Virus record (IMG/VR): IMGVR_UViG_3300025598_000023 | Location: 47,325 to 111,324 of that record | Length of the DNA stretch: 64,000 bases | DNA from: a virus | Reading direction: 5' to 3' (one strand) | Shown: piece after piece, positions 1 to 64,000 of the stretch | Position numbering within the stretch: position 1 is the first letter of the stretch | How the letters are laid out: each line of letters starts with the position of its first letter | Translations under genes and position numbers: made by a program | Notes under the pieces: generated by a model | Told to the model about the DNA's origin: nothing | Database searches by the model: none | What the model saw: the letters and a program-made list of their open reading frames with translations, nothing else

Positions 1-3000
1 GCACCTACTGCAACTATTAGTAGCACAAGTGGCAGCGGTGCTATTCTTACACCTGTACTCTACAATGCAAACATTGCAATTGTTTATGAAAGCCATTGGA
101 CAGAGACAAATAGAATTGTCACTGATGACCCACAAGTCGGTGGTTTTGGAACAAGTGTAAGCACAAACTATGATGGCAGTGTTGTTGTAATTGGTGCAGC
201 TAATAGCAGTGCAACATTTAGTTCAACATATAACAATGCAGGTAAAACTTATATCTATGACCGCACTGCGGAAGTATTTGTTGCTGATGGTGCTACAACC
301 ACATTCCAATTAAGCAATGCATTAGCTAATTTAACAACTATTACTACACCTACTCTTACTACAAATCCAACTATATTTGTAGATGGTGTAATTGCACAAC
401 CCACAGTCAATTATAGCACAAATTCAATTACTTTTGGTAATGCGCCTGCACGTGGTAGCACTATCACTGTTCAGACAAACCAATTCATTAATACTAAAAT
501 TGGCACAACTGATGTTGGACAACAAAATAGCAATTATGGAACTGCTGTTAAAATTAGTAGCGATGGTAGCAGTGTGTTCTCATCAGCTACTGGTTATGGT
601 TTAAGTTCAAGTCAGAATGGTGTTGTTTTCTATCTGCTTAACATACCACAAAAGTATGGCACTGCAATAGGTAGTAAATCAAACTTTACAATGACAGCTA
701 ACAATGCTGTGCGTATAAATGACCAATTAGTTACATTTACTGGTGGTAGTGTAACACAAACTGTCAATGATATCAATGCGGCAAATATTCCACATGTTAC
801 TGCTTCTGTATTGTCTAACAATGCAATCTCAATCACTACAACTGATGTTAACAGTGCAGCAAAATTGCGTCTGCGCAATGAAGTAGGTGATCCATTAAAC
901 ACTATGGGTATTGTTCAATGGCACACAATTCAACGTTTGAACAACCCTATTGCACAAGACACAGCACACTTTGGTGAAATCTTAAGTTTAAGTCCAGATG
1001 GCAATAGTTTGGTTGTTGGCAGCACATTAAGTAACACCAAAGCAAAAACAACATTTGATAACAATACTACAACATTTGATATCAATAATATCAAATTTAT
1101 TGATACAGTGTATCGCAGTGGTGCTGCACACATCTATGAATACCAAACACTAAGTGATGAAAACTATTCAAGCTATGGAAGTTATGCATATGGAACATTA
1201 ATTAATGACCAATTTGCAAACAGCTTTGACCGTTATTCAACTGGTGTTGATATTAGCGATAACTTTATTTTAGTTGGTGCTCCACAAGCAAAAATACTTG
1301 GAAACCAAACAGGCGCACTATATGTCTATTACAATCCTAATGCTCAACCAATTTGGCAAAGCATACGCAGCGGTGGTGTAGATTATGATAGTCGTAAGAT
1401 TGACCGTGCTTACATTTATAATAGCACAACTGCAAAACTTATTGCAGATTTGCCAGTTTATGATTTAACAAATGGCTATTTGCCAAATGAAAGTGAGACA
1501 TATCTTGATTTTGTTATCAACTATGATCCAGCAGTTTATAACAAGGTTCCAACTACAATTAGCTTTAACTATGATCGTAAAAATGCTTGGGGCAAAGAAA
1601 AAGTTGGAAAACTTTGGTGGGATATTAATAGTATAAAATACTATGACAACACACAAGGCTCTACACTTGATAGATTTAACTATTGGGGATTAGCTTTTCC
1701 AGCAAGCACAGTTAATGTGTATGAATGGATTGAAAGTAGTGTTCCGCCAAGTCAATATGTTGGCTCAAGTGCAAACAATACTCCACTTTACACTATTAAT
1801 GAAGTGTATAGTTCACATGTAGAGATTGATAGTGCAACTGGTTTGGCTGTTACAAAGTATTACTTCTGGGTAAAAAATAGCACACTAAGTTCTGGTTCAC
1901 GACCAAGTGCATTGGAAATTCAAGGTCAAATCAGCCTACCTCGTGCAAGCAGTGAACCATTTGCAGCAGTAATATCACCAAATGCAATTGCACTATTCAA
2001 TGCTAAAAATCTAATCAGCATTGATACCAATATGGTTATTGAATATAAAGATGTTCTGAAACCACAGCTAACTCATGCCGAATGGACTATGTTTGATGAT
2101 GGCACAGATTTAGGTGTGGCATATGAGTTCTTGAATAAACTTAATGATAGTCTAACTGGTCAAGATAGTAGCGGTAGAATTGTTCCTGATCCAAAACTTC
2201 CTATTGGTCAACGTTATGGCATGGATGTAAAACTACGTCAAAGTTTATTCAAAGATCAATATACTGGACGCAAGCTGTTTGTTGAAAATGTAAATCAAGT
2301 TTGCACAACATATCCAATGGTTCTTACTCGTGGAGCAGCAATTGCAGCATTGGACAGTTATGATCCAATTCCAGATTCAACTCATTATAAAACTGTAGTA
2401 GCTAATATTACTGAATTGGGTTATCTTGATACCAATACATATCTTGCTGGTGACCAAGTTCTTGTTTTAAGCGATAGCAACAGCTATAATAACGGTTGGA
2501 GTTTATATAGACTAAATGTTGTATTCCCTAATACTAGAACATGGGAAATTATACAAGTTCAAACTTATAACTTAAACAATTATTGGAGTTATGCTGATTG
2601 GTATAGCAATCAATATAATCCACAAGCACAACCAAAATATACTGTTACAACAGAAAATGATATTAGCAATTTACAACTTAATGTTGGTGATATCATTTAT
2701 GTTACTAACAGTTCTAATGGAGGTTGGAAACTTGTTCTTGTGACAATTAATAGTCTAGAACTATTAGCTCAGCAAAATGCTACAATACAATTTAATACTA
2801 ATTTGTATGATCTAGTTGCTGCAAACCAAGGATTCCAAACAAGTAGTTTCCAAAGTGTTGGATTTGATAGCGATAGCAATTTAGAATTTAATAAAATATT
2901 CAATATTATTCGTGATGAATTATTAATCAATGAATATCGCAGCAACTTTAAAGATTTAGTAAAACTCATGATTGATACGATTGCTACACAGCATCAGCAA

Positions 3001-6000
3001 ACAGATTGGTTAATGAAGACCAGTCTAGTTGATTTGTATCATCGTGTTCGTGGTTTGGATCAATTACCAGTTTACCTTCCACAGCCAGAAACTACTGTCA
3101 CAAGTTTCTTTAGTGAAGTAAAACCATATCACACTAAGCTAAAACAATATATTGCAACATATGATAATACTGATTCTATTGATGTTGCATACAACAATGT
3201 AACTGATTTTGATTTACAACCATATAAAAACAGTGTTGTAAACAAATATCGCAGTCCACAATTAGGCAATAGCTTGGATACTAACGCTTTAGAAACACAA
3301 AGTGTTTATCAACCATGGCTAAACAACCATTCTTATGGCGTTAAACGTGTTGATACAGTCACTGGCGGAGTTGGTTATGATGCAAATACCACAGTAACTA
3401 TTGTTGGTGATGGCACTGGTGCAACAGCACAAGCGTATGTTGTCAATGGCAGTGTTTACACAATTACTGTTACTAATAGCGGTGTAGGCTACACTTATGC
3501 AAAAGCATATATTTTTGGTGTTGGAACTGGTGCAACAGCTACTGTGATTCTTGGCAATGGATTGGCTCGTACAACAAACACAATTATTAAGTATGACCGA
3601 TATACATATTTTAATAATATTCAAGATTGGGCTGCTAATACTTCCTATACTGTAAACACGGTAGTAGTGTATAATGCTCAACCATACCGTGTTATTACTG
3701 CTCATACAAGCGGAACTACATTTGATTCAACTAAGTTTGTGCAACTTGTAGTAAAAGTTTGGTATCCAGAAACACAATATGCACTCAATGATGTAGTCAT
3801 TTATAAAAATACAAGTTATACAGTCAATGAAACATTTACAAGTGCTCTTACATTTGATACAGCCAATTTGACAGCGTATAACGGTCTATGGCTTGATAAT
3901 GCATGTGACCGTGTTTGGGCATACTATGCCCCAAAAAGCGGTATGGCTGGTCGCGATTTAGCGCAAGTTATGACTGGAATGGAGTATAGTGGCAATCAAA
4001 TTATTGGTCCTAACTTTAATCAAACACCAGGTTATGATGTAAACAATTACGACTACATAGCTTATGATTATGAAACATTTAACGTAGAAAATGTTGCAGA
4101 CGTTTATGGTTCACAAGCAGAAGACACATACATTCAAAGTTTGTTTACTGACACTGGTTTAGGATTGCGACCAGAAGATATTAATATTGTTGGCGGTGAT
4201 TTCTATGATGCTTACAGCAGCCATGCACCAGAAGAATTTGTGCCTGGTCAAGTATTAGATACACTTGATATTAAAGTAACTACCACTCCTATTGCAAATG
4301 GCGGACCAGATATTAAAATCTTTACTGTAAATTATCAAGGTTTAAAAACATTTAGTTTTGATAAAGCAATAACTGGTGTTGACTATCCAGTTGGTGGTAT
4401 TGAAAAGTTTTATATCGTTGACCATTTACAAGGTCCACTTGCTGAATCTGTTAATTATAGTGTAAACTGGCAAAATAAAACTATCAGTCTAAACTACACA
4501 CCACAGAGCGGAACTTATTTTTATTCCATGATGATTGGCTCAAACGGTGTAAATCCAGTATATGATCAAGATTATTATGGTGATGGTGTTCAAACTGATT
4601 TTGCTGTAAACGGTTGGACTCTAAACACAGTTAAGCAAGCATATGTTAAAGTAAATGGTATAGCTGTATCTAATTGGAGTTTAGTGAATATTACACAGAA
4701 TGGTGTTGGAACTCTGGCAGTTCGTTTTGCAACACCTCCACATGTTAATGATTATATTCAAGTTCATTTATATAATGTTGCACTTGGAACTCGTGCGTAT
4801 AGCGAATGGTATGAGCAAACATTTACTGTGCCAAATGCAAGTTATCCAAGTGGATATAATTTTACTTTAGCCAATCCAGAAATATACTCACAGCCAATCT
4901 CTGCTTATGCTATTGTAAGATTGAATAATAGTGACTTATTACCACCACAACAAAGTTATTATATTGGGGATGGTATCACAACAAACTATAGTTTAACAAA
5001 CAGTTGGACAGAAACAATTGCAAATATTGTTGATACAGAAATTATGGTTTTGGTTAATAAGGTTCTACTTACACGTAATATTGATTACACTGTGTATCAT
5101 GATCCACTTAATATTGCAACACCTGTAATACAATTCACAACTGCACCAGCAAGCGGAACTTCAATTGTAATAAGTGATGCAAGCCAATGTGATTTTAGAA
5201 TTTATGATGGAAATCAACTTTGGATTAGCCAAAACGTTGTAATACCACAAAATAGTGTAATTACTGTTTTATCTCAAGGCAATCACGATGCAAATAATCA
5301 ATATACCAAGTTGTTTAGTGGTAGCACAAGCAATAATAGCTTCTTGGATAACGGTTTAGATAGTGGTGGATTTGATGCTCTTGGTTTTGATAATGAACTT
5401 TCTAATTTGATTGGACAAGTTTACTATACATTGCCTACTGCTGTATCAAATATAAATCAAATCTATATAACTTTGAAAACACCTAATACAACTGGTGGTA
5501 AACCATTGTTACCATATACAGATTATGTGTTAGTAAACCCAACAACTATCGTATTAAGTAGCACACTTAATATCAGTGGCGCAAGTGTTATTGCGGTTCG
5601 TATTTTTGGTAATCCAATACGTGAACATAACGTAGAATTTAGAATATTCAAAGATATGCGTGATACTACTCGTTATTATGCGGTGAAAAATAATAAAACA
5701 ATTCTGTCTGCAAATTTAATGCCAAGCGACAGTTGGGTTTATGTTGAAAACGTGGATGTATTACAGAATCCAGAACCATCAACAAATACTGCTGGTGTTG
5801 TTATTATTAATGGTGAACGTATTACATATGGCGTTATTGACACTATAAACAAGCGTTTAGGAAACTTGCGCCGTGGCACGGCTGGCACAGGATTGTATAA
5901 TAACCATGTTGCTGGCAGTGTTGTATATGATAGTGGCAACTTATTAGAAATTCCAAATAGTCGTGAAACTTACACAGTGGCAACTAACCCAACATATATA

Positions 6001-6129
6001 ACAAATGGAAACATTTCACTTTATGTTGCTGCCAATAGCACAATACGACAAAGCCACATGTTTGTAAATTTGGGTGAAAGTATTCAAACAAGTAACACAC
6101 CATATGCACAATTTATTAGGGCACAGTAA
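1..6129 (+). CDS. giant virion structural protein, 5' end outside window
   Basis: The reading frame is open from base 1, so the gene is cut by the left edge and encodes at least 2042 residues. FG-GAP-like strands with the pattern FG..V....DG..vv.GA recur near 145-270, 530-606, 965-1035 and 1230-1335, as in beta-propeller proteins. Near 3340-3570 there are two Gly-rich GVGY units, and 3620-3890 holds two W..n..Y..n..V.y...Y units resembling small carbohydrate-binding modules. Modules of about 70 residues with a DG..T.F.L start recur near 280-480, 4570-4800 and 4955-5190. The C-terminus has an INGERITYG segment common in aquatic T4-like virion proteins. It heads a run of structural genes, so a baseplate, tail or fibre role is likely; the exact part is unknown. 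Confidence 0.8.
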   Translation, partial: APTATISSTSGSGAILTPVLYNANIAIVYESHWTETNRIVTDDPQVGGFGTSVSTNYDGSVVVIGAANSSATFSSTYNNAGKTYIYDRTAEVFVADGATTTFQLSNALANLTTITTPTLTTNPTIFVDGVIAQPTVNYSTNSITFGNAPARGSTITVQTNQFINTKIGTTDVGQQNSNYGTAVKISSDGSSVFSSATGYGLSSSQNGVVFYLLNIPQKYGTAIGSKSNFTMTANNAVRINDQLVTFTGGSVTQTVNDINAANIPHVTASVLSNNAISITTTDVNSAAKLRLRNEVGDPLNTMGIVQWHTIQRLNNPIAQDTAHFGEILSLSPDGNSLVVGSTLSNTKAKTTFDNNTTTFDINNIKFIDTVYRSGAAHIYEYQTLSDENYSSYGSYAYGTLINDQFANSFDRYSTGVDISDNFILVGAPQAKILGNQTGALYVYYNPNAQPIWQSIRSGGVDYDSRKIDRAYIYNSTTAKLIADLPVYDLTNGYLPNESETYLDFVINYDPAVYNKVPTTISFNYDRKNAWGKEKVGKLWWDINSIKYYDNTQGSTLDRFNYWGLAFPASTVNVYEWIESSVPPSQYVGSSANNTPLYTINEVYSSHVEIDSATGLAVTKYYFWVKNSTLSSGSRPSALEIQGQISLPRASSEPFAAVISPNAIALFNAKNLISIDTNMVIEYKDVLKPQLTHAEWTMFDDGTDLGVAYEFLNKLNDSLTGQDSSGRIVPDPKLPIGQRYGMDVKLRQSLFKDQYTGRKLFVENVNQVCTTYPMVLTRGAAIAALDSYDPIPDSTHYKTVVANITELGYLDTNTYLAGDQVLVLSDSNSYNNGWSLYRLNVVFPNTRTWEIIQVQTYNLNNYWSYADWYSNQYNPQAQPKYTVTTENDISNLQLNVGDIIYVTNSSNGGWKLVLVTINSLELLAQQNATIQFNTNLYDLVAANQGFQTSSFQSVGFDSDSNLEFNKIFNIIRDELLINEYRSNFKDLVKLMIDTIATQHQQTDWLMKTSLVDLYHRVRGLDQLPVYLPQPETTVTSFFSEVKPYHTKLKQYIATYDNTDSIDVAYNNVTDFDLQPYKNSVVNKYRSPQLGNSLDTNALETQSVYQPWLNNHSYGVKRVDTVTGGVGYDANTTVTIVGDGTGATAQAYVVNGSVYTITVTNSGVGYTYAKAYIFGVGTGATATVILGNGLARTTNTIIKYDRYTYFNNIQDWAANTSYTVNTVVVYNAQPYRVITAHTSGTTFDSTKFVQLVVKVWYPETQYALNDVVIYKNTSYTVNETFTSALTFDTANLTAYNGLWLDNACDRVWAYYAPKSGMAGRDLAQVMTGMEYSGNQIIGPNFNQTPGYDVNNYDYIAYDYETFNVENVADVYGSQAEDTYIQSLFTDTGLGLRPEDINIVGGDFYDAYSSHAPEEFVPGQVLDTLDIKVTTTPIANGGPDIKIFTVNYQGLKTFSFDKAITGVDYPVGGIEKFYIVDHLQGPLAESVNYSVNWQNKTISLNYTPQSGTYFYSMMIGSNGVNPVYDQDYYGDGVQTDFAVNGWTLNTVKQAYVKVNGIAVSNWSLVNITQNGVGTLAVRFATPPHVNDYIQVHLYNVALGTRAYSEWYEQTFTVPNASYPSGYNFTLANPEIYSQPISAYAIVRLNNSDLLPPQQSYYIGDGITTNYSLTNSWTETIANIVDTEIMVLVNKVLLTRNIDYTVYHDPLNIATPVIQFTTAPASGTSIVISDASQCDFRIYDGNQLWISQNVVIPQNSVITVLSQGNHDANNQYTKLFSGSTSNNSFLDNGLDSGGFDALGFDNELSNLIGQVYYTLPTAVSNINQIYITLKTPNTTGGKPLLPYTDYVLVNPTTIVLSSTLNISGASVIAVRIFGNPIREHNVEFRIFKDMRDTTRYYAVKNNKTILSANLMPSDSWVYVENVDVLQNPEPSTNTAGVVIINGERITYGVIDTINKRLGNLRRGTAGTGLYNNHVAGSVVYDSGNLLEIPNSRETYTVATNPTYITNGNISLYVAANSTIRQSHMFVNLGESIQTSNTPYAQFIRAQ

Positions 6130-6812
6130 TGAAAAAACCAGAGATTATTAAACCAATAAATACTAATAATACAAAAATCGGAAGTGAAAAGATGAATCGT
6201 CCTAATGAAACAAGTGGTATTGCACTAAGTGGTCATATTAAAATCTTTGATCCGCAAAGTGGCGAAGTGTTTGTGAACAAGCGCAATGCAATTCACTATG
6301 AAAACTTCTCACTTGCACTTGCTCAAAGTATAAGCAACCAACAACAAGGTTGGATAAGTGAGATGGCATTTGGTAATGGTGGTACAAGCGTTGACCCAAC
6401 TGGTGTAATTACATACCTTCCAACTAATACTACTGGTAGTAATAGTGCTCTGTACAACCAAACTTATTATAAAGTAGTTGATAATTATAGCAATTATAAT
6501 ACTGACCCCACAAGAAATAATATTAGTATTCGCCACACCAGTGGCACTGTTTATAGCGATATTTTTGTAACTTGCACACTGGATTATGGTGAGCCAAGTG
6601 GTCAGCAAGCATTTGACAATACTACAAATTTTAATGATACTTTTGTATTTGATGAACTTGGACTTAAAGCATGGAATGGCGTTGCAGTCGATCAAGGTAT
6701 GTTGCTAACTCATGTTATTTTCCACCCAATACAAAAAAGTCTCAACCGTTTAATTCAAATTGATTATACGGTTCGTATTCAAACTCTAACTAACTTGACT
6801 TCACAGGTATAA
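6129..6812 (+). CDS. conserved T4-like virion structural protein
   Basis: This 227-residue protein starts one base inside the stop of the giant structural gene (TAATG), so translation is probably coupled. The region beginning MNRPNETSGIALSGHIKIFDP and continuing through a FGNGGT.VDPTGVITYLP segment resembles a conserved protein in tail/baseplate clusters of aquatic T4-like phages. A second ATG at 6192, after a purine-rich GGAAGTGAAAAG stretch, could be the true start because the conserved part begins there. No enzymatic motif is visible. Function is inferred only from position between structural genes. Confidence 0.7.
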   Translation: MKKPEIIKPINTNNTKIGSEKMNRPNETSGIALSGHIKIFDPQSGEVFVNKRNAIHYENFSLALAQSISNQQQGWISEMAFGNGGTSVDPTGVITYLPTNTTGSNSALYNQTYYKVVDNYSNYNTDPTRNNISIRHTSGTVYSDIFVTCTLDYGEPSGQQAFDNTTNFNDTFVFDELGLKAWNGVAVDQGMLLTHVIFHPIQKSLNRLIQIDYTVRIQTLTNLTSQV

Positions 6813-6814
6813 TC

Positions 6815-7768
6815 ATGACATTTTACATTAACTATACTAACGGTGCAAATTTAGCAGCAATAAGTGATGGAACAATTAATACAAGTGCAACTAGTATTAC
6901 ACTTATTGGAAAGAATTTTCCAACTTATGGACAATTATTAAACCAAAATTTAGTTAGTATGTTAGAGAATTTTGCAAATACAACAAGTCCAAATAATCCA
7001 TTAGTTGGACAAATTTGGTATAATTCAAGCAATACAAGTTTGCAATTTTATCGTAGTGGTGCTACTAGTAATTTCTGGCAGTATATTCCAAATATTACAT
7101 ATAGTGCATCTACACCTGAAAGTCCACAGCAAAATGATATTTGGTGGGACAGCACAAATCAACAGTTGAAATATTATGACCAAATGAATTGGATTACAAT
7201 TGGTCCACAAACTACTAATGATGGACTAAATCGTGTAAGTGGAACTAATAGTTTTATTGTTCAGATCGGTGGCAATAACGTCTTTACTGTTGATGCTTAT
7301 GGTCGTTTGAATGCTGCATATAATCCAGTTGTTCAAATGCTTGGAGCATCAAGCCCAACTACAAGCAGTGGATTAACATCTCCTACTACATTTACAAACA
7401 CAACGATGTATCTAAACATTGGTAACTTTTTTAATTCATCTACTGGTATTTTTACTTGTCCAGTCTCTGGAATTTATCAAGTAAGTGCTAGTATATCAAC
7501 TATTGGCAATCCATCCAGTCCAAACAGCCAACTTAACACAAAGATTAGTTGGTGGAAAAACCAAGCTGATAGTGGTATTTTGAGTGCATCTATTACTGAA
7601 AATGTAGTAACAAGTGGTGGTGGTAGTGTAAGCACAAAAATACCACTTAATGCTTTTGGTTATCTACAATGCAGTGCTGGTGATTTACTACAATGTGTTT
7701 GGTATGGTGATGTTGGTGACCAAGTAGATAATGCTACTCTAAACCTGAGCATAAGATTAGTTCAATAA
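6815..7768 (+). CDS. fibre-like structural protein with C1q-like C-terminus
   Basis: 317 residues. The first 110 or so form a module shared with the next two large genes: a YTNGA...DGTINTSATSITLIGKN stretch, then YG..LNQN...MLENFAN, then a GQIWYNSS segment. The C-terminal 140 residues (GIFTCPVSGIYQVSAS to the end) look like a C1q/TNF-type jelly roll, a fold used in phage fibre tips for trimerisation and binding. It starts two bases after the previous stop. A tail-fibre or collar-fibre role is likely; no receptor can be inferred. Confidence 0.7.
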   Translation: MTFYINYTNGANLAAISDGTINTSATSITLIGKNFPTYGQLLNQNLVSMLENFANTTSPNNPLVGQIWYNSSNTSLQFYRSGATSNFWQYIPNITYSASTPESPQQNDIWWDSTNQQLKYYDQMNWITIGPQTTNDGLNRVSGTNSFIVQIGGNNVFTVDAYGRLNAAYNPVVQMLGASSPTTSSGLTSPTTFTNTTMYLNIGNFFNSSTGIFTCPVSGIYQVSASISTIGNPSSPNSQLNTKISWWKNQADSGILSASITENVVTSGGGSVSTKIPLNAFGYLQCSAGDLLQCVWYGDVGDQVDNATLNLSIRLVQ

Positions 7769-7770
7769 CC

Positions 7771-7778
7771 AATAAATA
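7771..7778 (+). promoter_or_regulatory. T4-type late promoter
   Basis: AATAAATA lies 19 bases before the ATG at 7798, with a TTGGGAAG ribosome-binding stretch between. It differs from the T4 late consensus TATAAATA only at the first base, and related octamers precede other late-type genes in this window. Confidence 0.5.
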
Positions 7779-7797
7779 ATAATGTTGGGAAGTTGCA

Positions 7798-9426
7798 ATG
7801 TCTTATAGCGTTAAAAATTCAGCACAAACAGTTACATACACAGTTGCAGATGGCGCAGCTAATACAAATGCTATAAGTTTAACATTTCTTGGAAAAAATG
7901 AAACCAATTACGGAACATATCTAAATCAAAACTTTTTATGGTTATTAGAAAACTTTAGTAATACAAGTTCTAATCCACCAAACTATCCTGTGCAAGGTCA
8001 ATTGTGGTGGGACAGCACTCATAAGTTTTTGAATGTATATGACGGTGTTAACTGGAATACAGTTTATGGCAATATTGCAAACTTAAATGTCAATAATAGT
8101 GCAAGTTTTAGCACAATTACTGCTGCCACAATAGGTAATAGTGGAACCATCTATACAGGTTTGAGTGCAAATCTTGTTGGCGGAGTTACAAGTGTTGGAC
8201 AAAATTTTAATGCTAATCCTGTAAGCACAGACGCTGGCAGAATATTTGGGGTTTATAATCTTAACTACATGCCAGGCGCTAGTTATAGCCCTTCTGATAA
8301 TCGTATTTTTGATTTTGGAGTTACTACTGGTAATATTGCATATGTTAGAACAAATGGTTCTAATGGAGTACAATGGTATGCGGCTGGTAATGGAACAAGT
8401 TTTAATAATGCAGTGCTCCCAATTAGTAACGCGAGTATAAACCTTGGCAGTACAACTAATTACTGGAATAACATTTATGGTGCTAATGTTTATGGTGTAA
8501 ATGTTAACGCAGCCAATGGAACATTTCTTACAAGTTTGGGTGTTGGAACAAATTCGCCGCTGTATACACTTGACGTAAAGAGTCCAAGTGGCGAGTACCG
8601 AACTGCTATTTTTGAAACAGCAAGCACACTTGGTCCATCAGTTCAAATTAAAGGTAGTAAAATTTACGAACTAAGAAGCACTGATACTGGTGCAAGTGAA
8701 GGTGCTGGATTATTTTTTATCTATGATAAAGATAATAATGTTTCTCGCTTTACTGTGAATAGTAACGGTTATATAGGTATCGGTGGAGTAACATCACCAA
8801 CTGCACCATTAGATGTAAATGGTAATATTACTGCACGTGCTGCAAATATCTATGCAGCAAATCAAATTGCAAATACTGCAATATACAGTGCATCATATTA
8901 TTGGGCAAATGGCACACCATTTGTAAGTTCAAATTATGGCAACACACAAGTTGCTGGTTATCTTGGTGTTGTTGCAACAAGTATTGTTCCTTCTGTTAGC
9001 AACACTTATACTTTAGGTAGTTCAACAAATTGGTGGACTACAGCCTATACGCAAAGCGTACAGGCAAAATACGCTGACTTGGCTGAAAAATACTTACCTG
9101 ATGCTGATTATGAAGTTGGCACCGTAATGATGGTTGGTGGCGTCAATGAAGTAACACAGCACGATGGCAGCAACGTTCGTGCTATTGGAGTTATAAGTGA
9201 ATATCCAGCTTATACGATGAATAGTGATCAAGAAGGCGGTGTATACATTGCACTTAAAGGTCGTGTGCCCGTTAGAGCTATCGGTCCTATTAAAAAAGGT
9301 CAAGCACTTATTGGAACTGCTCATGGTTTAGCAATCGCGCAAACAGATGACAGCCAGTGGATGTTTGCAATATCACTACAAGACTTGAATGATAGTGTAG
9401 GCATAGTAGAAGCTGTAATACTTTAA
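7798..9426 (+). CDS. fibre-like structural protein with KYADLAE C-terminal domain
   Basis: 542 residues. The N-terminal module is paralogous to the genes on either side (NAISLTFLGKN, YGTYLNQNFLWLLENF, GQLWWDST). The middle is Ser/Thr/Asn-rich and repetitive, as in fibre shafts (near SPTAPLDVNGNITA). The C-terminal 140 residues contain AKYADLAEKYLPDADYEVGT, a GVISEYPAY segment and KGRVPVRAIGPIKKG. This C-terminal type is common in phage fibres and resembles intramolecular-chaperone or peptidase-G2-like domains; autocleavage is not shown. It is preceded by a late-type promoter. Confidence 0.75.
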   Translation: MSYSVKNSAQTVTYTVADGAANTNAISLTFLGKNETNYGTYLNQNFLWLLENFSNTSSNPPNYPVQGQLWWDSTHKFLNVYDGVNWNTVYGNIANLNVNNSASFSTITAATIGNSGTIYTGLSANLVGGVTSVGQNFNANPVSTDAGRIFGVYNLNYMPGASYSPSDNRIFDFGVTTGNIAYVRTNGSNGVQWYAAGNGTSFNNAVLPISNASINLGSTTNYWNNIYGANVYGVNVNAANGTFLTSLGVGTNSPLYTLDVKSPSGEYRTAIFETASTLGPSVQIKGSKIYELRSTDTGASEGAGLFFIYDKDNNVSRFTVNSNGYIGIGGVTSPTAPLDVNGNITARAANIYAANQIANTAIYSASYYWANGTPFVSSNYGNTQVAGYLGVVATSIVPSVSNTYTLGSSTNWWTTAYTQSVQAKYADLAEKYLPDADYEVGTVMMVGGVNEVTQHDGSNVRAIGVISEYPAYTMNSDQEGGVYIALKGRVPVRAIGPIKKGQALIGTAHGLAIAQTDDSQWMFAISLQDLNDSVGIVEAVIL

Positions 9427-9433
9427 CTAAATA
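9426..9433 (+). promoter_or_regulatory. T4-type late promoter (ACTAAATA)
   Basis: ACTAAATA overlaps the stop of the preceding gene and lies 21 bases before the ATG at 9455, with AAAGTGGG as ribosome-binding site between. It matches the late core at 6 of 8 positions, and the same octamer occurs at 11042 and, on the minus strand, at 52253. Confidence 0.45.
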
Positions 9434-9454
9434 TATTTAAAGTGGGTTTTTGCA

Positions 9455-10651
9455 ATGTCTTATACATTAACAGTAGTTAATCACACACCAATTACGATTC
9501 AAAACGGCTCAACCGATAATACAACAAGTTTAACTTTGGTTGGTAAAAATTATCCGAATTATGGTCAACTACTACAACAAGATTTAATTAATTTGCTACA
9601 AAATTGGGCTGGTTCAAGTCAGCCCGTGAGTGCAGTAACAGGTCAACTTTGGTGGAATACAACATCAAATTCTCTACAAATCTATACTGGATCAGCTTTT
9701 AAAACAGTTGGTGGTGCCACTGTAAGTGCTACAGCACCTACTGCAACTCCAATACAAGGTGATTTTTGGTTCAAGAGCGATGACCAGACTGTTTATGTCT
9801 ATAATGGCAGCAGTTGGGCATTAGTGGGACCAAGTTATACAAGTGCACAGCAGTATACTACTTCAATTGGTATGACTATTACTGATAATACTAGTTCAAG
9901 TCATACTGTTTTGGCTTACTTTGTGGGTAACTACCTTACTGGTATTCTAAGCAAAGACCCTGCATTTACACCAGTAAATGGTGTAACTACAGATGGAAAG
10001 ACCATAAGCACTTTGTCAACAAGTGGTTTTAGCACTATATTACCTGGTTATAATATCAATACTACAATCTTTGGTGGTTCAACTCCACCACTAAGTGGAT
10101 TGCTTGTAACTAATGCACAACCTTATATTACAAGCCTTGGAAATTTAACTTCACTTAATGTTAATGGCACGTCTACTTTTACAGGTTCTATTCTTCCAAG
10201 TACAAGTAATGCTTATACATTGGGTAGTTCAACATATTGGTGGGCAACTGCTTATACCCAAAGTATTCAGGCAAAGTATGCTGACTTGGCAGAAAATTAT
10301 TTAAGTGATGATTTGTATGAGCCAGGCACAGTAGTTGAATTTGGCGGTGATGCAGAAATTACAATTTCTACCACAATAGGCGGAACAAATGTTGCTGGCG
10401 TTATCTCTACAAAACCAGCTTATCTTATGAATCAGAATGATAATCCATTTATGTTACCAGTTGCTCTACAAGGACGTGTTCCATGTAAAGTAGTTGGACC
10501 AGTAACTAAAGGTGACCTTTTAGTAAGTAATGGTTCAGGAGCAGCAATGGCTACTGCAGAACCAAAAGTAGGTAGTGTAATTGGCAAAGCATTGCAATCA
10601 ATAGCTGATACAAATATTCAAACAATAGAAGTGGTGGTTGGGGTAAGATAA
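9455..10651 (+). CDS. fibre-like structural protein, paralogue of the two upstream genes
   Basis: 398 residues. It has the same plan as the preceding gene: N-terminal module with SLTLVGKNYPNYGQLLQQDL and GQLWWNTT, a short shaft, then AKYADLAENYLSDDLYEPGT followed by GVISTKPAYLMN and QGRVPCKVVGPVTKGDLLVS. The shaft is much shorter than in its neighbour. The set of three looks like a duplicated fibre family that diversified in the central region. The stop overlaps the next ATG (TAATG), suggesting coupled translation with the detached C-terminal-domain gene. Confidence 0.75.
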   Translation: MSYTLTVVNHTPITIQNGSTDNTTSLTLVGKNYPNYGQLLQQDLINLLQNWAGSSQPVSAVTGQLWWNTTSNSLQIYTGSAFKTVGGATVSATAPTATPIQGDFWFKSDDQTVYVYNGSSWALVGPSYTSAQQYTTSIGMTITDNTSSSHTVLAYFVGNYLTGILSKDPAFTPVNGVTTDGKTISTLSTSGFSTILPGYNINTTIFGGSTPPLSGLLVTNAQPYITSLGNLTSLNVNGTSTFTGSILPSTSNAYTLGSSTYWWATAYTQSIQAKYADLAENYLSDDLYEPGTVVEFGGDAEITISTTIGGTNVAGVISTKPAYLMNQNDNPFMLPVALQGRVPCKVVGPVTKGDLLVSNGSGAAMATAEPKVGSVIGKALQSIADTNIQTIEVVVGVR

Positions 10652-11046
10652 TGTCTACATTAGCAATTGCAAATTATACAGAAGATTCTTATGATACAAA
10701 TTTACTTGTTGTAATTGATGGTGACAAAAGTGGTGTTGCACTTGCAACACAATCACACGACCCACGTGTTTTGGGTGTAACTACTGATTTAACAAATGCT
10801 GAATTAGTTTTAGGTGAATTTGGTAATGATGGAACATTACCTATGATTGCTGTTGGTGGCAAAGTTCAACTTTATGTTCAAGGACCAGTAAATCGTGGTG
10901 ATTGTATTGTTACAAGCAACCAACCTGGTATTGGTCAAAAACTTGATCCTACAAAGTGGGTACCTGGTTGTATCGTTGGTAAAACACTTGATAATATTGA
11001 TGATTCAAGTGTAAGTTTAGTAACAGTGGTGGTTGGTTTACACTAA
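10651..11046 (+). CDS. stand-alone fibre C-terminal domain protein
   Basis: 131 residues, starting one base inside the stop of the upstream fibre gene. It lacks the N-terminal module and corresponds to the C-terminal domain of the two genes before it: a LGVTTDL turn, then GGKVQLYVQGPVNRGDCIVT, a GxxVGK turn and a V-rich end (VVVGL). It may act as a free tip, a chaperone or a competing subunit for the fibres. Alternatively it is a fission product of a former fourth fibre gene. Confidence 0.65.
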   Translation: MSTLAIANYTEDSYDTNLLVVIDGDKSGVALATQSHDPRVLGVTTDLTNAELVLGEFGNDGTLPMIAVGGKVQLYVQGPVNRGDCIVTSNQPGIGQKLDPTKWVPGCIVGKTLDNIDDSSVSLVTVVVGLH

Positions 11047-11049
11047 ATA
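11042..11049 (+). promoter_or_regulatory. T4-type late promoter (ACTAAATA)
   Basis: ACTAAATA overlaps the upstream stop codon and precedes the ATG at 11068 by 18 bases, with TGTGGGAAA as ribosome-binding site. Position and sequence repeat the arrangement at 9426. Confidence 0.45.
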
Positions 11050-11067
11050 TACTGTGGGAAATAGAAT

Positions 11068-11973
11068 ATGACTTATGCTAGTGGTGGTTTAATTCAGGCA
11101 AGTGATTATAATGGTTTTGCAACCAGTGTAAACCAATTATGGGGCACTGGTAGCGGTAGCTATGGTTATGGTCAAAGCACAACTATCTCACAATCACAAA
11201 CTGCTGGCACTGTTGTTCCTGCTTCTGATTGGGCAACACTTATTGCTCGTATGAGCACTATGCAACAACATCAGTATAATAATACGACTGGCATTCCTTC
11301 ACAACCAAGCAGCGGTGGTATTGTAACTTATCTTAGTCAGATTTCTACAGCTATCACGAGTTTGCAAAATAACCGCTTCCAATCATATACATCAACAATA
11401 AGTCCTGTTATAGCAAGCACAACCAATTCATCATCTTGGTATACAAGCAGTGTGAAAACATTTACTATAGCTTTTGGCAGCGATAACCAAGCTCGATATT
11501 TCTTTAATTGTGGTGGATACATTAAAATTGATTCCAGTGGTAATAGTATAACCAGTCCAAACGGTGGAACTGCGTGGAATAGTTTTGTTAATACTGGATT
11601 TAATAATTATTTTCTTTTTGCTACAAGTTCTCAACATAGCGGAACTGTTGGAACTTATACTCGTAGCACTTATTTAAGTGCAAGCGGGTTTTATAATTTA
11701 ACAAGCACACCTACATCATTTTTGACAATGACGGAAACTGGAACTGGTAACACAAACTACAACGCTAACTCTATTGATTTAAAATATAGTTATAATGGAA
11801 GTGGAACAATTACTGTAACATTAACACTAACGGATAATGATACAAATCCATTTGGTTACACAAATACTGGTTCAACTAATGCTTTTATTCAATATTGGTA
11901 TCCTGAAACTACGTACATATCTAATACGTGGGGTTCTACTACAACTGTTAATACCGTAAATACCCAAAGTTAA
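11068..11973 (+). CDS. virion structural protein, probable fibre or tip
   Basis: 301 residues. The N-terminus (SGGLIQASDYNGFATSVNQL) and the VPASDWATLI segment resemble aquatic T4-like phage structural proteins of unknown position. The remainder is Ser/Thr/Asn/Gly-rich with beta-prone stretches such as LTLTDNDTNPFGYTNTG. No catalytic motif is seen. It is the last gene of the structural run; a sigma70-like promoter follows immediately. Confidence 0.65.
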   Translation: MTYASGGLIQASDYNGFATSVNQLWGTGSGSYGYGQSTTISQSQTAGTVVPASDWATLIARMSTMQQHQYNNTTGIPSQPSSGGIVTYLSQISTAITSLQNNRFQSYTSTISPVIASTTNSSSWYTSSVKTFTIAFGSDNQARYFFNCGGYIKIDSSGNSITSPNGGTAWNSFVNTGFNNYFLFATSSQHSGTVGTYTRSTYLSASGFYNLTSTPTSFLTMTETGTGNTNYNANSIDLKYSYNGSGTITVTLTLTDNDTNPFGYTNTGSTNAFIQYWYPETTYISNTWGSTTTVNTVNTQS

Positions 11974-11974
11974 T

Positions 11975-12003
11975 TTGACATTACTATTAACATTTGATAA
12001 AAT
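11975..12003 (+). promoter_or_regulatory. sigma70-like promoter, possibly giving a leaderless transcript
   Basis: TTGACA at 11975-11980, a 17-base spacer, and TAAAAT at 11998-12003. The ATG of the next gene starts at 12010, about where transcription should start, and no Shine-Dalgarno sequence precedes it. The promoter would drive the glycosyltransferase and radical SAM operon separately from the structural genes. Confidence 0.55.
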
Positions 12004-12009
12004 TATCAC

Positions 12010-12330
12010 ATGACTCCAGAAGAACTGCGTGAACGGGCTATTGAAGCCTACAATCGTGATTTAGCAAAACAAAATATTCTAACTGCCATGGAATCACGCA
12101 TGACAGTAAATTATAATGATGGCGTATTCATCGTAACACAAGAACTTATAAGTTTCTTACATGCTTGGCAAGATGAATTGATTTATATGCTTGATGCGTA
12201 TGATGTTCCAATCCAAGTTGATGCCAACTATCTTAAAAAACTTTGCAAGCAACGCTGGCATGAAGTTATGAATGAATTTGCGTTAGAATACGAAGAGTAT
12301 AAAAAGATTCGTAATGCAAAACAACTCTAA
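12010..12330 (+). CDS. conserved hypothetical phage protein
   Basis: 106 residues, mostly helical and charged, starting MTPEELRERAIEAYNRDLAK and ending with a Lys/Arg-rich helix (EYEEYKKIRNAKQ). The pattern resembles a conserved protein of unknown function in T4-like cyanophages. It overlaps the next gene by 17 bases. It is the first gene after a sigma70-like promoter and has no visible ribosome-binding site. Confidence 0.6.
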   Translation: MTPEELRERAIEAYNRDLAKQNILTAMESRMTVNYNDGVFIVTQELISFLHAWQDELIYMLDAYDVPIQVDANYLKKLCKQRWHEVMNEFALEYEEYKKIRNAKQL

Positions 12331-13063
12331 AGGTTGTATCATATTTGCATACAACACAGATACTACTGACTATTTTAGTCAAGCAGTAGCGGCTGCTGAC
12401 AGGGTAGAGCATTATCTTAACATACCTACAACTATTTTTACAAACGAACCAAGAACTTGTAAACACAATGTCATACTTACGGAAACACCAGAAACCAATT
12501 ATAAACTTAAAAAACTTTGGCTCAATCGTAGCCGAACACGTGCTTTTGAACTTTCACCGTATGATAAGACGCTAGTAATTGATAGTGATTACTTTTTATG
12601 CACCGATAATCTAAACTATCACTTGCAAAGTTCTAAACAATTTTTAATAGCAAGTGAAGTTTATGAACCACTTACTGGCAAACGCACAGTCTATAATCTT
12701 GGTAAAACACAAATACCTATGATGTGGGCAACGGTAATGATTTTTGATAAGAGTGATGAAGCACGATGCATATTTGAGTGTGCAAGTTATGCTGAAAAAC
12801 ATTATAATTATTATAGTGATTTCTATGGTTTTAAACGACATCCAATACGCAACGACTATATTTTTACAATAGCCTGTCATCTTATGGGTGGTTATGGCAG
12901 CAAGTCATATGCACTACAAAATTATCCACTTGTAAATTGTTATGATATGGCATATCATAGTTGGGATAATAATAAGTTAGTTTACAAATACGATAGCGGT
13001 AAAGTTTATGGCAATCGGTTACAAAATATGGATTTGCATCTTATGAACAAGGATCAACTATGA
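12314..13063 (+). CDS. glycosyltransferase-like protein (GT-A type)
   Basis: 249 residues. Near residue 85 the sequence reads YDKTLVIDSDYFL; the DSD is a DxD-like metal and nucleotide-sugar site at the end of a hydrophobic strand, as in GT-A glycosyltransferases. The N-terminal strand GCIIFAYN with DTTDYFSQA fits the same fold. It overlaps both neighbours, one of which is a related protein. It probably transfers a sugar onto a virion or cell-surface target. The family is unassigned and the acceptor is unknown. Confidence 0.6.
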   Translation: MQNNSKGCIIFAYNTDTTDYFSQAVAAADRVEHYLNIPTTIFTNEPRTCKHNVILTETPETNYKLKKLWLNRSRTRAFELSPYDKTLVIDSDYFLCTDNLNYHLQSSKQFLIASEVYEPLTGKRTVYNLGKTQIPMMWATVMIFDKSDEARCIFECASYAEKHYNYYSDFYGFKRHPIRNDYIFTIACHLMGGYGSKSYALQNYPLVNCYDMAYHSWDNNKLVYKYDSGKVYGNRLQNMDLHLMNKDQL

Positions 13064-13905
13064 GTCGAGGATTTTTATGCATTGCACAGAATAGTGGTGA
13101 AACAGATTATTTGCGCATGGCATATCTACAAGCATTAAGTTGCAAGATAACACAATATGCACATCGTAATAGTTTTAGTGTTATTGTTGATCGTGAAACT
13201 GCTGATTGTCTTGAACAAAAACACATTGATGTATTTGATAATATCATTGTTTTAAAAAATGATCTTGCACAAAACAGCAAGGTAAAAATGCAGAATGAAT
13301 GTCAAGTTTTTAAGTATAGTCCTTATAAACAAACAATTAAAACCGAAGCAGATATGCTTTTTACGTCTAATTATGATTTTATTTGGGATCATTGGGCTTT
13401 TGACAAGTTCCACTTTTGCACCCATGTTTATACATATGATGGACATTTAATCAAAGACCGTAGTCAGCGTCAATTGTTTGATGATAGTTTATTGCCTGAT
13501 GTGTATAGTGCTTGGACATACTTTACATATGACTTGGAATGCAAAGAATTTTATGATACAATGCGTTTAATTATAGATGATTGGGATTATTATCGTGACA
13601 GTTATCTTGTAAATTGTCGCTATGATGAACCACGAACCGATGAAGTATATGCGCTGGCTTGTAAAATATTAGATATACCTTATAAAGGAAGCGGTTATGG
13701 TTTCTTACATATGAAACCAAAATTACAAAGACTTGGATTACATCAGTCATGGACTGAACAGTTAGATTTAGATGTCAACGCAGACTTAAATGTAACTATT
13801 GGTGGTTATAGACAAAATAAACCGCTGCATTATGTAGAAAAAACCTTTGTTACAGACGAATTGTTAAGTAGATATGAATATGGATATAAGCGAACAAGAG
13901 ATTAA
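13060..13905 (+). CDS. glycosyltransferase-like protein
   Basis: 281 residues, starting four bases inside the previous gene (ATGA). The start FLCIAQNSGETDYLRMAYLQAL parallels the upstream gene. The position of its DxD is taken by KTEADMLFTSNYDF (EAD), so the metal site is altered but plausible. The C-terminal half includes PRTDEVYALACKILD, typical of acceptor-side helices. It is likely a second glycosyltransferase of the same broad type; whether it is active is uncertain. Confidence 0.55.
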   Translation: MSRGFLCIAQNSGETDYLRMAYLQALSCKITQYAHRNSFSVIVDRETADCLEQKHIDVFDNIIVLKNDLAQNSKVKMQNECQVFKYSPYKQTIKTEADMLFTSNYDFIWDHWAFDKFHFCTHVYTYDGHLIKDRSQRQLFDDSLLPDVYSAWTYFTYDLECKEFYDTMRLIIDDWDYYRDSYLVNCRYDEPRTDEVYALACKILDIPYKGSGYGFLHMKPKLQRLGLHQSWTEQLDLDVNADLNVTIGGYRQNKPLHYVEKTFVTDELLSRYEYGYKRTRD

Positions 13906-14104
13906 AGCGTGGTGGGATGAGTTTGAACGTGAACTTGCTACTATGGTTAAACCAAATGATCCAAATCCACCGCCAAAACCAAGTATGGAACCACCTAGAC
14001 TACCTTCTTGGAAACGTGGCAACACATATTACACATTGGCAAATGACCGCCAGTTTCCTGTAGAACCCGAACACCCTAACGCCGTAGGCTGGAATTATGA
14101 CTGA
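13874..14104 (+). CDS. small hypothetical protein
   Basis: 76 residues, overlapping the previous gene by 32 bases; a second ATG at 13880 is an equally good start. The protein is rich in Trp, Glu and Pro, with ISEQEIKAWWDEFEREL then a Pro-rich linker (PNPPPKPSMEPPRLP) and RQFPVEPEHPN. It could be an adaptor or assembly partner of the neighbouring glycosyltransferases; no family is recognised. Confidence 0.5.
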   Translation: MNMDISEQEIKAWWDEFERELATMVKPNDPNPPPKPSMEPPRLPSWKRGNTYYTLANDRQFPVEPEHPNAVGWNYD

Positions 14105-15035
14105 ATTAATTGATATAAGTGAGTTAGATTGTATTTTTTTGAGTTACAAAGAACCAAATGCTGATAGTAATTGGGCATATTTGCGTTCTTTTGTCCCGTG
14201 GGCTAAACGTGTGCATGGCATAGAAGGCAGTGATGCAGCGCATAAAGCTGCCGCTGCTGTTAGTGAAACCGAACGTTTTATTTTGATTGATGGTGATAAT
14301 CAACCAAATCCAGAGTTTTTTAATCAACAGTTGCGCATTAATCAAACAAATGACCGTTGCGTATTTCGTTGGCGCGCTAGGAATGTAATAAACGGTCTTT
14401 GTTATGGCAACGGTGGGATCAGCAGTTGGACAAAAACTTTTGTAAACAATATGCGAACACATGAAGCCAGTGAAGGCGATGCCGACACTGTTGTAGAATT
14501 TTGCTTTGATGACAACTATTGGGCTATGCATGATGTTTGGAGTACTACTATTCCTAATGGTAGTCCACAACAAGCATGGCAAGCTGGATTCCGCGAAGGA
14601 GTTAAACTTTGTCTTGACCGTGGTCGTCGTCCTACACCAGAAGAATTTGAAAGTGTTACATGGGTAGGCAATAGAACTAATCTTGTTATTTGGTGCACAG
14701 TTGGCGCAGATGTAGATTATGGAAAACATGCCATTCTTGGTGCAAGACAAGGTGCTTATAAAACCATGTTTGATGATAGTTGGGATTATACTGAAGTGCG
14801 TGATTTTAATAAACTTGACAAATTATGGAATAATAGTTTAGAATATAGCGATAAAGAAAGTGAAGGATTTGCTCGTATTTTGCGCAACCGTTTAAACCTT
14901 GATATTGCAACATACAATGCAGAACAAAGCAAATGGTTTAAAAAGCATCAGCGAACATACCAGAATATTGATATTATGTTACCAGAAAGAGACGTAGGAA
15001 ATGTCATCAAAAGCGCAGCTAGACAACTCTGGTGA
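14097..15035 (+). CDS. glycosyltransferase-like protein, paralogue of a later fusion protein
   Basis: 312 residues. The N-terminus has DCIFLSYKEPNADSNWAYL, WAKRVHGIEGSDAAHKAAA and RFILIDGDNQPNP. The last includes DGD at a strand end, like the DxD of GT-A enzymes. The same motifs occur in the C-terminal third of the 968-residue protein at 23897-26803 (DIVFISYDEVQAD, AKRVHGVEGMENALAAAA). It overlaps neighbours on both sides. A sugar-transfer role fits the operon; the real activity is unknown. Confidence 0.6.
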   Translation: MTELIDISELDCIFLSYKEPNADSNWAYLRSFVPWAKRVHGIEGSDAAHKAAAAVSETERFILIDGDNQPNPEFFNQQLRINQTNDRCVFRWRARNVINGLCYGNGGISSWTKTFVNNMRTHEASEGDADTVVEFCFDDNYWAMHDVWSTTIPNGSPQQAWQAGFREGVKLCLDRGRRPTPEEFESVTWVGNRTNLVIWCTVGADVDYGKHAILGARQGAYKTMFDDSWDYTEVRDFNKLDKLWNNSLEYSDKESEGFARILRNRLNLDIATYNAEQSKWFKKHQRTYQNIDIMLPERDVGNVIKSAARQLW

Positions 15036-16440
15036 TGTCGCCACAGTAAATGTGGACAACACTCTTAAAAGTGATTTTTTATCTGCTGCTGAAAAGATGC
15101 AGTCAAAACTTGGTCATGCCCTTTGTCTTGCAAAGTGGCAACAAACTAGTTTGCATCTAACAACTGGTCATACAAATAGTTGTTACCATCCACCACTACA
15201 CAGGATTAATGTAGATGATCTCACCGATAACCCCAGTGCGCTACACAACACTGAATACAAAAAAGCGCAAAGACAGCGAATGTTACGTGGCGAACGTCCA
15301 GAAGAGTGCAGTTATTGTTGGCGAGTCGAAGCAACAGGAAACCTTAGTGATAGACACTACCGCAGTGGAGAGCCGTGGGCTGCCGATCATTACGATACAA
15401 TTATTGCTAGCGACCCTAATACTTGGAATGTTAATCCTGCTTATGTAGAAGTTAATTTTAGCAATGTATGTAACTTACAGTGCAGTTATTGCTCGCCACA
15501 ATTTAGCAGTGCGTGGCAAAAGGAAATAAATGAGCACGGTGCTTATCCTACTTCTAACCTTCATAATAGTCCTACTTACTTTGGGGGTGATCGTAAACCT
15601 ATACCGAATCGTGAAGTTAATCCTTATGTTGATGCGTTTTGGAGATGGTGGCCAGAACTCTACCCAAATCTAAAACATTTCCGTATGACAGGTGGTGAAC
15701 CGTTGTTAGATAAAAACACATACCGTGTTTTTGATTATGTGTTAGATAATCCTAAAAAAGATTTGCATCTTAATGTCACTAGTAACTTTAGTCAAGATGA
15801 ATATGTATTTGACAAATATCTAACTTACGTCAAACATATGTGTGGCAATGGTGTATTAGAACACTTTATGCAATTTGTTAGTATTGATGGTTATGGTGAA
15901 CGTGGTGAATATGGTCGTCATGGTTTAGATTTTGAACTCATGAAAAGGAATGTAGAACGGTTTTTGACAGAAGTTCCTAGCCGCAATAGCGTGACATTTA
16001 TTATTACAATGAATGTTTTAAATGTAACAAGCATACGTGAATTGCTGCAATGGATTACTGAATTGCGCAGCAAATACAGCACGACCTATCAACGTATTTG
16101 GTTTGATACACCTATTTTGCGTGAACCAGCTTGGCAATGTATTGATATACTACCTGAAAGTTATGCTTGGTTTTTACAGAACGTTGTTCATTGGATGCAA
16201 CCACAAACTGAAACAGTAGATACTCGATTCAATGGATTTAAAGATTATGAAGTTGTGAAACTACAGCGTGTTGTAGATTGGATGCACGAACATCGTCGTG
16301 AAGATAAAAAAACTATGGCAGACTTTTATCGCTTCTTTAATGAACATGATTCTCGTCGCAAAACTAATTTCTTAAAAATCTTTCCAGAAATGAGTGATTG
16401 GTATAACACTTGTAAATATTGGGCTGATAGCAATGTATAA
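15001..16440 (+). CDS. twitch-type radical SAM protein 1
   Basis: 479 residues. The [4Fe-4S]-SAM motif CNLQCSYC (CX3CX2C, residues 157-164) follows VEVNFSNV, and a MTGGEPLLD segment fits the radical SAM GGE motif. The N-terminal region has SCYHPP, ALHNTEYKKAQRQRMLRGER and PEECSYCW, a Cys-containing pattern repeated in the following genes and typical of twitch-domain radical SAM proteins. It starts 35 bases inside the upstream gene behind GTAGGAA. The substrate is unknown; the context suggests modification of a glycan or protein. Confidence 0.85.
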   Translation: MSSKAQLDNSGDVATVNVDNTLKSDFLSAAEKMQSKLGHALCLAKWQQTSLHLTTGHTNSCYHPPLHRINVDDLTDNPSALHNTEYKKAQRQRMLRGERPEECSYCWRVEATGNLSDRHYRSGEPWAADHYDTIIASDPNTWNVNPAYVEVNFSNVCNLQCSYCSPQFSSAWQKEINEHGAYPTSNLHNSPTYFGGDRKPIPNREVNPYVDAFWRWWPELYPNLKHFRMTGGEPLLDKNTYRVFDYVLDNPKKDLHLNVTSNFSQDEYVFDKYLTYVKHMCGNGVLEHFMQFVSIDGYGERGEYGRHGLDFELMKRNVERFLTEVPSRNSVTFIITMNVLNVTSIRELLQWITELRSKYSTTYQRIWFDTPILREPAWQCIDILPESYAWFLQNVVHWMQPQTETVDTRFNGFKDYEVVKLQRVVDWMHEHRREDKKTMADFYRFFNEHDSRRKTNFLKIFPEMSDWYNTCKYWADSNV

Positions 16441-17461
16441 ATTTCCACTTTGGCATTGGCACATTGAAAATAGTAGTATTTGTAGCTTGCGTTGTCCTCG
16501 CTGCCCTCGCGCAGAAATTCCCGATACACTTGTTCAAACTAGTCTTGGTTTAGATTTTTTTAAGAAGAATTTTAATCCAGAATTTATGCAAGACGTTTGG
16601 CAAATTAGTTTTTGTGGTGATGATGGAGACCCAATTTATGGTAAGGAATTTTTAGAAGTAGTTGAATATTTAAAAACTACAAAACCTAATTTAAGTTTAC
16701 GCATTGTTACTAATGGAAGTTTTAGGAACGAATCTTGGTGGAAAAAACTTTCTCATAACTTGAATCAATATGATGAAATTCATTTTAGTTTGGATGGATG
16801 GGATCAAGAAAGCAACGAAAAATACCGTGTCAATAGTGATTGGGATAGTATAACAACTGCTATAAAAACTGTCAGAGAAAATAGTAATATTATAATGACT
16901 TGGGCTGCAATTGCTTTTAAATTTAATCAGTATGATATTATTACTATGAAAGATTTAGCCGTTAAATGGAATTTTGATATATTTCAACTTACCTACAGCA
17001 CAAAGTTTGGTAGTAAGTATCCTAATTATAATACCGATGGAAAAGACGAGCTTGAACCAAATTCACAATTCATTGCAAAGGGACATAGGTTTAGTCGTGA
17101 AATAACGAATCTCACTGATAGAAAAATACTAGACAATGGTAAAAACCAAATAAATTTAGATTTATATCAAAACATTAATAATGTTAACGATATAATTCCA
17201 CTTTGTAAGATTGGTAATAAAGGTCTTTATATTAGTAGTGAAGGATATTTTTATCCATGTTGTTGGATGGCAAATAGGTATAATCATACACGTTGGCAAG
17301 AGTTTCGTCAGCCACAATATAACTTGAACAAAAGAAACATAAGTGATATATTAGGCGATGAAATGTGGGACAATTTTTTTAATAATTTAAACAATTATGA
17401 TGAATGTAAAAATAAATGCTGTTCACAAAATTTTAATGAGGGATATGCGACATCGTGGTAA
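16433..17461 (+). CDS. radical SAM protein with C-terminal Cys cluster
   Basis: 342 residues from the ATG at 16433, which overlaps the previous stop by eight bases. CSLRCPRC (residues 17-24) is a CX3CX2C SAM cluster placed right at the N-terminus. C-terminal cysteines (a CK..., YPCCW and an ECKNKCC segment) could hold auxiliary iron-sulfur clusters as in SPASM proteins. It differs from its neighbours in lacking the long N-terminal twitch region. Substrate unknown. Confidence 0.8.
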   Translation: MYKFPLWHWHIENSSICSLRCPRCPRAEIPDTLVQTSLGLDFFKKNFNPEFMQDVWQISFCGDDGDPIYGKEFLEVVEYLKTTKPNLSLRIVTNGSFRNESWWKKLSHNLNQYDEIHFSLDGWDQESNEKYRVNSDWDSITTAIKTVRENSNIIMTWAAIAFKFNQYDIITMKDLAVKWNFDIFQLTYSTKFGSKYPNYNTDGKDELEPNSQFIAKGHRFSREITNLTDRKILDNGKNQINLDLYQNINNVNDIIPLCKIGNKGLYISSEGYFYPCCWMANRYNHTRWQEFRQPQYNLNKRNISDILGDEMWDNFFNNLNNYDECKNKCCSQNFNEGYATSW

Positions 17462-18816
17462 GAAGCAAACGTCCAGATGAATCTTTTTTAGAATATAAGC
17501 AGCGTATTCTTGATACTAAAAGTGCATCATTCTGTGGTGCTAAGTGGTATAATGCTACAATTTGGCTAGGTAGTGGGCAAACTACAAGCTGTCATCACCC
17601 ACTGCCGCATCAAGTAAGTGTAGAACAAGTTTTGGCTAACCCTGCTGCATTGCATAATACTCCAGAAAAGAAACAACAACGATTACAAATGCAAAAAGGT
17701 GAGCGTCCAAGTGGTTGCGAATATTGCTGGCGTATTGAAGATTCATCTCCTACTGCCATCAGTGACCGTCCTTATAAAAGCATGCTATATAGTGAAGAAG
17801 AACTAAACACTGCATTTAATACACTGTATAAATTAGATGTTAATCTTCGAACATTGGAGATAGCCTTTGACCGCACTTGTAACTTTGCTTGCAGCTATTG
17901 CAATCCCGCTTTTAGCACTACTTGGGTTAAAGACATTAAAGTTAATGGACCATATACCAATCTGGTTAGTGATGGCCGCAATCATTTTACCCATCTACAT
18001 GATAGTTCTCAGTTATATGGTTTCACTGACACTAATCCATATGTAGAAGCATTTTTTAAGTGGTGGGAAAGTGATCTACATAAGACACTACGTGAATTGC
18101 GTATTACTGGTGGCGAACCACTTATGAGTGGTCATACTTGGAAACTACTTGATTGGTTTAAATTAAATCGTGGCAAAAGTGAAACAAAACTAGCTATCAA
18201 CAGCAATCTTGGCATGGATAATAAAAAGTTAAATGAATTTATTGAAGCTGTTCGTGATATTCCACACGTAGAAGTTTATACAAGCTGCGAGGCATTTGGT
18301 AGTGCAGCAGAATATATTCGTGATGGTTTAGATTATAACCAATGGTTTGATAATCTTGTTGCACTGCATAGCAGCGGTGTAGTTAAACAATTGCATGTTA
18401 TGGCAACTATCAATGGTTTATGTTTGATGTCGCTTCCTAAATTCTTAAAACACATGATGGATTTTAAGATAGGACGAGGAAAAAGTTCTTTAACTTTTAC
18501 GCTCAATATTTTACGTTTTCCTAGTTTCCAAAGTCCAACTGTTATGCCACACAATGTTCGTGAAAATTGTGCAGTTGAATTAGAAAAATTTTTAAATAGT
18601 TACGAACATAGTAATTATTTGCATCAAATGGAAATTGAACATATCAAAAGATTAATTGAATACCTTCGCAAAGTTGAAACACCTCACGAAGGTGCAAGTA
18701 ATAAAAATGTGTTAGAAAAAGATTTTAAAAATTTTTATGAACAATATGATGTTCGTCGTAATAAAAATTTTATAAAAACATTTGCAGAATTGGAAAATTG
18801 GTATAGTGGCTTATAA
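17455..18816 (+). CDS. twitch-type radical SAM protein 2
   Basis: 453 residues from a GTG overlapping the previous stop by seven bases. The SAM cluster CNFACSYC lies at residues 142-149, and a ITGGEPLMS segment follows. N-terminal SCHHPLPH, AALHNTPEKKQQR and GERPSGCEYCWR match the first gene of the array closely, so the two are paralogues. The C-terminus (FYEQYDVRRNKNF) also matches that of the first (FFNEHDSRRKTNF). Confidence 0.85.
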   Translation: MVRSKRPDESFLEYKQRILDTKSASFCGAKWYNATIWLGSGQTTSCHHPLPHQVSVEQVLANPAALHNTPEKKQQRLQMQKGERPSGCEYCWRIEDSSPTAISDRPYKSMLYSEEELNTAFNTLYKLDVNLRTLEIAFDRTCNFACSYCNPAFSTTWVKDIKVNGPYTNLVSDGRNHFTHLHDSSQLYGFTDTNPYVEAFFKWWESDLHKTLRELRITGGEPLMSGHTWKLLDWFKLNRGKSETKLAINSNLGMDNKKLNEFIEAVRDIPHVEVYTSCEAFGSAAEYIRDGLDYNQWFDNLVALHSSGVVKQLHVMATINGLCLMSLPKFLKHMMDFKIGRGKSSLTFTLNILRFPSFQSPTVMPHNVRENCAVELEKFLNSYEHSNYLHQMEIEHIKRLIEYLRKVETPHEGASNKNVLEKDFKNFYEQYDVRRNKNFIKTFAELENWYSGL

Positions 18817-20095
18817 TTATAACGGTAAAGAACCAATCAAGATTGAAGTTGACCAATTAAGTAATAAGCACAAAGAGCTTATTTTTGAAAATAAAACATT
18901 TTGCATGTATCCGTGGATTCATCTACATGCCTTTCCAACTGGTGAAGCATATCCTTGTTGTAATACAGAGATGAGTGAAACTGTTGGTAATACACGTTAT
19001 GATACTCTTGAAGAAATATGGCATAGCGCACCTATGCGTGATATTCGTAGTAAAATGCTTGCTGGTGAACATGTAAAAGGTTGCAACCGTTGTTATGAAC
19101 AAGAACAAAACGGTTTCTTTAGTATGCGTATGAGTGCCAATAAACATTTTGGGCATCATATTACTTTAACTGACAATCCTACACCACCAATGAAAATGAT
19201 TTATTGGGATATCAGATTTTCTAACTTATGTAACTTAAAATGTCGTAGTTGTGGTCATATCTTTAGTAGTAACTGGTATGATGATCAGGTTAAGTTATTA
19301 GAATTAGAACAAGCTACTGCTGAAAGTTGGAAAACAAGAAATACAAGAATAAATTTTGCTGGAAAAACCGAAGATGATATTTGGGAACAGCTAGAACCAC
19401 AGATTGATAATCTTGAACAAGTATATTTTGCTGGTGGTGAACCACTTATTATGGAAGAACATTATCGTCTTCTCAATGAACTGATTAAACGTGGTCGTAG
19501 TGATGTACGATTAATTTATAATACTAATTTTAGTCAGCTTACTTACAAGAAAACAAATGTGTTAGAATTGTGGCGTGAGTTTAATAGTGTCAGTGTTGGA
19601 GCAAGTCTTGATGCTATGGGTGCTCATGCTGAATATATTCGCAAAGGAACCAAGTGGTCGCAAGTTGAACAAAATCGTGAGCAAATGTTAAAGATTTGTC
19701 CTAATGTAGATTTTTACATAAGTCCTACCCTAAGCATTATGAACGCTCTGCACTTGCCTAAATTTCATCGTGAATGGGTGAATCGTGGCTTTTTAAAACC
19801 ACAGGATTTAAATATTAATATACTACAAGACCCACCACATTATCGTATTGACGCATTGCCATTCCAGTATAAAGTAGATATACAAGAATTATATCTAGAG
19901 CATATTAAATGGTTAAAACCTCAAGATAAATTAACTCGTGCAACAATTGGTTTTGAAAGTGCAATTAACTTTATGATGGCAGATGATAAATCAGATTTGT
20001 TGCCAAAATTTATTCAAAAAACCGCGCAACTAGATAAAATAAGAAATGAAAATATATTAGATGCAATTCCAGAGTTAGGGTATTTGTATGAATAA
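18806..20095 (+). CDS. twitch-type radical SAM protein 3
   Basis: About 429 residues from a GTG at 18806, which overlaps the upstream stop by eleven bases; a TTG at 18782 would add eight residues. The N-terminal twitch-like part has TFCMYPWIHLHAFPTGEAYPCC and KGCNRCYEQE. The SAM cluster CNLKCRSC is at residues 142-149, followed by VYFAGGEPLIM. It is in the family with CMYPW/CC/CNRC cysteine pairs shared with the next two genes. Confidence 0.85.
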   Translation: MAYNYNGKEPIKIEVDQLSNKHKELIFENKTFCMYPWIHLHAFPTGEAYPCCNTEMSETVGNTRYDTLEEIWHSAPMRDIRSKMLAGEHVKGCNRCYEQEQNGFFSMRMSANKHFGHHITLTDNPTPPMKMIYWDIRFSNLCNLKCRSCGHIFSSNWYDDQVKLLELEQATAESWKTRNTRINFAGKTEDDIWEQLEPQIDNLEQVYFAGGEPLIMEEHYRLLNELIKRGRSDVRLIYNTNFSQLTYKKTNVLELWREFNSVSVGASLDAMGAHAEYIRKGTKWSQVEQNREQMLKICPNVDFYISPTLSIMNALHLPKFHREWVNRGFLKPQDLNINILQDPPHYRIDALPFQYKVDIQELYLEHIKWLKPQDKLTRATIGFESAINFMMADDKSDLLPKFIQKTAQLDKIRNENILDAIPELGYLYE

Positions 20096-21287
20096 TATTT
20101 GTATATTGCCTTGGATTAGTATAGAAACAACACCACTTGGACAAATGCGAGTTTGTTGTTTAGCAAATGAAAATATTAAAGATACGAATGGCAAAGATTT
20201 GCTCATTGAAAACACAACACTATCATCTGCTTTTGTAAGTGAATATATGAATGATCTTCGTAAGTCTTTTATAAATGGTGAAAAACCATCTGTGTGCAAT
20301 CGTTGTTGGAGCGAAGAAGAAAGTGGACGAACTAGTAAGCGACAAAATAGTTACAATCGTCTTGGTAATCTTGTAAAGCATATTGATTTTAGTAATCCAA
20401 ATAGTGGTGATTTAATATTTCTTGATTTAAAATTAGGAAACATTTGTAATCTTAAATGCAGAATTTGTGGTAGTTTTAGTAGTTCAAAGTGGGCGCAAGA
20501 AGAAATAGAAATTAATAAAGAATATCTTACTGAATATCATAGACCAGCAAAAGAGTTCTTAAGACAAGGACAATGGCCTCGACAAGTTTCTGCTTTTTGG
20601 AATGATTTAGATGTTTTGCTGCCACACATCCGCTATTTGGAATTTACAGGTGGTGAACCATTTTTAATCACCGAACATTTTGACTTTTTGCGTCAAGCTA
20701 TAAATCTTGGTGTTGCAAAAAATATTGAAATTCATTATAACACTAATGGAACACAGTTTCCTGAAGATGCAATAGATATATGGAAACAATTTAAACTTGT
20801 AGAAATCGCACTTAGCATTGATGATATGGGTGCAAGATTTGAATATCAACGTTATGGTGCTAAGTGGGATATTGTTGAAAAAAATTTAAAAAACTTTAGA
20901 GACTTGCGAGATAAAAATAAGAATATTGTGCTACAATTATGTTTAACTGTAAACGCATTAAATTTTTATTATATAGATGAAATATTAAATTGGGTTCCGC
21001 ATCAAATGTTTAATTACCATTATCTTAATGTAGTTCATGATCCACCACATTTTTGTATTAAGAACCTTAATGATGATGCAAAAGAAATGATAACAAGAAA
21101 AATTTCTCAAGCAAATATTCCATCTATATTTGTTGATGAAATTAAAAATTTATTGCAATTTATGAATAGTGGAACTGGCACAGATTGTTCATATCTGATA
21201 CAAGTATTACGTGATAGTGATAAATTTCGCAAACAACATCTTGCAGATCATCATCCAGAGTTGGCGGCAGCGATTGGTTATGAATGA
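20088..21287 (+). CDS. twitch-type radical SAM protein 4
   Basis: 399 residues, overlapping the previous stop by eight bases. Cys positions ICILPW, VCC and SVCNRCW in the first 75 residues match the twitch region of its neighbours. The SAM cluster CNLKCRIC is at residues 120-127, followed by LEFTGGEPFLI. A DPPHF segment near the C-terminus parallels DPPHY in the preceding gene. Substrate unknown. Confidence 0.85.
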   Translation: MNNICILPWISIETTPLGQMRVCCLANENIKDTNGKDLLIENTTLSSAFVSEYMNDLRKSFINGEKPSVCNRCWSEEESGRTSKRQNSYNRLGNLVKHIDFSNPNSGDLIFLDLKLGNICNLKCRICGSFSSSKWAQEEIEINKEYLTEYHRPAKEFLRQGQWPRQVSAFWNDLDVLLPHIRYLEFTGGEPFLITEHFDFLRQAINLGVAKNIEIHYNTNGTQFPEDAIDIWKQFKLVEIALSIDDMGARFEYQRYGAKWDIVEKNLKNFRDLRDKNKNIVLQLCLTVNALNFYYIDEILNWVPHQMFNYHYLNVVHDPPHFCIKNLNDDAKEMITRKISQANIPSIFVDEIKNLLQFMNSGTGTDCSYLIQVLRDSDKFRKQHLADHHPELAAAIGYE

Positions 21288-22584
21288 TTTTTGTGTAGCA
21301 CCGTGGACACATACATATATCTCACCTCAAGGTGAACGCCGTTTATGCTGTGCATCACGTGAACCTGCACAGAACTTTAAACAATATATTGATACCGCTG
21401 GTGGTAATGGACAATTTAATCCGCTTACATTAAAGGAATGGTGGAATGGTGAACATATTAGGGAAATTAGAAAACAATGGTTGTCTGGTGAAGTTCCTTC
21501 TGCATGTGAAGTCTGTGATAAGAAGTTACTTAATACCTCTGTTTATCGCGATTACTTTGGTCACTTGTTTGGTCATATTAGATCAGATATACAAGCTAAT
21601 ACTGATGCTGATGGTTATACAACTTTAGAACCAATCTCATGGGACTATCGTTATAGTAATGTATGCAACTTCAAATGTCGCATGTGTGGCGATATGTTAA
21701 GCAGCGCGTGGGAAGTTGAAGTTCGCAAAAATTCTATGGTTGATTTGTCTAATCCAAAGAATTATTGGATGCAACCAAAGAACCGCCATGCTATCCGTGA
21801 TTTTACTCGTGATGTTGTAATACCAGAATTTAAACAAGCCATTGAAAACAAAAGTGTGCGCGAAATTTACTGGGTAGGTGGCGAACCACTACTTTATGAT
21901 GAGCACTGGACATTCATGCGCCGTATAATTGAATTGGGGTATGCAGATCAAGTTCGTGTGCGATATAATACTAATTTAAGTTATTGCAAAGATTCGCAAG
22001 GAACACTTTGGGATTTATTGCAACACTTTCCGCATTGGGAAATATGTGCAAGTTTAGATGGAACAGGAGCGATTGGTGAATATATTAGAACTGGCCTTGA
22101 CTATGATATGTTTTTACAAAATTTTAGACACGGTGTTGAACAATCAAAACATCCTCGTCAGATGCGTATCGACTTTACTCTTACTACCCCTGGGTTATTT
22201 GATTTGGAAAATATCATCGCTCTTGCTGATGAACTGAATGTTGAATTATTAAGTAAGGTAGTATTTGCTTTCTCGCCTGACATACTAATAAGCCCCTTGG
22301 CACTACCTAGAATGGTGCTAGAACCACTTTTAGATGGTATACAGAAGCGTATTAAACCGCTCATTACTCGTCGCACACAAAGTTTATGGGATGTTCTAGA
22401 ACATCTTAAAACTCGTCCTACATTTGCAGAACAGTTTTCTGATACCTATAAACGTGAGGCAATTCGTGGTAAAACGCATCTTTTAAAATTGGAATCTATT
22501 CGCAAAGATGCTAAAATAAAAATGGAAGATATTCTATCAAGTGAACCAACTGTTCTATCATGGTGGAATTCTATTGGTGAATAA
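21280..22584 (+). CDS. twitch-type radical SAM protein 5
   Basis: 434 residues from the ATG at 21280, overlapping the previous stop by eight bases; upstream in-frame codons lack conserved content. FCVAPWTHTYISPQGERRLCC and ACEVCD give the N-terminal twitch cysteines. CNFKCRMC (residues 129-136) binds the SAM cluster, and YWVGGEPLLY follows. It is the last of six consecutive radical SAM genes. Confidence 0.85.
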   Translation: MNDFCVAPWTHTYISPQGERRLCCASREPAQNFKQYIDTAGGNGQFNPLTLKEWWNGEHIREIRKQWLSGEVPSACEVCDKKLLNTSVYRDYFGHLFGHIRSDIQANTDADGYTTLEPISWDYRYSNVCNFKCRMCGDMLSSAWEVEVRKNSMVDLSNPKNYWMQPKNRHAIRDFTRDVVIPEFKQAIENKSVREIYWVGGEPLLYDEHWTFMRRIIELGYADQVRVRYNTNLSYCKDSQGTLWDLLQHFPHWEICASLDGTGAIGEYIRTGLDYDMFLQNFRHGVEQSKHPRQMRIDFTLTTPGLFDLENIIALADELNVELLSKVVFAFSPDILISPLALPRMVLEPLLDGIQKRIKPLITRRTQSLWDVLEHLKTRPTFAEQFSDTYKREAIRGKTHLLKLESIRKDAKIKMEDILSSEPTVLSWWNSIGE

Positions 22585-22585
22585 C

Positions 22586-22798
22586 ATGATAGAAGATTGT
22601 GGTAAGTGCTATGAATGTCTTAAAAGTAAAACGATTAAGATGCGTTTTAAAGATGATAGTTATTATGATATGCCTATAGTTAATACTCGCATGATACTTT
22701 GCGTGGAATGTGGCAATAAGCGTTGCCCACATGCTACCGACCATCGTTTTACGTGCACTGGAAGTAATGAGCCAGGTCAAATAGGAAGCCGATACTAA
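22586..22798 (+). CDS. small Cys-rich protein
   Basis: 70 residues, starting one base after the last radical SAM stop. Two cysteine pairs, CGKCYEC near the start and CVECGNKRCPHATDH near residue 40, suggest one or two zinc sites or an iron-sulfur site. The C-terminus (FTCTGSNEPGQIGS) resembles a small conserved phage protein often seen in aquatic phages. Its stop overlaps the next ATG (TAATG). It may support the neighbouring enzymes; function unknown. Confidence 0.65.
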   Translation: MIEDCGKCYECLKSKTIKMRFKDDSYYDMPIVNTRMILCVECGNKRCPHATDHRFTCTGSNEPGQIGSRY

Positions 22799-23904
22799 TG
22801 ACTGTTATAATGACCCTTCGCAATCCTTTAAATAAAGAAGATTTATTGCCTGTAATTATTGAACCTAATGAAACACAGTTAGCAGTAGATTGGATGGCTG
22901 CATTAAAAGTAGAACTACAGCGCAATAGTATTTTAGAAAAGAATTATTGTTGGCACGGTTGGCCAAATGGCGCAAGAAACCTAGAGTATCTTACTAGTGA
23001 ATTAAGTCGTCATGCGTTAAACATTTGGAAGTATAATGAACTCGGCATATGGCAAAGTGCTGGTTTAGCTAATATAAAAATTGAAACTGTTTATACACCA
23101 GAAACAGTTATGTTGCCATTAACTGAAGTAAAAAACAGTGGTGGTCCAAATCATGATGTTATGAATATCGTGCATAATTACTTTGAACATTTACAAGGCA
23201 CGGTTGAAAATTTAAGTCCATATTACAAACTAGCTCCACCAAATATCAAATATAGTATAAGACAACTAAACAATCTTTGCCATGAAATTGAAACACTATG
23301 TTTAAGTTTGCGAAAGCAGAAACATAATCCAGATTGGGTTCGTCCAAGCCAAATAACAACATTTCTGAATACCGTTCGTTATAATTTAACAGATGAACAT
23401 CGCAATGGGTTTATAACTAATGGTTATGACCGTAAATTTGCTCATGTTTATATGCATTGGACACAAATTGGTAAAACGCTAATGGAGGTATTCCGTGATG
23501 AAGGTGCTCCCATTTTAGATCAAGCTACATGCGATGCCATCACACATTTGCAATATTACAGTGGAGAGTTTGATATTGAGTGGGGTCGTGATGTTTGTTA
23601 TGGAAAACATGATTGGCATACACGCGAGATTGATGCTTTTAATAAATGGTTGCGGCGTGAAGGTTACAATCCAACTGATACATCACTAAGTCTTGGTTAT
23701 CTGGAACTTGGTTCTATAAATTTAGAAAAAAGTTTTGGAACAACTGATATTACAAAGATTTGGGATATAATGGGTAACTATCTTGACATATATAGTCTTG
23801 AAGTTGATGGACAAACCGCTGTTTACGATTACATTTGGAGTGATGAAGATCACGAACAACGCCAAATTAATTATTTGATGCCTGGTTACAATAGTCATGT
23901 TTGA
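22798..23904 (+). CDS. conserved unknown protein at the end of the radical SAM array
   Basis: 368 residues, no family recognised. His, Glu and Asp residues are clustered: HDVMNIVHNYFEHLQGTVE, NNLCHEIETL, VYMHWTQIGKTLMEVFRDEG and FDIEWGRDVCYGKHDWH. The pattern of H...E pairs on predicted helices could bind metal. It is coupled to the small Cys-rich gene (TAATG) and overlaps the next gene by eight bases, so it very likely works with the radical SAM and repeat/glycosyltransferase proteins. Confidence 0.65.
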   Translation: MTVIMTLRNPLNKEDLLPVIIEPNETQLAVDWMAALKVELQRNSILEKNYCWHGWPNGARNLEYLTSELSRHALNIWKYNELGIWQSAGLANIKIETVYTPETVMLPLTEVKNSGGPNHDVMNIVHNYFEHLQGTVENLSPYYKLAPPNIKYSIRQLNNLCHEIETLCLSLRKQKHNPDWVRPSQITTFLNTVRYNLTDEHRNGFITNGYDRKFAHVYMHWTQIGKTLMEVFRDEGAPILDQATCDAITHLQYYSGEFDIEWGRDVCYGKHDWHTREIDAFNKWLRREGYNPTDTSLSLGYLELGSINLEKSFGTTDITKIWDIMGNYLDIYSLEVDGQTAVYDYIWSDEDHEQRQINYLMPGYNSHV

Positions 23905-26803
23905 TACCTATTGGTATGATTATGCAGATTGCAATGATATTAAAGAATTAATTGCCAAAGCAATTGCTTCCAGTCGCACCGAATATATTTGGCTGCGTCA
24001 TCGTGCAGTAGATTATACTAATTTTAATTTACGATTTATTCCACCGCGACATCAATCAAACATGTTGCATGCTTGGGCAAGTCATGATAATCCAAAATGT
24101 TACACAACGTGGTTAATACCAATTGAAAATTATGGTGAGATATTTTATCACGATGGTATATTACCTATTGTACAACAACCAACTTGGACAACAAGCGAAC
24201 AAGTATTATATGATGGTTTTAATTTTAATTGGTACCCTGATGTATGGGATTGGGATAAACAACATCACTTTGCAATGGATGGCACTACTCAATTATCTTA
24301 CACAAGTGTAGGAAATGGCAATGAAGTAAAATATCATATTAGCAACTTGCGTTTTAAATCTATAGGTGTTTGGTATGATACAGATATTATAGATGATTCA
24401 CCTTATGAATGGAATTGGATTGCAGATAATCGTATTGACTATACCGATTTTAATTGGAACTGGTTGCCTGATAGATGGGATGCAGATAAAATACATGAAT
24501 TTTGTATGTGGGGCGCGGAACAATTATCTTATACACGATTAATGCGTCGAAATTGTAAAAAAGAAAAAGTCTATCACTCCTCATATCTTACTTTTAAGAA
24601 TATTCCTAAATTGCATCAATTAGAATCTATAGATAGCGAGTGGATTTGGATTATTGACGAGCGTATAGATTATAGCAACTTTAATTTTAATTGGTTGCCG
24701 CCAGCGTGGGATATTAACAAAACACATGCGTTTGTCATGAGTGGCACAACACAACTTGCCTATACTTTTTTACACAATACAAAGCATGCAAGCAAACAAA
24801 TAAAGTATCATATAACAGATTTAAAATTTGATGCTACAAAACAAAATGATGAATGGGTTTGGGAAACAGATGAACGCATAGATTATAGTCATTTTGATTT
24901 TGATTGGTTACCAGATGCATGGGATGCAAATAAAACTCATGCTTTTGCTATGCATGGAACCGAACAGTTGTGCTATACTTTTTTACGCAATACAAAAGTT
25001 GAAAGTGTTGAAACAAAATATCATAAAACAGATTTGCGATTCAAAAGTGATATTGAAAATGATGAATGGGTTTGGATTAAAGACGATAGAATAGATTATA
25101 GTGATTTTGATTTTGATTGGTTACCTGATGCGTGGGATGCCGATAAAACACACGTATTTTGTATGGCTGGCACAAAACATCTAGGATATACTAAACTTAT
25201 AAACACCAATATTAAAAATCCCAAAATAATTTATCACAGCAGTAATTTAAAATTTTTACCACAAGTGCGTCCAGTCATTTATTGGCAAGATTACACTAAT
25301 AGTTTTAATTTAGAAACGTTTAAATCATTAGCAATGGGAAGTGAATGGACATGGATTGCTGATCGTCGCATTGATTATAGCGATTGGGACTTTGATTGGT
25401 TACCTGATGGATGGGATACGAATTATATTCATTGTTTTACAATGAAAGACAAAGAACAATTAAGTTATACTATTCTTATTCACAGAGATGCAATTACAAA
25501 TTTCGTAGATTACAAATATCACACAGCACAGCTACAGTTCAATGATACACATGCTGACATGTGTTTAATTAACACGAACTCATTTGATAATACTATTACG
25601 CAAGACTTTCAAGTTCGTTTAATTACAACAATGGAAGAAGCAATCAAAGCTGCTGTTGCAAAAAGTAAACGTGAATGGTTATGGCTTTATAGTGATTGTT
25701 GTGAATATGATGGTTTTGATTGGTCATGGTTGCCAGACCTTGATCAACGTGAACAAGTGCATTGTTGGCCAAGTGGAACTTGTGAAAAAGGCGATACATT
25801 TTTAATACACGTTCCAAGTTTTAATCCTAATAAAATTAAGTATAATTTTGAACATAGTGCAGTTATCAGAAAAAAATGGACACTTGTCAATTATAAAGAG
25901 GACAATTTAGCCCAAGCCTTACAATACAAAAGCAGTGCAATATACACTATTTTTTGCAAGGAGACTATAGGTAATATTCCTGATGTTTGTTTATGGGATA
26001 AGCGACCTATAATATCTTTAAACAATTCCAATAGTTCAAGTTTAGTGCCTCGTGATTGTATAGTAAAAAAAGAAATATACGAGTATCCGCATCTTATGAA
26101 AATATCAGAAGATATAAAAACACAATATGATATTGTTTTTATAAGTTATGACGAAGTTCAAGCAGATGAAAATTATGTTAAATTATTAGAATCATATCCA
26201 CATGCCAAACGAGTGCATGGTGTAGAAGGAATGGAAAATGCATTGGCTGCTGCAGCTAAATGTAGCAATACTGACTATTTTTATGCTGTTTTTGCTAAAA
26301 CAAAATTATATGAAAGTTGGGATTTTACAACCGAACCAGATTACTGGCGTGATCCTCGCAACTATATCTTTTATGCTATTAATACATCAAATGATTTGGT
26401 ATACGGTGAAATGGGAATTGTTTTGTATAACAAAAAATTCTTACTTACTGCGCCATCTTACGATGAATTAGGAATAGATTTTACTATGAGTTTTCCAGTT
26501 CAGGTAATTCCACAAATTAGTGCCTATGGAGAATTTGCCACTGACCCTTATCGTGCATGGAGAACTGCTTTTCGTGAAACATGTAAGTTAGCATACTTTA
26601 ATAGCCAAAAATCATGCATTGAAACTCAATATCGTATTAACCAATGGAAAACTTATGCTCATGGTGAACATGCAGAAGACGTTTTAAGAGGTGCCAATGA
26701 TGGATATCAATATTTTATTGAAAATAGTGACGATTTGTCAGCACTTAAGAAAACATTTCGTTGGGATTGGCTCAAGAATTATTATAATTCCAAATACAAC
26801 TAA
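23897..26803 (+). CDS. eight-repeat Trp/Asp-rich protein fused to glycosyltransferase-like domain
   Basis: 968 residues. Residues about 29-650 hold eight related units of roughly 70 residues. Each has a pattern EW.W..D.RIDYS.F.F.WLPD.WD, then H.F.M.GT..L.YT, then YH...L.F. Residues about 740-870 match the paralogue at 14097 (DIVFISYDEVQAD, AKRVHGVEGMENALAAAA, TDYFYAVF), but the DGD of that gene is replaced by AVF, so metal-binding may be lost. The gene closes the plus-strand operon and overlaps the convergent aminotransferase gene by 32 bases. The repeats may be a binding array; activity unknown. Confidence 0.7.
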   Translation: MFDTYWYDYADCNDIKELIAKAIASSRTEYIWLRHRAVDYTNFNLRFIPPRHQSNMLHAWASHDNPKCYTTWLIPIENYGEIFYHDGILPIVQQPTWTTSEQVLYDGFNFNWYPDVWDWDKQHHFAMDGTTQLSYTSVGNGNEVKYHISNLRFKSIGVWYDTDIIDDSPYEWNWIADNRIDYTDFNWNWLPDRWDADKIHEFCMWGAEQLSYTRLMRRNCKKEKVYHSSYLTFKNIPKLHQLESIDSEWIWIIDERIDYSNFNFNWLPPAWDINKTHAFVMSGTTQLAYTFLHNTKHASKQIKYHITDLKFDATKQNDEWVWETDERIDYSHFDFDWLPDAWDANKTHAFAMHGTEQLCYTFLRNTKVESVETKYHKTDLRFKSDIENDEWVWIKDDRIDYSDFDFDWLPDAWDADKTHVFCMAGTKHLGYTKLINTNIKNPKIIYHSSNLKFLPQVRPVIYWQDYTNSFNLETFKSLAMGSEWTWIADRRIDYSDWDFDWLPDGWDTNYIHCFTMKDKEQLSYTILIHRDAITNFVDYKYHTAQLQFNDTHADMCLINTNSFDNTITQDFQVRLITTMEEAIKAAVAKSKREWLWLYSDCCEYDGFDWSWLPDLDQREQVHCWPSGTCEKGDTFLIHVPSFNPNKIKYNFEHSAVIRKKWTLVNYKEDNLAQALQYKSSAIYTIFCKETIGNIPDVCLWDKRPIISLNNSNSSSLVPRDCIVKKEIYEYPHLMKISEDIKTQYDIVFISYDEVQADENYVKLLESYPHAKRVHGVEGMENALAAAAKCSNTDYFYAVFAKTKLYESWDFTTEPDYWRDPRNYIFYAINTSNDLVYGEMGIVLYNKKFLLTAPSYDELGIDFTMSFPVQVIPQISAYGEFATDPYRAWRTAFRETCKLAYFNSQKSCIETQYRINQWKTYAHGEHAEDVLRGANDGYQYFIENSDDLSALKKTFRWDWLKNYYNSKYN
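23981..25855 (+). repeat. eight tandem coding repeats (about 210 bp)
   Basis: Eight imperfect units encode the Trp/Asp-rich module. The period is near 210 bases in the centre (starts near 24637, 24850 and 25060). Units five and six are similar at the DNA level, for instance the shared GATGAATGGGTTTGG at both starts and GATTTTGATTGGTTACC inside, which points to recent duplication. Outer units have diverged and spacers vary. Confidence 0.75.
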
Positions 26804-27851
26804 CAATATATTCAAGTTCACTTTGTTTAAGTTGCGCAAAAACTGGCAAACTCAAACAAGTGGCTGCTAATTCTTCACTACTTGGCAATTGTAATAAACT
26901 TTTATAAACTGGTTGCTGATGTAATGCTAAAGGAAATTGTAGTCCAGTTTCAATTCCATGTTCTGCTAGATACTGACGTAAAACATCTCTGCTAGGTGAA
27001 ACAATTACAAATTGATTCCATACATGATCGCTATACGGATTGGTAAGAGGTAATATAATTCCGCTGCCTGCAAGATTTTCCAAATAATATCTTGCATTAA
27101 TATCACGTTGTTTATTCCACTTTTTAAGAAATGGAATTTTTGCAGTAACTATTGCTGCTTGCATAGCATCAAGCCGTTCATTGTATCCAATGCCAGTATG
27201 AATATACTTTTCTGTTCGAGCATGGTCTCTGTAGTATCTAATCTTTTCGCATACCTCAACGGAGCCAGTAACAGCGCCAGCGTCTCCCATTGCACTTAAA
27301 TTTTTACCAGGATAAAAACTATAACAAGTTGCATATACAAAATCATTGACATCAACTAGAGTGTTATAACATACTGCGCTTTGTGCTGCATCACGAATAA
27401 GCGGAATACCAACGCTTACGCTGCGCAGTTTTTCAATATCAATAGTTTGCCCATATAAATCAACAAATATTATAGCTTTTGTTTTTTCTGTAATTGCTGT
27501 GGCAACAGCATCAATATTAATTGTATAGTATTGATCTATATCAACAAAGATTGGAGTAGCACCAAGTTGGCTTACGACTTCTGCGGTGCTCATAAAACTC
27601 ATTGCTGGCACAATTACTTCATCGCCGCTGCCAATCCCCAAACTCAACAAAGATAAAAATAGTGCACTTGTTCCACTGCTGGTTCCAGCACAATCTTTAT
27701 TATCGGTATAATTTGCCCATGCAACTTCAAATTGTTTAACTGCATCTCCGCCAATAAAATTACTATTGGCAATACAATTTCTTATAGCATTATCTATTTC
27801 ATATTGACATTCTTTATATTCTGCATACAAGTTTGCATATGGTATTTTCAT
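26772..27851 (-). CDS. DegT/DnrJ/EryC1/StrS-family aminotransferase (A)
   Basis: 359 residues from the ATG at 27851, which overlaps the upstream stop in an ATGA. The PLP-binding lysine is K183 in SFYPGKNLSAMGDAGAV, the ring-stacking region has DAAQS (D154), and GTSSGTSALF is the phosphate-binding segment. These enzymes transaminate nucleotide-linked keto sugars. It is the last gene of an operon with an epimerase, a second DegT enzyme and a DesII-like radical SAM enzyme. In desosamine synthesis such enzymes act at C4 (DesI) or C3 (DesV); which applies here is inference. Confidence 0.85.
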   Translation of the reverse strand: MKIPYANLYAEYKECQYEIDNAIRNCIANSNFIGGDAVKQFEVAWANYTDNKDCAGTSSGTSALFLSLLSLGIGSGDEVIVPAMSFMSTAEVVSQLGATPIFVDIDQYYTINIDAVATAITEKTKAIIFVDLYGQTIDIEKLRSVSVGIPLIRDAAQSAVCYNTLVDVNDFVYATCYSFYPGKNLSAMGDAGAVTGSVEVCEKIRYYRDHARTEKYIHTGIGYNERLDAMQAAIVTAKIPFLKKWNKQRDINARYYLENLAGSGIILPLTNPYSDHVWNQFVIVSPSRDVLRQYLAEHGIETGLQFPLALHQQPVYKSLLQLPSSEELAATCLSLPVFAQLKQSELEYIVSCIWNYNNS

Positions 27852-29221
27852 CCTCGTATCCTTACTGGTCCAATTGACCAATCAATGCCATATTCTGCGT
27901 CATCTCGTGCTTGATTGATTAATAAACTTATTACATGGTCAAAAGCATCAAGAAATCCAACATCCTGTGGCAATGCACGAATTTTCTTTTTATTGTTTAC
28001 GAAAACTTTTGTAACTTCTTCAACTGATGAACCTGCGATATTTCCAATAATGTAACGATCACTGCCTGGTCTATCTAAAAATCCACTTTCGTGATAAACA
28101 TAAACATTGCCTTTTACATCTACGGCAACTGAAACTTGTGGAAAACTTTCTGGAATAATTTCATCCCAATTAATCATCCGCAAACTACCTACATTTTTAT
28201 TATATTTTAACGGCTCAAGCGCATAACCTAAATCAAAATGGGTAGACCAGTTTTTTTTAAAATCATCAATAAGTTTGAATATATCCATTAACTCGCCGCG
28301 CTCGGCATCACTTATTGTACGAATATTTTGACTAAAATCTTCACGCAGTGTAACAAAATCTATTGGTGTTGCGCATTGCTCGTTAATATAATTTATAATT
28401 TTTAAGAGTTCTTTAACATCATTTGCATGTCCTGGCAAAATAATCCAGTTTATACCAACTTTTGTTTTGGCAGCACGTTTTTTAAATTCAATAATATTAT
28501 TAATAATATGTGCAAAACTCTGGCGATTCTTTGTAACAGCATAAGCAGTGTCTTCACTAACGCCATATAAACTAAATCTAACGGCTTCTAAATCTAACAT
28601 ACCAGGATGTTTATCAAGATAACGAGCAGTCATCATATTACCATTAGTATACAACTGCATATTATATCCACGTTGTGCACCATGCGTTATTATATCACCA
28701 AGGTATGGGTTTGTTAGTGGTTCAAGACCGCCGCTTATGCGAAATCTATCTTGCCAATTAACATCTGTTTGTGGGTCTTGGTCAATAATTTGATAAAAAT
28801 AATCACGACCAATTTCTGCATATTTGTTTTCATATTTTGCAACAGGATTGCGTCCACAAAAACCGCAATAAAACATACAACTCAAACCAGTGTATAAACC
28901 AATACGATTTGGATACATCCAACGTCTTTCAATAGCAGATTGCAAAGTGTTGGTTTTTAACAATGGCATAATGGTGTTAGTCCAATATTTTGTTCCTACC
29001 CCATTATGCAAAATTCTATGCTGAGCATCATCGCTATTGCGAATTTCCTCATTAATTTTTTTATGATATTCAAGATTAAAATTATATAACTTAGCAATGC
29101 TTCTTTGACTAATAAAAGGATCATCAGCAAGCATTTGTATAACTTTTTCTGCATCATCAGATAATGCATGATTTTCTATAATATCAGTTGTGGTATCTTT
29201 GTGTTTATAACCAAGTCTCAT
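27848..29221 (-). CDS. DesII-like radical SAM enzyme (putative deoxysugar deaminase)
   Basis: 457 residues. GLSCMFYCGFC carries CX3CX2C at C115, C119 and C122. The length, a long helical N-terminal region before the cluster, and the surrounding IGLYTGLSCMF and NPVAKYENKY residues fit DesII, the TDP-4-amino-4,6-dideoxyglucose deaminase of desosamine synthesis. It sits between two DegT aminotransferases with one- and four-base overlaps, as expected for DesI/DesII/DesV chemistry. The DesII assignment rests on motif and context, not on a search; another radical SAM sugar enzyme is possible. Confidence 0.65.
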   Translation of the reverse strand: MRLGYKHKDTTTDIIENHALSDDAEKVIQMLADDPFISQRSIAKLYNFNLEYHKKINEEIRNSDDAQHRILHNGVGTKYWTNTIMPLLKTNTLQSAIERRWMYPNRIGLYTGLSCMFYCGFCGRNPVAKYENKYAEIGRDYFYQIIDQDPQTDVNWQDRFRISGGLEPLTNPYLGDIITHGAQRGYNMQLYTNGNMMTARYLDKHPGMLDLEAVRFSLYGVSEDTAYAVTKNRQSFAHIINNIIEFKKRAAKTKVGINWIILPGHANDVKELLKIINYINEQCATPIDFVTLREDFSQNIRTISDAERGELMDIFKLIDDFKKNWSTHFDLGYALEPLKYNKNVGSLRMINWDEIIPESFPQVSVAVDVKGNVYVYHESGFLDRPGSDRYIIGNIAGSSVEEVTKVFVNNKKKIRALPQDVGFLDAFDHVISLLINQARDDAEYGIDWSIGPVRIRG

Positions 29222-30333
29222 TATAATGAATTTATCACAGTTTGTATAACTGTGTCAACTTGTTCATCAGTTAAGTGCCAGTGACTTGGTAAACTTATAA
29301 TACGTTCGTTATTAGTAATATATTCTGCATGTGGACACAATTGATAACCATAAGATTTTACAAATGGTTCACGATTAAGTGGTCTTGAATAATGGCTACT
29401 ATATTCTATGTCGGCAGCCTTTAATGCTGCCTTGACACTATCTTGACGTAATGGTGCTATGCTAAATGAATAATAATTCCATGTTCCCCATTGTTGTCGC
29501 AATGGTAAATCTAATGCTTTAGCATAATTTATAAATTCATTATAATAACGTTTGCAAATTGAAAGTTTTCTTGGTAAATGATCTTCATAGTAAGGAACTT
29601 TTGCTACAAGCGTAGACGCTTGTGTTGATAACATACGAAAGTTAAGACCAGGCAATTCTATTTGACCATAAGGACCACCTTCAATTTTACCCATTGTGCA
29701 TGTGCCATTTAATATAGATGGATGAATTGTTTTACTTACGATAGCACCACCGCCACTGCCGCCAAGATTCTTGAGTGGATTAAAACTTAAACAAATAGCA
29801 TCAGCAATAGTTTGGTCATATTCGTTTGAACATAATCCAAAACTATGAGCAGCATCAATAATCCATTTTATATTATGGTCATCGCACCATTTGCGAACAC
29901 GGGTTAGATCAACGCCTTGACCATATAAATCAACAGTGATAAGAGTGCTTATTTCTTCACCATACTTGGCATACATTTCATCAAGTAGTTCAATATCCAA
30001 CAACCAACTACTATCAATATCAACAAAGGTTGGGATACAACCTACTGCCATGACTGCTTGTGCAGTAGCTGCATATGTTAGTGCTGGCAACAACACTCTA
30101 CTACCGCACTTTGTATATAGTGCCATAAGTGCAGCTATAAGTGAACTGGTTCCGCTATTAGTAAGTTCAACATGAGCATTATTATACTTTACACGAATAT
30201 ATCGTGCAACAGCATCGTGTGCATTACCACTATAAAATTGCCCACTTTTAAAAGCAGATTGCATACCACCAAGTATGTAACCTTTACAATCTTCGTATTG
30301 TTCTTTAAGATTGTAATAATTTATTGATGCCAT
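29221..30333 (-). CDS. DegT/DnrJ/EryC1/StrS-family aminotransferase (B)
   Basis: 370 residues. PLP lysine K188 lies in LSFNPLKNLGGSGGGAIV; DAAHS (D160) and ELTNSGTSSLIAAL are further family hallmarks. It overlaps the epimerase gene upstream by 29 bases and the DesII-like gene by one base. It differs clearly from the other DegT enzyme, so the pair is not a recent duplication, consistent with two different positions on the sugar. Nucleotide-sugar substrate inferred from the family. Confidence 0.85.
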   Translation of the reverse strand: MASINYYNLKEQYEDCKGYILGGMQSAFKSGQFYSGNAHDAVARYIRVKYNNAHVELTNSGTSSLIAALMALYTKCGSRVLLPALTYAATAQAVMAVGCIPTFVDIDSSWLLDIELLDEMYAKYGEEISTLITVDLYGQGVDLTRVRKWCDDHNIKWIIDAAHSFGLCSNEYDQTIADAICLSFNPLKNLGGSGGGAIVSKTIHPSILNGTCTMGKIEGGPYGQIELPGLNFRMLSTQASTLVAKVPYYEDHLPRKLSICKRYYNEFINYAKALDLPLRQQWGTWNYYSFSIAPLRQDSVKAALKAADIEYSSHYSRPLNREPFVKSYGYQLCPHAEYITNNERIISLPSHWHLTDEQVDTVIQTVINSL

Positions 30334-31183
30334 CTTCTAAACTTGTCTTTGGCGTGTAGCCAAGATATTGCACAGCACGGCGAGTATCAAGCGCACCACG
30401 TTTTGGCATATCAAATGGTATGCCATCACCATATATAATTTTGCTTTGTGTTTTTGTCCAATCTCTTATTACATTGATAGCATCTTGTAGTGTTCTTGCG
30501 CTTCCATAACTTACATTAGCTATAAAATTATGTGTGTCAAATAGTGCAGCATTTGTGATAGCCTGTGCTACATCTTCTACATATGTAAAATCTAATGTAG
30601 CATGTGGATCATCTACGTGGATTGTTTCTTGATTAAGAGCAGCTTTTATCCATTTAGAGATGACACGATTGCCATCATCACGGTTACCATATACAGCAGT
30701 AGGACGAATGATTACCCATTTCTGTGCAATAATTCTAACAAGTTCTTCGCACATTTTTTTAGCCCTACCATAATCATTGATAGGTTTAAGTGGTGTATCC
30801 TCTGCGATAGAGTCTTTCCAGTCACCATATACCATACTGCTGCTTATATAAACCATTTTTGCATTAGGGTATGTTGTTAATAGATGAATAGTGCTTTGAA
30901 CTGTATTGCGCCAAGCAGACAAGTTGTCTTTGGAAAAAGTTGCTTGATTTGGTTCACCAGCGAGATGGATAATAACATCGACATCTTGAATAACAGTTTT
31001 GCTGCAATCAGCATTGATCCAATCATCATATGCAAATTCCATATAACGACCACGTTCCAAATATAAATCAGTAGTAATATATCGTAAATCATCAATAATT
31101 GTAACACGATGATTAGCATCTATTAGACGTTTTACAACATGATGACCAATAAATCCAAATCCACCTGTAACTAATACATGCAT
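30305..31183 (-). CDS. NAD-dependent nucleotide-sugar epimerase/dehydratase
   Basis: 292 residues from the ATG at 31183. GGFGFIG (residues 7-13) is the Rossmann NAD-binding loop, HLAGE and YISSSMVYG are typical extended-SDR segments, and Y138/K142 in YGRAKK is the catalytic YxxxK. The family includes 4-epimerases and 4,6-dehydratases; the short length favours an epimerase or reductase, but this is not decisive. It follows thyA by one base and precedes the aminotransferases, linking sugar and nucleotide genes in one transcript. Confidence 0.8.
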   Translation of the reverse strand: MHVLVTGGFGFIGHHVVKRLIDANHRVTIIDDLRYITTDLYLERGRYMEFAYDDWINADCSKTVIQDVDVIIHLAGEPNQATFSKDNLSAWRNTVQSTIHLLTTYPNAKMVYISSSMVYGDWKDSIAEDTPLKPINDYGRAKKMCEELVRIIAQKWVIIRPTAVYGNRDDGNRVISKWIKAALNQETIHVDDPHATLDFTYVEDVAQAITNAALFDTHNFIANVSYGSARTLQDAINVIRDWTKTQSKIIYGDGIPFDMPKRGALDTRRAVQYLGYTPKTSLEDGINKLLQS

Positions 31184-31184
31184 A

Positions 31185-32027
31185 TTACACCGCCATTTCT
31201 GCTTTGATTGTTGAATGAGATTGATAATTTTGTAAAATAATATTATCCATTTTTGCTGTCCAAATATCTGCAACATTACTTAAATCTAATGTAGGATATG
31301 GATATGGTTCACGACCTAATAATTCTATAACTTGTGGGACATGATTGTTGTAGATATGAACATCGCCAAATGTAAGAATAAGTTCGCCAACTTCTGCACC
31401 AATTGTTTTGGCAATAAGATGTGTGAGTAGAGCATAACTTGCAATATTAAAAGGCACACCCAAAAACAAATCTGCGCTACGTTGATACATTTGGCAACTT
31501 AAAATATTTCTACGAATATAAAACTGCGCAAACATGTGGCAAGGTGGCAGAGCCATCTGATTTAATTCACCTGGATTCCATGCAGTAATAATATGGCGGC
31601 GACCGTTGGGATCATTCTGCAAACCATCAATAAGATTTTTTAATTGATCTACTTCGACACCATCAGCACTACGCCAGTGACGCCACTGTACACCATATAC
31701 ACGACCCAGATCGCCATTATAAGAAGAATTTGGAAGCCAATAATCTGCGTTAGCATTTGCAGTCCAGATTGTTTTCTTGCTTTCATCTCGTGTTCCATAT
31801 AGAATTTCTGCCAATCTTCTTTCATCACCGCTGCCTTCAATAAACCATAATAGTTCACTAACTACACTTTTCCAAGCAAGTTTTTTAGTCGTGATTGCTG
31901 GAAAACCATCTTGTAAGTTAAACCGTAACTGTTCACCAAATAAACTAATGGTTCCAACACCAGTTCTGTCTATAACTTGCGGTCCAGTTAGTATAATTTT
32001 TTTACATAATTCATTGTAATTTTGCAC
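31185..32027 (-). CDS. thyA: thymidylate synthase
   Basis: Methylates dUMP to dTMP using methylene-tetrahydrofolate. RTGVGTISLFGEQLRF, the catalytic cysteine in LPPCHMF, QRSADLFLGVPFNIASYA and FGDVHIYNNH are classic ThyA motifs. The GTG at 32027 gives 280 residues, starting QNYNELCKK as in other ThyA proteins, and overlaps the DHFR stop by 17 bases; ATGs at 32063 and 32072 would add 12-15 residues deeper inside dfrA. It sits directly downstream of DHFR, which recycles its folate product. Confidence 0.93.
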   Translation of the reverse strand: MQNYNELCKKIILTGPQVIDRTGVGTISLFGEQLRFNLQDGFPAITTKKLAWKSVVSELLWFIEGSGDERRLAEILYGTRDESKKTIWTANANADYWLPNSSYNGDLGRVYGVQWRHWRSADGVEVDQLKNLIDGLQNDPNGRRHIITAWNPGELNQMALPPCHMFAQFYIRRNILSCQMYQRSADLFLGVPFNIASYALLTHLIAKTIGAEVGELILTFGDVHIYNNHVPQVIELLGREPYPYPTLDLSNVADIWTAKMDNIILQNYQSHSTIKAEMAV

Positions 32028-32514
32028 GACGAGTCCATACTGAAAATATTTTATTCTTTCCATATGATTCATATTGCATATTGAAAGATTTTAATAACTC
32101 TACCACATCTATGCTAACATCGCAATTAAATTCGTCATAAAATGTTGTAAGATATAATTGCTTAAAAAGATGACTTGTACTTTCAATTAGTTTTGGACCA
32201 CCAATTATCCATATATCTTTTTTAGGATGTTGTAATTGCAATACTTCTAAACTTTGTTCAATTGCTGCACCTGCTATTACATCATGCGCTTTTGGGAAGT
32301 TTTCTACGGATTGATTAGTTACTACTGCACAATGACGATCTGGTAGTGGCTTTGGCATTTTTGGGTCTAGCCAAGTATTACTACCCATTACAACTACATG
32401 ACCACGTGTATTGCTACTGAACCACTCCATATCTTGTTTATCATGTGGCCATGGTAGAGTTCCATCTTTGCCCATTCCACCATTTAAGTCTACTGCAAAG
32501 ATGGCTTTTATCAT
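32011..32514 (-). CDS. dfrA: dihydrofolate reductase
   Basis: 167 residues, the usual DHFR length. Motifs include FAVDLNGGMGKDGTLPW (Met20-loop region), VVMGSNTW, and IWIIGGPKLI near residue 105. It reduces dihydrofolate with NADPH and supports ThyA, whose gene follows with overlap. The start overlaps the upstream stop by one base (TAATG). The symbol is generic; in T4 the gene is frd. Confidence 0.92.
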   Translation of the reverse strand: MIKAIFAVDLNGGMGKDGTLPWPHDKQDMEWFSSNTRGHVVVMGSNTWLDPKMPKPLPDRHCAVVTNQSVENFPKAHDVIAGAAIEQSLEVLQLQHPKKDIWIIGGPKLIESTSHLFKQLYLTTFYDEFNCDVSIDVVELLKSFNMQYESYGKNKIFSVWTRRAKLQ

Positions 32515-32819
32515 TAGTCTAATAATTTGTTTGTTTCTGTTTCAACTTCTTCGGCAATTGCGGTAATATTCAAATGAAAATCAACACAATCAATGTCATC
32601 GGCATTTAATTCAAGATATGCTTCAATTAGTGTTTCAATTTCTTGAAATTCCATACCCTTTTCAAGCATGACTTTAATGTCAAAACTATGTGATTGACCA
32701 TCACTAAAAGATGCGTTAATTGATTTAATAAAACGAATGGGAACATCCGAAATTTCTACTGAAGAAATTAAATGTTCCCATCTGTTAAAAAATTCATCAC
32801 TAAAATTAGTATCAGACAC
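32514..32819 (-). CDS. hypothetical protein
   Basis: 101 residues, acidic, with no recognised family. It contains FIKSINASFSDGQSHSFDIKVMLEKGM followed by an acidic C-terminus (ELNADDIDCVDFHLN). The same type of small protein accompanies nucleotide-metabolism genes in aquatic T4-like phages, as far as I recall. It overlaps the upstream gene by eight bases and is coupled to DHFR. Confidence 0.55.
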   Translation of the reverse strand: MSDTNFSDEFFNRWEHLISSVEISDVPIRFIKSINASFSDGQSHSFDIKVMLEKGMEFQEIETLIEAYLELNADDIDCVDFHLNITAIAEEVETETNKLLD

Positions 32820-33519
32820 TGGTCTTGGTCTTAGCAGTCTTGGCTGTTGCTTTCTTTGTAGTAGCCTTTACGACTACTGGCTTAGCACTTTGTAGTTCAT
32901 TAAGCTGCTTCTGCATGCCCTGCATGGTCTTCATCATTTCCATCATAACAGCAGTCATATCTGGCGTAGCGGGTTGTGCTGATACAGGTGCAACGACAGG
33001 TGTTTCAACAGCATTAAGTTTAGCATTTTCTGCTTCAAGATTAATACCAAGTTCATTGGGACGCACACTGTCACTAACTACTGCATCTGTTGTTGCAGTC
33101 TTTGCAGGATCAGCAAATCCTTGTTGATTTTCCATACGTTCTAGACGTGAAACAGCTTCTGGTCCCTTACCAACTTGATTTAAAAGTTTAGTAAGCTCAT
33201 CAAGTCGGATACTGCTTTTGCTATTTGGAGTAACTAAAACATTTGCTGCTGGCACACGTTTTAGATAGTTTTCTGCACTTAATGCTTGCAACATATTTTG
33301 ACCATCTGCCATCATGCGGCGTTCTAGAATATCACGAAACTCATATGCTTGTTGACCTTCGTCACTCTCTAAAACTCTCATGACATCATCATGATATTTG
33401 CTTGGCATGATTTCACTATAAATTACTGCTGCCATATGTTCATCTTCACCAGGTAGCTGGCGTTGAACAATGATAACTTTTTTATTGTTGACACTTCCTA
33501 CGTGTTTAAAAAAACTCAT
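32812..33519 (-). CDS. hypothetical phage protein with Lys/Ala-rich tail
   Basis: 235 residues. The first 115 residues appear folded (KKVIIVQRQLPGEDEHMAAV, LDELTKLLNQVGKG). The rest is a Thr/Ala/Pro linker followed by a Met/Gln-rich helix (MEMMKTMQGMQKQLNELQ) and a basic tail of TTKKATAKTAKTK type. The C-terminal part could be a coiled coil plus DNA- or RNA-binding tail. The start overlaps the previous gene in an ATGA. No enzymatic motif. Confidence 0.6.
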   Translation of the reverse strand: MSFFKHVGSVNNKKVIIVQRQLPGEDEHMAAVIYSEIMPSKYHDDVMRVLESDEGQQAYEFRDILERRMMADGQNMLQALSAENYLKRVPAANVLVTPNSKSSIRLDELTKLLNQVGKGPEAVSRLERMENQQGFADPAKTATTDAVVSDSVRPNELGINLEAENAKLNAVETPVVAPVSAQPATPDMTAVMMEMMKTMQGMQKQLNELQSAKPVVVKATTKKATAKTAKTKTSV

Positions 33520-33737
33520 TGATTTACTTCCTCTGTAGATGTTTCTGGTGCTGGCTGAGGATTATTAGCAACAATAAAGGCTTTAACTTTATCGTATACT
33601 GCACCTACACTTGAAAGTTCTTCTGCACGAAAAGCACCACGCTGTGCAACTGTTTCTACAATCTGAACCAAGAAAGCAATATCATTGATTGTTACGCTTG
33701 GTGGTGTTGCAGGAACATTAGTAGTTTCGTCTGTCAT
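33516..33737 (-). CDS. small conserved hypothetical protein
   Basis: 73 residues. The core SVTINDIAFLVQIVETVAQRGAF and VGAVYDKVKAFI matches a small protein of unknown function found widely in T4-like cyanophages and relatives. It starts behind ACGGAGAT, a good ribosome-binding site. It is the first gene after a rho-independent terminator and therefore probably begins the DHFR-ThyA-sugar operon. Confidence 0.65.
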   Translation of the reverse strand: MTDETTNVPATPPSVTINDIAFLVQIVETVAQRGAFRAEELSSVGAVYDKVKAFIVANNPQPAPETSTEEVNQ

Positions 33738-33764
33738 TATAATCTCCGTTTTTATTATTTAATA

Positions 33765-33800
33765 TAATAAAAAAGGCTCCGAAAATTTTTCGGAGCCTTA
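33765..33800 (-). terminator. rho-independent terminator
   Basis: A nine-base stem, AAGGCTCCG (33773-33781) and CGGAGCCTT (33791-33799), encloses a loop whose A and T runs can pair further. On the minus strand the stem is followed by TTTTTTATTAT. It lies just after the stop of the VWA gene and ends that transcript before the next operon. Confidence 0.85.
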
Positions 33801-33833
33801 TAAGATTGGTGCAAGAAGGAACGTAAACCAATC

Positions 33834-35090
33834 TTAATCTTCATAATAGGCATGAACACCAAACGGCGGTTCAATAGTCTTGTTATACTTGTTATGGATA
33901 ATCCATACAGTATCACAATAATTTTCATCACCCCAAGAACCAAAGGGTTCACCGTCAGTAAACACGATAAAAAGTTTAGGTTCAACGCCTTCGTGTTGCA
34001 TCCACCGCCAATTTACATCAAAGTCAGTTCCGCCAAAACCTTTTGGTTCATAGTTTATAAGTTCATCACCATCAGCAGTAGTATATTCTTGTGGGTTATG
34101 AACTTGTGTATCAAAGCACCAAATCTTAATCTTGTAATCATCATAAGATTGCATGATACCATTGATTTCACTAAAAAAAGCAGTCAATTGTTCTTGACCA
34201 ATTGAACCGCTAGTATCGATAGCAATGCAAACATCAATAGCTTGATCCTTACGCATGTTAGGCAGAACAAACCCTTGCGAGAACATTTTCTTGTTAGGAA
34301 TAGTCCAAGTGTAATCATTCTTAACAGTAGATTGGATTTGTTGTGTAATGAGTTCACGCCAGTTGATTTTAGGCTGTGTGAGTTCATTAATCATACGCTT
34401 GACATTGCCAGGACAATCGCCAGCGCCAGCACTTTGTGCTGCTGCAAGCATAGCTTCCTTAAACTCGTCTTTAATCTTTTGGCGTTCTTCTTGTGAAAGT
34501 GTAGGACGGCCCTTACCTTCTTTATCACCGTCTTTGTCTTCACCGCCATTGCCATCTTTTTCAGGATCAAGATGGTCATCAAGCATTTGGTCAAGCAAAT
34601 CTTCAATGTTAATTTTCTGTGCATTCTTGATCAAGTCTTCATAAACTTGTTCAAAGTTCCAATCATCATACTTGCGATCATAAAGAATAGGAAGAACAGT
34701 AATACGTTGACCAAGGTTATACTTGATGCAGTCAGCATTTACCACATAGTCCATTGCAATGTTTGCAAGGTCTTTCTGTTTGCCAATACCACGGTTCATG
34801 TGGTCGTAAGCGCAATGAAGCAACTCATGGCAGAACAAAAACATCATTTGATTGGTAGGAAGTTTGAGGATAAAGTCACTGTTGTAATAAAAGTGACGAC
34901 CATCAGTAGCCGCAGTGGTCAGCCAGCTATCAGCATTGACCAGTTTGAGCCGCATGGCAAGATTTCCAAAAAACGGTTGTTTAATTACAAGGGCAATACG
35001 AGCCTTGAGAATTGCTTGACGTGCATCATAGTCGACCTTTGGGTCAACCGTATCGGACAGTTTGCCAGCACCTTGTTTCATCTTAGCCAT
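33834..35090 (-). CDS. VWA-like protein with N-terminal metallopeptidase-like domain
   Basis: 418 residues. The N-terminal half has CHELLHCAYDH near residue 88, an HExxH-type zinc motif with a third His. A Glu/Asp-rich linker with EDKDGDKEGKG follows. The C-terminal half has DVCIAIDTSGSIG (MIDAS DxSxS) and FTDGEPFG. This combination fits the metallopeptidase-like plus VWA-like (DUF2201-type) family that works with MoxR AAA+ ATPases; a MoxR gene lies 2 kb upstream. The phage role is unknown; metal-dependent complex remodelling is the family-level guess. Confidence 0.8.
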   Translation of the reverse strand: MAKMKQGAGKLSDTVDPKVDYDARQAILKARIALVIKQPFFGNLAMRLKLVNADSWLTTAATDGRHFYYNSDFILKLPTNQMMFLFCHELLHCAYDHMNRGIGKQKDLANIAMDYVVNADCIKYNLGQRITVLPILYDRKYDDWNFEQVYEDLIKNAQKINIEDLLDQMLDDHLDPEKDGNGGEDKDGDKEGKGRPTLSQEERQKIKDEFKEAMLAAAQSAGAGDCPGNVKRMINELTQPKINWRELITQQIQSTVKNDYTWTIPNKKMFSQGFVLPNMRKDQAIDVCIAIDTSGSIGQEQLTAFFSEINGIMQSYDDYKIKIWCFDTQVHNPQEYTTADGDELINYEPKGFGGTDFDVNWRWMQHEGVEPKLFIVFTDGEPFGSWGDENYCDTVWIIHNKYNKTIEPPFGVHAYYED

Positions 35091-35115
35091 AATCGTTCTC
35101 CAATTTCTATAATCT

Positions 35116-35143
35116 ATAATACCACATTATTGGGGGTTGTCAA
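35116..35143 (-). promoter_or_regulatory. sigma70-like promoter of the VWA gene
   Basis: On the minus strand: TTGACA (35143-35138), a 16-base spacer and TATTAT (35121-35116), then ATTATAG and TGGAGAAC before the ATG at 35090. The same promoter-leader layout precedes the moxR, arfA-like and 42210 genes. Confidence 0.65.
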
Positions 35144-35154
35144 GCATTATTTTT

Positions 35155-35568
35155 TCAAGAAAAAGCCATTATTTGTTCGAAAATATTGGTTTTATTTAAA
35201 TTTAAGTCAATATATCCATTAAAACCAACATAATTTGTTGCAATTTTACTTTGGTTTTCACAATTTATTACTATATTTTGCTGTAAATATACTTCATTTA
35301 TTGGAAACATATCTAATTTAATACTGCAAATTTTAACAAATTTATCAGCAATAATTTTATTGTCTTCAATAATTGTGTCATTTTTCATATCTTTTCCACT
35401 AAAATCTATTTTAATTTTTTTGGGAAGATTTACAAATAAACTTTGTTCTACAAACTTTTCACCCGTGGGATTTATCACAATATCATCGCCAATAAATTTT
35501 ACAGTCATTGTTTTATTTTTGACATAGCCAAATTCAAACAAAAATTTTATTTCTACATTATCAAACAT
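35155..35568 (-). CDS. hypothetical beta-rich protein
   Basis: 137 residues, strongly AT-rich DNA. The sequence is beta-prone and contains KIKIDFSGKDMKNDTIIEDN then FVKICSIKLDMFPINEVYL. It resembles small ligand- or carbohydrate-binding-like phage proteins and has some likeness to the 105-residue gene at 54391. It overlaps the upstream radical SAM gene by eight bases and probably forms a two-gene insert with it between moxR and the VWA gene. Confidence 0.5.
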   Translation of the reverse strand: MFDNVEIKFLFEFGYVKNKTMTVKFIGDDIVINPTGEKFVEQSLFVNLPKKIKIDFSGKDMKNDTIIEDNKIIADKFVKICSIKLDMFPINEVYLQQNIVINCENQSKIATNYVGFNGYIDLNLNKTNIFEQIMAFS

Positions 35569-37018
35569 TGTTTTTAATTAAACTTTCTAGCACAAAATGA
35601 TTATCAAGGTTATCAACAACATTGTAACCTAGTTTTTTACTGTAATTCATAAGGTCAATCGTCCATTGCGCCCTTATTTTTGGTGTACTATTAATAGACG
35701 GATTTATCCATTCATTTGGCAAGGGACCAATTTTTGTTATTCCTAATTTTTCTTTATTATTATCTAAAAAAGTATTTGGGAAAATACCTAATGTCCCACC
35801 CCATTGAATTACCAGTGTGTCTTTATACTCAATATGAGTTGCTAACCAATTTTTTATATAGTTAATATGTGTTTGTGTTTCAGTAATGTATCCAACGATA
35901 TTAAGTAAAGTAATTTTTATGTTATATTTTTTAGCTTGTTTTAAATAAAAATCTATAGATTCATTAGTAAATTTTTTACCCATGGCGTATCTAATATCTT
36001 CATTTAGATTTTCAACTCCAACACTTAAAACATTTGCACCAGACTTAGCTATTAACTCCCATTCATGTTCACTGCTTTGAGATATATTTCTAAAAATAAA
36101 ATATCCAGACCAACTAAAAGAATTATTTGGATTTTTTGTATTATAATTTGCCAATAACTTTAAAAATTTTAAAAATTCTTTTTGATTGCCATTAGTCAAA
36201 CTGTCTTGAAATTTAAAATTTCTTATATTATATTTTTTGTTTTGAATTAACATTTCATTGAATATTTCTTCTGCTTCTCTCCAGTGAAAGTTTTTCCAAT
36301 TAGAAATGTAATCACAAAAAGTGCACTTTCTTACACATCCTCTGCTGCCTACTAAAGGCAATATTCTTTTTCTATAATTTGCAAAATTATAATCGTCATA
36401 ATCAGGATACGGTAAACTTCTAACTTCTTCCCTACTCAGTTCTTGCCATGATGGTGTATTAATTCCATTATAATCATTGTTACCATTTAAAAGTTCAATA
36501 AGTGAACGTTCACCATCGCCGCGAATATGCCAATCAGCTAATTTTTCATTTAGCATAAAATTTACAAATTCACTTGGACCAGTAAAGGTATCTAAACAGC
36601 CAGCACCGCCAATTAATATTTTGATTTTGGGATTGAGTTTTTTAATATAGTATGCTATCCATTTTCCACTTTGCTGACAAACATAAGAAAATAGACTTAA
36701 CCCCACATATTTTGGTTTATAAGAAATAATTTTAGTAGCAATATTTTTAAACAAATTATGTAAAAAATTTGCTGCCTCATTATCAGCAACACCATCAAAG
36801 AAAAATTTTATCAATTCATCTTTTAAAGGATGAATTGTTATTATATTAAATATTTCTATATTAAGATCGATTGCTAAACAGCTATAACCACATTTTTCAA
36901 TTATTGGTTTTAGTGCTGCTGGTGCCATCAACGGCAAATTAGTATCAATCCAGGGCACAGTGGTTATAATAAAATCTATCTTTTTATTTTCGGAATTATC
37001 TAAACATTCAATTTTCAT
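35561..37018 (-). CDS. B12-binding-type radical SAM protein
   Basis: 485 residues. An N-terminal Rossmann-like region (KPKYVGLSLFSYVCQQSGKW, KILIGGAGC, IRGDGERSLIELL) resembles cobalamin-binding domains of radical SAM proteins, but the B12-binding DxHxxG is not seen. GCVRKCTFC gives CX3CX2C at C228, C232 and C235, followed by a helix-rich TIM barrel with SVGVENLNEDIRYAM. Proteins of this build methylate, cyclise or link unreactive carbons. It is more AT-rich than its neighbours and separates moxR from the VWA gene, so recent insertion is likely. Confidence 0.75.
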   Translation of the reverse strand: MKIECLDNSENKKIDFIITTVPWIDTNLPLMAPAALKPIIEKCGYSCLAIDLNIEIFNIITIHPLKDELIKFFFDGVADNEAANFLHNLFKNIATKIISYKPKYVGLSLFSYVCQQSGKWIAYYIKKLNPKIKILIGGAGCLDTFTGPSEFVNFMLNEKLADWHIRGDGERSLIELLNGNNDYNGINTPSWQELSREEVRSLPYPDYDDYNFANYRKRILPLVGSRGCVRKCTFCDYISNWKNFHWREAEEIFNEMLIQNKKYNIRNFKFQDSLTNGNQKEFLKFLKLLANYNTKNPNNSFSWSGYFIFRNISQSSEHEWELIAKSGANVLSVGVENLNEDIRYAMGKKFTNESIDFYLKQAKKYNIKITLLNIVGYITETQTHINYIKNWLATHIEYKDTLVIQWGGTLGIFPNTFLDNNKEKLGITKIGPLPNEWINPSINSTPKIRAQWTIDLMNYSKKLGYNVVDNLDNHFVLESLIKNNV

Positions 37019-37037
37019 TTCTTATTTACACACTAAA

Positions 37038-37112
37038 ATAGGGGAGAAGTGCTGTGAACACCACCCCCCTATAGTCTCGCCCTCACTGTGATGGAGAACG
37101 ATAGGGGCGAGA
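37038..37112 (-). promoter_or_regulatory. two-hairpin intergenic element after moxR
   Basis: Hairpin one: TCTCGCCC (37075-37082) pairs perfectly with GGGCGAGA (37105-37112) around a 22-base loop. Hairpin two: ATAGGGG (37038-37044) pairs with CCCCTAT (37066-37072), and on the minus strand is followed by TTTTAG. The minus-strand loop of hairpin one carries ATCGTTCTCCATC, complementary to Shine-Dalgarno regions of nearby genes. It may be a terminator plus a small regulatory RNA element. Confidence 0.55.
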
Positions 37113-38237
37113 TTAACGCAATGCAGACATGATGAAGTCACCATTCTTAGCGTGGAATTCTTTATAGTTTGCCAGTTTACTTGTTTTCATTGGCAGACTA
37201 TAAACACGGACAAGAGTAGCAATCATCATAACTTGCAATTCTGTATCCATGTGATCAAGGAAGAAACGGATAACATTATCAATTTCACCATGCCAAGCAG
37301 TGTAGTCGGCATCTTTCATCTTGTCACCGCCGCGACGAACACAGCTATCCTTGAGTTCATAGCAGCATGAGACTGTAAGAGAATACTTTGCACCAATGTC
37401 TTTAGCTTTGAGTTCCTTGATTTTACCAGCAAGAATATCGCTTGGATTTGGCATTTGGCTTGCAACCTTGCGATGTGCAGAGAATTTAAGTGCAACACCT
37501 TCACCAACCGTGCCCGCAACAAGGTCATTCAATTCGGTATCACCAAGGTCTTCTTGCAAAAGGTCGCTAACAAACGACCAAGAACGAGGCGTAGCGAATG
37601 ATGCACCGCTTGAACGTGGGTCAAAGTTGAACAAATCACCTTTGTTACAGGTCACGTAAGCCACAACATCAGGGCTGATACCATGGTTCAATGCCCATTC
37701 ATTCCACGACTCAAAGTCAACACGCAAGTTCAAGTGAACAAAACGGTTAGCAAGTGGCGATGGCATACGATACACGACACCACGGTCAGTATCACGGTTA
37801 CCAGCGGCAACGATAACAACATTGTCAGGAAGTTCATAAGTGCCGACACGACGATTAAGAACCAATTGATATGCGGCAGCTTGAGTTGCAGGTGCAGCAG
37901 AGTTCATTTCGTCGAGGAAAAGCACCACAACAGGATACTTTGCGGCTTCCTCGGCAGTAGGCAAATCAGGCGGTGCATTCCACATCGCATTACCCACGGT
38001 AGGATTGTAGTAGAGAACACCCTTAAGATCGGAAGGGTCCATAAGTGCAAGACGCAAGTCATACAACTTGCCGCCCATGCTTTCGCAAATATCAGCAACC
38101 AATTCAGACTTGCCGATACCAGGCGCACCCCACAAGAAGATTGGGCGCTTACGCTTCATACATACCATAATTTCACGCTTAGCAGATGCAAGCGTAACTG
38201 TCCGCACTTCGGACACAGCATCATTAACTTTAGCCAT
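37113..38237 (-). CDS. MoxR-like AAA+ ATPase
   Basis: 374 residues. Walker A is GAPGIGKSEL near residue 36, Walker B is VVLFLDEMNSA near residue 106, and a sensor-type NVVIVAAGNRDTD with an arginine-bearing YRMPSPLANRFVHL segment follows. MoxR ATPases act as chaperones or insertases with VWA partners; the partner gene lies downstream at 33834. The start lies behind TGGAGAAA, after its own promoter. The pair is known in T4-like cyanophages but its task is undefined. Confidence 0.88.
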   Translation of the reverse strand: MAKVNDAVSEVRTVTLASAKREIMVCMKRKRPIFLWGAPGIGKSELVADICESMGGKLYDLRLALMDPSDLKGVLYYNPTVGNAMWNAPPDLPTAEEAAKYPVVVLFLDEMNSAAPATQAAAYQLVLNRRVGTYELPDNVVIVAAGNRDTDRGVVYRMPSPLANRFVHLNLRVDFESWNEWALNHGISPDVVAYVTCNKGDLFNFDPRSSGASFATPRSWSFVSDLLQEDLGDTELNDLVAGTVGEGVALKFSAHRKVASQMPNPSDILAGKIKELKAKDIGAKYSLTVSCCYELKDSCVRRGGDKMKDADYTAWHGEIDNVIRFFLDHMDTELQVMMIATLVRVYSLPMKTSKLANYKEFHAKNGDFIMSALR

Positions 38238-38267
38238 TTGTTTTCTCCATCAGTTGACTATAATATT

Positions 38268-38295
38268 AATATAACAGATTATTCTTGGTTGTCAA
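38268..38295 (-). promoter_or_regulatory. sigma70-like promoter of moxR
   Basis: On the minus strand: TTGACA (38295-38290) inside the last codons of the upstream gene, a 16-base spacer, TATATT (38273-38268), then AATATTATAG and ATGGAGAAA before the ATG at 38237. Confidence 0.7.
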
Positions 38296-38971
38296 GCACT
38301 TTTTTTGTCTCTAAAAGTGGCTGAACCTTCATTTTAATCCGCACATAATGCAGACGTGTTTTGCTGTCCTCATCATGTTTATGGATGCGGGCTGTCAAAA
38401 TAATGACACTTCCACGCTCAAATTTTTCGGCAAACGGAAATAACACAAGGCAGTTATCTTCTGTCAGTCCAGTATGATACCACTTGTTATAATTATAGCT
38501 AAAAACTGCCGAAATAATGGTGATTTTTCCTTCAAAATTATCACCTACTTTGCCAAAATGTCGGCTATTTGCTTGCAAAGTATTAATTTCATCACGTGCA
38601 TTTTCACGAGCAATAGCATTTTTATATGAGCTTGGAACACTAGCAATTAGTGCTAAAGTCTTGTAATCATTAGCTAAAAATTCTTTCTGTTCAGTCAATA
38701 GAACCAAATTTCGCCAATAATCGTGCAATGTGCCGCCAATAAGTTCAAACATTTTACCATCAAGATATTCAATAATTTGTTCAGCACTTTCAATATCTTG
38801 TGGCAAAGCATTAACGTGTTCAATTTCAGGATTAAGGATATCACGCATCAATGCACCGTTGCTTTCCTCCCCCTTTTCTTTGTCAGCTTCATAGCGTTTG
38901 ATATAACGACCATTAATTCGTTGTGCCGCACAAGCAGCAGAAATAGCGTCTTTTAAGGTAATATTAGTCAT
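38279..38971 (-). CDS. hypothetical phage protein
   Basis: 230 residues. The N-terminal two-thirds is helical (DAISAACAAQRINGRYIKRYE, EYLDGKMFELIGGTLHDYWRNL). The C-terminal third is beta-rich (GKITIISAVFSYNYNKWYHTG, VIILTARIHKHDEDSKTRLHYV). It could be a nucleic-acid-binding protein, but no family is recognised. The start overlaps the stop of the ArfA-like gene (ATGA), so the two are probably translated together. Confidence 0.6.
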   Translation of the reverse strand: MTNITLKDAISAACAAQRINGRYIKRYEADKEKGEESNGALMRDILNPEIEHVNALPQDIESAEQIIEYLDGKMFELIGGTLHDYWRNLVLLTEQKEFLANDYKTLALIASVPSSYKNAIARENARDEINTLQANSRHFGKVGDNFEGKITIISAVFSYNYNKWYHTGLTEDNCLVLFPFAEKFERGSVIILTARIHKHDEDSKTRLHYVRIKMKVQPLLETKKVLDNQE

Positions 38972-39084
38972 TTTGCACCTTTATGCTTGTTTTTACGGCT
39001 ATAGCTACCCTTGCCCTTACGGGGGGTGACAATTTTTTGACGATATTTGGGGTCCGCAAGTGACTTTGCAATAAGGCTACGCAT
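38968..39084 (-). CDS. arfA: ArfA-like alternative ribosome-rescue factor
   Basis: 38 codons, start ATG at 39084 behind GGAGAA. The protein reads MRSLIAKSLADPKYRQKIV and continues TPRKGKGSYSRKNKHKGAK. This matches the functional core of E. coli ArfA (LLHDPLFRQRV..., KKGKGSYMRKGKH), which enters the empty mRNA channel of stalled ribosomes and recruits RF2. The hydrophobic C-terminal tail of unprocessed host ArfA is absent, so this copy would be made in its active form. It has its own promoter and is coupled to the next gene by ATGA. Phage role inferred: rescuing ribosomes during mRNA decay in infection. Confidence 0.8.
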   Translation of the reverse strand: MRSLIAKSLADPKYRQKIVTPRKGKGSYSRKNKHKGAK

Positions 39085-39108
39085 CGCTAGTTCTCCATCT
39101 ATAATGCT

Positions 39109-39136
39109 AATTTAGCATATTTTTGGGATTTGTCAA
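39109..39136 (-). promoter_or_regulatory. sigma70-like promoter of the arfA-like gene
   Basis: On the minus strand: TTGACA (39136-39131) in the end of the upstream gene, 16 bases, TAAATT (39114-39109), then ATTATAG and ATGGAGAAC before the ATG at 39084. Confidence 0.65.
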
Positions 39137-39513
39137 CCTAAAATTTCAATAGCTTGGCGTAAATTTCCATCGCACATAGCCAAAATTGTGGATAATTCTG
39201 TATCCATTAGGAATAATTCCCCACTGCTCATTTTCAAAAACCACGGGAATTTATGATATCGATCCATTAATACTAGTTCTTTACCATTTATTTGATACTT
39301 TTTCTTATCAATAAAGTGCTTATGAAAAGTATAACCAGCATTTGTTAATAGTTCAAATGAAGTATTGTTTAGCCTAAACCCAAAGTTTTTATTATTATGA
39401 TACCAATATAGAACATAGATGTTTTTTAAATTAGGATTTGGTATAGGCGCGTCTGCACCGTGAGCAAAGTGGTATAATTCGTGTGTCCAATCAGTTTTTG
39501 ATTTATCTATCAT
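39133..39513 (-). CDS. hypothetical protein
   Basis: 126 residues, basic and aromatic-rich. Segments include NIYVLYWYHNNKNFGFRLN, FELLTNAGYTFHKHFI and ELVLMDRYHKFPWFLKMS, suggesting a compact alpha/beta fold. No motif identifies a function. It overlaps the previous gene by four bases, in a run of small early-type genes that in T4-like phages often modify host processes. Confidence 0.55.
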   Translation of the reverse strand: MIDKSKTDWTHELYHFAHGADAPIPNPNLKNIYVLYWYHNNKNFGFRLNNTSFELLTNAGYTFHKHFIDKKKYQINGKELVLMDRYHKFPWFLKMSSGELFLMDTELSTILAMCDGNLRQAIEILG

Positions 39514-39803
39514 TTTGTGGGATAAACAGCAGCACCACTGTTCAATAGCACAACACTAAAACGGTTTGTCTTGAATTGTGCATTTAACTTTTTACATAAA
39601 TTGATTGCATGACCAGGATTTGAAAAACTAGACTTCTTATACTTTGGTCCGCTATATTGTGCTAACATACTGGTAGTTTTAAGATTTACTGGTTTATTAT
39701 CCAAGAAAATTGCCCAAATGCCTTCACTAGCCAGAACTTGCTCTGACTTATATGTTTGCTTATTTGTAATTTCAAGCAGTACTTGAGGCTTCGGTCTTGA
39801 CAT
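39510..39803 (-). CDS. conserved phage hypothetical protein
   Basis: 97 residues. MSRPKPQVLLEITNKQTYKS, GIWAIFLDNKPVNLKT, PKYKKSSFSNPGHAINLCKKL and FSVVLLNSG match, from memory, a small conserved protein in T4-like cyanophages. The fold looks like alternating strands and one helix, with many basic residues that could bind nucleic acid. A late-type GATAAATA motif precedes it. Confidence 0.6.
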   Translation of the reverse strand: MSRPKPQVLLEITNKQTYKSEQVLASEGIWAIFLDNKPVNLKTTSMLAQYSGPKYKKSSFSNPGHAINLCKKLNAQFKTNRFSVVLLNSGAAVYPTK

Positions 39804-39822
39804 AGTTGATAATCTTACAGTA

Positions 39823-39830
39823 TATTTATC
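39823..39830 (-). promoter_or_regulatory. T4-type late promoter (GATAAATA)
   Basis: GATAAATA on the minus strand, 19 bases before the ATG at 39803. It differs from the T4 late core TATAAATA only at the first base. Confidence 0.5.
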
Positions 39831-39844
39831 GGTTCGAATCGATC

Positions 39845-40066
39845 TTAAAAATCTTTCCCTACCATTTCTACTTGAATAACATTACTGTTTAATAGATTTT
39901 CTTCTAATTCAGCAACTTTACTTTCAAGTTGCAAAACATAACCGAGCAAATCTACGAGTTCACTTTGCACTTTTCGCAATTCATCATTATCAATAACTTG
40001 TTTACCAACAGCCATAGTAACACGATTATTAAATTCACGAATATAATGGGTATTAGGCGGTCTCAC
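39845..40066 (-). CDS. small coiled-coil protein
   Basis: 73 residues. Residues 25-60 (DNDELRKVQSELVDLLGYV then LQLESKVAELEENLL) form heptads with Leu/Val at a and d positions, a clear coiled coil. The rest carries no motif. It overlaps the upstream gene by 14 bases. It may be an oligomerising adaptor. Confidence 0.55.
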   Translation of the reverse strand: MRPPNTHYIREFNNRVTMAVGKQVIDNDELRKVQSELVDLLGYVLQLESKVAELEENLLNSNVIQVEMVGKDF

Positions 40067-40529
40067 TATTGCAAATCCTTAAACGTTCTTGTTGTTCGAG
40101 TTTAGTCTTGAATGGACCCTCATACTCATATCGTTGTAATGTAATAAGTTTTGGTGTAAATTCTGGGACATACACTTTGTTATATTTTATGATATAATAT
40201 CCAGCACAAAAGTATGAACTACTTTTGCTGTTTTTAGTATAGATAGGAAGTTTAAGTTTTACATTCCATAAGATATTGTGTGGCGTATGGTTTGTGGGAA
40301 AGTCATAAACCATGTTTTCTACAGTAGTTTTTGCTTCACGACTACGACGAACAAACGTAATTCCCTTTTCAGCAATCATTTGTTGCATGTCTGGAAAAAT
40401 TTCTACACTATCTTCCATAGTGCAGCGAACACCACTTGTTGTTTGCGCAATGTTTCCAATGCGCTCGCCACGATCATTTTCAATAATCCAAAAACGATTT
40501 TCTACGATGTTTTTAGCTTTGAGACTCAT
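40053..40529 (-). CDS. conserved phage hypothetical protein
   Basis: 158 residues. RFWIIENDRGERIGNIAQTT, FVRRSREAKTTVENMVYDFPT and SSSYFCAGYYIIKYNKVYVPEF suggest mixed alpha/beta structure. Similar proteins occur in aquatic T4-like phages near replication genes, from memory; function is not known. It overlaps the upstream membrane-protein gene by 17 bases. Confidence 0.6.
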   Translation of the reverse strand: MSLKAKNIVENRFWIIENDRGERIGNIAQTTSGVRCTMEDSVEIFPDMQQMIAEKGITFVRRSREAKTTVENMVYDFPTNHTPHNILWNVKLKLPIYTKNSKSSSYFCAGYYIIKYNKVYVPEFTPKLITLQRYEYEGPFKTKLEQQERLRICNSETA

Positions 40530-40731
40530 TTTCTGTAATCCTTATGACAGTATTCGAAAGTTTATCATATTTGCTACGCATTTCCAAATATGAAATCCAT
40601 CCAAGCGTAGCAGCAATATAAATTCCAGTTTCTTTGTAATCAGTAAAAAATGAATTTACAGTTAAAATTCCAAAAGCTACAAGCATCATCCAAGGTATAA
40701 CAACATCAAAAATTTTTAAAAATTTATCCAT
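40513..40731 (-). CDS. small membrane protein
   Basis: 72 residues from the ATG at 40731, eight bases inside the RNase H gene. Two hydrophobic segments, VVIPWMMLVAFGILTVNSFF and IYIAATLGWISYLEM, would span the inner membrane as a hairpin, followed by a charged cytoplasmic tail. Small early membrane proteins of phages can act in superinfection exclusion or lysis control, but nothing here decides that. Confidence 0.6.
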   Translation of the reverse strand: MDKFLKIFDVVIPWMMLVAFGILTVNSFFTDYKETGIYIAATLGWISYLEMRSKYDKLSNTVIRITENESQS

Positions 40732-41722
40732 AAGAAGTCTCCATAAGAGGTTTAGCCAAAATATCGGCAATGGGTTGAACATTTTCAGAAAGTTTTACAA
40801 GTTCCCATTTACTGCAGAACTTGATTAGTTGACTGCCAATTTGACGATTGCTCTTGGGCTGAACTTGTAACAGTGCAGCATCAATAGCATCACGTATTTC
40901 TTGTGGTTGTGCAGTCAAATCTACAAGGATACGGTTTTCTTCATACCGATCAAGCACACGGTGTTCTACGCCTTCATGATCTACCCAACGCTGTAGCATC
41001 ATGTTATTCCATGCCCAACCACGTTTTTCACGGTCGGCAAAGGCTTCTACAAGACCAACTTTTTTGGTGCTGCCTTTAGTGCGAACACCAGGATAAGCAG
41101 TCATAATATTATCAGTTGGATCACCACGCATGCATTTTTCAAATAGTACAAACTTAGGGTCACCAACTGTTTTGGGTGCTTTAGTTTTACTATCAACAAC
41201 TACTTTCCCGTTATCGTCAAAATAACCTTGCAAAGTAATATGTTGATTTGTCAACCCATTGTAAATGCTGACATTTTCAGCAAGCAGTTGGTGGAAGTCA
41301 CTGTCATTGCTTAGTATAATATGTTCATCTTGTGGATGAAGTGCAATCCAACGAGCAATAATATCATCGGCTTCTGCACGTGCAACCTTGATTACACTGC
41401 AATTTGTTTTGTCATTAACCCAATTAGTAAAGTCCTCATAGGCTTTCCAAAACTCTGCATCTTCTTCTGCTTCACGTGCAGTCATTTTACTTTTAATAAC
41501 CGCACGATTTGCTTTATAAGTGCCTTTGTGATCCTTGCGCCAACTACGGCTTTCAAGGGCAAAAATAACATGGTCAGGCTTATGCAACCGATTTACCTTT
41601 TGAATAACGTTAAAGGTAATATGCAGTGCAAGCCCAATTTTCTGCCAAGTATCCGTTCCACGATTTGTGGAGTGACGGGCACGTGAGAACAGATTAGCTG
41701 TATCAACGAGAAGATATTTCAT
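40724..41722 (-). CDS. rnh: T4 RNase H-like 5'-3' nuclease
   Basis: 332 residues of the FEN-1/RNase H family. YLLVDTANLFSRARH carries the first metal-binding Asp (D7), HVIFALESRSWRKDHKGTYKANR is the arch region, ARAEADDIIARW and LSNDSDFHQLL supply further acidic ligands, and RGDPTDNIMTAYPGV fits the DNA-binding H3TH-type motif. It removes RNA primers during phage lagging-strand synthesis. It has its own sigma70-like promoter. Confidence 0.88.
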   Translation of the reverse strand: MKYLLVDTANLFSRARHSTNRGTDTWQKIGLALHITFNVIQKVNRLHKPDHVIFALESRSWRKDHKGTYKANRAVIKSKMTAREAEEDAEFWKAYEDFTNWVNDKTNCSVIKVARAEADDIIARWIALHPQDEHIILSNDSDFHQLLAENVSIYNGLTNQHITLQGYFDDNGKVVVDSKTKAPKTVGDPKFVLFEKCMRGDPTDNIMTAYPGVRTKGSTKKVGLVEAFADREKRGWAWNNMMLQRWVDHEGVEHRVLDRYEENRILVDLTAQPQEIRDAIDAALLQVQPKSNRQIGSQLIKFCSKWELVKLSENVQPIADILAKPLMETSYG

Positions 41723-41728
41723 AATACC

Positions 41729-41757
41729 AATATAATATCTGGAGTTTATTTTGTCAA
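41729..41757 (-). promoter_or_regulatory. sigma70-like promoter of rnh
   Basis: On the minus strand: TTGACA (41757-41752), a 17-base spacer, TATATT (41734-41729). The ATG follows at 41722, only six bases after the -10 box, so this transcript may be nearly leaderless. Confidence 0.55.
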
Positions 41758-41760
41758 GGG

Positions 41761-42201
41761 TTATTTAAATTCACTTAAACCATTACCGATATCGGTTCTA
41801 GTGACATAACGGGTATTATCCAAATTAGGTGGATTTTGCTCATTGGTTCGTATGATATTACGTGCCACATCATTAAGCCATGCATCTACAAGGTCTTCGG
41901 GATTAACACCACGGTAGCCAGCAGAACGCAACATTTCAATAAATTCTGCGTTCCAATCTAACTCCATGCTACCCATGCTTGGATTTTGTGGATCAAAGTC
42001 AAATCCAAGCACAGTAACACGTGGTTCTACTTTTTTAGGTTCTTCTTTTTTAACTCGTGGATTGCGAGTTTTTTTAGGTTTTGGTTCACTGCTAGTTTTA
42101 GTAACGGCTGATGGTGCGCTTTCTGTAATTACAGAAGAGGCGTCAGCGGTTTTGTTAATTTCATTATTTGATTTACCAAATAGTTTGTCGAATATTCCCA
42201 T
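41761..42201 (-). CDS. hypothetical protein with basic linker
   Basis: 146 residues. MGIFDKLFGKS at the start is a membrane- or clamp-contact-like amphipathic segment. A Lys/Pro-rich linker (EPKPKKTRNPRVKKEEPKK) follows. The C-terminal 80 residues form a folded domain with SMELDWNAEFIEMLRSAGYRG and DAWLNDVARNIIR, similar to a conserved cyanophage protein of unknown function. It starts behind AAGGTGAAA. Confidence 0.6.
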   Translation of the reverse strand: MGIFDKLFGKSNNEINKTADASSVITESAPSAVTKTSSEPKPKKTRNPRVKKEEPKKVEPRVTVLGFDFDPQNPSMGSMELDWNAEFIEMLRSAGYRGVNPEDLVDAWLNDVARNIIRTNEQNPPNLDNTRYVTRTDIGNGLSEFK

Positions 42202-42209
42202 GTTTCACC

Positions 42210-42521
42210 TTATTGGTTTGGCACACGATAACAGTGGCGTTCCACACCAAGAAAATTACCATAGCGGTCAAAAACTTGCTCACGGCGACACTCTGTGTGA
42301 TAATAATTTTCATCATCATAACGAGGCTGATTTGCAATAGCACCGCCAACAATTCCACCGATAATAAGACCACCAATAAGTGGTGCAACCCAATTACCAC
42401 CACCGCCACTATGATAGCCAGGACGTGGACCTTCATAACGACGATCACGCCATTGTGCATTTGCTGACGTTGCAGAAATTAATGTAGTAGCTGCGAGTAG
42501 GATAGCTAATGTCTTACGCAT
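42210..42521 (-). CDS. secreted glycine-zipper protein
   Basis: 103 residues from the ATG at 42521 behind TGGAGAAC. Residues 1-22 (MRKTLAILLAATTLISATSANA) form a Sec signal peptide with an ANA cleavage site. Then comes a Arg/Tyr/Gly-rich linker and a glycine zipper, PLIGGLIIGGIVGGAIANQ, as in 17-kDa surface-antigen-like outer-membrane proteins. The end carries ECRREQVFDRYGN and one further Cys. It resembles a bacterial envelope protein carried by the phage; a role in envelope blocking is inference. Confidence 0.7.
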   Translation of the reverse strand: MRKTLAILLAATTLISATSANAQWRDRRYEGPRPGYHSGGGGNWVAPLIGGLIIGGIVGGAIANQPRYDDENYYHTECRREQVFDRYGNFLGVERHCYRVPNQ

Positions 42522-42546
42522 TTGGGTTCTCCAATGAACTATAACC

Positions 42547-42574
42547 AATATAACATATTTATGGGGTTTGTCAA
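42547..42574 (-). promoter_or_regulatory. sigma70-like promoter
   Basis: On the minus strand: TTGACA (42574-42569) at the end of the upstream gene, 16 bases, TATATT (42552-42547), then TTATAG and TGGAGAAC before the ATG at 42521. Confidence 0.7.
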
Positions 42575-42577
42575 GAG

Positions 42578-42811
42578 TTAATTTAAGTATGGACGGTATT
42601 TTGCTTCAAAATCTGCAATATAGCGTTTTGCACTGGATTTTAGGACAATTTTCTCATCTTCCATGCCTTCTGGCATTTCTGTTCCAAGATACTCATATAA
42701 TTCACGTGCTTCAACATAATTTTTACCATTTTGAGTTTCTTGTTGAATATATTTCAAGATCAAATATTCTATTTCTTCTTCTGTTAGATCAAATTCTTCT
42801 TGGCTATCCAT
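42578..42811 (-). CDS. small acidic hypothetical protein
   Basis: 77 residues, very acidic: EEFDLTEEEIEYLILKYIQQ and EYLGTEMPEGMEDEKIV. Predicted to be helical with an amphipathic first helix. No family recognised. It overlaps the upstream gene by eight bases, in a chain of five small coupled genes. Acidic early phage proteins can mimic nucleic acid, but nothing specific shows that here. Confidence 0.5.
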   Translation of the reverse strand: MDSQEEFDLTEEEIEYLILKYIQQETQNGKNYVEARELYEYLGTEMPEGMEDEKIVLKSSAKRYIADFEAKYRPYLN

Positions 42812-43064
42812 TTGCGACCTGCAATAATGTTATGTAAATTTTCCATGCTTCTTCAAGCGATGGGTGTTGTTTTTGAAGTGTTTTTTGTTTTGCATAAGGA
42901 ATGTTAAAAAATAAACTATCGTCACAATCTGGAAGTGCGTTGTCGACCCAAACTAACAAACCTTGTTTGCGAGCATTAGCAAAGTTTTGCCAACCTACAC
43001 TATCCCGTGGAATAGCCCGTCCTGTATCATACTCAAAATCATATTCGTATTGAGTGCTGCTCAC
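42804..43064 (-). CDS. small hypothetical protein
   Basis: 86 residues. It has YEYDFEYDTGRAIPRDSVGW and FANARKQGLLVWVDN in the N-terminal half and EEAWKIYITLLQVANG at the end. No motif or family is recognised. It overlaps its upstream neighbour by four bases. Confidence 0.5.
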   Translation of the reverse strand: MSSTQYEYDFEYDTGRAIPRDSVGWQNFANARKQGLLVWVDNALPDCDDSLFFNIPYAKQKTLQKQHPSLEEAWKIYITLLQVANG

Positions 43065-43357
43065 CTATTACTTATCACATATAGAGTAATGATTTCACTT
43101 AATCGTTCACCGAAATTTTCACCCTCGTTGATAACATGCAGTTCATTCATATAACGATCTTTACGATCATCATATCGTTGAAACTCTAAAATATAACCAC
43201 CATTGGCAACATGCAATTTCATATTGATACCATTAGCATCAATTCTATCTGGATTGCGTAATTTATTACTTTCAACGGTCAGTATGTTACTTTCTTGGTT
43301 AGCTGTATCCCAAGCCTTTTTTGTTTGTTTAAGGAACCATCGATCAAACCATTTCAT
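43061..43357 (-). CDS. conserved small phage protein
   Basis: 98 residues. The start MKWFDRWFLKQTKKAWD is an amphipathic basic/aromatic helix, followed by a beta-rich domain with GGYILEFQRYDDRKDRYMNE and LHVINEGENFGERL. Similar small proteins occur in T4-like cyanophages, from memory. The N-terminal helix could bind membrane or RNA polymerase; no function assigned. Confidence 0.55.
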   Translation of the reverse strand: MKWFDRWFLKQTKKAWDTANQESNILTVESNKLRNPDRIDANGINMKLHVANGGYILEFQRYDDRKDRYMNELHVINEGENFGERLSEIITLYVISNR

Positions 43358-43662
43358 ACTTCTAAACCATCCTTTGGAAAAAATTTTAACTTCATAGCAG
43401 CATAAGTTCCCGCTTCTTCATTTTTAAAAATTATTTGAACTTTGTCTAAACCACAAGTTGAAAAAAAGAAATCTTCGTTATATTTGTAACCCGCTTCACC
43501 TAACGCATTACTAATAATACAAGCAGCCTCTACATCACGATAATTTGCATTAAGCGCACCACCTTCTACATAATCACCTGGTCCAAATGAATAACTATTT
43601 GATACAGGTCGCTGTGTTAGTGATGAACTTGGAAAATCAAGTATTAAGGGTTTTTTTGACAT
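43354..43662 (-). CDS. small hypothetical protein
   Basis: 102 residues. After a polar N-terminus (SSSLTQRPVSNSYSFGPGDY), it has ALGEAGYKYNEDFFFST, VQIIFKNEEAGTYAAMKLKF. The second half matches the layout of the next gene upstream (YYWTDQYYDNQNVSVLFTNEE), so these two may be distant paralogues. Overlaps both neighbours (four and 19 bases). Confidence 0.5.
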   Translation of the reverse strand: MSKKPLILDFPSSSLTQRPVSNSYSFGPGDYVEGGALNANYRDVEAACIISNALGEAGYKYNEDFFFSTCGLDKVQIIFKNEEAGTYAAMKLKFFPKDGLEV

Positions 43663-43928
43663 TGATATAATAACATAAAATAACTTGTATTTTCTTCATT
43701 TGTAAACAAAACACTTACATTCTGATTATCATAATATTGATCTGTCCAATAATAATCAACACCATGTTTTAACCCGTGTTCTTGAAATAATTCTTTTAGT
43801 AGATACATGGTTTGTGTTCGTTCGTTCCAAGTTTTAGATTTATATTTTTCATCTGTAGTTTTTATTGGAAACTTTGCTGTATTTTTATTTAAAGTTTCTT
43901 CATAACTATGGTATGTAGGCACTGGCAA
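43644..43928 (-). CDS. small hypothetical protein
   Basis: 94 residues. TYHSYEETLNKNTAKFPIK, TMYLLKELFQEHGLKHGVDYY and NVSVLFTNEENTSYFMLLY give one helix flanked by strands. It is likely related to its downstream neighbour and shares the helix-then-YY/FF-strand arrangement. No function assigned. Confidence 0.5.
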   Translation of the reverse strand: MPVPTYHSYEETLNKNTAKFPIKTTDEKYKSKTWNERTQTMYLLKELFQEHGLKHGVDYYWTDQYYDNQNVSVLFTNEENTSYFMLLYQCQKNP

Positions 43929-43939
43929 AGTTCCACTAA

Positions 43940-44161
43940 TTAGTGAGCGTTTCCGATTTGTTTTTCGTCAAAGAGTCGTGCATCCACATCCCAATTGTTT
44001 GGGATTTTTTCACCACGCCGCACTCGTTCAAATTGCGAGTACGCGTGAGTGTTACGCTTATAAAGATCGGCTTCGTTAAAAACAAAGCCATATTCCACAC
44101 AAAAAGCCTTGAAATTATCAAGGTCGTTAAAAACACGATTTACATTCTGGTTCTTAATCAT
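43940..44161 (-). CDS. conserved small phage protein
   Basis: 73 residues. NVNRVFNDLDNFKAFCVEYGFVFNEADLY is close to a small conserved protein in T4-like cyanophages; the C-terminus is basic then acidic (SQFERVRRGEKIPNNW). Starts shortly after its own sigma70-like promoter. The frame at 43936-44136 on the same strand is a shadow of this gene. Function unknown. Confidence 0.6.
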   Translation of the reverse strand: MIKNQNVNRVFNDLDNFKAFCVEYGFVFNEADLYKRNTHAYSQFERVRRGEKIPNNWDVDARLFDEKQIGNAH

Positions 44162-44218
44162 TTACATTTCCGTTGTATTAGAGTTACATGATATGGACTT
44201 GCCAGTGCCACAATTCCC

Positions 44219-44246
44219 AATATACAGCAAACTTATGGTTTGTCAA
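44219..44246 (-). promoter_or_regulatory. sigma70-like promoter
   Basis: On the minus strand: TTGACA (44246-44241) inside the end of the upstream gene, 16 bases, TATATT (44224-44219). The next ATG is at 44161. Confidence 0.7.
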
Positions 44247-44568
44247 CTACTTTTTTATCGTTATTTTCCAATAACTTATTAAAGTGATCGATTGCCGCTT
44301 GAAGTTTAGGAATATCTTCCCTAGCCACAAGCACATCATCCCAAACTAAATCTGCACCAAAAATATACTTTAGCGCAGCCCAAACTCGCTTGTAAAATGG
44401 ACGGTAATTTACAGCCTGAATATTAACAATAAAGTCTGGCGTATATGGCATTTCATTGCCCCAATCATACACTTGGACAACAATAGTATGTTCAGCACTA
44501 CTGCATTCACACGAAAGAAATACTTTTAGGTCGTCGTGCTTTACTGTAATATCTTCAATATTGCTCAT
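44233..44568 (-). CDS. hypothetical protein
   Basis: 111 residues. LKVFLSCECSSAEHTIVVQVYDW has a Cys pair in a strand region. A helical part with YKRVWAALKYIFGADLVWDDVL and DIPKLQAAIDHFNKLLE follows. A protein with the same sort of C..C strand and VWDDVL helix is common in aquatic phages from memory, function unknown. Its start is coupled to the clamp gene stop (TAATG). Confidence 0.55.
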   Translation of the reverse strand: MSNIEDITVKHDDLKVFLSCECSSAEHTIVVQVYDWGNEMPYTPDFIVNIQAVNYRPFYKRVWAALKYIFGADLVWDDVLVAREDIPKLQAAIDHFNKLLENNDKKVVDKP

Positions 44569-45296
44569 TATTTTGCCTTTGCTGGCAGTAGATACTCATA
44601 TGTAATTAAACCACTATTGACAACAACCTTGGCAACACCATCATCACTGAACTCAACAGTCTTGTCACCTTGCAGATTAAGAATGCTGATAAACAATCCA
44701 ACTGGCCAAGCCCAACCTTTTGTTAATGTTCCCGTAACATCACTTTGGAATACAAAATTACCAGCATGTGTAGAAACATCACCAAAGAAGAATTTTAAGT
44801 TGGTGCCTTCTGTTTTGGCAACAAACATCTTTTCTTCACTATTTGCCTGCGACTGGAACTTGAGGCGTTGAATGCTACCAACTGATGGTTCAAATGTAAT
44901 ACCAAAGTTTGCACCACGGAACTTAACAGTTTTCAACTTTTCATTAATAACTTCTGTAGTCATAAAACGATAGTCGTTCTTAAAATCACCACCAGCGTTT
45001 TCAAAGTGAATACCAACAGGAGTTTGTGCGCCATTGCGTTGTTCACGCTTAAGTTCAATTGTTGCGTCACTTGCATATTCTGGAATATTAAGCACAGTGT
45101 TTAACTTGCTCAAGTTTGGCATACCAAAAATACCAGCAAAATCTGGATTTACTTCATTAAATTTAGCATTAAGAATTACTGAACGGTCTTCGGTAACGCT
45201 TTCAATTTTAGTTTCATTGGCATCGCCAGTGACCTTAACTACATCAATTCCAGTAGGAAGTGTGTGTTGAACAATATCTGTGAGAAAGTCTTTCAT
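44568..45296 (-). CDS. 45: sliding clamp (gp45-like)
   Basis: 242 residues against about 228 in T4 gp45. The order of features fits gp45: acidic start DFLTDIVQHTLPTGIDVVKV, a FAGIFGMPNLSKLNTVLNI segment corresponding to the gp45 GIFDLNKFL motif, alternating strands, and C-terminal VGLFISILNLQGDKTVEFSDD. The trimeric clamp tethers DNA polymerase and in T4 activates late transcription. The clamp-loader genes 44 and 62 are not in this window. Confidence 0.75.
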   Translation of the reverse strand: MKDFLTDIVQHTLPTGIDVVKVTGDANETKIESVTEDRSVILNAKFNEVNPDFAGIFGMPNLSKLNTVLNIPEYASDATIELKREQRNGAQTPVGIHFENAGGDFKNDYRFMTTEVINEKLKTVKFRGANFGITFEPSVGSIQRLKFQSQANSEEKMFVAKTEGTNLKFFFGDVSTHAGNFVFQSDVTGTLTKGWAWPVGLFISILNLQGDKTVEFSDDGVAKVVVNSGLITYEYLLPAKAK

Positions 45297-45316
45297 TGAT
45301 TTTTCCTTTGATTTTT

Positions 45317-45345
45317 AATATAACAAAATACGAGTTAGTTGTCAA
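45317..45345 (-). promoter_or_regulatory. sigma70-like promoter of the clamp gene
   Basis: On the minus strand: TTGACA (45345-45340) inside the methyltransferase 3' end, a 17-base spacer, TATATT (45322-45317), then AAAGGAAAA before the ATG at 45296. Confidence 0.7.
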
Positions 45346-46180
45346 TAATTTCTGCATACCCACCCTTAATTTTGTGTCGCAATTCCGTAGTGCCTGGTCT
45401 TTTTACTACAATATAACTACTTCTGGAAGGTTGGATTTTATAATTTTCAACTTGATACCCAAAATCTTCAAGATTTGCAATTAACTCTTTATAATCAATA
45501 GCACCAAAATTACAACCAAGATTGTATTCAATTGCCCAAAATTCATCGTGAGGTATAAAGTTAAAAACAAATCTGCCACCTTTATAGAGGTAATTAAAAA
45601 TTGAACGTGCCCAATTTAAAATATAGTTTTGGTCAGTATAATAAAACTCATTAAAACAATATATAAGACCAAAAGATTCTGTAGGTAATTCAGATAGATC
45701 AAAATCTTCTACTGTGTATTTTCTAAGTCTACGTGTTGCATAAAATTCATTATTAAGAGATTGCGCAGCAAAATCATTTATTTCTTTGTAACGGTCTACT
45801 ATATAAAGAGGTTCACTTGCAACTACATACGGTAAAAATTGTCCTGTGCCAGGAAATAGTTCCATAGTGGGAATATTATTTCCAACATAACCTACAATTA
45901 TTTTAGACAAATTTTCAACATCAATTTCATGCAGTGCATTTCTTTGCACAAAATCTAATCTTGTTTCAGGTGTTTTTTGAAGTAAATCATCAGTTAACAA
46001 TCTACTTTTTGCCAACATGCGAAGTTTGCTATAAAGTAGAGTATCATCTAATTCAAACAATAATTTGTCGAATGCACGAAGAGTGTTTTTGTAATTGGCA
46101 TGAGCAGTTGCATAACTCGCATAAAAATTACGATTTTTTACAATTTCTTCATACATTTTGTAAGATTGAAGGTCATCCAT
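45335..46180 (-). CDS. SAM-dependent methyltransferase (class I)
   Basis: 281 residues. TMELFPGTGQFLPYVV is the SAM-binding glycine motif, LYIVDRYKEIND supplies the acidic residue at the next strand end, and FGLIYCFNEFYYTDQ with LYKGGRFVFNFIPHDEF are later class I motifs. No target-recognition domain for DNA is visible, so the substrate could be protein, RNA or a small molecule. It lies between the polymerase and clamp genes. Confidence 0.75.
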   Translation of the reverse strand: MDDLQSYKMYEEIVKNRNFYASYATAHANYKNTLRAFDKLLFELDDTLLYSKLRMLAKSRLLTDDLLQKTPETRLDFVQRNALHEIDVENLSKIIVGYVGNNIPTMELFPGTGQFLPYVVASEPLYIVDRYKEINDFAAQSLNNEFYATRRLRKYTVEDFDLSELPTESFGLIYCFNEFYYTDQNYILNWARSIFNYLYKGGRFVFNFIPHDEFWAIEYNLGCNFGAIDYKELIANLEDFGYQVENYKIQPSRSSYIVVKRPGTTELRHKIKGGYAEIIDN

Positions 46181-46183
46181 ATC

Positions 46184-48850
46184 TTATTCCTCAAAATCAA
46201 ATAAATTAGTAAATGTATTGCTGATGTTTGTTGCGTTAGTAATATCCCAACCAAGAACATCAAGAAGATTTTCTACTTTTTGTGTTACAATAGTATCTTC
46301 CATTTCATCACTATCAAATGGCATTTCTTTAAACCATTTTGGAATACGAGTTTCATCTGTTGGATAACCAATGCTTGTAAGTCCAAGTGGATTATCTTTT
46401 AACTTACAAACAATAGTTTTCATACCGTCAACAATCTCAATACTGCGAGTATCGCTGTGCATTCTGCGAAGATTATTCCAATTAATCGCCGCACGAACGT
46501 GACCTGGCATATTTGCTTTGCCTTGTTTCTTTTCTAAATCGCCATAATAAGTTAGTTTATTAACGCGCTTTGGTGTGCCCTTTTCCCAACTTGGTAATTC
46601 TTTAAACTTTGTTTTAAAAGTGCGCACTTCTTCAATGATCTGCTCGCGTTCTGCACCGTCAAGAACTTTCTTCAAGATATCGGACAAGAAATCTTGTACA
46701 AGTTTAGGTGTATCGCTGCGTTTAAGGTCAAGACCCATAGCTTTAACTTTGCCAGTCTTGCCTTCAACATCAAGTCGCTTGCCTTCCAAATCAAAAATTA
46801 ACACAGCATAACGTTTTTTGGTAATAAACAGTCCTTTACTAGCAATAAGTTCACGACCACCTTTAATGATAGAACCAAGTTCTGGCGTAGTGTGAAATGC
46901 TTCATACATAAATTTTGGGAATGTCATATTGACTTGTTCACCAATACTGTCATAAAGCTGAATACAAATCTCTTTATTCCATTCCATGCGACCAGAAGCT
47001 ACATCATCTTTAATAACTGGCCAAGCACTAAAATACACAGAGTCAGTATCGCCATATATGATTGCTTTGCCAACGTGATCTGCTTCACCAGTGATAAGTT
47101 GATTAACGGTAGCATCCATATGTTTTGCAATTGTGCGACCGCATAAAGTGGTGCTTTGTCCAATGCGTTGGTCAAAGAAACGACAACCTGCGTTTAGAAT
47201 AGCACCATACAAACTGTTCAAGTTAATCTTTTTAACCAACTGACGTTTATCCCAGAAAGCAATTTCTTTTGGATCGGTTGCTTCTTTCTTTTTAGCTTGT
47301 AATTCTTTACGCTCACTATACCAACGTTCAAGCAAACTTGGCACAACGCCTTGTCGTTCAAGGTTAAAGATTGTGCCATTTGCACTTAACGCCCATGGTG
47401 CATAATTGTCAAAAATCATATCATATATTTGTGCAGCACTATAAACTTCACTGTTACCATTTTCCCAATCAATAGTAATTTCTGTTCCAATTTCACGGTT
47501 CATAACAGCACTATATTCTAAAGTTGCGAATAGACCTTCCCATGCGCCAGCAAATGATTTGCCTTCATCCATGCGTTGTTTAAGTAGTGCTTCTGTCATA
47601 ATAGGTCGTAACTGACCAACAACGGTCTCTGGACCCATATTAAGTGCACGAATTGTTGATGGATACAGCGAGTTAATATCAATAGCACCAATCCAATCAT
47701 TTAATCCTTTTTTGGGATAAGCAACATACGCACCAGCAACTTGGCTATTGACTTCTTCATCACGTGAACGGCGATTAGGAACTACCATACCACGACGATG
47801 TGCTTCGTTGATAATTGCTTGTTCTGTGACCGCAACCGCGCCCATTGTAGTTTGTAGCAACACAGTATTATCGTGCGCAATTTCATTTGCCAAATCAAGA
47901 AATCGTAGTTTTTTATCTAACTTATTGAGCAGTGCAACGTCTTGTCGTGAATACTGAATAAATGTTTCAAAGTCGCGGTTATATAACTGGTCAAGTGTGC
48001 CTTCATAAGCAGTCTTGCGTTCATTTAACTCATATTCACCAATAGCATCAAGACTATAACTATGGCGTTCTTCATATGTATATTTGCGATACAGTTCCAT
48101 ATAATCCATGTGAACACGACCAACCAAGTCATATGTTGAACTTGTCTTTCCATATTTTTCATATTCACGTACTTTTGGAAACTGGTCCCACAAGCAAAAA
48201 CGGCGGGTGTCATCTTTACTTAAAATGCGTGTTACACGATTGATAGTGTATGGAATATCAAAACCTTCACTGTTCCAACCACTTAACACATCTGCATCTT
48301 CGATAAGTTCAAGAAATGTTAGCAGCATTTCTCGTTCACTATCAAACATAAAAGTATTTTCAAAGATGCTTGCTACTTTATTCGCATCTTCCATAGACAT
48401 GGCACTTGGTGGCAGTGCTAATGTGATAAGTTGGTCTAACCAATCCAGATAAACTGTAATTGCAGTAATTTTTGTAAAGGGATCATCTGGTGTGCTGTAG
48501 CCTTTTTGCGGATCAAAATCCGTTTCAATATCGAAGAAGGCTGTTTGTAGCTGTGGCGAATCACTGCCAAGATAATTTTCTGCCAAACATCTAAAAATAG
48601 GATTGATATCGCTTTCAAATATTTGGTGTTTACCTTGTCGCAGATTTAGTTCCTTGCGGAAATCCTTACTACTGCGACAAGTTATACGGCGAACTGGAGT
48701 ATCAAATATGCTTTTGTGGTTGCCCTTTTCATCGCCGTAATAAAAAACATAATTTACAGGATATTCCTTATAAACACGTTTTCCATTTACACGCTCAACA
48801 ACATGAATACGCTCATGCTGTCTATCAATAATTGCATCTACATAACTCAT
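46184..48850 (-). CDS. 43: family B DNA polymerase (gp43-like)
   Basis: 888 residues from the ATG at 48850 behind TTGGAGAA; an upstream ATG at 48916 lacks a ribosome-binding site. The 3'-5' exonuclease has FFDIETDF (D107, E109) and a Y..QDV exo III-like segment. The polymerase has AIDINSLYPSTIRALN (motif A), KKINLNSLYGAILNAG (motif B) and IYGDTDSVYFS (motif C, DTD). The C-terminus has TNLFDFEE, a clamp-contact-like tail as in T4 gp43. It replicates the phage genome. Confidence 0.95.
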   Translation of the reverse strand: MSYVDAIIDRQHERIHVVERVNGKRVYKEYPVNYVFYYGDEKGNHKSIFDTPVRRITCRSSKDFRKELNLRQGKHQIFESDINPIFRCLAENYLGSDSPQLQTAFFDIETDFDPQKGYSTPDDPFTKITAITVYLDWLDQLITLALPPSAMSMEDANKVASIFENTFMFDSEREMLLTFLELIEDADVLSGWNSEGFDIPYTINRVTRILSKDDTRRFCLWDQFPKVREYEKYGKTSSTYDLVGRVHMDYMELYRKYTYEERHSYSLDAIGEYELNERKTAYEGTLDQLYNRDFETFIQYSRQDVALLNKLDKKLRFLDLANEIAHDNTVLLQTTMGAVAVTEQAIINEAHRRGMVVPNRRSRDEEVNSQVAGAYVAYPKKGLNDWIGAIDINSLYPSTIRALNMGPETVVGQLRPIMTEALLKQRMDEGKSFAGAWEGLFATLEYSAVMNREIGTEITIDWENGNSEVYSAAQIYDMIFDNYAPWALSANGTIFNLERQGVVPSLLERWYSERKELQAKKKEATDPKEIAFWDKRQLVKKINLNSLYGAILNAGCRFFDQRIGQSTTLCGRTIAKHMDATVNQLITGEADHVGKAIIYGDTDSVYFSAWPVIKDDVASGRMEWNKEICIQLYDSIGEQVNMTFPKFMYEAFHTTPELGSIIKGGRELIASKGLFITKKRYAVLIFDLEGKRLDVEGKTGKVKAMGLDLKRSDTPKLVQDFLSDILKKVLDGAEREQIIEEVRTFKTKFKELPSWEKGTPKRVNKLTYYGDLEKKQGKANMPGHVRAAINWNNLRRMHSDTRSIEIVDGMKTIVCKLKDNPLGLTSIGYPTDETRIPKWFKEMPFDSDEMEDTIVTQKVENLLDVLGWDITNATNISNTFTNLFDFEE

Positions 48851-48927
48851 TTTATTCTCCAAGTCACTTGTGGCTGACCAAAACCTTTCTACATGCACGT
48901 GTGGTGTGCGAACCATATATTAATTTA

Positions 48928-49194
48928 TTATACGGAATCTTTTAAATTATCCGTAGATTGCAAAATACTTTCGATGATATCAAGGTCTTCACGAGCCTTG
49001 TCATAGTCGCGCTTCATAGCCATCTTAACTGCCTTTTTAAGCAGATTTGGTTTAAGTTGCATTTCTTCTGCAATAGCAGCAATGGTATCATTCAATCCAC
49101 CTTGTAGCGTTTCAACTTCTGTTGTTACGCCAATTGCTTCGGTAATAAGTTGTTTAAGTTTTGCACGTTCTTCAGTGCTAAATGCTCTTGCCAT
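48928..49194 (-). CDS. dsbA: DsbA-like double-stranded DNA-binding protein
   Basis: 88 residues, close to the 89 of T4 DsbA. FSTEERAKLKQLITEAIGV, an acidic ETLQGGLNDTIAAIAEE helix, and MQLKPNLLKKAVKMAMKRDY match the form of DsbA homologues in cyanophages. T4 DsbA binds double-stranded DNA and stimulates late promoters. It lies just upstream of the polymerase gene. Confidence is limited by the short length. Confidence 0.7.
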   Translation of the reverse strand: MARAFSTEERAKLKQLITEAIGVTTEVETLQGGLNDTIAAIAEEMQLKPNLLKKAVKMAMKRDYDKAREDLDIIESILQSTDNLKDSV

Positions 49195-49206
49195 AGATTA
49201 GTCCTT

Positions 49207-49659
49207 TCATTTTGTTGTTACTATTGCTTTAAGTGCTTGATATTCATTATATGCATCACGCAGTTCTTTATCAATATTCATTTCCCATTTTTTACGAGCA
49301 GCTTCATATTTTTCATACGCATCTGCTAATATAGGAAACTCGCCGTGTAATTCATCGTTTTTTGTAATTAAACAAATTGCTTCGCATACATTTTCATAAA
49401 AGTTATCAAGATTTATTTTATTGTGATTTGTGTTAATAAGTGCATCGGCGTTATCTCGTGGTGTAATGTCCAAACTATTAGAAGTAATTGCAACCGTAGG
49501 AGATTGTTGAACACTCCAACCAGAGGTAGTTAATATAGAACCACTACCGCCACCGCCACCACCAACTGTATTGATTGTATATGTTGTAGTTGAACCTGTT
49601 GCACCAATTGCGGGTGCGTATGTAGTTTTAGACGGACTTTGGACGATGTTGACGGTCAT
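49207..49659 (-). CDS. T4-like protein with Gly-rich linker
   Basis: 150 residues. The start MTVNIVQSPSKTTYAPAIG, a strand, then a run of glycines (VGGGGGGSGS) and the C-terminal helical region with ADAYEKYEAARKKWEMNIDKEL resemble a small protein in cyanophage structural clusters. The start overlaps the upstream gene by 32 bases. A structural or chaperone role is possible; function unknown. Confidence 0.55.
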   Translation of the reverse strand: MTVNIVQSPSKTTYAPAIGATGSTTTYTINTVGGGGGGSGSILTTSGWSVQQSPTVAITSNSLDITPRDNADALINTNHNKINLDNFYENVCEAICLITKNDELHGEFPILADAYEKYEAARKKWEMNIDKELRDAYNEYQALKAIVTTK

Positions 49660-49981
49660 GCTTCAATTTAGCAGCAAAAGCATCAGGAGTCAATTTATAT
49701 TTCTTAATAAAAGCATTATGCAAATCTTTTGGATCAATTTGGAAAGCACCACAAATACTACGCATTACATCATCAATACTAACATAATCAATATGTTCCA
49801 TGCCATCTAAATTATCTGCAAGTCTTGCAACAGCATTGTCCATATTGGTGCTTTCTGCACTATCAATTATTTTATTATATTTCCAACGTGCAGCCATTAG
49901 TCCACGTGCACCAGCACTGATTGGATGACGACCTTGAATACCTACACTCATTGCTGCTTCAAGTATTTCTTTAATACGCAT
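49628..49981 (-). CDS. putative packaged internal protein with capsid-targeting-like N-terminus
   Basis: 117 residues. The N-terminus MRIKEILEA ends in ILE followed by Ala, like T4 capsid-targeting sequences cut by the gp21 protease after (I/L)xE. The rest is helical and basic (SAGARGLMAARWKYNKII, DLHNAFIKKYKLTPDAFAAKL). No ribosome-binding site is visible, and a GATAAATA late-type motif ends five bases before the ATG. Internal-protein role is inference. Confidence 0.55.
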   Translation of the reverse strand: MRIKEILEAAMSVGIQGRHPISAGARGLMAARWKYNKIIDSAESTNMDNAVARLADNLDGMEHIDYVSIDDVMRSICGAFQIDPKDLHNAFIKKYKLTPDAFAAKLKHDRQHRPKSV

Positions 49982-49985
49982 AAGA

Positions 49986-51083
49986 TTATTTATCGGTTAC
50001 TGACCACACTTCTGGTGGAAATAATATACTGCTATCAGTATTCCTGTAACTATCTAATTTCTTTAATCTTAAAATTGCTTGTTCAAGTTGTTTTTTGTTG
50101 CTTGGTTGTTGTAATTCATTTATAAGATAAGAAAAATTAGGAATGGTATTCAAGTCATCAATTAATTTTTCCTTGACAGATTCTGGTAAATTTCTTGCTG
50201 TATAATAAGATGGATTTATTACCAAGTTTGGAACAATTTCACAATTAAAGCGTTTTTTCAAAATTTCAAAATCTTCTTTTGTGTTATATGCGTTTAGTAA
50301 ACTATAAGTGTAGATTATATAAAGATTTGCATTTGGTATTAATTTTAGTCTATTAAAATTTTGTAAAGTAGTGTCCCAAGAAGCTGGCCATCGTATGGTT
50401 GCAAATCTTTCATAAACTCCATCAATACTAAATCCAATATTAACTGATTTAAATTTAATTAATTTGTTAACAATACTTTCATTTAATACTGTTCCATTAC
50501 TAAAAAAATGCAAATCAATTTGTTCACTAAAATTATTATCGACTGCCCATGATAGTATTTTTTCTACCTTTTTACTATACATGGGTTCACCACCATAAAT
50601 TGTAAGTTTCTCTATATTTTTCCAAATTTCGTTTAATAAAATTTGGTCAATATCGTTGTTAATTTTATTTTTAGATGGGTCATGTTCACCCATTCTTTTT
50701 AATTCGGCAGACCATCTTGTGCTGCTATCACTAAAACATGTGATACAAGCAATATTGCAATTATTATCAACTCTAATTTCTAAATTTTTTAATTGGAATT
50801 TATTTTCTAAAAATAATTCATAGTCAAAATCATCATAACTTGATTTAAAATTTAATCTATGACTTTTTGTATTTCCATCTTGTTCAGTTTTTTTGCAATT
50901 ATAACAACCAGGGTGCCATTTGTTATCTTTGATGTATTCTCTAACCTCTGAATTTGCAGTTTGAATATCAGTAAAATTTTTGTTAAAATTTGGTAAGAAG
51001 TAACAACATGGTTTTACTTTATTAGAATCAAACACCAAATCAGTGAATGGTCTTAAGCAAAACGTATCAGTAAATTGTGTCAT
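49986..51083 (-). CDS. twitch-type radical SAM protein 6
   Basis: 365 residues. N-terminal FCLRPF, KPCCYF and HPGCYNCKKTE are twitch-region cysteines as in the 15-22 kb array. CNIACITC (residues 109-116) is the SAM cluster and LTIYGGEPMY follows. It is more AT-rich than the array members and sits alone among putatively packaged proteins, with a four-base overlap upstream. Substrate unknown; proximity suggests one of the neighbouring proteins. Confidence 0.8.
   Translation of the reverse strand: MTQFTDTFCLRPFTDLVFDSNKVKPCCYFLPNFNKNFTDIQTANSEVREYIKDNKWHPGCYNCKKTEQDGNTKSHRLNFKSSYDDFDYELFLENKFQLKNLEIRVDNNCNIACITCFSDSSTRWSAELKRMGEHDPSKNKINNDIDQILLNEIWKNIEKLTIYGGEPMYSKKVEKILSWAVDNNFSEQIDLHFFSNGTVLNESIVNKLIKFKSVNIGFSIDGVYERFATIRWPASWDTTLQNFNRLKLIPNANLYIIYTYSLLNAYNTKEDFEILKKRFNCEIVPNLVINPSYYTARNLPESVKEKLIDDLNTIPNFSYLINELQQPSNKKQLEQAILRLKKLDSYRNTDSSILFPPEVWSVTDK
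49987..49994 (-). promoter_or_regulatory. T4-type late promoter next to a start codon
   Basis: GATAAATA on the minus strand, overlapping the upstream stop codon and ending five bases before the ATG at 49981. Transcription from it would start at about the ATG itself. Confidence 0.4.
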
Positions 51084-51289
51084 ACCTTGCCGTTTGGATT
51101 TAAAATTGGTGGACGACCAAGTTTATCAGTTTTATTGCCAAATTTAGCAGCTTGCTTTTGTGTTTCACCTGGATGAATATCAACAGTTAGCGCATTAGCA
51201 TAACGTGGGTCACGTGCCATCTTTTTATTAGCAGGCACTACGCCTACACCAGCCGCTTCATCAAGGTCAAATAATTCAGTTAGTAACAT
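51080..51289 (-). CDS. small protein with capsid-targeting-like N-terminus
   Basis: 69 residues. MLLTELFDLDEAAGVGVV has LDE followed by Ala, fitting a gp21-type site. The rest, PANKKMARDPRYANALTVDIHPGE and KLGRPPILNPNG, is basic and resembles small conserved proteins or C-terminal modules in aquatic T4-like phages. Likely packaged in the head; evidence is motif and context. Confidence 0.55.
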   Translation of the reverse strand: MLLTELFDLDEAAGVGVVPANKKMARDPRYANALTVDIHPGETQKQAAKFGNKTDKLGRPPILNPNGKV

Positions 51290-51294
51290 TCATA

Positions 51295-52236
51295 TCACCA
51301 CTTACGGCAAGACCAGTATCTTGCCTTTGTGCGTGGACCTGGATTTTCACAGTGATGTCTTGCACGGAAACTCTTGCGACGTTTTGGATTGCTTTTCTTA
51401 ATGCGCATATTAGGATCACCAAAGTTTACTTTCTTTACATTGCCAGTCTTTGGGTCTTTAACAAATACTTTAAATTTTTTTACATCGCCTCGCATTGGTT
51501 TACCAAGTGGAACTTTGCGACCATGATATTCTGCTTCTGATACCATTTCTTCATAAAGGTCATCCATAAAAAAACGAATCTCTCTGCCACCCTTATTCAA
51601 TACAATATCATCATCGTCTTCGGCAATATCCCAACCCATGTTGCTTAACATTTTGGATGCTTGAGCATGTTTTGCTTCATCACCATGCCACCACATTTTT
51701 GCTAATCGCTTTAAACTTTGTGGGTTGTCGTGCAGTGATACTACTTCACCTTCACTTACGTTACTTGAACTTGCAATAACACGGTCTGCTGCTTGGTTTA
51801 TTTCATCACGTGTTGCACGATATGGACTTACTTTAAGAACTGCAATTTGTTGGTATGCTGGTGTCGCTTCGTCATCAGTTTTGACCATTTTCTTTAATAA
51901 AACATGATCTACTTTACGACTATCACCATCATCATGTGTGTTTGTTGCAATAAAGTAATCATCACGATAATGCATTACATTATTGTTGCCACCAAAATCT
52001 CGTGCTCGCCAAAGTTTTGCTTCGGTTAAATTTTTGTTTTCAATTTCATTTAGACTTTCTAAAACTTTAAAAAGTTTTTCATCACCAAGTAGAGTAATGC
52101 TGTCACCAGTCATTTCCATAATTTCTGTATCTACCTGAAGTATATTACCAAATTCAAGATAAAAACCATCGCCAACTGTTGGACGATCTTCGCTAATGGC
52201 GGTAAGTTTTTCAATTAGGGAACGCATATCACTCAT
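51295..52236 (-). CDS. T4-like multi-module protein with basic Cys-containing C-terminus
   Basis: 313 residues. The N-terminal and middle parts (DGFYLEFGNILQVDTEIME, SLKRLAKMWWHGDEAKHAQA) are unrecognised. The C-terminal 80 residues carry AEYHGRKVPLGKPMRGD, FKVFVKDPKTGNVKKVNFGD and RRKSFRARHHC, ending PGPRTKARYWSCRKW, a module I recall from many T4-like cyanophages. Possible protease sites are NLTE followed by Ala at residue 73 and a SEAEYHG start of the last module. Late-type promoter and AAGAGGA precede it. Confidence 0.6.
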   Translation of the reverse strand: MSDMRSLIEKLTAISEDRPTVGDGFYLEFGNILQVDTEIMEMTGDSITLLGDEKLFKVLESLNEIENKNLTEAKLWRARDFGGNNNVMHYRDDYFIATNTHDDGDSRKVDHVLLKKMVKTDDEATPAYQQIAVLKVSPYRATRDEINQAADRVIASSSNVSEGEVVSLHDNPQSLKRLAKMWWHGDEAKHAQASKMLSNMGWDIAEDDDDIVLNKGGREIRFFMDDLYEEMVSEAEYHGRKVPLGKPMRGDVKKFKVFVKDPKTGNVKKVNFGDPNMRIKKSNPKRRKSFRARHHCENPGPRTKARYWSCRKW

Positions 52237-52252
52237 GATTAAATCCTCTTAT

Positions 52253-52260
52253 TATTTAGT
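52253..52260 (-). promoter_or_regulatory. T4-type late promoter (ACTAAATA)
   Basis: ACTAAATA on the minus strand, 16 bases before the ATG at 52236 with AAGAGGA between. It is the same octamer as the late elements at 9426 and 11042. Confidence 0.45.
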
Positions 52261-52266
52261 GGATTA

Positions 52267-52761
52267 TCACTTCTTTTTTGCGAATGTCTTTACATAAATT
52301 GGCTTCTTGCCGCTTCCGCCAGTATCTTTGCCACCACGACCAGCAGCATTTTGTGCTTTGCGCTTGCGGGTAACTGCACTCTTTTTCTGTGCAGCAGTCA
52401 TTCTACGTGCCTTCGCTGCTGGCACACATTTGGCATAACCACGCTTGCTGCCACTTGTTCCGCAAGGTGGATGTTTGCCTTTTACTTTTTTACCAATATT
52501 AACCCATTTATCAGTAAACCACTTATGAAGATTACTGCTCGCTTCGCCTAAAATTTCTGGAATAATTAAGTTACCACAATTTACACAATAATCAAGATTT
52601 TCTAAAATATTTTGTTCTGTAATTGGTTCGCAAATAATATCTGTGCTTTCGGTTTTCTTATTCTTGACACAGTTTGGATATGTCTTGCCAAACATTTTTT
52701 TGTTACCTTCTTTGTGGTAACCTTTCCAACATGCTTCGCCAAGAACATCTTCCATCTTCAT
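52267..52761 (-). CDS. putative packaged two-module basic protein
   Basis: 164 residues. MKMEDVLGEACWKGYHKEG shows LGE followed by Ala, then a short CWKGY...GKTYPNC module. A second LGE-Ala at EILGEASSNLHKWF starts another module with GKHPPCGTSGSKRGYAKCVPAA, resembling DUF5872-like basic domains. The C-terminus is Lys/Arg/Gly-rich. Two identical LGEA sites, each in front of a distinct module, suggest a polyprotein cut in the prohead. Its DNA-binding character is inferred from charge. Confidence 0.65.
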   Translation of the reverse strand: MKMEDVLGEACWKGYHKEGNKKMFGKTYPNCVKNKKTESTDIICEPITEQNILENLDYCVNCGNLIIPEILGEASSNLHKWFTDKWVNIGKKVKGKHPPCGTSGSKRGYAKCVPAAKARRMTAAQKKSAVTRKRKAQNAAGRGGKDTGGSGKKPIYVKTFAKKK

Positions 52762-53435
52762 TTGGATTTATTGCCCCAATTCTTTGCGCCTGCTTTGCGG
52801 CACTTAACTAGCGCACCACTTGCATATGCACTTGGCCATACTTTATAACGGCTCTTTACTTTATAATAGCAAGCATCTTTCTTTTCATCTACTCGTGATT
52901 CTGGTAACATTAAGCCACCACAATGTGGGCAACTTTCTTCTACGTTGTCATGTGCAGCAGCCCCAACGATTTCATCATAATTTTCCATGCAAAGATAATC
53001 GTGATGTTTAGACAATTCAATCATCTTTTCAGCAACATCATGCAAATCTTCGTCGGTCTTTGCATCTTCACGAGCATATTCCATCATACGAAGCAGTAAT
53101 GGAATATCCATACTGACTGTATCAGTGGCATCTGCTTCTGGAATCATTTCAACATTTTCAGTTGAAGAAATTTTAGGTTTACGAATAGCACTGCCTGGTA
53201 AAATTTTATCCATGGCTAAATCAATGCCAGCACGTTGTTTTTTAGTTTTGCCAGCGGGATTTGCAGTTAAAACATTTGGATTGCGAGCAAGACGTTTGCC
53301 AACATATGATTTTAATGTATTTGTTTTCAATTCGTCAACGTGTTTTGGCTTTTTACCGCGCTTCTTCATATTAATAGCAATCGCTGCTTGTTGCGCTGGA
53401 CTACTTGCTTCTAAAATAATATCTTTGATTTTCAT
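52758..53435 (-). CDS. putative packaged multi-module protein
   Basis: 225 residues. MKIKDIILEASSPAQQAAIA has ILE followed by Ala, then a basic module MKKRGKKPKHVDE. A further MIPEADATDTV site precedes a helical module (LLLRMMEYAREDAKTDEDLHD) and a Cys pair CPHCGG. The end has DACYYKVKSRYKVWPSAYAS and ALVKCRKAGAKNWG, a module I recall from other aquatic phages. Head-internal protein by analogy with T4 internal proteins; not proven. Confidence 0.6.
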   Translation of the reverse strand: MKIKDIILEASSPAQQAAIAINMKKRGKKPKHVDELKTNTLKSYVGKRLARNPNVLTANPAGKTKKQRAGIDLAMDKILPGSAIRKPKISSTENVEMIPEADATDTVSMDIPLLLRMMEYAREDAKTDEDLHDVAEKMIELSKHHDYLCMENYDEIVGAAAHDNVEESCPHCGGLMLPESRVDEKKDACYYKVKSRYKVWPSAYASGALVKCRKAGAKNWGNKSK

Positions 53436-54358
53436 TAGTCGCCACCTACCAATTTGTTACCTGGTGGACCTTTGTCTATGCCTTTCCAATATCCAGTAAA
53501 CTTTGGACCACTTGGATTCTTTACTGCATCACTCATTGCACTTTCAGTTTTTTTCTTGCGTTTCTTTTGGTTATAAGTGCCACCAAACAGTGAACCAATT
53601 TGACTGCGACCCATCATACCCATTGCACCAACGCCGCCAGCAATACCACCAGCACTACTTGCGCCAGCACTTGCACTTTCACCAATTACGTGAAAGCCAG
53701 CTTGCTGCTTGCTTTTAACTTGCGCACTTGGCACCATAACTGGAACGCCCTGAACATTACCATTGGTATCAAGTTTTGCCATTTTAACCATGCCAGGTGT
53801 CTTACTCATACCAGGTGCCTTTGGAGGTGTGCCTGGTTGTTGTTGAGTTTGTTGTGTTGGACTTGGATTCGGTGTTGAACCAGTTTGCATACCCATTTGC
53901 TGACCATCTTCATTCATTTCACTTGGGTAACGCATTTCATAATCAAGGTAATCAAAAACACTTTCAATATAATCTGCTGCACGTGTTAGTTTACGTTGGA
54001 CCCAACCTTCTAATCCCTGGTTTTCACCAACATTTTTCAACATGTCATGCAACATAAGTGATAGCTTTGCTGTGCGATAAAGTTCTTGACGTGCCATTTG
54101 AACTTCATGATCTGGATACTGATTATAAGTTTGTGGCATCAACTGTCCTGTTGGCTCATTGTTACCCCATCCACATTCTTCAATATTGTTGGCAGTTTCT
54201 GGTAATTTTACCATATATCTACCATCATAAACTTTCCATAGTGTTCCATTATAATGAGCAGCAAGTTTGTCTGCTTCATCATAGTTTGTAATTACTGGTC
54301 GACCATTTTGAGCTAAAACTTTACCATAAACTGAGCTATTATGAATTTCATATTTCAT
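53435..54358 (-). CDS. putative packaged or head-associated protein
   Basis: 307 residues. EVQMARQELYRTAKLSLMLHD and GLEGWVQRKLTRAADYIESV form a helical region. A Gln/Pro-rich linker follows, then a Gly/Ala/Met-rich part after VIGESASAGASSAGGIAGG, and a basic end (YNQKKRKKKTES, KFTGYWKGIDKGPPGN). IGE followed by Ser is another possible gp21-type site. It starts behind GAGGA and a CATAAATA late motif. It lacks an obvious N-terminal targeting peptide. Confidence 0.55.
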   Translation of the reverse strand: MKYEIHNSSVYGKVLAQNGRPVITNYDEADKLAAHYNGTLWKVYDGRYMVKLPETANNIEECGWGNNEPTGQLMPQTYNQYPDHEVQMARQELYRTAKLSLMLHDMLKNVGENQGLEGWVQRKLTRAADYIESVFDYLDYEMRYPSEMNEDGQQMGMQTGSTPNPSPTQQTQQQPGTPPKAPGMSKTPGMVKMAKLDTNGNVQGVPVMVPSAQVKSKQQAGFHVIGESASAGASSAGGIAGGVGAMGMMGRSQIGSLFGGTYNQKKRKKKTESAMSDAVKNPSGPKFTGYWKGIDKGPPGNKLVGGD

Positions 54359-54375
54359 GAAGATATCCTCTAAAT

Positions 54376-54383
54376 TATTTATG
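54376..54383 (-). promoter_or_regulatory. T4-type late promoter (CATAAATA)
   Basis: CATAAATA on the minus strand, 17 bases before the ATG at 54358 with GAGGA between; it matches the T4 late core at seven of eight positions. Confidence 0.5.
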
Positions 54384-54390
54384 AAATTTG

Positions 54391-54708
54391 TTACATACTA
54401 AATGCTAAGTTTTTAAACATAAAATTAATTTTTTTACCATTTTTTGGTAAATTAAAAGATAAATCGTCTATAAAAATTTTAGTCGGTCTGGCTGTTTTGG
54501 TTTTTAAATTATTAAATATTAAGTTATTTGTTTTGCTATCGTCTAATTTTAAACTAAAACAATCAAAAAATTTTTGGTTTTGTGTTAATTTTGGTAAAGC
54601 ACGTTCACACATAAGTTGACCATTTATAAAAATTCTATAAACTATTTCTTCGTCGCCATAGTCATAATTTTCTGGTTCAATCTTTAATTTAATTTCATAC
54701 TCACTCAT
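54391..54708 (-). CDS. hypothetical beta-rich protein
   Basis: 105 residues, AT-rich. VYRIFINGQLMCERALPKL, FDCFSLKLDDSKTNN and TKIFIDDLSFNL suggest a beta-sandwich, like small phage proteins with a y.i.in..l..er pattern that I recall near structural genes. It has some likeness to the protein at 35155. Starts eight bases inside the upstream gene. Function unknown. Confidence 0.5.
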   Translation of the reverse strand: MSEYEIKLKIEPENYDYGDEEIVYRIFINGQLMCERALPKLTQNQKFFDCFSLKLDDSKTNNLIFNNLKTKTARPTKIFIDDLSFNLPKNGKKINFMFKNLAFSM

Positions 54709-54979
54709 CTAATACTCGTTGAATCTCTTTCAATAATTTATCTTCTTGAAATTTAGCTTCACGATTCTTAGATTTTTTGATTTTGTTTATCTTTGCATTA
54801 AAACGGCGCAAGTCGCTACGAGTTAATTTTTTATTTTTCTTTGTAAGGAATTGTATTGCTTGACTTTTTATATTAGAAGTTTGTATATCTAAATTACTGT
54901 TTAGTTGATACTCTTCCCAAATTTGAACAATTGCATCCCATTGTGTTTGGGTGAGAGTGGTGTTGTTTTCGTCAAGCAT
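54701..54979 (-). CDS. hypothetical basic helical protein
   Basis: 92 residues. LTQTQWDAIVQIWEEYQLN is followed by a basic helix-rich part (FLTKKNKKLTRSDLRRFNAK, INKIKKSKNREAKFQEDKLL). Charge and helicity suggest nucleic-acid binding. No motif or family. It ends eight bases into the next gene. Confidence 0.5.
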   Translation of the reverse strand: MLDENNTTLTQTQWDAIVQIWEEYQLNSNLDIQTSNIKSQAIQFLTKKNKKLTRSDLRRFNAKINKIKKSKNREAKFQEDKLLKEIQRVLDE

Positions 54980-54992
54980 GTTACTCCCCTCA

Positions 54993-55505
54993 TTAATTAT
55001 ATCTCCCTAATTTTGCAAAACTAGAGAGTTCACGTGCTACACGTGTGTAGTCATGATCTTCGTATTTTATACCAATACCACCTGCACTACGCCAACTTGC
55101 AATATTTCTACCATAATCATCCACGAGGATACATGGATTACCCCCAAGTGTAGCAAACATAGCTTTGTTGTGTGTAAGTTCAATATGCTTTGGTGGCATA
55201 TCACTGAAATGCATGCCAACCCATGCTAGCTTACCAGATTCACTGCGTGGGTCACCAGTTAATGGTGTGCTGCAAATATAATAGCTACCAAACTCTTTTA
55301 TAACATGTGCAACAAGTTGTCGTGCATGTGGAAGTAGGGGTAGATCAACCCAAAACGTAGGATGATCTCGCACAAGTTGAAGTTTTGCTTCTGGATTGTC
55401 AATGTCTTTATAGTGGTCTTTGCCATCAAGTCTAGCCCACTCACCAAAAAAATCAGCAAGAACGCCGTCCATATCAAGGTAAACTCGGAACTTTTGGTGT
55501 GCCAT
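54993..55505 (-). CDS. HAD-family 5'(3')-deoxyribonucleotidase
   Basis: 170 residues. VYLDMDGVLADFFGEWARL is the HAD motif I (DxDGV), ICSTPLTGD supplies motif II, HNKAM the motif III lysine, and ILVDDYGRNI the motif IV acidic pair. This fits the 5'(3')-deoxyribonucleotidase (NT5C) family, which dephosphorylates dNMPs and could adjust nucleotide pools. There is no visible ribosome-binding site; a GATAAATA element ends four bases before the ATG. Confidence 0.75.
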   Translation of the reverse strand: MAHQKFRVYLDMDGVLADFFGEWARLDGKDHYKDIDNPEAKLQLVRDHPTFWVDLPLLPHARQLVAHVIKEFGSYYICSTPLTGDPRSESGKLAWVGMHFSDMPPKHIELTHNKAMFATLGGNPCILVDDYGRNIASWRSAGGIGIKYEDHDYTRVARELSSFAKLGRYN

Positions 55506-55509
55506 ACGA

Positions 55510-55517
55510 TATTTATC
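55510..55517 (-). promoter_or_regulatory. T4-type late promoter next to a start codon
   Basis: GATAAATA on the minus strand ends four bases before the ATG at 55505, so a transcript from it would begin at or near the start codon. Confidence 0.4.
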
Positions 55518-55535
55518 CCTATTTGAGCCTGATTT

Positions 55536-55563
55536 ATTATACCATAACCACTTGAATAGTCAA
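55536..55563 (-). promoter_or_regulatory. sigma70-like promoter of the deoxyribonucleotidase gene
   Basis: On the minus strand: TTGACT (55563-55558), a 16-base spacer and a perfect TATAAT (55541-55536). It is back to back with the plus-strand promoter starting at 55578. Confidence 0.65.
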
Positions 55564-55577
55564 GCCTAATTTTCCCC

Positions 55578-55606
55578 TTGACAGACTGGGTAATTGTGGT
55601 AATATA
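55578..55606 (+). promoter_or_regulatory. sigma70-like promoter of the toxin-antitoxin-like pair
   Basis: TTGACA (55578-55583), then TAATAT at 55600-55605 after 16 bases or AATATA after 17. The next gene starts at 55633 behind GCGGAG. Confidence 0.6.
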
Positions 55607-55609
55607 AGG

Positions 55610-55617
55610 TATAAATA
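55610..55617 (+). promoter_or_regulatory. perfect T4 late promoter (TATAAATA)
   Basis: TATAAATA, an exact match to the T4 late core, 15 bases before the ATG at 55633. It directly follows the sigma70-like -10 box, so this gene pair can be read both early and late. Confidence 0.6.
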
Positions 55618-55632
55618 TTAGCGGAGTTACCG

Positions 55633-55815
55633 ATGCGTATCAAGGAAGTTATTCCTACAAATGAGGATTTTTCAAGTCAAATTATGGCTGCTGATCCTGT
55701 AATTTCAGAAGAAGATACTGCTCGTATCCTTGCAGTTAAGGAAAGCGATTTCAGCCAACCCATGACTGGCGATGAACTCATTGAACATATGAAAACTGTT
55801 CTTGGGATGCAATAA
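55633..55815 (+). CDS. small protein, antitoxin-like partner
   Basis: 60 residues, acidic: MRIKEVIPTNEDFSSQIMAA, then SEEDTARILAVKESDFSQP and a C-terminal helix. Its stop overlaps the next ATG (TAATG). Size, acidity and position before a RelE-like gene suggest an antitoxin. However the N-terminus MRIKEVI resembles that of the packaged protein at 49628, so a head-internal protein is an alternative. No helix-turn-helix is visible. Confidence 0.5.
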   Translation: MRIKEVIPTNEDFSSQIMAADPVISEEDTARILAVKESDFSQPMTGDELIEHMKTVLGMQ

Positions 55816-56174
55816 TGGCAACAGTTTTTAGAACCTGTGCGTTATTTGATGAAACATTAAAAACACACGGTGCTGCGGTTCTAAAAGCGTTTGTTGATTT
55901 TAAGAAAACAAAAGAAATAAATGCCATGATGCCATACGGTAGCAAAGATCATCCGTATAGAGGCAATGGTCCGCTTGGTTTACATAAACCTAAACTCATA
56001 CATGCTGGTATGACTTTTGATATAAGTTTGATTTATAGTTTAAGCGGACAAAATCCACATGTTATAAATTTGTATGGTTTCTTTACCCACGACGAAAGTG
56101 GAACAGGAAATCCACCTAAATCTAAAATACAAAAATCTTTACTTACAAAAATTTCTAATCAACAGATGAAGTAA
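55815..56174 (+). CDS. RelE/YafQ-like toxin candidate
   Basis: 119 residues. KDHPYRGNGPLGLHKPKLIHAG is followed by FDISLIYSLSG and VINLYGFFTHDES. This resembles the RelE/YafQ fold, where a HPL.G...G...H segment precedes a LIY strand and a final G.H strand. Similar proteins are common in aquatic T4-like phages, from memory. Translation is coupled to the small acidic upstream gene. mRNA cleavage is inferred, not shown; catalytic residues are not conclusive. Confidence 0.5.
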   Translation: MATVFRTCALFDETLKTHGAAVLKAFVDFKKTKEINAMMPYGSKDHPYRGNGPLGLHKPKLIHAGMTFDISLIYSLSGQNPHVINLYGFFTHDESGTGNPPKSKIQKSLLTKISNQQMK

Positions 56175-56178
56175 TTCA

Positions 56179-56952
56179 TTATTTTTCGGCTTTTCTTTTT
56201 GCCCACCATGCCTTTATTCTGATACTCTGTTCTTCTGCATACTTTGTATCATTTTTTCTATTTTCAGAAAACTGTTTTCTTTTTTCTTTTCGTTCTGGTG
56301 TATTTGCCGCTTTTTTTTGTCTCTCAATTCTAATTTGTTTTTGCTCTTCGGTTTCATTTTGATAGTATTTTTTTATTTTTGCACTGCATTTTTCTGAAAA
56401 TTCTGCATTGTTTTTCTTTTTATTATTATTTTTTTGTGTTTTTTCTAACCATTGCTGGTCTTGTGATCTTTTTTGTGCAGCAAGAAGTATTTTTTCATAA
56501 TATTCTATATCTGTTTCATATTTTAATTTTATTGCGTTGCTTGTTTTAATTTTATTATTTTCATTAGAATAATATTCCGTTAACTTGTCTGATAGTTTTT
56601 TACTTCTTTTTGGATCATTATATATTTTTCTTTTTTCAAGGTCTGTTTTAAATTTATTTGTTGCGCCGCCATCTCCACCATTTGCAATATTCATACATAA
56701 AAAATTATCTTTTATTTTGTGTTCATTTATTACTATTGTTTCAAAAACATCCGCTTCTTTTTCATTATTACATATATGAATAGTTTCTCTTTCAAACTGT
56801 TCTATACCATATTTTTTTATAGCTCTACGTAATAAAAGACCACTTCCCAAATACCCATCAAATGCATGTGGATCATCTAATAAATTTAAATGTTTTCCAA
56901 TATAATATTTTCCGTTAATTTTATTTGTTGTTTTGTATATAATCCAAATCAT
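56179..56952 (-). CDS. GIY-YIG homing endonuclease
   Basis: 257 residues from the ATG at 56952 (a TTG at 56967 is the only earlier start). IIYKTTNKINGKYYIGKH contains the GIY-YIG-type signature, with GSGLLLRRAIKKYG and ICNNEKEADVFETIVINEH adding the conserved Arg and Glu positions. A long Lys/Glu/Asn-rich C-terminal half is a modular DNA-binding tail as in T4 Seg proteins. The DNA is very AT-rich. It probably spreads itself among related phages. Confidence 0.85.
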   Translation of the reverse strand: MIWIIYKTTNKINGKYYIGKHLNLLDDPHAFDGYLGSGLLLRRAIKKYGIEQFERETIHICNNEKEADVFETIVINEHKIKDNFLCMNIANGGDGGATNKFKTDLEKRKIYNDPKRSKKLSDKLTEYYSNENNKIKTSNAIKLKYETDIEYYEKILLAAQKRSQDQQWLEKTQKNNNKKKNNAEFSEKCSAKIKKYYQNETEEQKQIRIERQKKAANTPERKEKRKQFSENRKNDTKYAEEQSIRIKAWWAKRKAEK

Positions 56953-56956
56953 AAAG

Positions 56957-57127
56957 TTATTTATCAAAAAACTTTATTCGGCGTTCTACTTTTTTAACCC
57001 ATTCTTTGCTTGGATGACCACTACCACGATAATATTGCAGCACTTTTTTAGGGTTGGACTTGCTAACTAAAGCCCAACGACCCTTTACTTTTTTAAGCGT
57101 TTCACTTATAAACTCATGCGCTCGCAT
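56957..57127 (-). CDS. small packaged-type protein, 56 residues
   Basis: The ATG at 57127 lies behind AAAGGTGA, ten bases after the stop of the giant gene. The protein begins MRAHEFISETLKKVK and continues WALVSKSNPKKVLQYYRGSG with a basic end. HEFISE followed by Thr is close to T4 capsid-targeting peptides (..EFIxE). The WALVSK..P.KVL.YY core is a small conserved phage motif from memory. Its stop is close to the homing endonuclease start. Confidence 0.65.
   Translation of the reverse strand: MRAHEFISETLKKVKGRWALVSKSNPKKVLQYYRGSGHPSKEWVKKVERRIKFFDK
56958..56965 (-). promoter_or_regulatory. T4-type late promoter next to a start codon
   Basis: GATAAATA on the minus strand overlaps the stop of the 56-residue gene and ends five bases before the homing endonuclease ATG at 56952. 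Confidence 0.35.
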
Positions 57128-57138
57128 TTATATCACCT

Positions 57139-60100
57139 TTAAACTTCACGAATAAAATATATTCCTCGTTCATAACCATTTCTTAATGTATCATCAAGAC
57201 CTTGTTCTTTATAATATTGTAATAATAGTTCATATGCTTCTGTAGGTGTAGCCGCACCAACATCCATAATTGGTGAAGTGCCATTAAAAGTTGTGTACAA
57301 TCTAAACACCTTTGGTGCAGTAGGACTACCAATACGGTTTAGAATTTCATCATTTGGTTGTGGTTTTGGTTGTGGTTGTGGTTTTGGTTTTCTAACACCT
57401 GCTGCGTATTCTTGTGGTGTCCATAATTCAAAATCACCATGATTGTATTCTATGCTACGTGCTATTCTGTAATAATTTTGCTTTAGTTTTGTTATAGCAT
57501 CATCATAACTATTAGCACGAACACGCAAGTATACCCATCTGTTAGCTGTGCTTATTACATAAAACTCTTGTTTGCCTGAACCTATTACGTGAGCAAGATT
57601 TATATCTTGTTTGCCCAAATTAGGAACACCATAGCCAGTTCCAACACCTTCTAATCTGCGAGTACCACGATAGATTAGCATAGTGTTATCATGCGCTGCT
57701 GCATATTGTGTTGCAATTTCTATAACTTGTTGTAGCGTGTATTTTGCTGGATCAAACATACCAATTACATGGTCGTTGTAATCTTCAATACGATATGCAA
57801 ATGCTTCATATGTTAATTTGGCAGATGGTTTAAAATCTAATTTTTCTGCTTCAATCTTATTGATTTCTCTTGCAATAGCAGCAATACTACTATTAAAATA
57901 ATCATATGTGCTTAAATTTACAGCATTTCGCTGCTCTTTAGTCATATTAGGTATAAAATAATTTTCTATAGCACTTTCTGCTTCTTCTCTACTATATGTT
58001 TTAGGTAGCAACATTACTGTTTCTGGGTAGTATCTGCTTGTTCCTGTTGATAGAGTCATTGTTGCATGCCAAACAGAATAAAACGGCCAATTAAACACAT
58101 AATTGCTTGGGTTTTGATTACGTTCACGTAACCAATCATTTGCAAGTTTAACTATTTCATTTATTCCTTCGCCACGAACTTCTACAACACTATCGCCATC
58201 ATTTGATTCAATATTGGCTACAATTTTACCCTGACCAATTGGTTTTACAGGCTCACGTTTCTTTTGTGCAGCAGTTACTTGTGCAATCAATTCATCTTTG
58301 CTGATGCCACCAGCAACATATTTTGCAAAAATATCAACTGTGCTTGTAGGTTGTTTAATGCTATCTACAATAAGTTTATAAAACTTTTTAGCATATTCTT
58401 GTTTGCTATCTTCTGGGTCAGCAGCAGCAGCCATTGCACGAACATAACGCAACATAGTATTGCGTATTTCATCATATTGTTCAAAGTAATTGCCACCAGC
58501 ACTGCGGAACTCAATATAGTTAGACTTGATATTCACGCTTACATAACGGTCGCCACGTGTGCCACTAATAATTTTGTTTATTTCTTTATTAGTTTGGTCA
58601 AGTAAACCAACACGTGCATCATCCAATATTTGTGGTAGCGTCTTGCGGAAATCACGCATTTCTGTTGCTTTCTTGGCTTGGTCAAGCATACTTTTAGTCC
58701 AACGGCTGTTTAGACGACCAAAACGTTCTAATACATATTTGTCACCAAGCAACAACACAAGTTTAAGGTGATTTATGTTTTCCATAGTTTGTTCTGGAAT
58801 ACTAACGCCAATATGGAAACCAGTTGTTCTATTGGTATAATAACCATTACTTTTTGCCCATTTAAACACGGTTTGAAGCGCAGCAAGACCATCATCAAGC
58901 AGCATAGGTGGTGATACAAGTTCAATGCCACCATCTTCATCATCATTTGGACTATCAAGTGAACTATCTGGTTCAAATATCCAAGTGCTTTCATCACGTG
59001 ATGCATTATGATAGCCACTGCTTGCTCGTGCTTTATAACCAGTTGTGCGTCTAAAATCATCTACAACATCACCAATATCTGTTGTTGGTTCTCTACTGCT
59101 GGTATATGTATAATACGGCCATGACAGTGATTCACGAGTATTGCGATTTACCCAACGCATAAAGTCATACATATCATCAATGCTATTGCGACTTATGAAA
59201 TTACGCCAAACTTCATCTTCGTTGTTTTCCATCCAAGCGGTGCGAACATTATCTTTGGCATCATCAAGTTCACTTTCACTTGCTTCATCCATAGGCGTGT
59301 CGCCTAATTCTTCTTGAACCTCTGCTTTCCAATCTGTAGTATTTTCATAATTCTCGTCATAAAACTCATATTGGTATTCACTAAATGCTTCATAAAAAGA
59401 TTCTAATGCACTTTCAACCTCACGACGAGTATTGATTCCATTACCGCCAGTAAAGAAGTTCATAACATCACGTTGACGATCACGATAGGATGCACTGCTT
59501 GGAAACTCTTCGTTGGCATCCATATCCTCTTCTTCTTCCTCTTCGCCTTCTTCACCGCCAAGACCAGGAATATACATTTCGGTTTCAAAACCAACCTTCA
59601 TGCTCTTTGCAAATGGTGTATCAGCAAACTTTTCAAGAGATGTAGGACTCATATTGATTTCATTGAGGATACTTTCTTCAATGCTTTCGTTGCGAGGAGC
59701 AAGTTGAACTTCATAACTCTCATCACCAAGATGTTCGTTTGACCAAGATTCAGCATAGCGTTCAGCACCACGAGGTGATGCTGCACGGAACTCATGGACT
59801 ACACCGCCTCTGGCAATAATTTGATATTTTACACCTTCGGCAGCAGTGATATTAGTTTGCTGTCTTGGGATAGCATTGCCCGCAATATCATAACCACGAT
59901 CAATTTCTATTTGTGAATATTGGCGTGGTTGTTCTGGTTGTGGTCTTGGTTGAGGAATTGTTTGACCTTGTGTATCCCATAAATTATCATTGTTGGGTGA
60001 TCTTATAGCAATAGTTGCTAATGGAAGACCACGCTCTTGCGCAAATCTTTGTGCTGCTTGACTTGCTTGGTAAAAACTGCGTGCTTGTGTTGCTAATAAT

Positions 60101-63100
60101 TCTGTGCCATCGCTGCGATTTACAACAACATATGTTCCACCAACATTACCAGATTGTGTTTGTGCTTGTGTGCCAGCACCAGCAATAGGTGTCATTGTAT
60201 CATCATTTGCTAATGTCAAGTACCAAGAGTCTTGATTATAACCATATTCACTTGTTAATCGATTAGCCGTTTGAAGAGCATAATTTACATGTCTTTCACG
60301 GAACTGTGCTATTGCAGTATTATCGCTTGCTTTACGGATAACATATAATTCACCATTACCAGGTATTCCAACTGTGCGTGTTTCTTCACCAGTGGTAATA
60401 TTATAATAGTGTTTAACACCCATATAATCTTGGCGCAGTTCTACACGACCATTGGAAATATCGTGTTGATGCAACCAACGATCTGCTAAATCACGTGCAT
60501 CATTAAGATTATCCGCACGAATTTTTTTGAATTCTATATCTGTATTATAAAAAACTATTGTATATTCATTAGAACCGCTACCAAGTGCTTGTTCATCACC
60601 AGTAAAACTAATTGGCGGCAATGTTGGCACAAGATTACCTGTAACTGCACGTGTTTTTACACGAACCAATCGTGTATCGCCAAAACGATAACCATTATAA
60701 TCTGCCCAATCACGTGCGGTTTTATAAGCAGCGTATGGATCATTACTATAAAAAGTATGGACCGTTTTGCCAGCCACACGATCCATAATTTGATATTCTT
60801 CTGTGCTTGGATTTTTACCACGACTAATATCACGCTTTGCTTGGACATTGCGAATTTGTGATAGCAGTGCTGCTTTTGGTATAGTGCCGCTTACATATTG
60901 TGAGAAGTATTTGATTGTATCTGTATCTTCTTTTTTAGCACCGCTTGCTAAAAGTTTATAAAACTTTTTAGCATATTCTTCTTTTTCTGCTTCTGGATCA
61001 AGTGCTATGCTTAACGCATAAACCGTGCGATAAAGTGTATTGATAACCGCATCTAAATCCATATCTAACCAATTACCACCAGGACTGCGTATTTCTATAC
61101 GATTATCTTTGGTGTTGATACTTGTAAACTTGTCAGTATATGTATCATGGATAATTTTACTTACTGTGCGATTTAAGTTAGAACGCATAAGTGATAATGC
61201 TTGTTCTGCTTTGGTAGGATCACGCTTAATAACATTTTCAATATTATCAAGTGCGCTCTTTGTATAGGTATTACCCAAACGACCAAAAGTATCTAATACA
61301 TACTTGTCGCCTAAAAATAATGCCATCTTTACATAATCAAGATTTTGTAAATTATAACCTGGTAAACTTACATTCATATGCAAGCCAGTAGTTCTGTTGG
61401 TATAGGCATTACCTTCTTTTGCCCATGCTGCTACTTTCTTAATAACATCAACCATATCAGGTATTTTAAGTGCTGGTGCAACAAACTCCCAACCTTCACC
61501 GCCACGACCACTACTTGCGTGTAGACTGCTATCAGGTTCTACTTTAAAGTATCCAGCTTTTTGGGCTTGTGCGTGATAACCGCCGCTAACTTGAACTGGA
61601 TAACCAACTGCCTGTCTAAAACTTTCTGCTGGTGGACCATTGCCTCTTGATGGACGATTATCATAATCTGGTTCTGTCCAATATGGCCAATTTAAATCAT
61701 AATTATTTGAAAAATTACTAAAATAACTACCGCCAGTAGTATCATCAAGAAAATCTTCTATTGGATCGCCATTTTCTTCATAATTTTCAAGCCAATCATC
61801 ATAATGTGATTTTTTAAATGCAGCATATGTATCTAGCGGTGGCAATTCAGGAAATAGTTCAGTTTGGTTTGCAATATCACGACCATATGTTTTGTCTAAC
61901 CATTGTTGATATCGTGTATCGGTTTGGCCGCTTTCAGGACTGTTAGCCCATGTATCAAACCTAATAGGCAACCATTCATCATAGTCTTCTCTTGCTCTTT
62001 CCAATGCAGATCGAACATCGCGGCGACTATTATGATCGCCATAGAAGAAATCCATGATTTCACGTTCAAAATCTTGCCAATCACTTGCCCTTACGTAGCC
62101 ATCATAACCAGCATAGTCTGGTTCGCTTTCAAAGTCCTCATATGGATCATAATCATCATCATCCGCATCTTCAAACTCGGTAACGATAAGTTCAAACTCT
62201 AAACCAGCCTTTGCAAGTGGTAATTTATCAACTGCACTTTTAAGCGCACTTGGACTCATATTCACTTCATTAAGTAGTTCTTCGGTAATTATATTGCTAT
62301 CACCTACTTCAATACCTTCAAGCCATGGAATCTTTGGACTGCTTGGTTCACCCATCATATGTTTATCCCAAGGAAATACACCAGTTTTACGGTCGGTTAG
62401 CACAGCACCGCCTCCAACAGTTCCTAAAATACTATTTGCATGTTCAATTTTTTGTTCTGGACCAAACTTCTTAATGAATTTTGCTTTGTCTTTTGGCATT
62501 TCGTAGTCCAGTGAAATTTGGTTATCAATTTTCCCACTCTCATCAGTTATTACATCAACTGCAATATGCTTGAATCCAAGTGCAGTTTGTGCATATACAC
62601 GATACATCTTTTTAAGATCATCCAAGAAACCTTGAACAAAAAATGTGAGAGTTGCTTTTGCAAAACGCACATATCCAAGTTTAAATGCTTCTTCATAACC
62701 ATCAATGTTTTTACTATAAAGCCACCCCAGATGTTCTTCTTTCGTAACATAAACAACTTTACGATCAGGCAATATCCAACCATGTGTTTCATTTGGATCA
62801 AGTGCTTCTTCAACACTTTCTTTCTGCTGTGCTTCTGCATCCCACTTCTTGTGCAAGAATGTCAGTAAACCCTTTACATCATTGGCACCAATCTTGCGCA
62901 TAGCAGCGATAATTTTAGTTGCCGCTTCATAACCACTGTTTCCTGGTTTACGAGCATTGGTAATTTCATTGCGTAGTCCAAGGTCATCAGCAAACTGACC
63001 ACCATTCCAATAGGTCAAACTATAACGCAGTTTATTTGCTTCTTTGGATAACTCACTGCGGCTCTTCTTAAAGATGAGTTCTAACCAAGGTTCAAGATAT

Positions 63101-64000
63101 TTCTTGCCATTGTAAGTGCTGATATAACCAGTCTTCTTTTGTCCACGTAGTAAATCTTGCGCTTTACTTACTGGTATTGCTCGCTTGGTATCTTGTAACT
63201 TCCACGCATTTTCATCACTATAAAGATAAGTTGGTAAACCACGCTTCTTTGCGGTCAACATCAACTGACGAGTAGTTGGACTTGCAAACTCACCTGCTTC
63301 TTTAAGCAAGATATGAATTGCTGTAATAGCATCTGCTGGTATAGTTGGCTCACGTGAGAATACACGGTCTTCACTTTCACTGTGCTTTTGCTTATCAAAT
63401 CCTGCCCAATAATCAATAGCCTTTACTAGATAACGACGATTGAACCAGTTGCCATCAAGGTTAAACATAACGGCAGTGCCGCCAGTAAACTCGTGATAAC
63501 CACCTACCTTGCTACGTGTTGTGGATAAGAAATAGTTGTAACCTTTCGGTGCATACTGGTCTTCTACACTACCAGTAGAAATGCTCAACATAAACTCATT
63601 GTTTTTAAGAATGTTTAATGCTGCACCCACGGAACCTGTATAATGGAACAACACTGGTGATGCTGCTTCGTCAAGTTCTGTTTCTTCTAAATCTTTACGA
63701 TGACTGCGCTTGTAATATGAACACCAACCATTTGCCGCAATCTTGCCACTAACAGCCGAACAACCGTGCGGTGGACGCCACATAGTGCAGTGGTCACAAC
63801 GCTGACCATCGTGTGGCATATCTTGATACTTTGCAACTGCTTTGGTTGACTTTTCTGCTGCTTCATTCGTTCTATACTTTGGTAAACCATATAAGTCTAA
63901 ATCAACACCGTGAGTTGAACCATAATCTGTATTATCTACATTAGGTTCATATGGCTTACGACCAAGTTTCACAAGTTTTGGGTTATCACCCCAATCACCG
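57139..64000 (-). CDS. giant multidomain protein: ART-like and two amidoligase-like domains, 5' end outside window
   Basis: Open to the right edge (in-frame GDWGDNPKL precedes the GTG at 63972), so the N-terminus is missing; at least 2286 residues. Numbered from that GTG: a Cys cluster C59, C62, C71, C84; an ADP-ribosyltransferase-like domain about 105-225 (FHYTGS, LSTTRS, ESEDRVF); an unknown region with a SVEEALDP linker; an amidoligase-like domain from 588 (LEFELI, EPDSSL, GWEFVAP, TGLHMNVS, IEIRSPGGN); about five 45-60-residue alpha/beta repeats; a second amidoligase-like domain from 1459; and more repeats with a Pro/Lys/Gln linker. LDE at 100-102 and LNE at 567-569 and 1436-1438 look like prohead-protease sites. 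It may be packaged, cut and injected; this is inference. Confidence 0.75.
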   Translation of the reverse strand, partial: GDWGDNPKLVKLGRKPYEPNVDNTDYGSTHGVDLDLYGLPKYRTNEAAEKSTKAVAKYQDMPHDGQRCDHCTMWRPPHGCSAVSGKIAANGWCSYYKRSHRKDLEETELDEAASPVLFHYTGSVGAALNILKNNEFMLSISTGSVEDQYAPKGYNYFLSTTRSKVGGYHEFTGGTAVMFNLDGNWFNRRYLVKAIDYWAGFDKQKHSESEDRVFSREPTIPADAITAIHILLKEAGEFASPTTRQLMLTAKKRGLPTYLYSDENAWKLQDTKRAIPVSKAQDLLRGQKKTGYISTYNGKKYLEPWLELIFKKSRSELSKEANKLRYSLTYWNGGQFADDLGLRNEITNARKPGNSGYEAATKIIAAMRKIGANDVKGLLTFLHKKWDAEAQQKESVEEALDPNETHGWILPDRKVVYVTKEEHLGWLYSKNIDGYEEAFKLGYVRFAKATLTFFVQGFLDDLKKMYRVYAQTALGFKHIAVDVITDESGKIDNQISLDYEMPKDKAKFIKKFGPEQKIEHANSILGTVGGGAVLTDRKTGVFPWDKHMMGEPSSPKIPWLEGIEVGDSNIITEELLNEVNMSPSALKSAVDKLPLAKAGLEFELIVTEFEDADDDDYDPYEDFESEPDYAGYDGYVRASDWQDFEREIMDFFYGDHNSRRDVRSALERAREDYDEWLPIRFDTWANSPESGQTDTRYQQWLDKTYGRDIANQTELFPELPPLDTYAAFKKSHYDDWLENYEENGDPIEDFLDDTTGGSYFSNFSNNYDLNWPYWTEPDYDNRPSRGNGPPAESFRQAVGYPVQVSGGYHAQAQKAGYFKVEPDSSLHASSGRGGEGWEFVAPALKIPDMVDVIKKVAAWAKEGNAYTNRTTGLHMNVSLPGYNLQNLDYVKMALFLGDKYVLDTFGRLGNTYTKSALDNIENVIKRDPTKAEQALSLMRSNLNRTVSKIIHDTYTDKFTSINTKDNRIEIRSPGGNWLDMDLDAVINTLYRTVYALSIALDPEAEKEEYAKKFYKLLASGAKKEDTDTIKYFSQYVSGTIPKAALLSQIRNVQAKRDISRGKNPSTEEYQIMDRVAGKTVHTFYSNDPYAAYKTARDWADYNGYRFGDTRLVRVKTRAVTGNLVPTLPPISFTGDEQALGSGSNEYTIVFYNTDIEFKKIRADNLNDARDLADRWLHQHDISNGRVELRQDYMGVKHYYNITTGEETRTVGIPGNGELYVIRKASDNTAIAQFRERHVNYALQTANRLTSEYGYNQDSWYLTLANDDTMTPIAGAGTQAQTQSGNVGGTYVVVNRSDGTELLATQARSFYQASQAAQRFAQERGLPLATIAIRSPNNDNLWDTQGQTIPQPRPQPEQPRQYSQIEIDRGYDIAGNAIPRQQTNITAAEGVKYQIIARGGVVHEFRAASPRGAERYAESWSNEHLGDESYEVQLAPRNESIEESILNEINMSPTSLEKFADTPFAKSMKVGFETEMYIPGLGGEEGEEEEEEDMDANEEFPSSASYRDRQRDVMNFFTGGNGINTRREVESALESFYEAFSEYQYEFYDENYENTTDWKAEVQEELGDTPMDEASESELDDAKDNVRTAWMENNEDEVWRNFISRNSIDDMYDFMRWVNRNTRESLSWPYYTYTSSREPTTDIGDVVDDFRRTTGYKARASSGYHNASRDESTWIFEPDSSLDSPNDDEDGGIELVSPPMLLDDGLAALQTVFKWAKSNGYYTNRTTGFHIGVSIPEQTMENINHLKLVLLLGDKYVLERFGRLNSRWTKSMLDQAKKATEMRDFRKTLPQILDDARVGLLDQTNKEINKIISGTRGDRYVSVNIKSNYIEFRSAGGNYFEQYDEIRNTMLRYVRAMAAAADPEDSKQEYAKKFYKLIVDSIKQPTSTVDIFAKYVAGGISKDELIAQVTAAQKKREPVKPIGQGKIVANIESNDGDSVVEVRGEGINEIVKLANDWLRERNQNPSNYVFNWPFYSVWHATMTLSTGTSRYYPETVMLLPKTYSREEAESAIENYFIPNMTKEQRNAVNLSTYDYFNSSIAAIAREINKIEAEKLDFKPSAKLTYEAFAYRIEDYNDHVIGMFDPAKYTLQQVIEIATQYAAAHDNTMLIYRGTRRLEGVGTGYGVPNLGKQDINLAHVIGSGKQEFYVISTANRWVYLRVRANSYDDAITKLKQNYYRIARSIEYNHGDFELWTPQEYAAGVRKPKPQPQPKPQPNDEILNRIGSPTAPKVFRLYTTFNGTSPIMDVGAATPTEAYELLLQYYKEQGLDDTLRNGYERGIYFIREV
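57353..57391 (-). repeat. Pro/Lys/Gln-coding tandem repeat
   Basis: Repeats of TGGTTGTGGTTT type encode PKPQPQPKPQPN, a stiff extended linker between the last alpha/beta repeats of the giant protein. Replication slippage could change its length. Confidence 0.6.
58255..62262 (-). repeat. diverged tandem duplication in the giant gene
   Basis: Two units each start with NMSP(S/T), 19-21 residues before an ExE (E592/E594; E1463/E1465), then repeat in order: EPDSSL, E.V(A/S)P, TNRTTG.H, LGDKYVL..FGRL, IE.RS.GGN, and a EEYAKKFYKL or QEYAKKFYKL helix. The two copies are clearly homologous but diverged, so the duplication is old. Confidence 0.8.

Follow-up and report, generated by a model that had tools for sequence, protein, structure and literature searches.

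A fixed five-enzyme N-twitch radical SAM operon with glycosyltransferase-like partners, shared among related phages

An array of radical SAM genes first noticed in one virus record is not peculiar to that phage and recurs in many related phages. What is new is its form: a five-part operon of fixed make-up, in which two pairs occur naturally fused and the partners are defined, which makes the question of its substrate a concrete one. We tentatively propose, with slightly less than even confidence, that a single operon making or tailoring a glycan has this array as its catalytic core, remodelling of the host surface being the likeliest purpose.

The window, the 64,000-nucleotide stretch of DNA that was analysed, belongs to a record of 111,324 bases from an uncultured phage, which looks like a 111 kb piece of a T4-superfamily jumbo phage. 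Its relevant features are as follows.

11975-12003, + strand: sigma70-type promoter motif heading the module (11/12; TTGACA-17-TAAAAT, second hexamer preceded by TG)
12010-12330, + strand: s12, opening gene of the module, small conserved protein (106 aa)
12314-13063, + strand: G12, GT8-type glycosyltransferase-like (hhalign to G13 99.4%, E 3.3e-21)
13060-13905, + strand: G13, GT8/glycogenin-like glycosyltransferase (glycogenin-1 profile E 2.7e-5, profile positions 4-112)
13874-14104, + strand: X, 76 aa, related to the protein of about 118 aa that other phages have in the G13-G14 gap, but lacking its middle part
14097-15035, + strand: G14, conserved array partner, weakly GT2-like, DGDN motif conserved
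15001-16440, + strand: R15, N-twitch radical SAM (NF033640 348 bits; seven cluster cysteines in 75 or 76 of 76 orthologs)
16433-17461, + strand: R16, radical SAM with a C-terminal SPASM match, accessory
17455-18816, + strand: R17, N-twitch radical SAM, sister clade of R15 (305 bits; cysteines 81/81)
18806-20095, + strand: R18, N-twitch radical SAM (407 bits; cysteines 78/78)
20088-21287, + strand: R20, N-twitch radical SAM, clade nearest R18 (347 bits; cysteines 74/74)
21280-22584, + strand: R21, N-twitch radical SAM (285 bits; cysteines 66 or 67 of 67)
22541-22798, + strand: Cys-rich protein of 85 aa, accessory (matches in two loci, one identical to the window)
22798-23904, + strand: U22, conserved partner, modelled as a cyclophilin-like barrel with a helical insert
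23897-26803, + strand: D23, repeats and a C-terminal G14-type domain (hhalign to G14 98.6%)
26772-31276, - strand: variable deoxyamino-sugar cassette (DegT, QdtB-like; DesII-like radical SAM 27848; DegT; SDR)
35561-37018, - strand: B12-binding-type radical SAM, outside the module
49986-51083, - strand: R49, further N-twitch radical SAM, outside the module (222 bits)

The first-pass annotation had described six consecutive genes with CX3CX2C, five of them with N-terminal twitch cysteines, and three further radical SAM genes, giving nine in 64 kb. Among 62 ORFs examined in the window, exactly nine do carry the motif (15001, 16433, 17455, 18806, 20088, 21280, 27848, 35561 and 49986), against a mean of 0.084 ORFs when residues were shuffled inside each ORF. 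All nine match PF04055, which finds ten places in the whole record, the tenth lying outside the window (C1:25707-26192). The six consecutive genes span 15001-22584 and overlap by 8, 7, 11, 8 and 8 bases, within the 7-11 bases previously given. Five of them, together with R49, exceed the curated whole-protein cut-off of 170 bits for NF033640 (N_Twi_rSAM). In these six proteins the twitch half precedes the radical SAM domain, and four N-terminal cysteines as well as those of CX3CX2C are invariant in 6/6; in R20 the former are C5, C23, C70 and C73. Two [4Fe-4S] clusters and SAM cleavage would be expected of R15, R17, R18, R20, R21 and R49. The sixth array gene, R16, is of a different type: profile search found neither an NF033640 match nor an N-terminal twitch, and its SPASM match at 258-329 scores 20.1, slightly below the Pfam cut-off of 21.5. 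R16 is also accessory, present in 9 of 62 loci.

The NF033640 members of the window share 19-29% identity with 20088, so that, as the first-pass annotation had judged, the array does not derive from recent amplification. R15, R17, R18, R20 and R21 form five separate clades, which likewise excludes recent tandem amplification. The nearest pairs are R15 with R17 and R18 with R20 (FastTree, 155 of 599 rows; support of 93 for R18 with R20, several long branches flagged). Natural fusions join solely these same two pairs, R15-R17 in one locus (L070) and R18-R20 in several lineages. The earlier proposal that each enzyme may act at a different site fits the five conserved, non-redundant subfamilies; the fusions suggest an arrangement of two pairs with one enzyme on its own, not six that work independently. 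Selection on the radical SAM genes is purifying, with dN/dS of 0.07-0.18 for six genes (NG86; dS often above 1). Loss of CX3CX2C in several members, which the first-pass annotation had named as contrary to its reading, was not observed; in the five array members the cluster cysteines are near-invariant across 67-81 orthologs per group.

The order of the conserved operon is s12-G12-G13-X-G14-R15-R17-R18-R20-R21-U22. Relatives were collected by taking the best 80 of 599 candidates from a scan with R17, and the set is therefore biased toward close relatives. Among them, 17 of 79 loci without both G14 and U22 were left out of the order test, R17, G14 and U22 being its selection criteria; the presence of U22 in 62/62 loci thus follows from the test itself. 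In those 62 loci, drawn from the best 80 of 599, R15, R17, R18, R20 and R21 are all found between G14 and U22, fusions counted, and all seven genes from G14 to U22 occur separately and in the same order in 56. Within this set s12 is present in 52/62. A selection independent of R17 was provided by DNA polymerase. R17 was sought in 9 of 80 polymerase loci, taken from longer contigs, and G14 was sought in 5 of those 9. Both R17 and G14 were found in 5/5 of the polymerase-chosen records of at least 80 kb, whilst the smaller fragments gave a full R17 match in 0/4 and one partial match of 114 bits.

The flanking genes had been called glycosyltransferase-like, which is only partly borne out. G13 and G12 fit this description, although G12 has no direct profile match to a solved (PDB) GT8 enzyme at E 0.1. 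The downstream partner U22 was not identified as a glycosyltransferase by any search made here. Its model (AF2 pLDDT 92.7) gave a middling VIA comparison with a cyclophilin-like chain (Z 8.9, rmsd 3.5, 139 of 368 residues) and no Foldseek match in the PDB at E 0.001; the ten BFVD matches at E 0.001 come from uncultured phages and Agrobacterium phage Atu_ph07. GT2 Pfam models match 2 of 42 G14 members, weakly, and in one Oligoflexia protein a radical SAM/SPASM domain is fused to a G14 domain (hhalign 99.7%). An NCBIfam search at 1e-10 placed s12 in no family, and family searches with the 85 aa Cys-rich protein likewise returned none. The small gene X had been overlooked in the earlier gene list. 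Its slot in the G13-G14 gap holds an ORF of at least 40 aa in 67/68 loci, weakly conserved; this, and the absence of the middle part in the window's clade, make X an unlikely RiPP precursor. The wider claim of a dedicated modification pathway tied to glycosyltransferases and built from old, distinct paralogs is upheld by the fixed order, the tree, the cysteines and the GT8 matches.

Late expression with the tail genes was the initial idea, and was dropped when the sigma70-type promoter of s12 outperformed its controls, namely single-base shuffles and the upstream regions of other genes. Of 60 distinct regions, 38 have a motif of at least 10/12 upstream of s12, compared with 2/53 upstream of the tail gene tf11 and 0-8 of 63-88 for other module genes. 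Within the window, the + strand has CTAAATA, a late-promoter motif of such phages, ahead of 9455 and 11068 only; among relatives it stands before tf11 in just 5/52, so that its support is weak. Judged by the s12 promoter motif, the module may be expressed early.

Beyond the fixed core, the relatives carry variable genes for a NodU-type carbamoyltransferase, GDSL proteins, sugar dehydratases, a GHMP kinase and an APS kinase (Pfam/NCBIfam tally, 120 of 216 clusters). In the window's own variable cassette, 27848 adjoins a QdtB-like aminotransferase and resembles DesII (dTDP-4-amino-4,6-dideoxyglucose ammonia-lyase); it is not an array member. DesII is still its nearest PDB entry (E 1e-66, span 72-453), whilst its score of 327.9 bits against the DesII equivalog TIGR04426 lies under the cut-off of 450. 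SAM synthetase was rejected as a part of the module, being found in 3 of 15 records and absent from this one. An A-type iron-sulfur carrier occurs in 10/15 records, with none in this 111 kb fragment.

In the proposed explanation G12, G13 and G14 would be the glycosyltransferase-type actors, and the working units of the N-twitch enzymes would be an R15-R17 pair, an R18-R20 pair and R21 alone, the pairs presumably acting as heterodimers. By means of 5'-deoxyadenosyl radicals, and with a second cluster of iron and sulfur, these may carry out oxidation, epimerisation or rearrangement at sugar carbons. The product could then be completed by U22 and by variable additional genes (in relatives those for the carbamoyltransferase, an SGNH esterase, sulfation-type enzymes and dehydratases). 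The result would be a host cell surface remodelled during infection, by which receptors might be masked or superinfecting phages excluded. It is the host sigma70-type promoter at the operon head that makes this purpose the likeliest.

The same glycosyltransferases and radical SAM enzymes might instead decorate the tail fibres or adhesins encoded upstream. Modification of the virion would suit the position of the module, which in most loci directly follows tf11 and other tail genes, tail-fibre genes among them, on the same strand, and in phages CP220 and 332-Vera, too, the radical SAM genes are placed within or behind the tail genes. Against this, a sigma70-type promoter separate from the tail genes follows tf11 and serves the module, and N-twitch arrays are also present on Bdellovibrionota contigs without phage genes, so that a virion glycan seems fairly unlikely. 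At three loci (L139, L230, L232) cellular relatives, of the kind known from Bdellovibrionota, lie inside or adjoin polysaccharide genes; the arrays at four others (L132, L133, L229, L231) have no adjoining sugar genes, which counts against the glycan reading, as do the weak GT2 likeness of G14 and the lack of a direct PDB match for G12. Among ten cellular genomes having the enzymes, G14 was found in one and U22 in none, the search for U22 being one without a positive control. Taken together, the promoter set apart from the tail genes and those cellular homologs that have polysaccharide genes as neighbours speak for a glycan directed at the host more than for one on the virion.

The twitch enzymes could instead modify a protein, of the phage or of the host, at its side chains, in the manner of SPASM-type RiPP maturases; SkfB, CteB and anSME are among the NF033640 relatives and closest folds, and peptide maturases supply many of the near matches in NCBIfam. 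Such radical maturation appears distinctly improbable given that nothing resembling a precursor peptide was seen, X, the sole small gene in a fixed slot, being weakly conserved, and that the families of neighbouring genes indicate sugars. The fold of R20 (AF2 pLDDT 88.8) was dropped as a means of choosing between peptide and sugar, since its nearest solved folds are mixed, with SkfB, CteB and anSME (peptide), viperin and BlsE (nucleotide) and DesII and SpeY (sugar) in a near tie. A modified base shielding the phage genome would fit a host-type promoter, and the available text of one study reports phage glycosyltransferases acting on DNA (PMC12619734), but thymidylate synthase 31185 is of the ordinary kind (TIGR03284, cut-off 108, score 333 bits) and homologs of the array occur in cells, outside any phage; hypermodification of DNA is very improbable. 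Returning to the surface glycan, its boldest form is itself unlikely as a whole: a line of five enzymes with an N-terminal auxiliary-cluster domain, working as two obligate heterodimers and one further enzyme, would carry out several successive C-H reactions on one glycan; a clade of jumbo phages and the predatory Bdellovibrionota would have it in common and hand it to each other as a set, and phages would run it early to rewrite the host surface. Should the product be a surface glycan, jumbo phages would possess a radical-chemistry route for rewriting host surfaces, and Bdellovibrionota, the phylum of predatory bacteria, would offer a parallel.

Phages with many radical SAM genes were described in 2010, 2017, 2020 and 2025, and in the excerpts of those accounts used here their function is not taken beyond guesses. 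The NF033640 model, to which the five array enzymes and R49 belong, is itself silent on arrays, pairs, fusions and substrate. The virulent Campylobacter phages CP220/CPt10 (Timms 2010, PMC2853527) are described as having five close-set radical SAM genes with baseplate genes upstream, accompanied by two nucleotide-diphospho-sugar-transferase-type genes. They differ in having an amidinotransferase and in that the module is there called interchangeable, not a fixed core; moreover, none of the seven matches in the CP220 record exceeds the NF033640 cut-off, hence they are not N-twitch enzymes. The T4-like marine genome TARA_ERS488813_N000010 (Nishimura 2017, PMC5332604) is reported, in the portion consulted, to combine 12 radical SAM genes with an A-type iron-sulfur carrier in one phage, a likeness to the present group; that portion gives no description of array structure, subfamilies or partners. 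In the host-recognition cluster of pelagimyophages (PMC7029224), radical SAM cassettes and glycosyltransferases lie in the tail-fibre region, and the authors argue for modification of the host O-chain; those cassettes are variable additions, whereas here the operon is fixed. Aeromonas phage 332-Vera (PMC12390700) has eight radical SAM genes inside its tail structural cluster, but is reported to encode chimallin and tubulin and to belong to a different family. The cultured Vibrio phage K566 carries two NF033640 members over the cut-off.

The record from which the window (bases 47325-111324) derives is 111,324 bases long. Compared with 50,697 phage records, its DNA polymerase comes closest to those of giant phages, Phosso (49%) and Atu_ph07 (45%), and then to those of other ~350 kb phages, which suggests that the record is part of the genome of a T4-superfamily jumbo phage. 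The first-pass annotation had counted nine radical SAM (rSAM) genes in 64 kb, and nine of 62 ORFs in the window indeed carry CX3CX2C, versus 0.084 expected after shuffling; PF04055 matches lie at ten places in the record. The six consecutive array genes overlap by 7-11 bases, as described earlier, and profile search upholds the assignment of five of them to the twitch type: 15001, 17455, 18806, 20088 and 21280 exceed the cut-off of NF033640, the NCBIfam N-twitch family, whilst 16433 (R16) is of C-terminal-SPASM type. A sixth NF033640 member, 49986, lies elsewhere in the window.

Five array genes belong to a fixed module. Genes are named after window positions: s12 (12010), the glycosyltransferase-like G12 and G13, the small gene X, G14 (14097), R15, R16, R17, R18, R20, R21 and the conserved partner U22 (22798). 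IMG/VR scans yielded 36 loci with R20 and at least 599 candidates with R17, of which the best 80 were kept; most of these 116 loci share a single arrangement with inserts at few sites, and distant relatives (L036-L048) lack it. Gene order was examined in 79 loci with distinct R17, of which 62 span G14 to U22. R17, R18 and R21 are separate genes in all 62, R15 in 61 and R20 in 58, the remainder being fused (R15-R17 in L070; R18-R20 in L019, L020, L027 and L091). All seven genes are separate, on one strand and in order at 56 of the 62 loci; the one exception besides the fusions, L096, carries U22 ahead of R21. Since these loci had been picked with R17 or R20, others were chosen independently by DNA polymerase, and nine of 80 polymerase loci were searched for R17. 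Full R17 with G14 was present in all five such records of at least 80 kb, and no full match was found in the four smaller ones. Every one of 30 records has NF033640 matches, between 5 and 17 each. In the 50,697 phage records tblastn at 1e-5 found nothing for R17, G14, G13 or U22; for R20 there are three matches and for R18 26 at E 0.01, nearly all in Vibrio phages. The rSAM relatives at L036-L048, in other contigs, are different ones (25-31% to genes of the window) and lie scattered or directly adjoin the DNA polymerase gene.

The phage enzymes R15, R17, R18, R20 and R21 form five groups (FastTree, 155 of 599 rows), in which R15 is nearest R17 (97) and R18 nearest R20 (93). Fusions among module rSAM proteins are limited to the same pairs, R18-R20 at 14 loci (12 contigs) and R15-R17 at one. 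Natural fusion and sister relation, the two grounds for this proposal, suggest that R15/R17 and R18/R20 may work as heterodimers. Cluster cysteines, seven per enzyme, are conserved in R15 (75-76 of 76), R17 (81/81), R18 (78/78), R20 (74/74) and R21 (66-67 of 67). Beyond the cluster sites there are near-invariant, group-specific cysteines (C281 and C471 in R15, C323 in R17, C285 in R20, C256 in R21), which might, at a guess, suit differing chemistry. dN/dS of array genes against close relatives is 0.07-0.18. The fold neighbours of R20 gave no decision on function. Extra domains are fused to R15 in L075 and L080, to R18 in L083, L087, L119 and L120, and C-terminally in L104 and L073, these last SGNH-like by eye.

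A promoter motif stands ahead of the module's first gene:

11975-12003, sigma70-type promoter in the window, upstream of s12

At least 10 of 12 promoter positions match in 38 of 60 distinct regions upstream of s12 and at least 11 in 20 of 60; shuffled controls gave 3.3% and 0%, respectively. The 10-of-12 criterion upstream of the tail-fibre gene tf11 and other module genes gave 0-8 of 53-88. From s12 to D23, the gene after U22, the window is nearly gapless. We read s12-D23 as a probable operon of its own, with host-type transcription separate from that of the tail genes, and the module may function early in infection. Across window 1-64000, TATAAATA (1 versus 9.95 expected) and CTAAATA (3 versus 17.4, all three upstream of genes) are depleted, as if reserved for regulation.

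The partner genes are in part sugar-related. The profile of G12 aligns with that of G13 (99.4%), and G13 matches glycogenin-1 (E 2.7e-5); G14 is weakly GT2-like (2 of 42 members), with a conserved DGDN stretch, and has a relative in the C-terminal part of D23 (98.6%). A 635 aa protein encoded on an Oligoflexia contig (L240) matches rSAM at 17-172 and SPASM at 281-371, each slightly below its Pfam cut-off, and continues with a G14 domain at 388-603 (hhalign 99.7%). U22 has a confident predicted structure (pLDDT 92.7), with no clear relative among solved structures, and conserved C51, H126, E130, C161, H162, E163 and E165. A scan of 120 of the 216 clusters of variable genes within and behind the module identified, among others, NodU-type carbamoyltransferase (7), GDSL (3), sugar dehydratases (2), further rSAM proteins (10), a flavin halogenase, and GHMP and APS kinases. 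An A-type iron-sulfur carrier, found in 10 of 15 records (mainly large ones), fits a high cluster demand; none occurs in this 111,324-base fragment. D23 (23897-26803; 968 aa) has several repeats around 'WLPDAWDADKTHAFAM' before its G14-type domain, and no match in Pfam or PHROGs or, at 1e-10, in NCBIfam.

A glycan pathway acting host-side is the reading we tentatively prefer, though at somewhat under even chances. The s12 promoter is what favours the host side over decoration of the virion, which we regard as unlikely. Modification of a peptide by the module is a little less probable again, and modification of DNA improbable.

Phages rich in rSAM genes are already known. Campylobacter phages CP220 and CPt10 carry 11 and 12 rSAM proteins and one five-rSAM module (Timms 2010, PMC2853527); in the CP220 record this module follows baseplate genes and is accompanied by an amidinotransferase gene and two genes of sugar-transferase type, but unlike the five array enzymes none of the CP220 rSAM enzymes exceeds the NF033640 cut-off. 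A 183 kb T4-like genome has 12 rSAM genes and an iron-sulfur carrier (Nishimura 2017, PMC5332604), an Aeromonas phage eight rSAM genes in a tail cluster (PMC12390700), and rSAM and glycosyltransferase genes occur together in Tasman Sea phages (PMC7150976) and in cassettes of pelagimyophages, for which O-chain change has been argued (PMC7029224). The available text of these publications gives no function for the rSAM sets, and a word search of that describing other large aquatic phages (PMC12619734, PMC9723584) found no report of rSAM. Literature searches did not find the fixed five-part operon, paired fusions, promoter or Bdellovibrionota counterparts.

These counterparts come from one R17 scan of a species-genome collection, which gave 13 loci. 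Three (L129, L130, L134) show phage gene order and are therefore taken as phage contigs within bins; the other ten have no phage genes of module kind in the stretch, and eight are labelled Bdellovibrionota, although binning error is possible because all are metagenome assemblies. L132 (Bacteriovoracaceae) has all five enzyme types, adjoining an obgE-like gene, and L229 (G040:C7:82000-101999) seven close-set array-type rSAM genes that follow genes for ATP synthase; the R20 profile has 22 matches in this bacterial genome and 1-22 across the ten genomes. Polysaccharide-type genes adjoin the relatives at L139, L230 and L232, and none adjoins those at L132, L133, L229 or L231. In Bacteriovoracaceae (L131, L132, L136, L138) R15 or R17 has a neighbour of ~290-320 aa, one stretch of which looks like a nucleotidyltransferase; its L132 copy has no Pfam match.

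Two rSAM genes outside the array, 27848 and 35561, add to the sugar theme:

26772-31276, sugar cassette: DegT (26772), DesII-like rSAM (27848), DegT (29221) and SDR (30305) in a row
35561-37018, B12-binding-type rSAM near genes that look by sequence MoxR-type ATPase-like (37113) and VWA-like (33834)

27848 is DesII-like (PDB, E 1e-66) and adjoins the QdtB-like aminotransferase 26772 (E 2e-72). The cassette would be of desosamine type, for a deoxyamino sugar, its likely product being a dTDP-3-amino-3,4,6-trideoxy sugar; DesII relatives occur in only six viral contigs. At 7798-11046, inspection by eye suggests a common C-terminal domain in the tail-fibre-like proteins 7798 and 9455, one that also stands by itself as gene 10651 (131 aa).

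Follow-up and report, generated by a model that had tools for sequence, protein, structure and literature searches.

A run of genes in an uncultured phage very probably encodes head-packaged proteins and polyproteins that carry a T4-style N-terminal targeting peptide and are cleaved by the prohead protease. The DNA analysed comprised positions 47,325 to 111,324 of the virus record IMGVR_UViG_3300025598_000023 (about 111 kb), a stretch of 64,000 nt referred to here as the window, in which the tested region, 49207-57127, holds 15 genes. In T4-like phages from lakes and the sea, the majority of genes are classed as 'unknown'. If the above reading is true, a simple sequence rule would mark packaged, protease-released cargo and make many 'unknown' genes testable as ejected proteins, the head protease would also process polyproteins, and the occurrence of the same small modules as free genes in phages without the protease would be accounted for; virion mass-spectrometry (MS) data already in existence could serve as a test.

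Putative cleavage-site motifs in the region and in the whole record

Five genes of the region begin with a short peptide in which the Glu of an N-terminal (L/I)-x-E falls at residue 8-11 (n=5), and the predicted mature pieces carry charges of +3 to +24. These N-termini, picked out in a first-pass annotation, are all present and all on the minus strand, four of the sites preceding Ala and MRAHEFISE preceding Thr; the internal sites that it listed (LGE/ASS, IPE/ADA, LTE/AKL and IGE/SAS) are there as well, several of these being followed by basic modules. The features are given below, with a slash for the predicted point of cleavage and CTS for capsid-targeting sequence.

49628-49981, minus strand: CTS-like MRIKEILE/A and a 109-aa product, part of which matches phrog_10346 (unknown function)
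49986-51083: radical SAM gene, convincing site absent
51080-51289, minus strand: CTS-like MLLTELFDLDE/A and a 58-aa product, charge +6
51295-52236, minus strand: 313-aa protein with LIE/K at residue 9 and internal LTE/A, VSE/G and VSE/A
51298-51534, minus strand: module D, residues 235-313, charge +20, behind VSE/A (phrog_7595)
52267-52761, minus strand: CTS-like MKMEDVLGE/A, module B (about 52654-52731), then ILGE/A
52270-52542, minus strand: module C, residues 74-164, charge +24, behind LGE/A (phrog_23735)
52758-53435, minus strand: CTS-like MKIKDIILE/A, module F (SSPAQQAAIA), IPE/A, module G (TDTVSMDIPLLL), VDE/K
52761-52883, minus strand: module A, residues 185-225, charge +11, KKDACYYKVKSRYKVWPSAYASGALVKCRK, behind VDE/K (phrog_727, phrog_38880)
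53435-54358, minus strand: 307-aa protein without an N-terminal site; IGE/S before a C-terminal piece, charge +8
56957-57127, minus strand: MRAHEFISE/T and a 47-aa product, charge +12; tag close to T4 MKTYQEFIAE
57139-64000, minus strand: giant polyprotein running off the contig end (at least 2277 aa), with HiPIP-like, ADP-ribosyltransferase (ART)-fold and amidoligase-like regions
63136-63666, minus strand: predicted ART-fold module behind ELDE/A (AF2 model)

Counting N-terminal hydrophobic-x-E sites with A/S/G/T/N as the next residue gives 6/15 genes for the region versus 1/79 for the rest of the record (Fisher p=3.9e-5), a grouped comparison that was run after an ungrouped one, its grouping being taken from the finding and not blind. 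One of the six sites, at 55815 (MATVFRTCALFDE), is probably there by chance. Across the whole proteome, with genes ungrouped, the same motif was marginal only (10/97, p=0.09), since the signal is concentrated in the region 49207-57127 and in the head genes. An N-terminal site was found in 3/3 of the capsid, scaffold and protease genes, and the capsid protein has VLE/N and LAE/N near the position where mature T4 gp23 starts. The sites seen in the cassette that had been proposed for 49628-57127 are borne out by their enrichment relative to the rest of the record, but they do not extend along its whole length: seven genes, namely the radical SAM gene together with 54391-54708, 54701-54979, 54993-55505, 55633-55815, 55815-56174 and 56179-56952, have no convincing site and do not belong to the cargo set.

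In family searches, phrog_727 was matched by the products of 52758-53435 (E=1.5e-22) and 52267-52761 (3.5e-10). Relatives of the 49628-49981 protein (71-78% identity) keep the tag form M[KR]xxEIxE/A, and the 53435-54358 protein has a DHEV[EQ]MA segment in common with other module-bearing loci. Family searches gave no match for the 51080-51289 product, an NCBIfam search with the region's proteins gave chance matches only, and the phage collection, searched with the whole region at the DNA level, gave none.

Modules, sites and the prohead protease across relatives

A gp21-like protease had been predicted outside the window, and an S77 (gp21-type) prohead protease is indeed encoded there (G000:C1:8078-8527; PF03420, E=2.1e-27, over the cut-off; phrog_207, E=4e-59). 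T4 gp21 cleaves after L/I-X-E and fails to process a site in which Glu is replaced by Asp; for head entry, a stretch of 10 aa from IPIII is enough (PMC9026906). Among relatives, which are non-independent samples with loci picked by module matches, so that p-values are overstated, hydrophobic-x-E stands ahead of 217/235 (92%) distinct module starts versus 42% in shuffled and 20% in random windows. With Asp instead of Glu the proportion is 16%, the same as shuffled, and this Glu-only excess fits the requirement of gp21 for Glu; the Asp control also rules out a composition artefact as the source of the motif. Relative to the last Glu ahead of each module, a hydrophobic residue occupies P3 in 86% of cases versus a 20% background, which does not hold for P2 or P5, and N-terminal tags are found in 109/299 M[KR]-starting proteins versus 27/848 internal M[KR] (about 11-fold).

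The order of modules is shuffled among relatives with the site retained, and an identical module stands behind a CTS in some proteins and behind an internal site in others (the ART module, modules F and G). Free-standing forms occur for module D (Kolga gp56, HTVC111P gp26, CRP-901 gp67), module C (HTVC027P gp50, HTVC203P gp23) and module A (CRP-902 gp70), and module D is fused to a prohead protease in CRP-6. The S77 protease was found in 0/16 records with mostly free-standing single-domain modules and in 11/11 tested phages with modules behind hydrophobic-x-Glu sites, an association that tracks the split between T4-like and other phages and could be a lineage effect.

Virion evidence from cyanophages

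For relatives, earlier work by others has placed such proteins in virions. In MS of CsCl-purified S-CREM2 virions, gp160, which is built of modules C, B and A, was represented by 7 unique peptides at 13% coverage, with no cut N-terminus seen (PMC10665884); this was an analysis of whole virions that does not resolve location inside the virion, and S-SCSM1 ORF29, from the cyanophage T4-GC119/phrog_727 group, is a reported virion protein. Syn9 gp114 matches phrog_727 at 2e-186. The N-terminal CTS is absent from S-CREM2 gp160, so that its entry would need another route. A T4-pattern CTS (F7-hydrophobic8-x-E10) occurs in 5/47 virion versus 0/161 other proteins of S-CREM2 (p=5e-4, partly post hoc because this pattern, T4's own peptide, was applied after the S-CREM2 tags had been seen). 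The first test in S-CREM2 accepted A/S/G/T/N alone at P1' and relied on self-called starts; it showed no association (2/51 versus 8/157), tags before D, E, Q or F having been missed; the retest used annotated starts and any P1'. A broader motif separated virion from other proteins only moderately (p=0.007 to 0.05). No proposal of such packaged, cut cargo for cyanophages was found in the open literature covered.

Proposed mechanism and alternatives

In the mechanism that we propose, the 8-11 aa N-terminal peptide ending in (I/L)xE would be a capsid-targeting sequence by which the protein gains entry to the core of the prohead, and the S77 prohead protease would cleave after Glu at the N-terminal site and at (L/I/V)xE between modules. 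Cleavage would set free the small basic modules, while the giant gene's protein would yield enzyme domains, the ART-fold one among them, with the acidic linkers lost or left as small peptides; the basic modules would probably remain on the DNA inside the head, together with which the cargo would enter the next host. Cleavage at the sites, head location in this uncultured phage, ejection and a host role for each module are steps that we infer. The first-pass picture of a store of head-packaged, protease-released proteins is supported by the Glu-specific boundary sites, the link to the protease and the homologue in virions, and is incomplete: to call them small tagged proteins passes over the fact that the modules are also units of shuffled polyproteins and that the design extends into the giant gene 57139-64000.

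It is unlikely that the N-terminal peptide alone is cut, as a head-entry tag, the internal sites being mere linkers in multi-domain proteins that function uncut. T4 internal proteins and Alt are cleaved near their ends (PMC9026906) and LxE is frequent in acidic stretches, reaching 42% of shuffled windows, which speaks for that reading; nevertheless, the internal junctions share the Glu-specific motif of the N-termini with no Asp counterpart, shuffled modules keep the motif, phages without the protease encode the modules as free proteins, and gp21 cuts T4 core proteins to several fragments (PMC9026906). That the motif has no role and merely comes with linkers and N-termini that are acidic and helical is scarcely credible, given that Asp is not in excess at the same places, that hydrophobicity is seen at P3 alone and that tags exceed internal M[KR] about 11-fold, even though the linkers are acidic and Glu-rich and the ungrouped proteome test was marginal.

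The loci of cyanophage relatives lie amid neck, sheath-stabiliser and terminase genes and whole-virion MS gives no location, which would suit virion parts of the neck, the tail or the decoration rather than of the inside of the head, with LxE cut by another Glu-specific protease or left uncut. We consider this highly improbable, since the tag fits the T4 head-entry peptide and sits on non-tail virion enzymes in S-CREM2, CRP-6 joins module D to a prohead protease, and S77 presence follows the sites. We lean towards a wider view in which T4-like phages of water bacteria would hold a shuffled library of head-packaged polyproteins with swaps exactly at prohead-protease sites, one protease would both mature the shell and release numerous effectors for ejection as well as proteins bound to DNA, and 'hydrophobic-x-Glu before a module' would by itself allow much of the ejected proteome to be read from sequence.

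Comparison with known systems

The genes resemble T4 IPI-IPIII in the short N-terminal peptide with (I/L)xE at its end, the small basic product and the S77 protease in the genome, but several proteins here are module strings with internal sites, and the modules are common to phages without the protease. The PHROGs, Pfam and NCBIfam matches included no named internal-protein family. The cyanophage T4-GC119/Syn9 gp114 family (phrog_727) and S-CREM2 gp160 share modules A, B, C (and E), the placing of modules behind sites and a T4-like background with S77, whereas module order and number are different and the N-terminal tag is mostly absent. The ejection proteins of phiKZ and SPN3US are likewise head proteins cleaved after Glu by an S77-related protease and ejected with DNA; unlike here, cleavage follows S/A/G-x-E or A-x-E, and most propeptides exceed 100 aa in length (PMC5694885).

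The giant polyprotein and its ART-fold module

The giant gene 57139-64000 adjoins the region and joins several unrelated domains (HiPIP-like, ART-fold, amidoligase-like) in one polypeptide. Its protein is built to the same design as the region's polyproteins, the ART-fold domain standing behind LDE/A. Phage polyvalent proteins (Iyer et al. 2017, PMC5512222) are similarly large, with unrelated domains including ART, and are predicted to be packaged and injected; for those, release by embedded peptidase domains was proposed, whereas in our proposal the head protease would do this in trans. Family searches over the part of the giant gene that lies on the contig (at least 2277 aa) gave no peptidase match.

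The AF2 model of the module at 63136-63666 was unusable when built from one sequence (pLDDT 34.6) and reached pLDDT 83.5 from 9 sequences, with Tpt1 (Z 11.4) and DarT (Z 9-10) as the nearest solved folds. H8, S48-x-T50-R51 and E97-x-E99-D-R are invariant in the 9 sequences, and by modelled fold and conserved motifs the module is a predicted member of the ART superfamily; profile searches against PDB sequences and Pfam gave no convincing match. As in T4 Alt, a head-packaged ADP-ribosyltransferase, the ART fold stands behind a CTS-like or LDE/A site, and in L122 and L147 it comes straight behind the CTS, the protein consisting of tag and ART, but in the window it is embedded in a giant polyprotein. 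Assignment to the Alt/VIP2 clade, which has an Arg-Ser-Glu active site (PMC5512222), was rejected, as 9/9 sequences have His where Arg would be required at the first of the conserved active-site positions. ParB-like and nucleotidyltransferase-like segments could be read by eye in relatives of the giant gene.

Head genes and proposed cleavage sites of the phage

The genes studied here lie at 49,628-57,127 of the window, the majority on the minus strand, in a record of 111,324 bases of which the window covers positions 47,325-111,324. Beyond the window, the same record contains a T4-type head cluster comprising a portal gene, an S77 (gp21-type) prohead protease gene, a scaffold-like gene and a gp23-like major capsid protein gene (phrog_138 E=1e-98). 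The gp21-like protease whose presence outside the window the first-pass annotation had proposed as a check is found there as the S77 gene, with profile matches to PF03420 (E=2e-27) and phrog_207 (E=4e-59).

An N-terminal motif of hydrophobic-x-Glu followed by Ala, Ser, Gly, Thr or Asn, with Glu at residue 6-15, was found in 6 of 15 region genes versus 1 of the 79 others of the genome (Fisher p=3.9e-5). With a slash marking the proposed cut after Glu, the head proteins read MSQELIE/S (capsid), MFEALKPLLE/S (scaffold) and MNNLLIE/N (protease), the LIE-7 of the protease being reminiscent of LIE-9, which has been noted close to the N-terminus of T4 gp21 (PMC9026906). VLE/N and LAE/N occur in the capsid protein near the start of mature T4 gp23, as placed by alignment. 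The five N-termini and the internal sites described by the first-pass annotation are all in the sequence. Some genes within the region do not belong with the rest: one radical-SAM gene and six others lack a convincing site.

In silico cutting at these sites yielded basic and acidic pieces. The basic ones include three recurring protein units, or modules:
in 51295-52236, module D, charge +20
in 52267-52761, module C, charge +24
in 52758-53435, module A, charge +11
Several linkers between the pieces of these proteins have charges of -6 to -8, and across 155 module-bearing proteins the sites separated charge better than each of 200 sets of Glu picked at random from those proteins.

Shuffled modules and tags in relatives

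Module order varies among the relatives (about 160 loci from three scans of viral contigs), and the site travels with the modules. Module F (SSPAQQAAIAINMKKRGKKPKH) stands behind IILE/A at an N-terminus and behind TIQE/A, IVKE/A or LLRE/A within other proteins, while module G (TDTVSMDIPLLL) is preceded internally by IPE/A or VME/A and at the N-terminus stands directly behind MRIGQITNE/A or MRIRQIVSE/A. Hydrophobic-x-Glu occurs at most 12 residues before a module in 217 of 235 distinct upstream sequences (92%), against 42% in shuffled sequences and 20% in windows drawn at random from the same proteins; the corresponding Asp motif reaches 16%, equal to shuffled. When the nearest Glu upstream of each module is used (196 distinct 8-mers), a hydrophobic residue stands two positions upstream of that Glu in 86% versus a 20% background, P2 and P5 show no enrichment, and the residue following the Glu is mostly Ala, Lys or Asn. 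T4 gp21 cleaves after L/I-X-E, and IPIII processing is blocked by changing Glu to Asp (PMC9026906).

N-terminal tags (putative T4-style capsid-targeting peptides) begin 109 of 299 M[KR]-starting proteins versus 27 of 848 internal M[KR] positions in the same loci, a rate that differs from a whole-genome rate because the loci were picked for nearby modules. Many tags are near T4 MKTYQEFIAE (MRASEFITE, MRAKEFITE, MRAHEFIVE, MKPTEFIVE, MKTFKQFMSE), and these precede unrelated proteins.

The best supported account is that the tag would carry proteins into the prohead, where the S77 protease would strip it and split the modules apart, the basic pieces would remain with the DNA, and the cargo would be ejected into the next host. 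What the analysis itself shows is the site, its specificity, the shuffling of modules and the presence of the protease; what each module does, and that in this phage the proteins lie in the head, are cut and are ejected, we infer. Tagging and cutting as in T4 is already known, and so is the injection of multi-domain proteins. Their combination as shuffled polyproteins appears to be the new element, since we found no description in the literature searched of shuffled-module polyproteins divided by prohead-protease sites.

Virion proteins of cyanophages

Work by others places relatives in virions. S-CREM2 gp160 (128,342-129,235), with modules C, B and A behind KLSE/A, LEE/K and ISE/G, was detected in CsCl-purified virions by 7 unique peptides at 13.1% coverage (PMC10665884), and relatives in S-P4 and S-SCSM1 carry structural or virion-protein annotations. 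The T4-pattern tag (Phe at 7, hydrophobic at 8, Glu at 10) occurs in 5 of 47 virion versus 0 of 161 other S-CREM2 proteins; the p value of 5e-4 is partly post hoc because the pattern, although T4's own, was applied to S-CREM2 after inspection. With a looser tag rule, p was 0.007 for virion proteins other than those of the tail. The five tagged proteins include a SAM hydrolase, an APH-like kinase and a cytidylyltransferase (MKDFDSFLEE, VKRFDAFLTE, MKNFSSFLTE). A tag-like RFASFMAE/AA also occurs at residue 25 of S-CREM2 gp12 (OR473000 7704-10313, minus strand), a reported virion protein with a Cas9/Csn1-like annotation.

Phages without the S77 protease

Podo- and siphoviruses provide a natural control, in which the same modules are mostly whole small proteins starting at the module, such as Kolga gp56 (MAKYQGRTVKL...), HTVC115P gp68 (MAKSPAWQRKEG...), CRP-902 gp70 and HTVC203P gp23. 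The S77 protease was found in 0 of 16 records with mostly free-standing modules, in 11 of 11 tested records with modules behind sites, and in all five viral-contig records above 150 kb; this co-occurrence supports function but is not proof, because the split also tracks phage lineage. An exception to the free-standing form is gp55 of Roseobacter phage CRP-6 (L195:989-1678), which joins module D to a prohead serine protease of the XkdF type (PF14550 E=7e-18); in this phage, which lacks S77, the module may be carried into the prohead by the protease to which it is fused.

Stand-alone modules gave Pfam matches:
L197:1480-1650, module A, weak match to DUF5872
L180:1486-1749, module C, weak match to DUF5872
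L185:2010-2261, module E, match to DUF6321
An algal giant virus is also reported to have DUF5872 and DUF5754 proteins (PMC12085832), and the modules may be common to phages and viruses of eukaryotes.

Giant gene and other genes of the window

The minus-strand giant gene at 57,139 leaves the contig end in frame, so that its length of at least 2277 aa is a minimum. It contains a HiPIP-like segment, amidoligase-like regions and the following module:
63,136-63,666, ADP-ribosyltransferase (ART)-fold module, AF2 pLDDT 83.5
Among solved structures the top fold matches are Tpt1 (Z 11.4) and DarT (Z about 10), and a His, S-x-T-R and E-x-E-D-R are invariant. The module stands behind ELDE/A in the window and behind SLDE/A, SQIDE/A or SQLYE/A in relatives, where whole modules are inserted at its junctions. 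In two large phages (L122, L147) it stands alone behind a tag, MRANEFLIE/RATSVVFHYT, which is the layout of T4 Alt; unlike the Alt clade as described in PMC5512222, it has His at the first active-site position. A cytidylyltransferase-like segment, read by eye, is fused in the relatives L201 and L206, and cytidylyltransferase-type enzymes are reported in S-SCSM1 and S-CREM2 virions. Distant relatives of the ART-fold module (about 30-35% identity; tblastn of 63136-63666), annotated as hypothetical, occur in jumbo phages of Dickeya, Pseudomonas, Vibrio and others.

The window also contains at least eight radical-SAM genes, counting near-threshold matches, unusually many for a phage, with five consecutive on the plus strand and several carrying SPASM domains:
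16433-22584, plus strand, radical-SAM genes or matches
27848-29221, minus strand, radical-SAM gene or match
35561-37018, minus strand, radical-SAM gene or match
49986-51083, minus strand, radical-SAM gene or match
An apparent single open frame of about 4,660 codons (record 39,456-53,453; window 1-6129, plus strand) begins outside the window and enters at its first base.

Follow-up and report, generated by a model that had tools for sequence, protein, structure and literature searches.

A giant gene of a freshwater T4-like phage probably encodes a head-cargo polyprotein with ART-like and amidoligase modules

The long reading frame at the end of the window, by which we mean the whole stretch of 64,000 nt that was analysed (positions 47,325 to 111,324 of IMG/VR record IMGVR_UViG_3300025598_000023), very probably encodes a head-cargo polyprotein. 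Its leader would guide the chain into the prohead, an S77-family prohead protease would cut it at LxE sites, and the products would be delivered with the DNA. The observations computed for this reading are the domains and their folds, the protease gene, the likeness of the leaders to those of T4, the conservation of the sites, the tie between leader and S77 and the shuffling of modules.

The frame lies on the minus strand (57139-63999) and is open for 2,286 codons. Its 5′ end runs off the edge of the window and of the 111,324-bp linear contig (G000:C1), and the true start is absent. The GTG that the earlier note took for the start is the first start codon within the fragment and not the real one, because the frame continues past the contig end. 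The source is a freshwater T4-like phage. Its contig carries a gp23-like protein (G000:C1:5604-6803; 68% identical to that of jumbo phage PA5oct) and a gp21-type protease (Peptidase_S77, E 2e-27; G000:C1:8078-8527).

Relatives were drawn from IMG/VR. Four are close, 15 are relatives of the ART-like module, and 79 amidoligase loci were taken from 284 found; 52 ART loci from the same source lie partly on the same contigs as the amidoligase loci. A complete orthologue in locus L030 (338-kb contig) starts MMTIINSTLKE/ASGP, where the slash here and below marks the predicted cut, and consists of the leader, a cytidylyltransferase-like module and then the modules in the order seen in the window. In loci L002 and L005 the chain is divided into two genes and a third amidoligase is present; the L002 chain also holds a ParB-like insert. 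The features of the window copy, from its N-terminal side, are as follows.

57139..63999, minus strand: frame of the putative cargo polyprotein, 5′ end cut by the contig end
63667..63855, minus strand: Cys4 (CxxC-x8-C-x12-C) HiPIP/iron-oxidase-like module (Pfam HIPIP, NCBIfam Iro)
63664..63669, minus strand: ELDE/A, predicted protease site before the ART-like module; LxE leader confined to S77 phages
62806..63666, minus strand: ART-like module, 287 aa (H..S-x-x-R..D..E-x-E-x-R)
62266..62805, minus strand: LDPNETHGW... module of no assigned function, preceded by SVEE/A; L005 breakpoint
62263..62268, minus strand: LLNE/V, predicted protease site before amidoligase 1; gene start in L002, L005 and L009
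60700..62265, minus strand: amidoligase module 1 (Amidoligase_2 match, homology to module 2)
59659..60699, minus strand: inter-amidoligase region, no assigned function
59656..59661, minus strand: ILNE/I, predicted protease site before amidoligase 2
58180..59658, minus strand: amidoligase module 2, predicted glutamine-synthetase-like fold (profile, motifs, model)
57142..58179, minus strand: C-terminal region, no assigned function

The order is thus a Cys4 HiPIP/Iro-like module, the ART-like module, the LDPNETHGW module and the two amidoligases, which is more than the three enzymes (an ART and two ligases) counted in the earlier note. The Cys4 module matches Pfam HIPIP at E 4e-4, slightly under the cut-off, and NCBIfam Iro at 37 bits (E 3e-9), also under the cut-off; its homologue in S-SRM01 has a leader of its own, MKSFQEFLFE/E. 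The first ~120 aa of the LDPNETHGW module are missing from L005, and the breakpoint falls at the VEE/ site. Small tandem repeats were suspected between and after the amidoligases and are not claimed, blastp giving only E 0.03.

Two stretches match Amidoligase_2 (PF12224; 47.9 bits against a cut-off of 22, E 2e-12), and the two halves, which had been proposed to be homologous with an amidoligase-like domain in each, are indeed homologous (34% identity over 521 columns, E 3e-73). The core GxExE, ExDxS, E, TGxH and R is invariant in 53 sequences, both window copies included. An AlphaFold model (pLDDT 87.7) has glutamine synthetase, YbdK or glutamate-cysteine ligase as its top 29 PDB matches. The modelled fold is that of a COOH-NH2 ligase (glutamine-synthetase-like), and the catalytic motifs are intact in both window amidoligases. 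The ART module is also present at 22 of 75 distinct amidoligase loci, and the combination is therefore not unique to this phage; where it forms a separate gene at such a locus, it lies on the same strand (13/13). Neither the ART nor the amidoligase alignment, used as a sequence profile against PDB, retrieved a credible match.

The proposal of an ADP-ribosyltransferase-like domain after the LDE site has support at the level of structure, since the best PDB matches of the model have the ART fold, and fails at the level of families, with no Pfam match to a curated ART family among 33 ART-module members. The model (pLDDT 85.8) has Tpt1, DarT1 and the ADP-ribosyltransferase CteC at PDB ranks 1, 2 and 5, with a best Foldseek E of only 4.6e-3; the Tpt1 and DarT1 matches have probabilities of 0.99-1.00 but 12-13% identity and low TM-scores. 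In the 33 sequences H8, S48, R51, E97 and R101 are invariant and E99 is nearly so. Eleven ART sequences proved too divergent to be scanned with as one alignment, and two subsets were used instead; PADLOC returned nothing for this module. We conclude with moderate confidence that the module is predicted to have an ART fold resembling Tpt1 and DarT1. Structure prediction, by which both folds were to be checked, thus returned the two of them, the ART fold at this moderate level. Alt, offered before as the model for this domain, proved not to be a relative: membership in the R-S-E clade, as defined in PMC5512222, was rejected because the first conserved strand motif carries an invariant His in place of Arg. 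Owing to the resemblance to Tpt1 and DarT, a nucleic-acid target is at least as likely as a protein for this enzyme.

The junctions between these modules carry the argument for processing. ELDE/A, LLNE/V and ILNE/I are at open-frame residues 111, 578 and 1447 (102, 569 and 1438 in the numbering of the earlier note). The LDE and LNE sites claimed in that note are present, and NMSP begins both halves (LLNE/VNMSP and ILNE/INMSP). Across 74 distinct amidoligase starts the residue before [VI]xMSP is E in every case, and the residue two positions earlier is L or I (once V). Most of these are gene starts with leaders of 11-25 residues, for example MRYSQIKKALKEAEIIDE/VSMSP and MKYTEILEQLINE/VNMSP, and the junction that is internal in the window, SNIITEELLNE/VNMSP, lies at the start of a gene in L002, L005 and L009 (MKNNKDLILEEILNE/VNMSP). 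The ART module likewise follows [LI]xE just ahead of its first strand, whether as its own gene (MRATEFIAE/GATDILYHYT, MNIKEILIE/AATSVVYHYS) or internally, after LDE/, LTE/ or LNE/. At one junction, RTNE/AAEK, the window has lost the hydrophobic residue. The reading of the sites as gp21-type is supported by the S77 gene on the contig and by LxE junctions that are fixed in relatives and alternate with gene-start leaders.

An insertion event was counted where one of two homologous chains has an extra module of 40 aa or more. The ends of such insertions lie within 5 aa of [LIVM]xE in 87% of 174 cases, against 13% of background positions, although the 174 ends represent only eight junction classes, with one class lying away from a site. 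Control motifs are not enriched at these ends ([LIVM]xD 0%, xQ 3%, xA 11%). Breakpoints are also enriched in the reversed motif E-x-[LIVM] (57% versus 16%), because the linkers are Glu-rich. By chance, ~6-9% of positions fall within 3-5 aa of some [LI]xE. A single such motif is therefore cheap, and what counts is that it keeps its place in relatives and co-occurs with S77; the conservation of the sites is due partly to descent. By sequence comparison, module insertions mostly appear to break at LxE sites.

The main rival to processing is an uncut polyvalent protein that is packaged and injected whole, in which the LxE stretches are merely linkers prone to recombination. Multidomain proteins of large size that are injected and contain ART domains have been described as a class (PMC5512222), and the linkers here are rich in Glu. 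The protein combines several unrelated effector domains, as polyvalent proteins do. Pfam scans of the window protein and of L002 found none of the hub domains MPTase, ArdC, SNF2 and MuF. We nevertheless regard an uncut chain as unlikely: the same junctions are the borders between leader and body of separate genes in relatives, the LxE leaders track the S77 protease, and xD, xQ and xA show no enrichment at breakpoints.

The leaders themselves resemble those of T4 cargo. T4 gp21 cleaves after L/I-x-E, and ten N-terminal residues of IPIII are enough for packaging (PMC9026906). For a leader matrix, 21 leaders of amidoligases and ARTs were lined up at the cut site, with T4 left out. Among 20 T4 genes it gave IPII and IPIII (MKTYQEFIAE/) 16.5 bits and the next best gene 5.6; a matrix anchored at the N terminus did not rank IPII/IPIII high. 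The leader core EFIAE/ is identical in IPII/IPIII and some ART genes of this set. An N-terminal leader ending in L/I-x-E is found in complete orthologues and in single-gene homologues, the window copy being 5′-truncated.

The presence of such leaders follows that of the protease. Phages with S77 that bear an LxE leader on an ART, amidoligase or HiPIP-like protein are SCTP-2 (whose leader is very short, MNLNE/SLSATVF), Vibrio K566, Alishewanella phage Slicko01, Atu_ph07, S-SRM01 and contig G030; JA13, Lu11, RHph_I42, Sen-NF and a 314-kb contig (G029) have neither S77 nor an LxE leader, the comparison being not fully independent because some of the phages are interrelated. A near-complete gp23 is present in 8 of 26 large amidoligase contigs, and all eight of these carry S77. 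In the phages that lack S77, the ART homologues begin at the first strand or with another leader (MKPLYHFT, MILYHFT, MKIQLAVAGSSVLYH). This last observation bears on the possibility that the LxE residues are intrinsic to the amidoligase and ART folds and unconnected with proteolysis. The invariance of E at position -1 across the amidoligase set would fit such a role, which we consider extremely improbable: unrelated proteins have the same leader, though these were picked by leader score, and ART homologues of S77-less phages do without LxE. For the ART fold the idea was rejected on the homologues from JA13, Lu11 and Sen-NF.

Scoring with the leader matrix also yielded 80 further ORFs in IMG/VR loci (L030, L066, L071, L080, L093, L139 and others) with at least 10 bits. 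Many have leaders like MRA[TNQK]EF[LI]xE/, and in an alignment of 62 of them the common part is only MRxxEFIxE, a likeness that is partly circular because the ORFs were picked by leader score. Pfam matches among the leader-scored ORFs include superoxide dismutase, GNATs (acetyltransferases), chitinase, cell-wall hydrolase, DUF6321 and DUF6267. Directly after the amidoligase gene of L004 lies a gene (2750-3631) for a SprT/M76-like metallopeptidase with leader MRAHEFIVE/. A different leader, MKIQLAVA or MEMQLALA, recurs on several adjacent genes of Lu11-like phages without S77 (L103, L153-L156); it may tag proteins for some other packaging or protease system.

Leader-like N termini are also found on neighbouring genes in the window.

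52758..53435, minus strand: gene with the capsid-targeting-like leader MKIKDIILE/A (12.6 bits, the highest of 101 contig ORFs)
52267..52761, minus strand: gene with the leader-like N terminus MKMEDVLGE/A, judged from the sequence
49628..49981, minus strand: gene with leader MRIKEILE/A and GATAAATA 13 nt upstream
51080..51289, minus strand: small gene with the leader-like MLLTELFDLDE/A, read from its sequence

The T4 late-promoter core ATAAATA occurs 14 times on the contig where 64 occurrences are expected, and 10 of the 14 lie ~12-27 nt upstream of a gene start (in the window, for example, at 54376, 55510 and 49987). It is found at 18 of 51 amidoligase gene starts, compared with 15% of control ORFs; the promoter of the giant gene itself is off the contig. 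The sites in front of cluster genes hint at late expression, which would suit a protein that stays outside the virion, is not injected and works in the cytoplasm of the host while virions are assembled (on the cell wall or host proteins, for example). We judge this very unlikely, given that the leader matches those of T4 IPII/IPIII and that leader-bearing enzymes were detected in S-CREM2 virions.

Several other genes in and around these loci stand out; apart from that of the 4,665-aa gene, their assignments were made by eye. A run at 16394-22584 of the window looks radical-SAM/SPASM-like (Cys-rich N termini), which is unusual in a phage, and a similar gene lies within the cargo cluster (49986-51083). 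Just downstream of the polyprotein gene is a GIY-YIG-like gene (56179-56967), and a similar one follows in L003. A 4,665-aa gene (G000:C1:39456-53453) that enters the window at 1-6129 probably encodes a tail or fibre protein. Outside the window, three adjoining genes (G000:C1:18118-20514) resemble an ABC transporter (permease, ATPase and periplasmic binding protein), and L005 15385-16326 has the appearance of a TRAP-type binding protein.

For the preferred reading as a processed head cargo we propose the following course. A capsid-targeting leader at the true N terminus would take the chain into the prohead core, where the gp21-type S77 protease would trim the leader and cut the [LI]xE junctions, freeing the modules. 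The predicted products are a HiPIP-like Fe-S module, a 32-kDa ART-like enzyme, a 20-kDa module of no assigned function and two chains of ~96-98 kDa, each with an amidoligase at its head. They would remain in the head beside the DNA and pass into the host when infection starts; there the ART-like enzyme might transfer ADP-ribose to a host molecule and the amidoligases might attach amino acids or peptides to host targets. We infer the actual cleavage, packaging and injection, as well as the enzyme activities, their targets and any role as a 'toxin'.

More broadly, we lean towards the view that aquatic T4-like and jumbo phages share a modular cargo system, in which a tag of 9-15 residues and LxE sites would load varied enzymes, singly or as polyproteins cut into injected effectors. 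Glutamine-synthetase-fold amidoligases would then add a new class to the injected effectors, and the arsenal would evolve by module swaps at the cut sites. If this is true, amidoligases would act in the first minutes of infection and the virus would employ its capsid-maturation protease to process an enzyme polyprotein. A tag and a cut-site rule that can be read from sequence would allow cargo to be predicted from genomes alone. To our knowledge, an early-infection role of head-packaged cargo is established for few phages beyond T4, the phiKZ group and N4, and we know of almost no targets of amidoligases. Neither a multi-enzyme cargo chain whose junctions are prohead-protease sites nor a head-packaged amidoligase turned up in the main texts of the open-access literature.

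T4-type cargo, polyvalent proteins and cyanophage virion enzymes are already known. The gene analysed here shares with T4 IPI-III and Alt the S77 prohead protease and a short N-terminal leader ending in L/I-x-E (PMC9026906), and Alt is likewise an ART-fold enzyme. T4 cargo, however, consists of single proteins, whereas several enzymes with internal sites are found here in one chain; the ART does not belong to the Alt clade, and amidoligases are absent from T4 cargo. In phiKZ and SPN3US many head proteins are cut after Glu and ejected into the host, but with another motif and protease branch (PMC9026906); we know of no amidoligases among them. Agrobacterium phage Atu_ph07 provides a cultured-phage amidoligase of this family, gp196 (AUZ94978), with leader MRWQDISSKKLTE/ and S77 present. 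By its numbering gp196 falls within the cluster CDS 170-215, given as virion-protein genes in PMC6102473; it differs from the window protein in having one amidoligase in a 500-aa protein.

Among the non-structural proteins in virions of cyanophage S-CREM2 are a cytidylyltransferase, a SAM hydrolase and an APH-like kinase (PMC10665884). Leaders of its virion enzymes are MKNFSSFLTE/ (the cytidylyltransferase), MKDFDSFLEE/ and VKRFDAFLTE/, and the module that opens the complete orthologue is a homologue of this cytidylyltransferase (34% over 170 columns). A rule set after the sequences were viewed asks for an L/I-x-E that ends within residues 7-12. In the two regions compared, it picks out 6 of 13 non-structural proteins detected in virions and 3 of 52 undetected neighbours (Fisher p 0.0013); the leader-matrix score alone did not separate virion from non-virion proteins of S-CREM2 (p 0.13). 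The virion-detected gp12 of S-CREM2 (L165), a Cas9-like protein, starts ...PLRFASFMAE/AAVDQPG and is overlapped upstream by gp13, which starts MKDLHSFLTE/; the same tag may serve a phage for packaging a Cas9-like nuclease. The S-CREM2 enzymes differ from the present case in being single genes, and an amidoligase/ART polyprotein is absent. Polyvalent proteins are large multidomain phage proteins with ART domains and predicted early injection (Iyer et al., 2017, PMC5512222). Amidoligases are not mentioned there, and the chain described here differs further in being a predicted substrate of the prohead protease.
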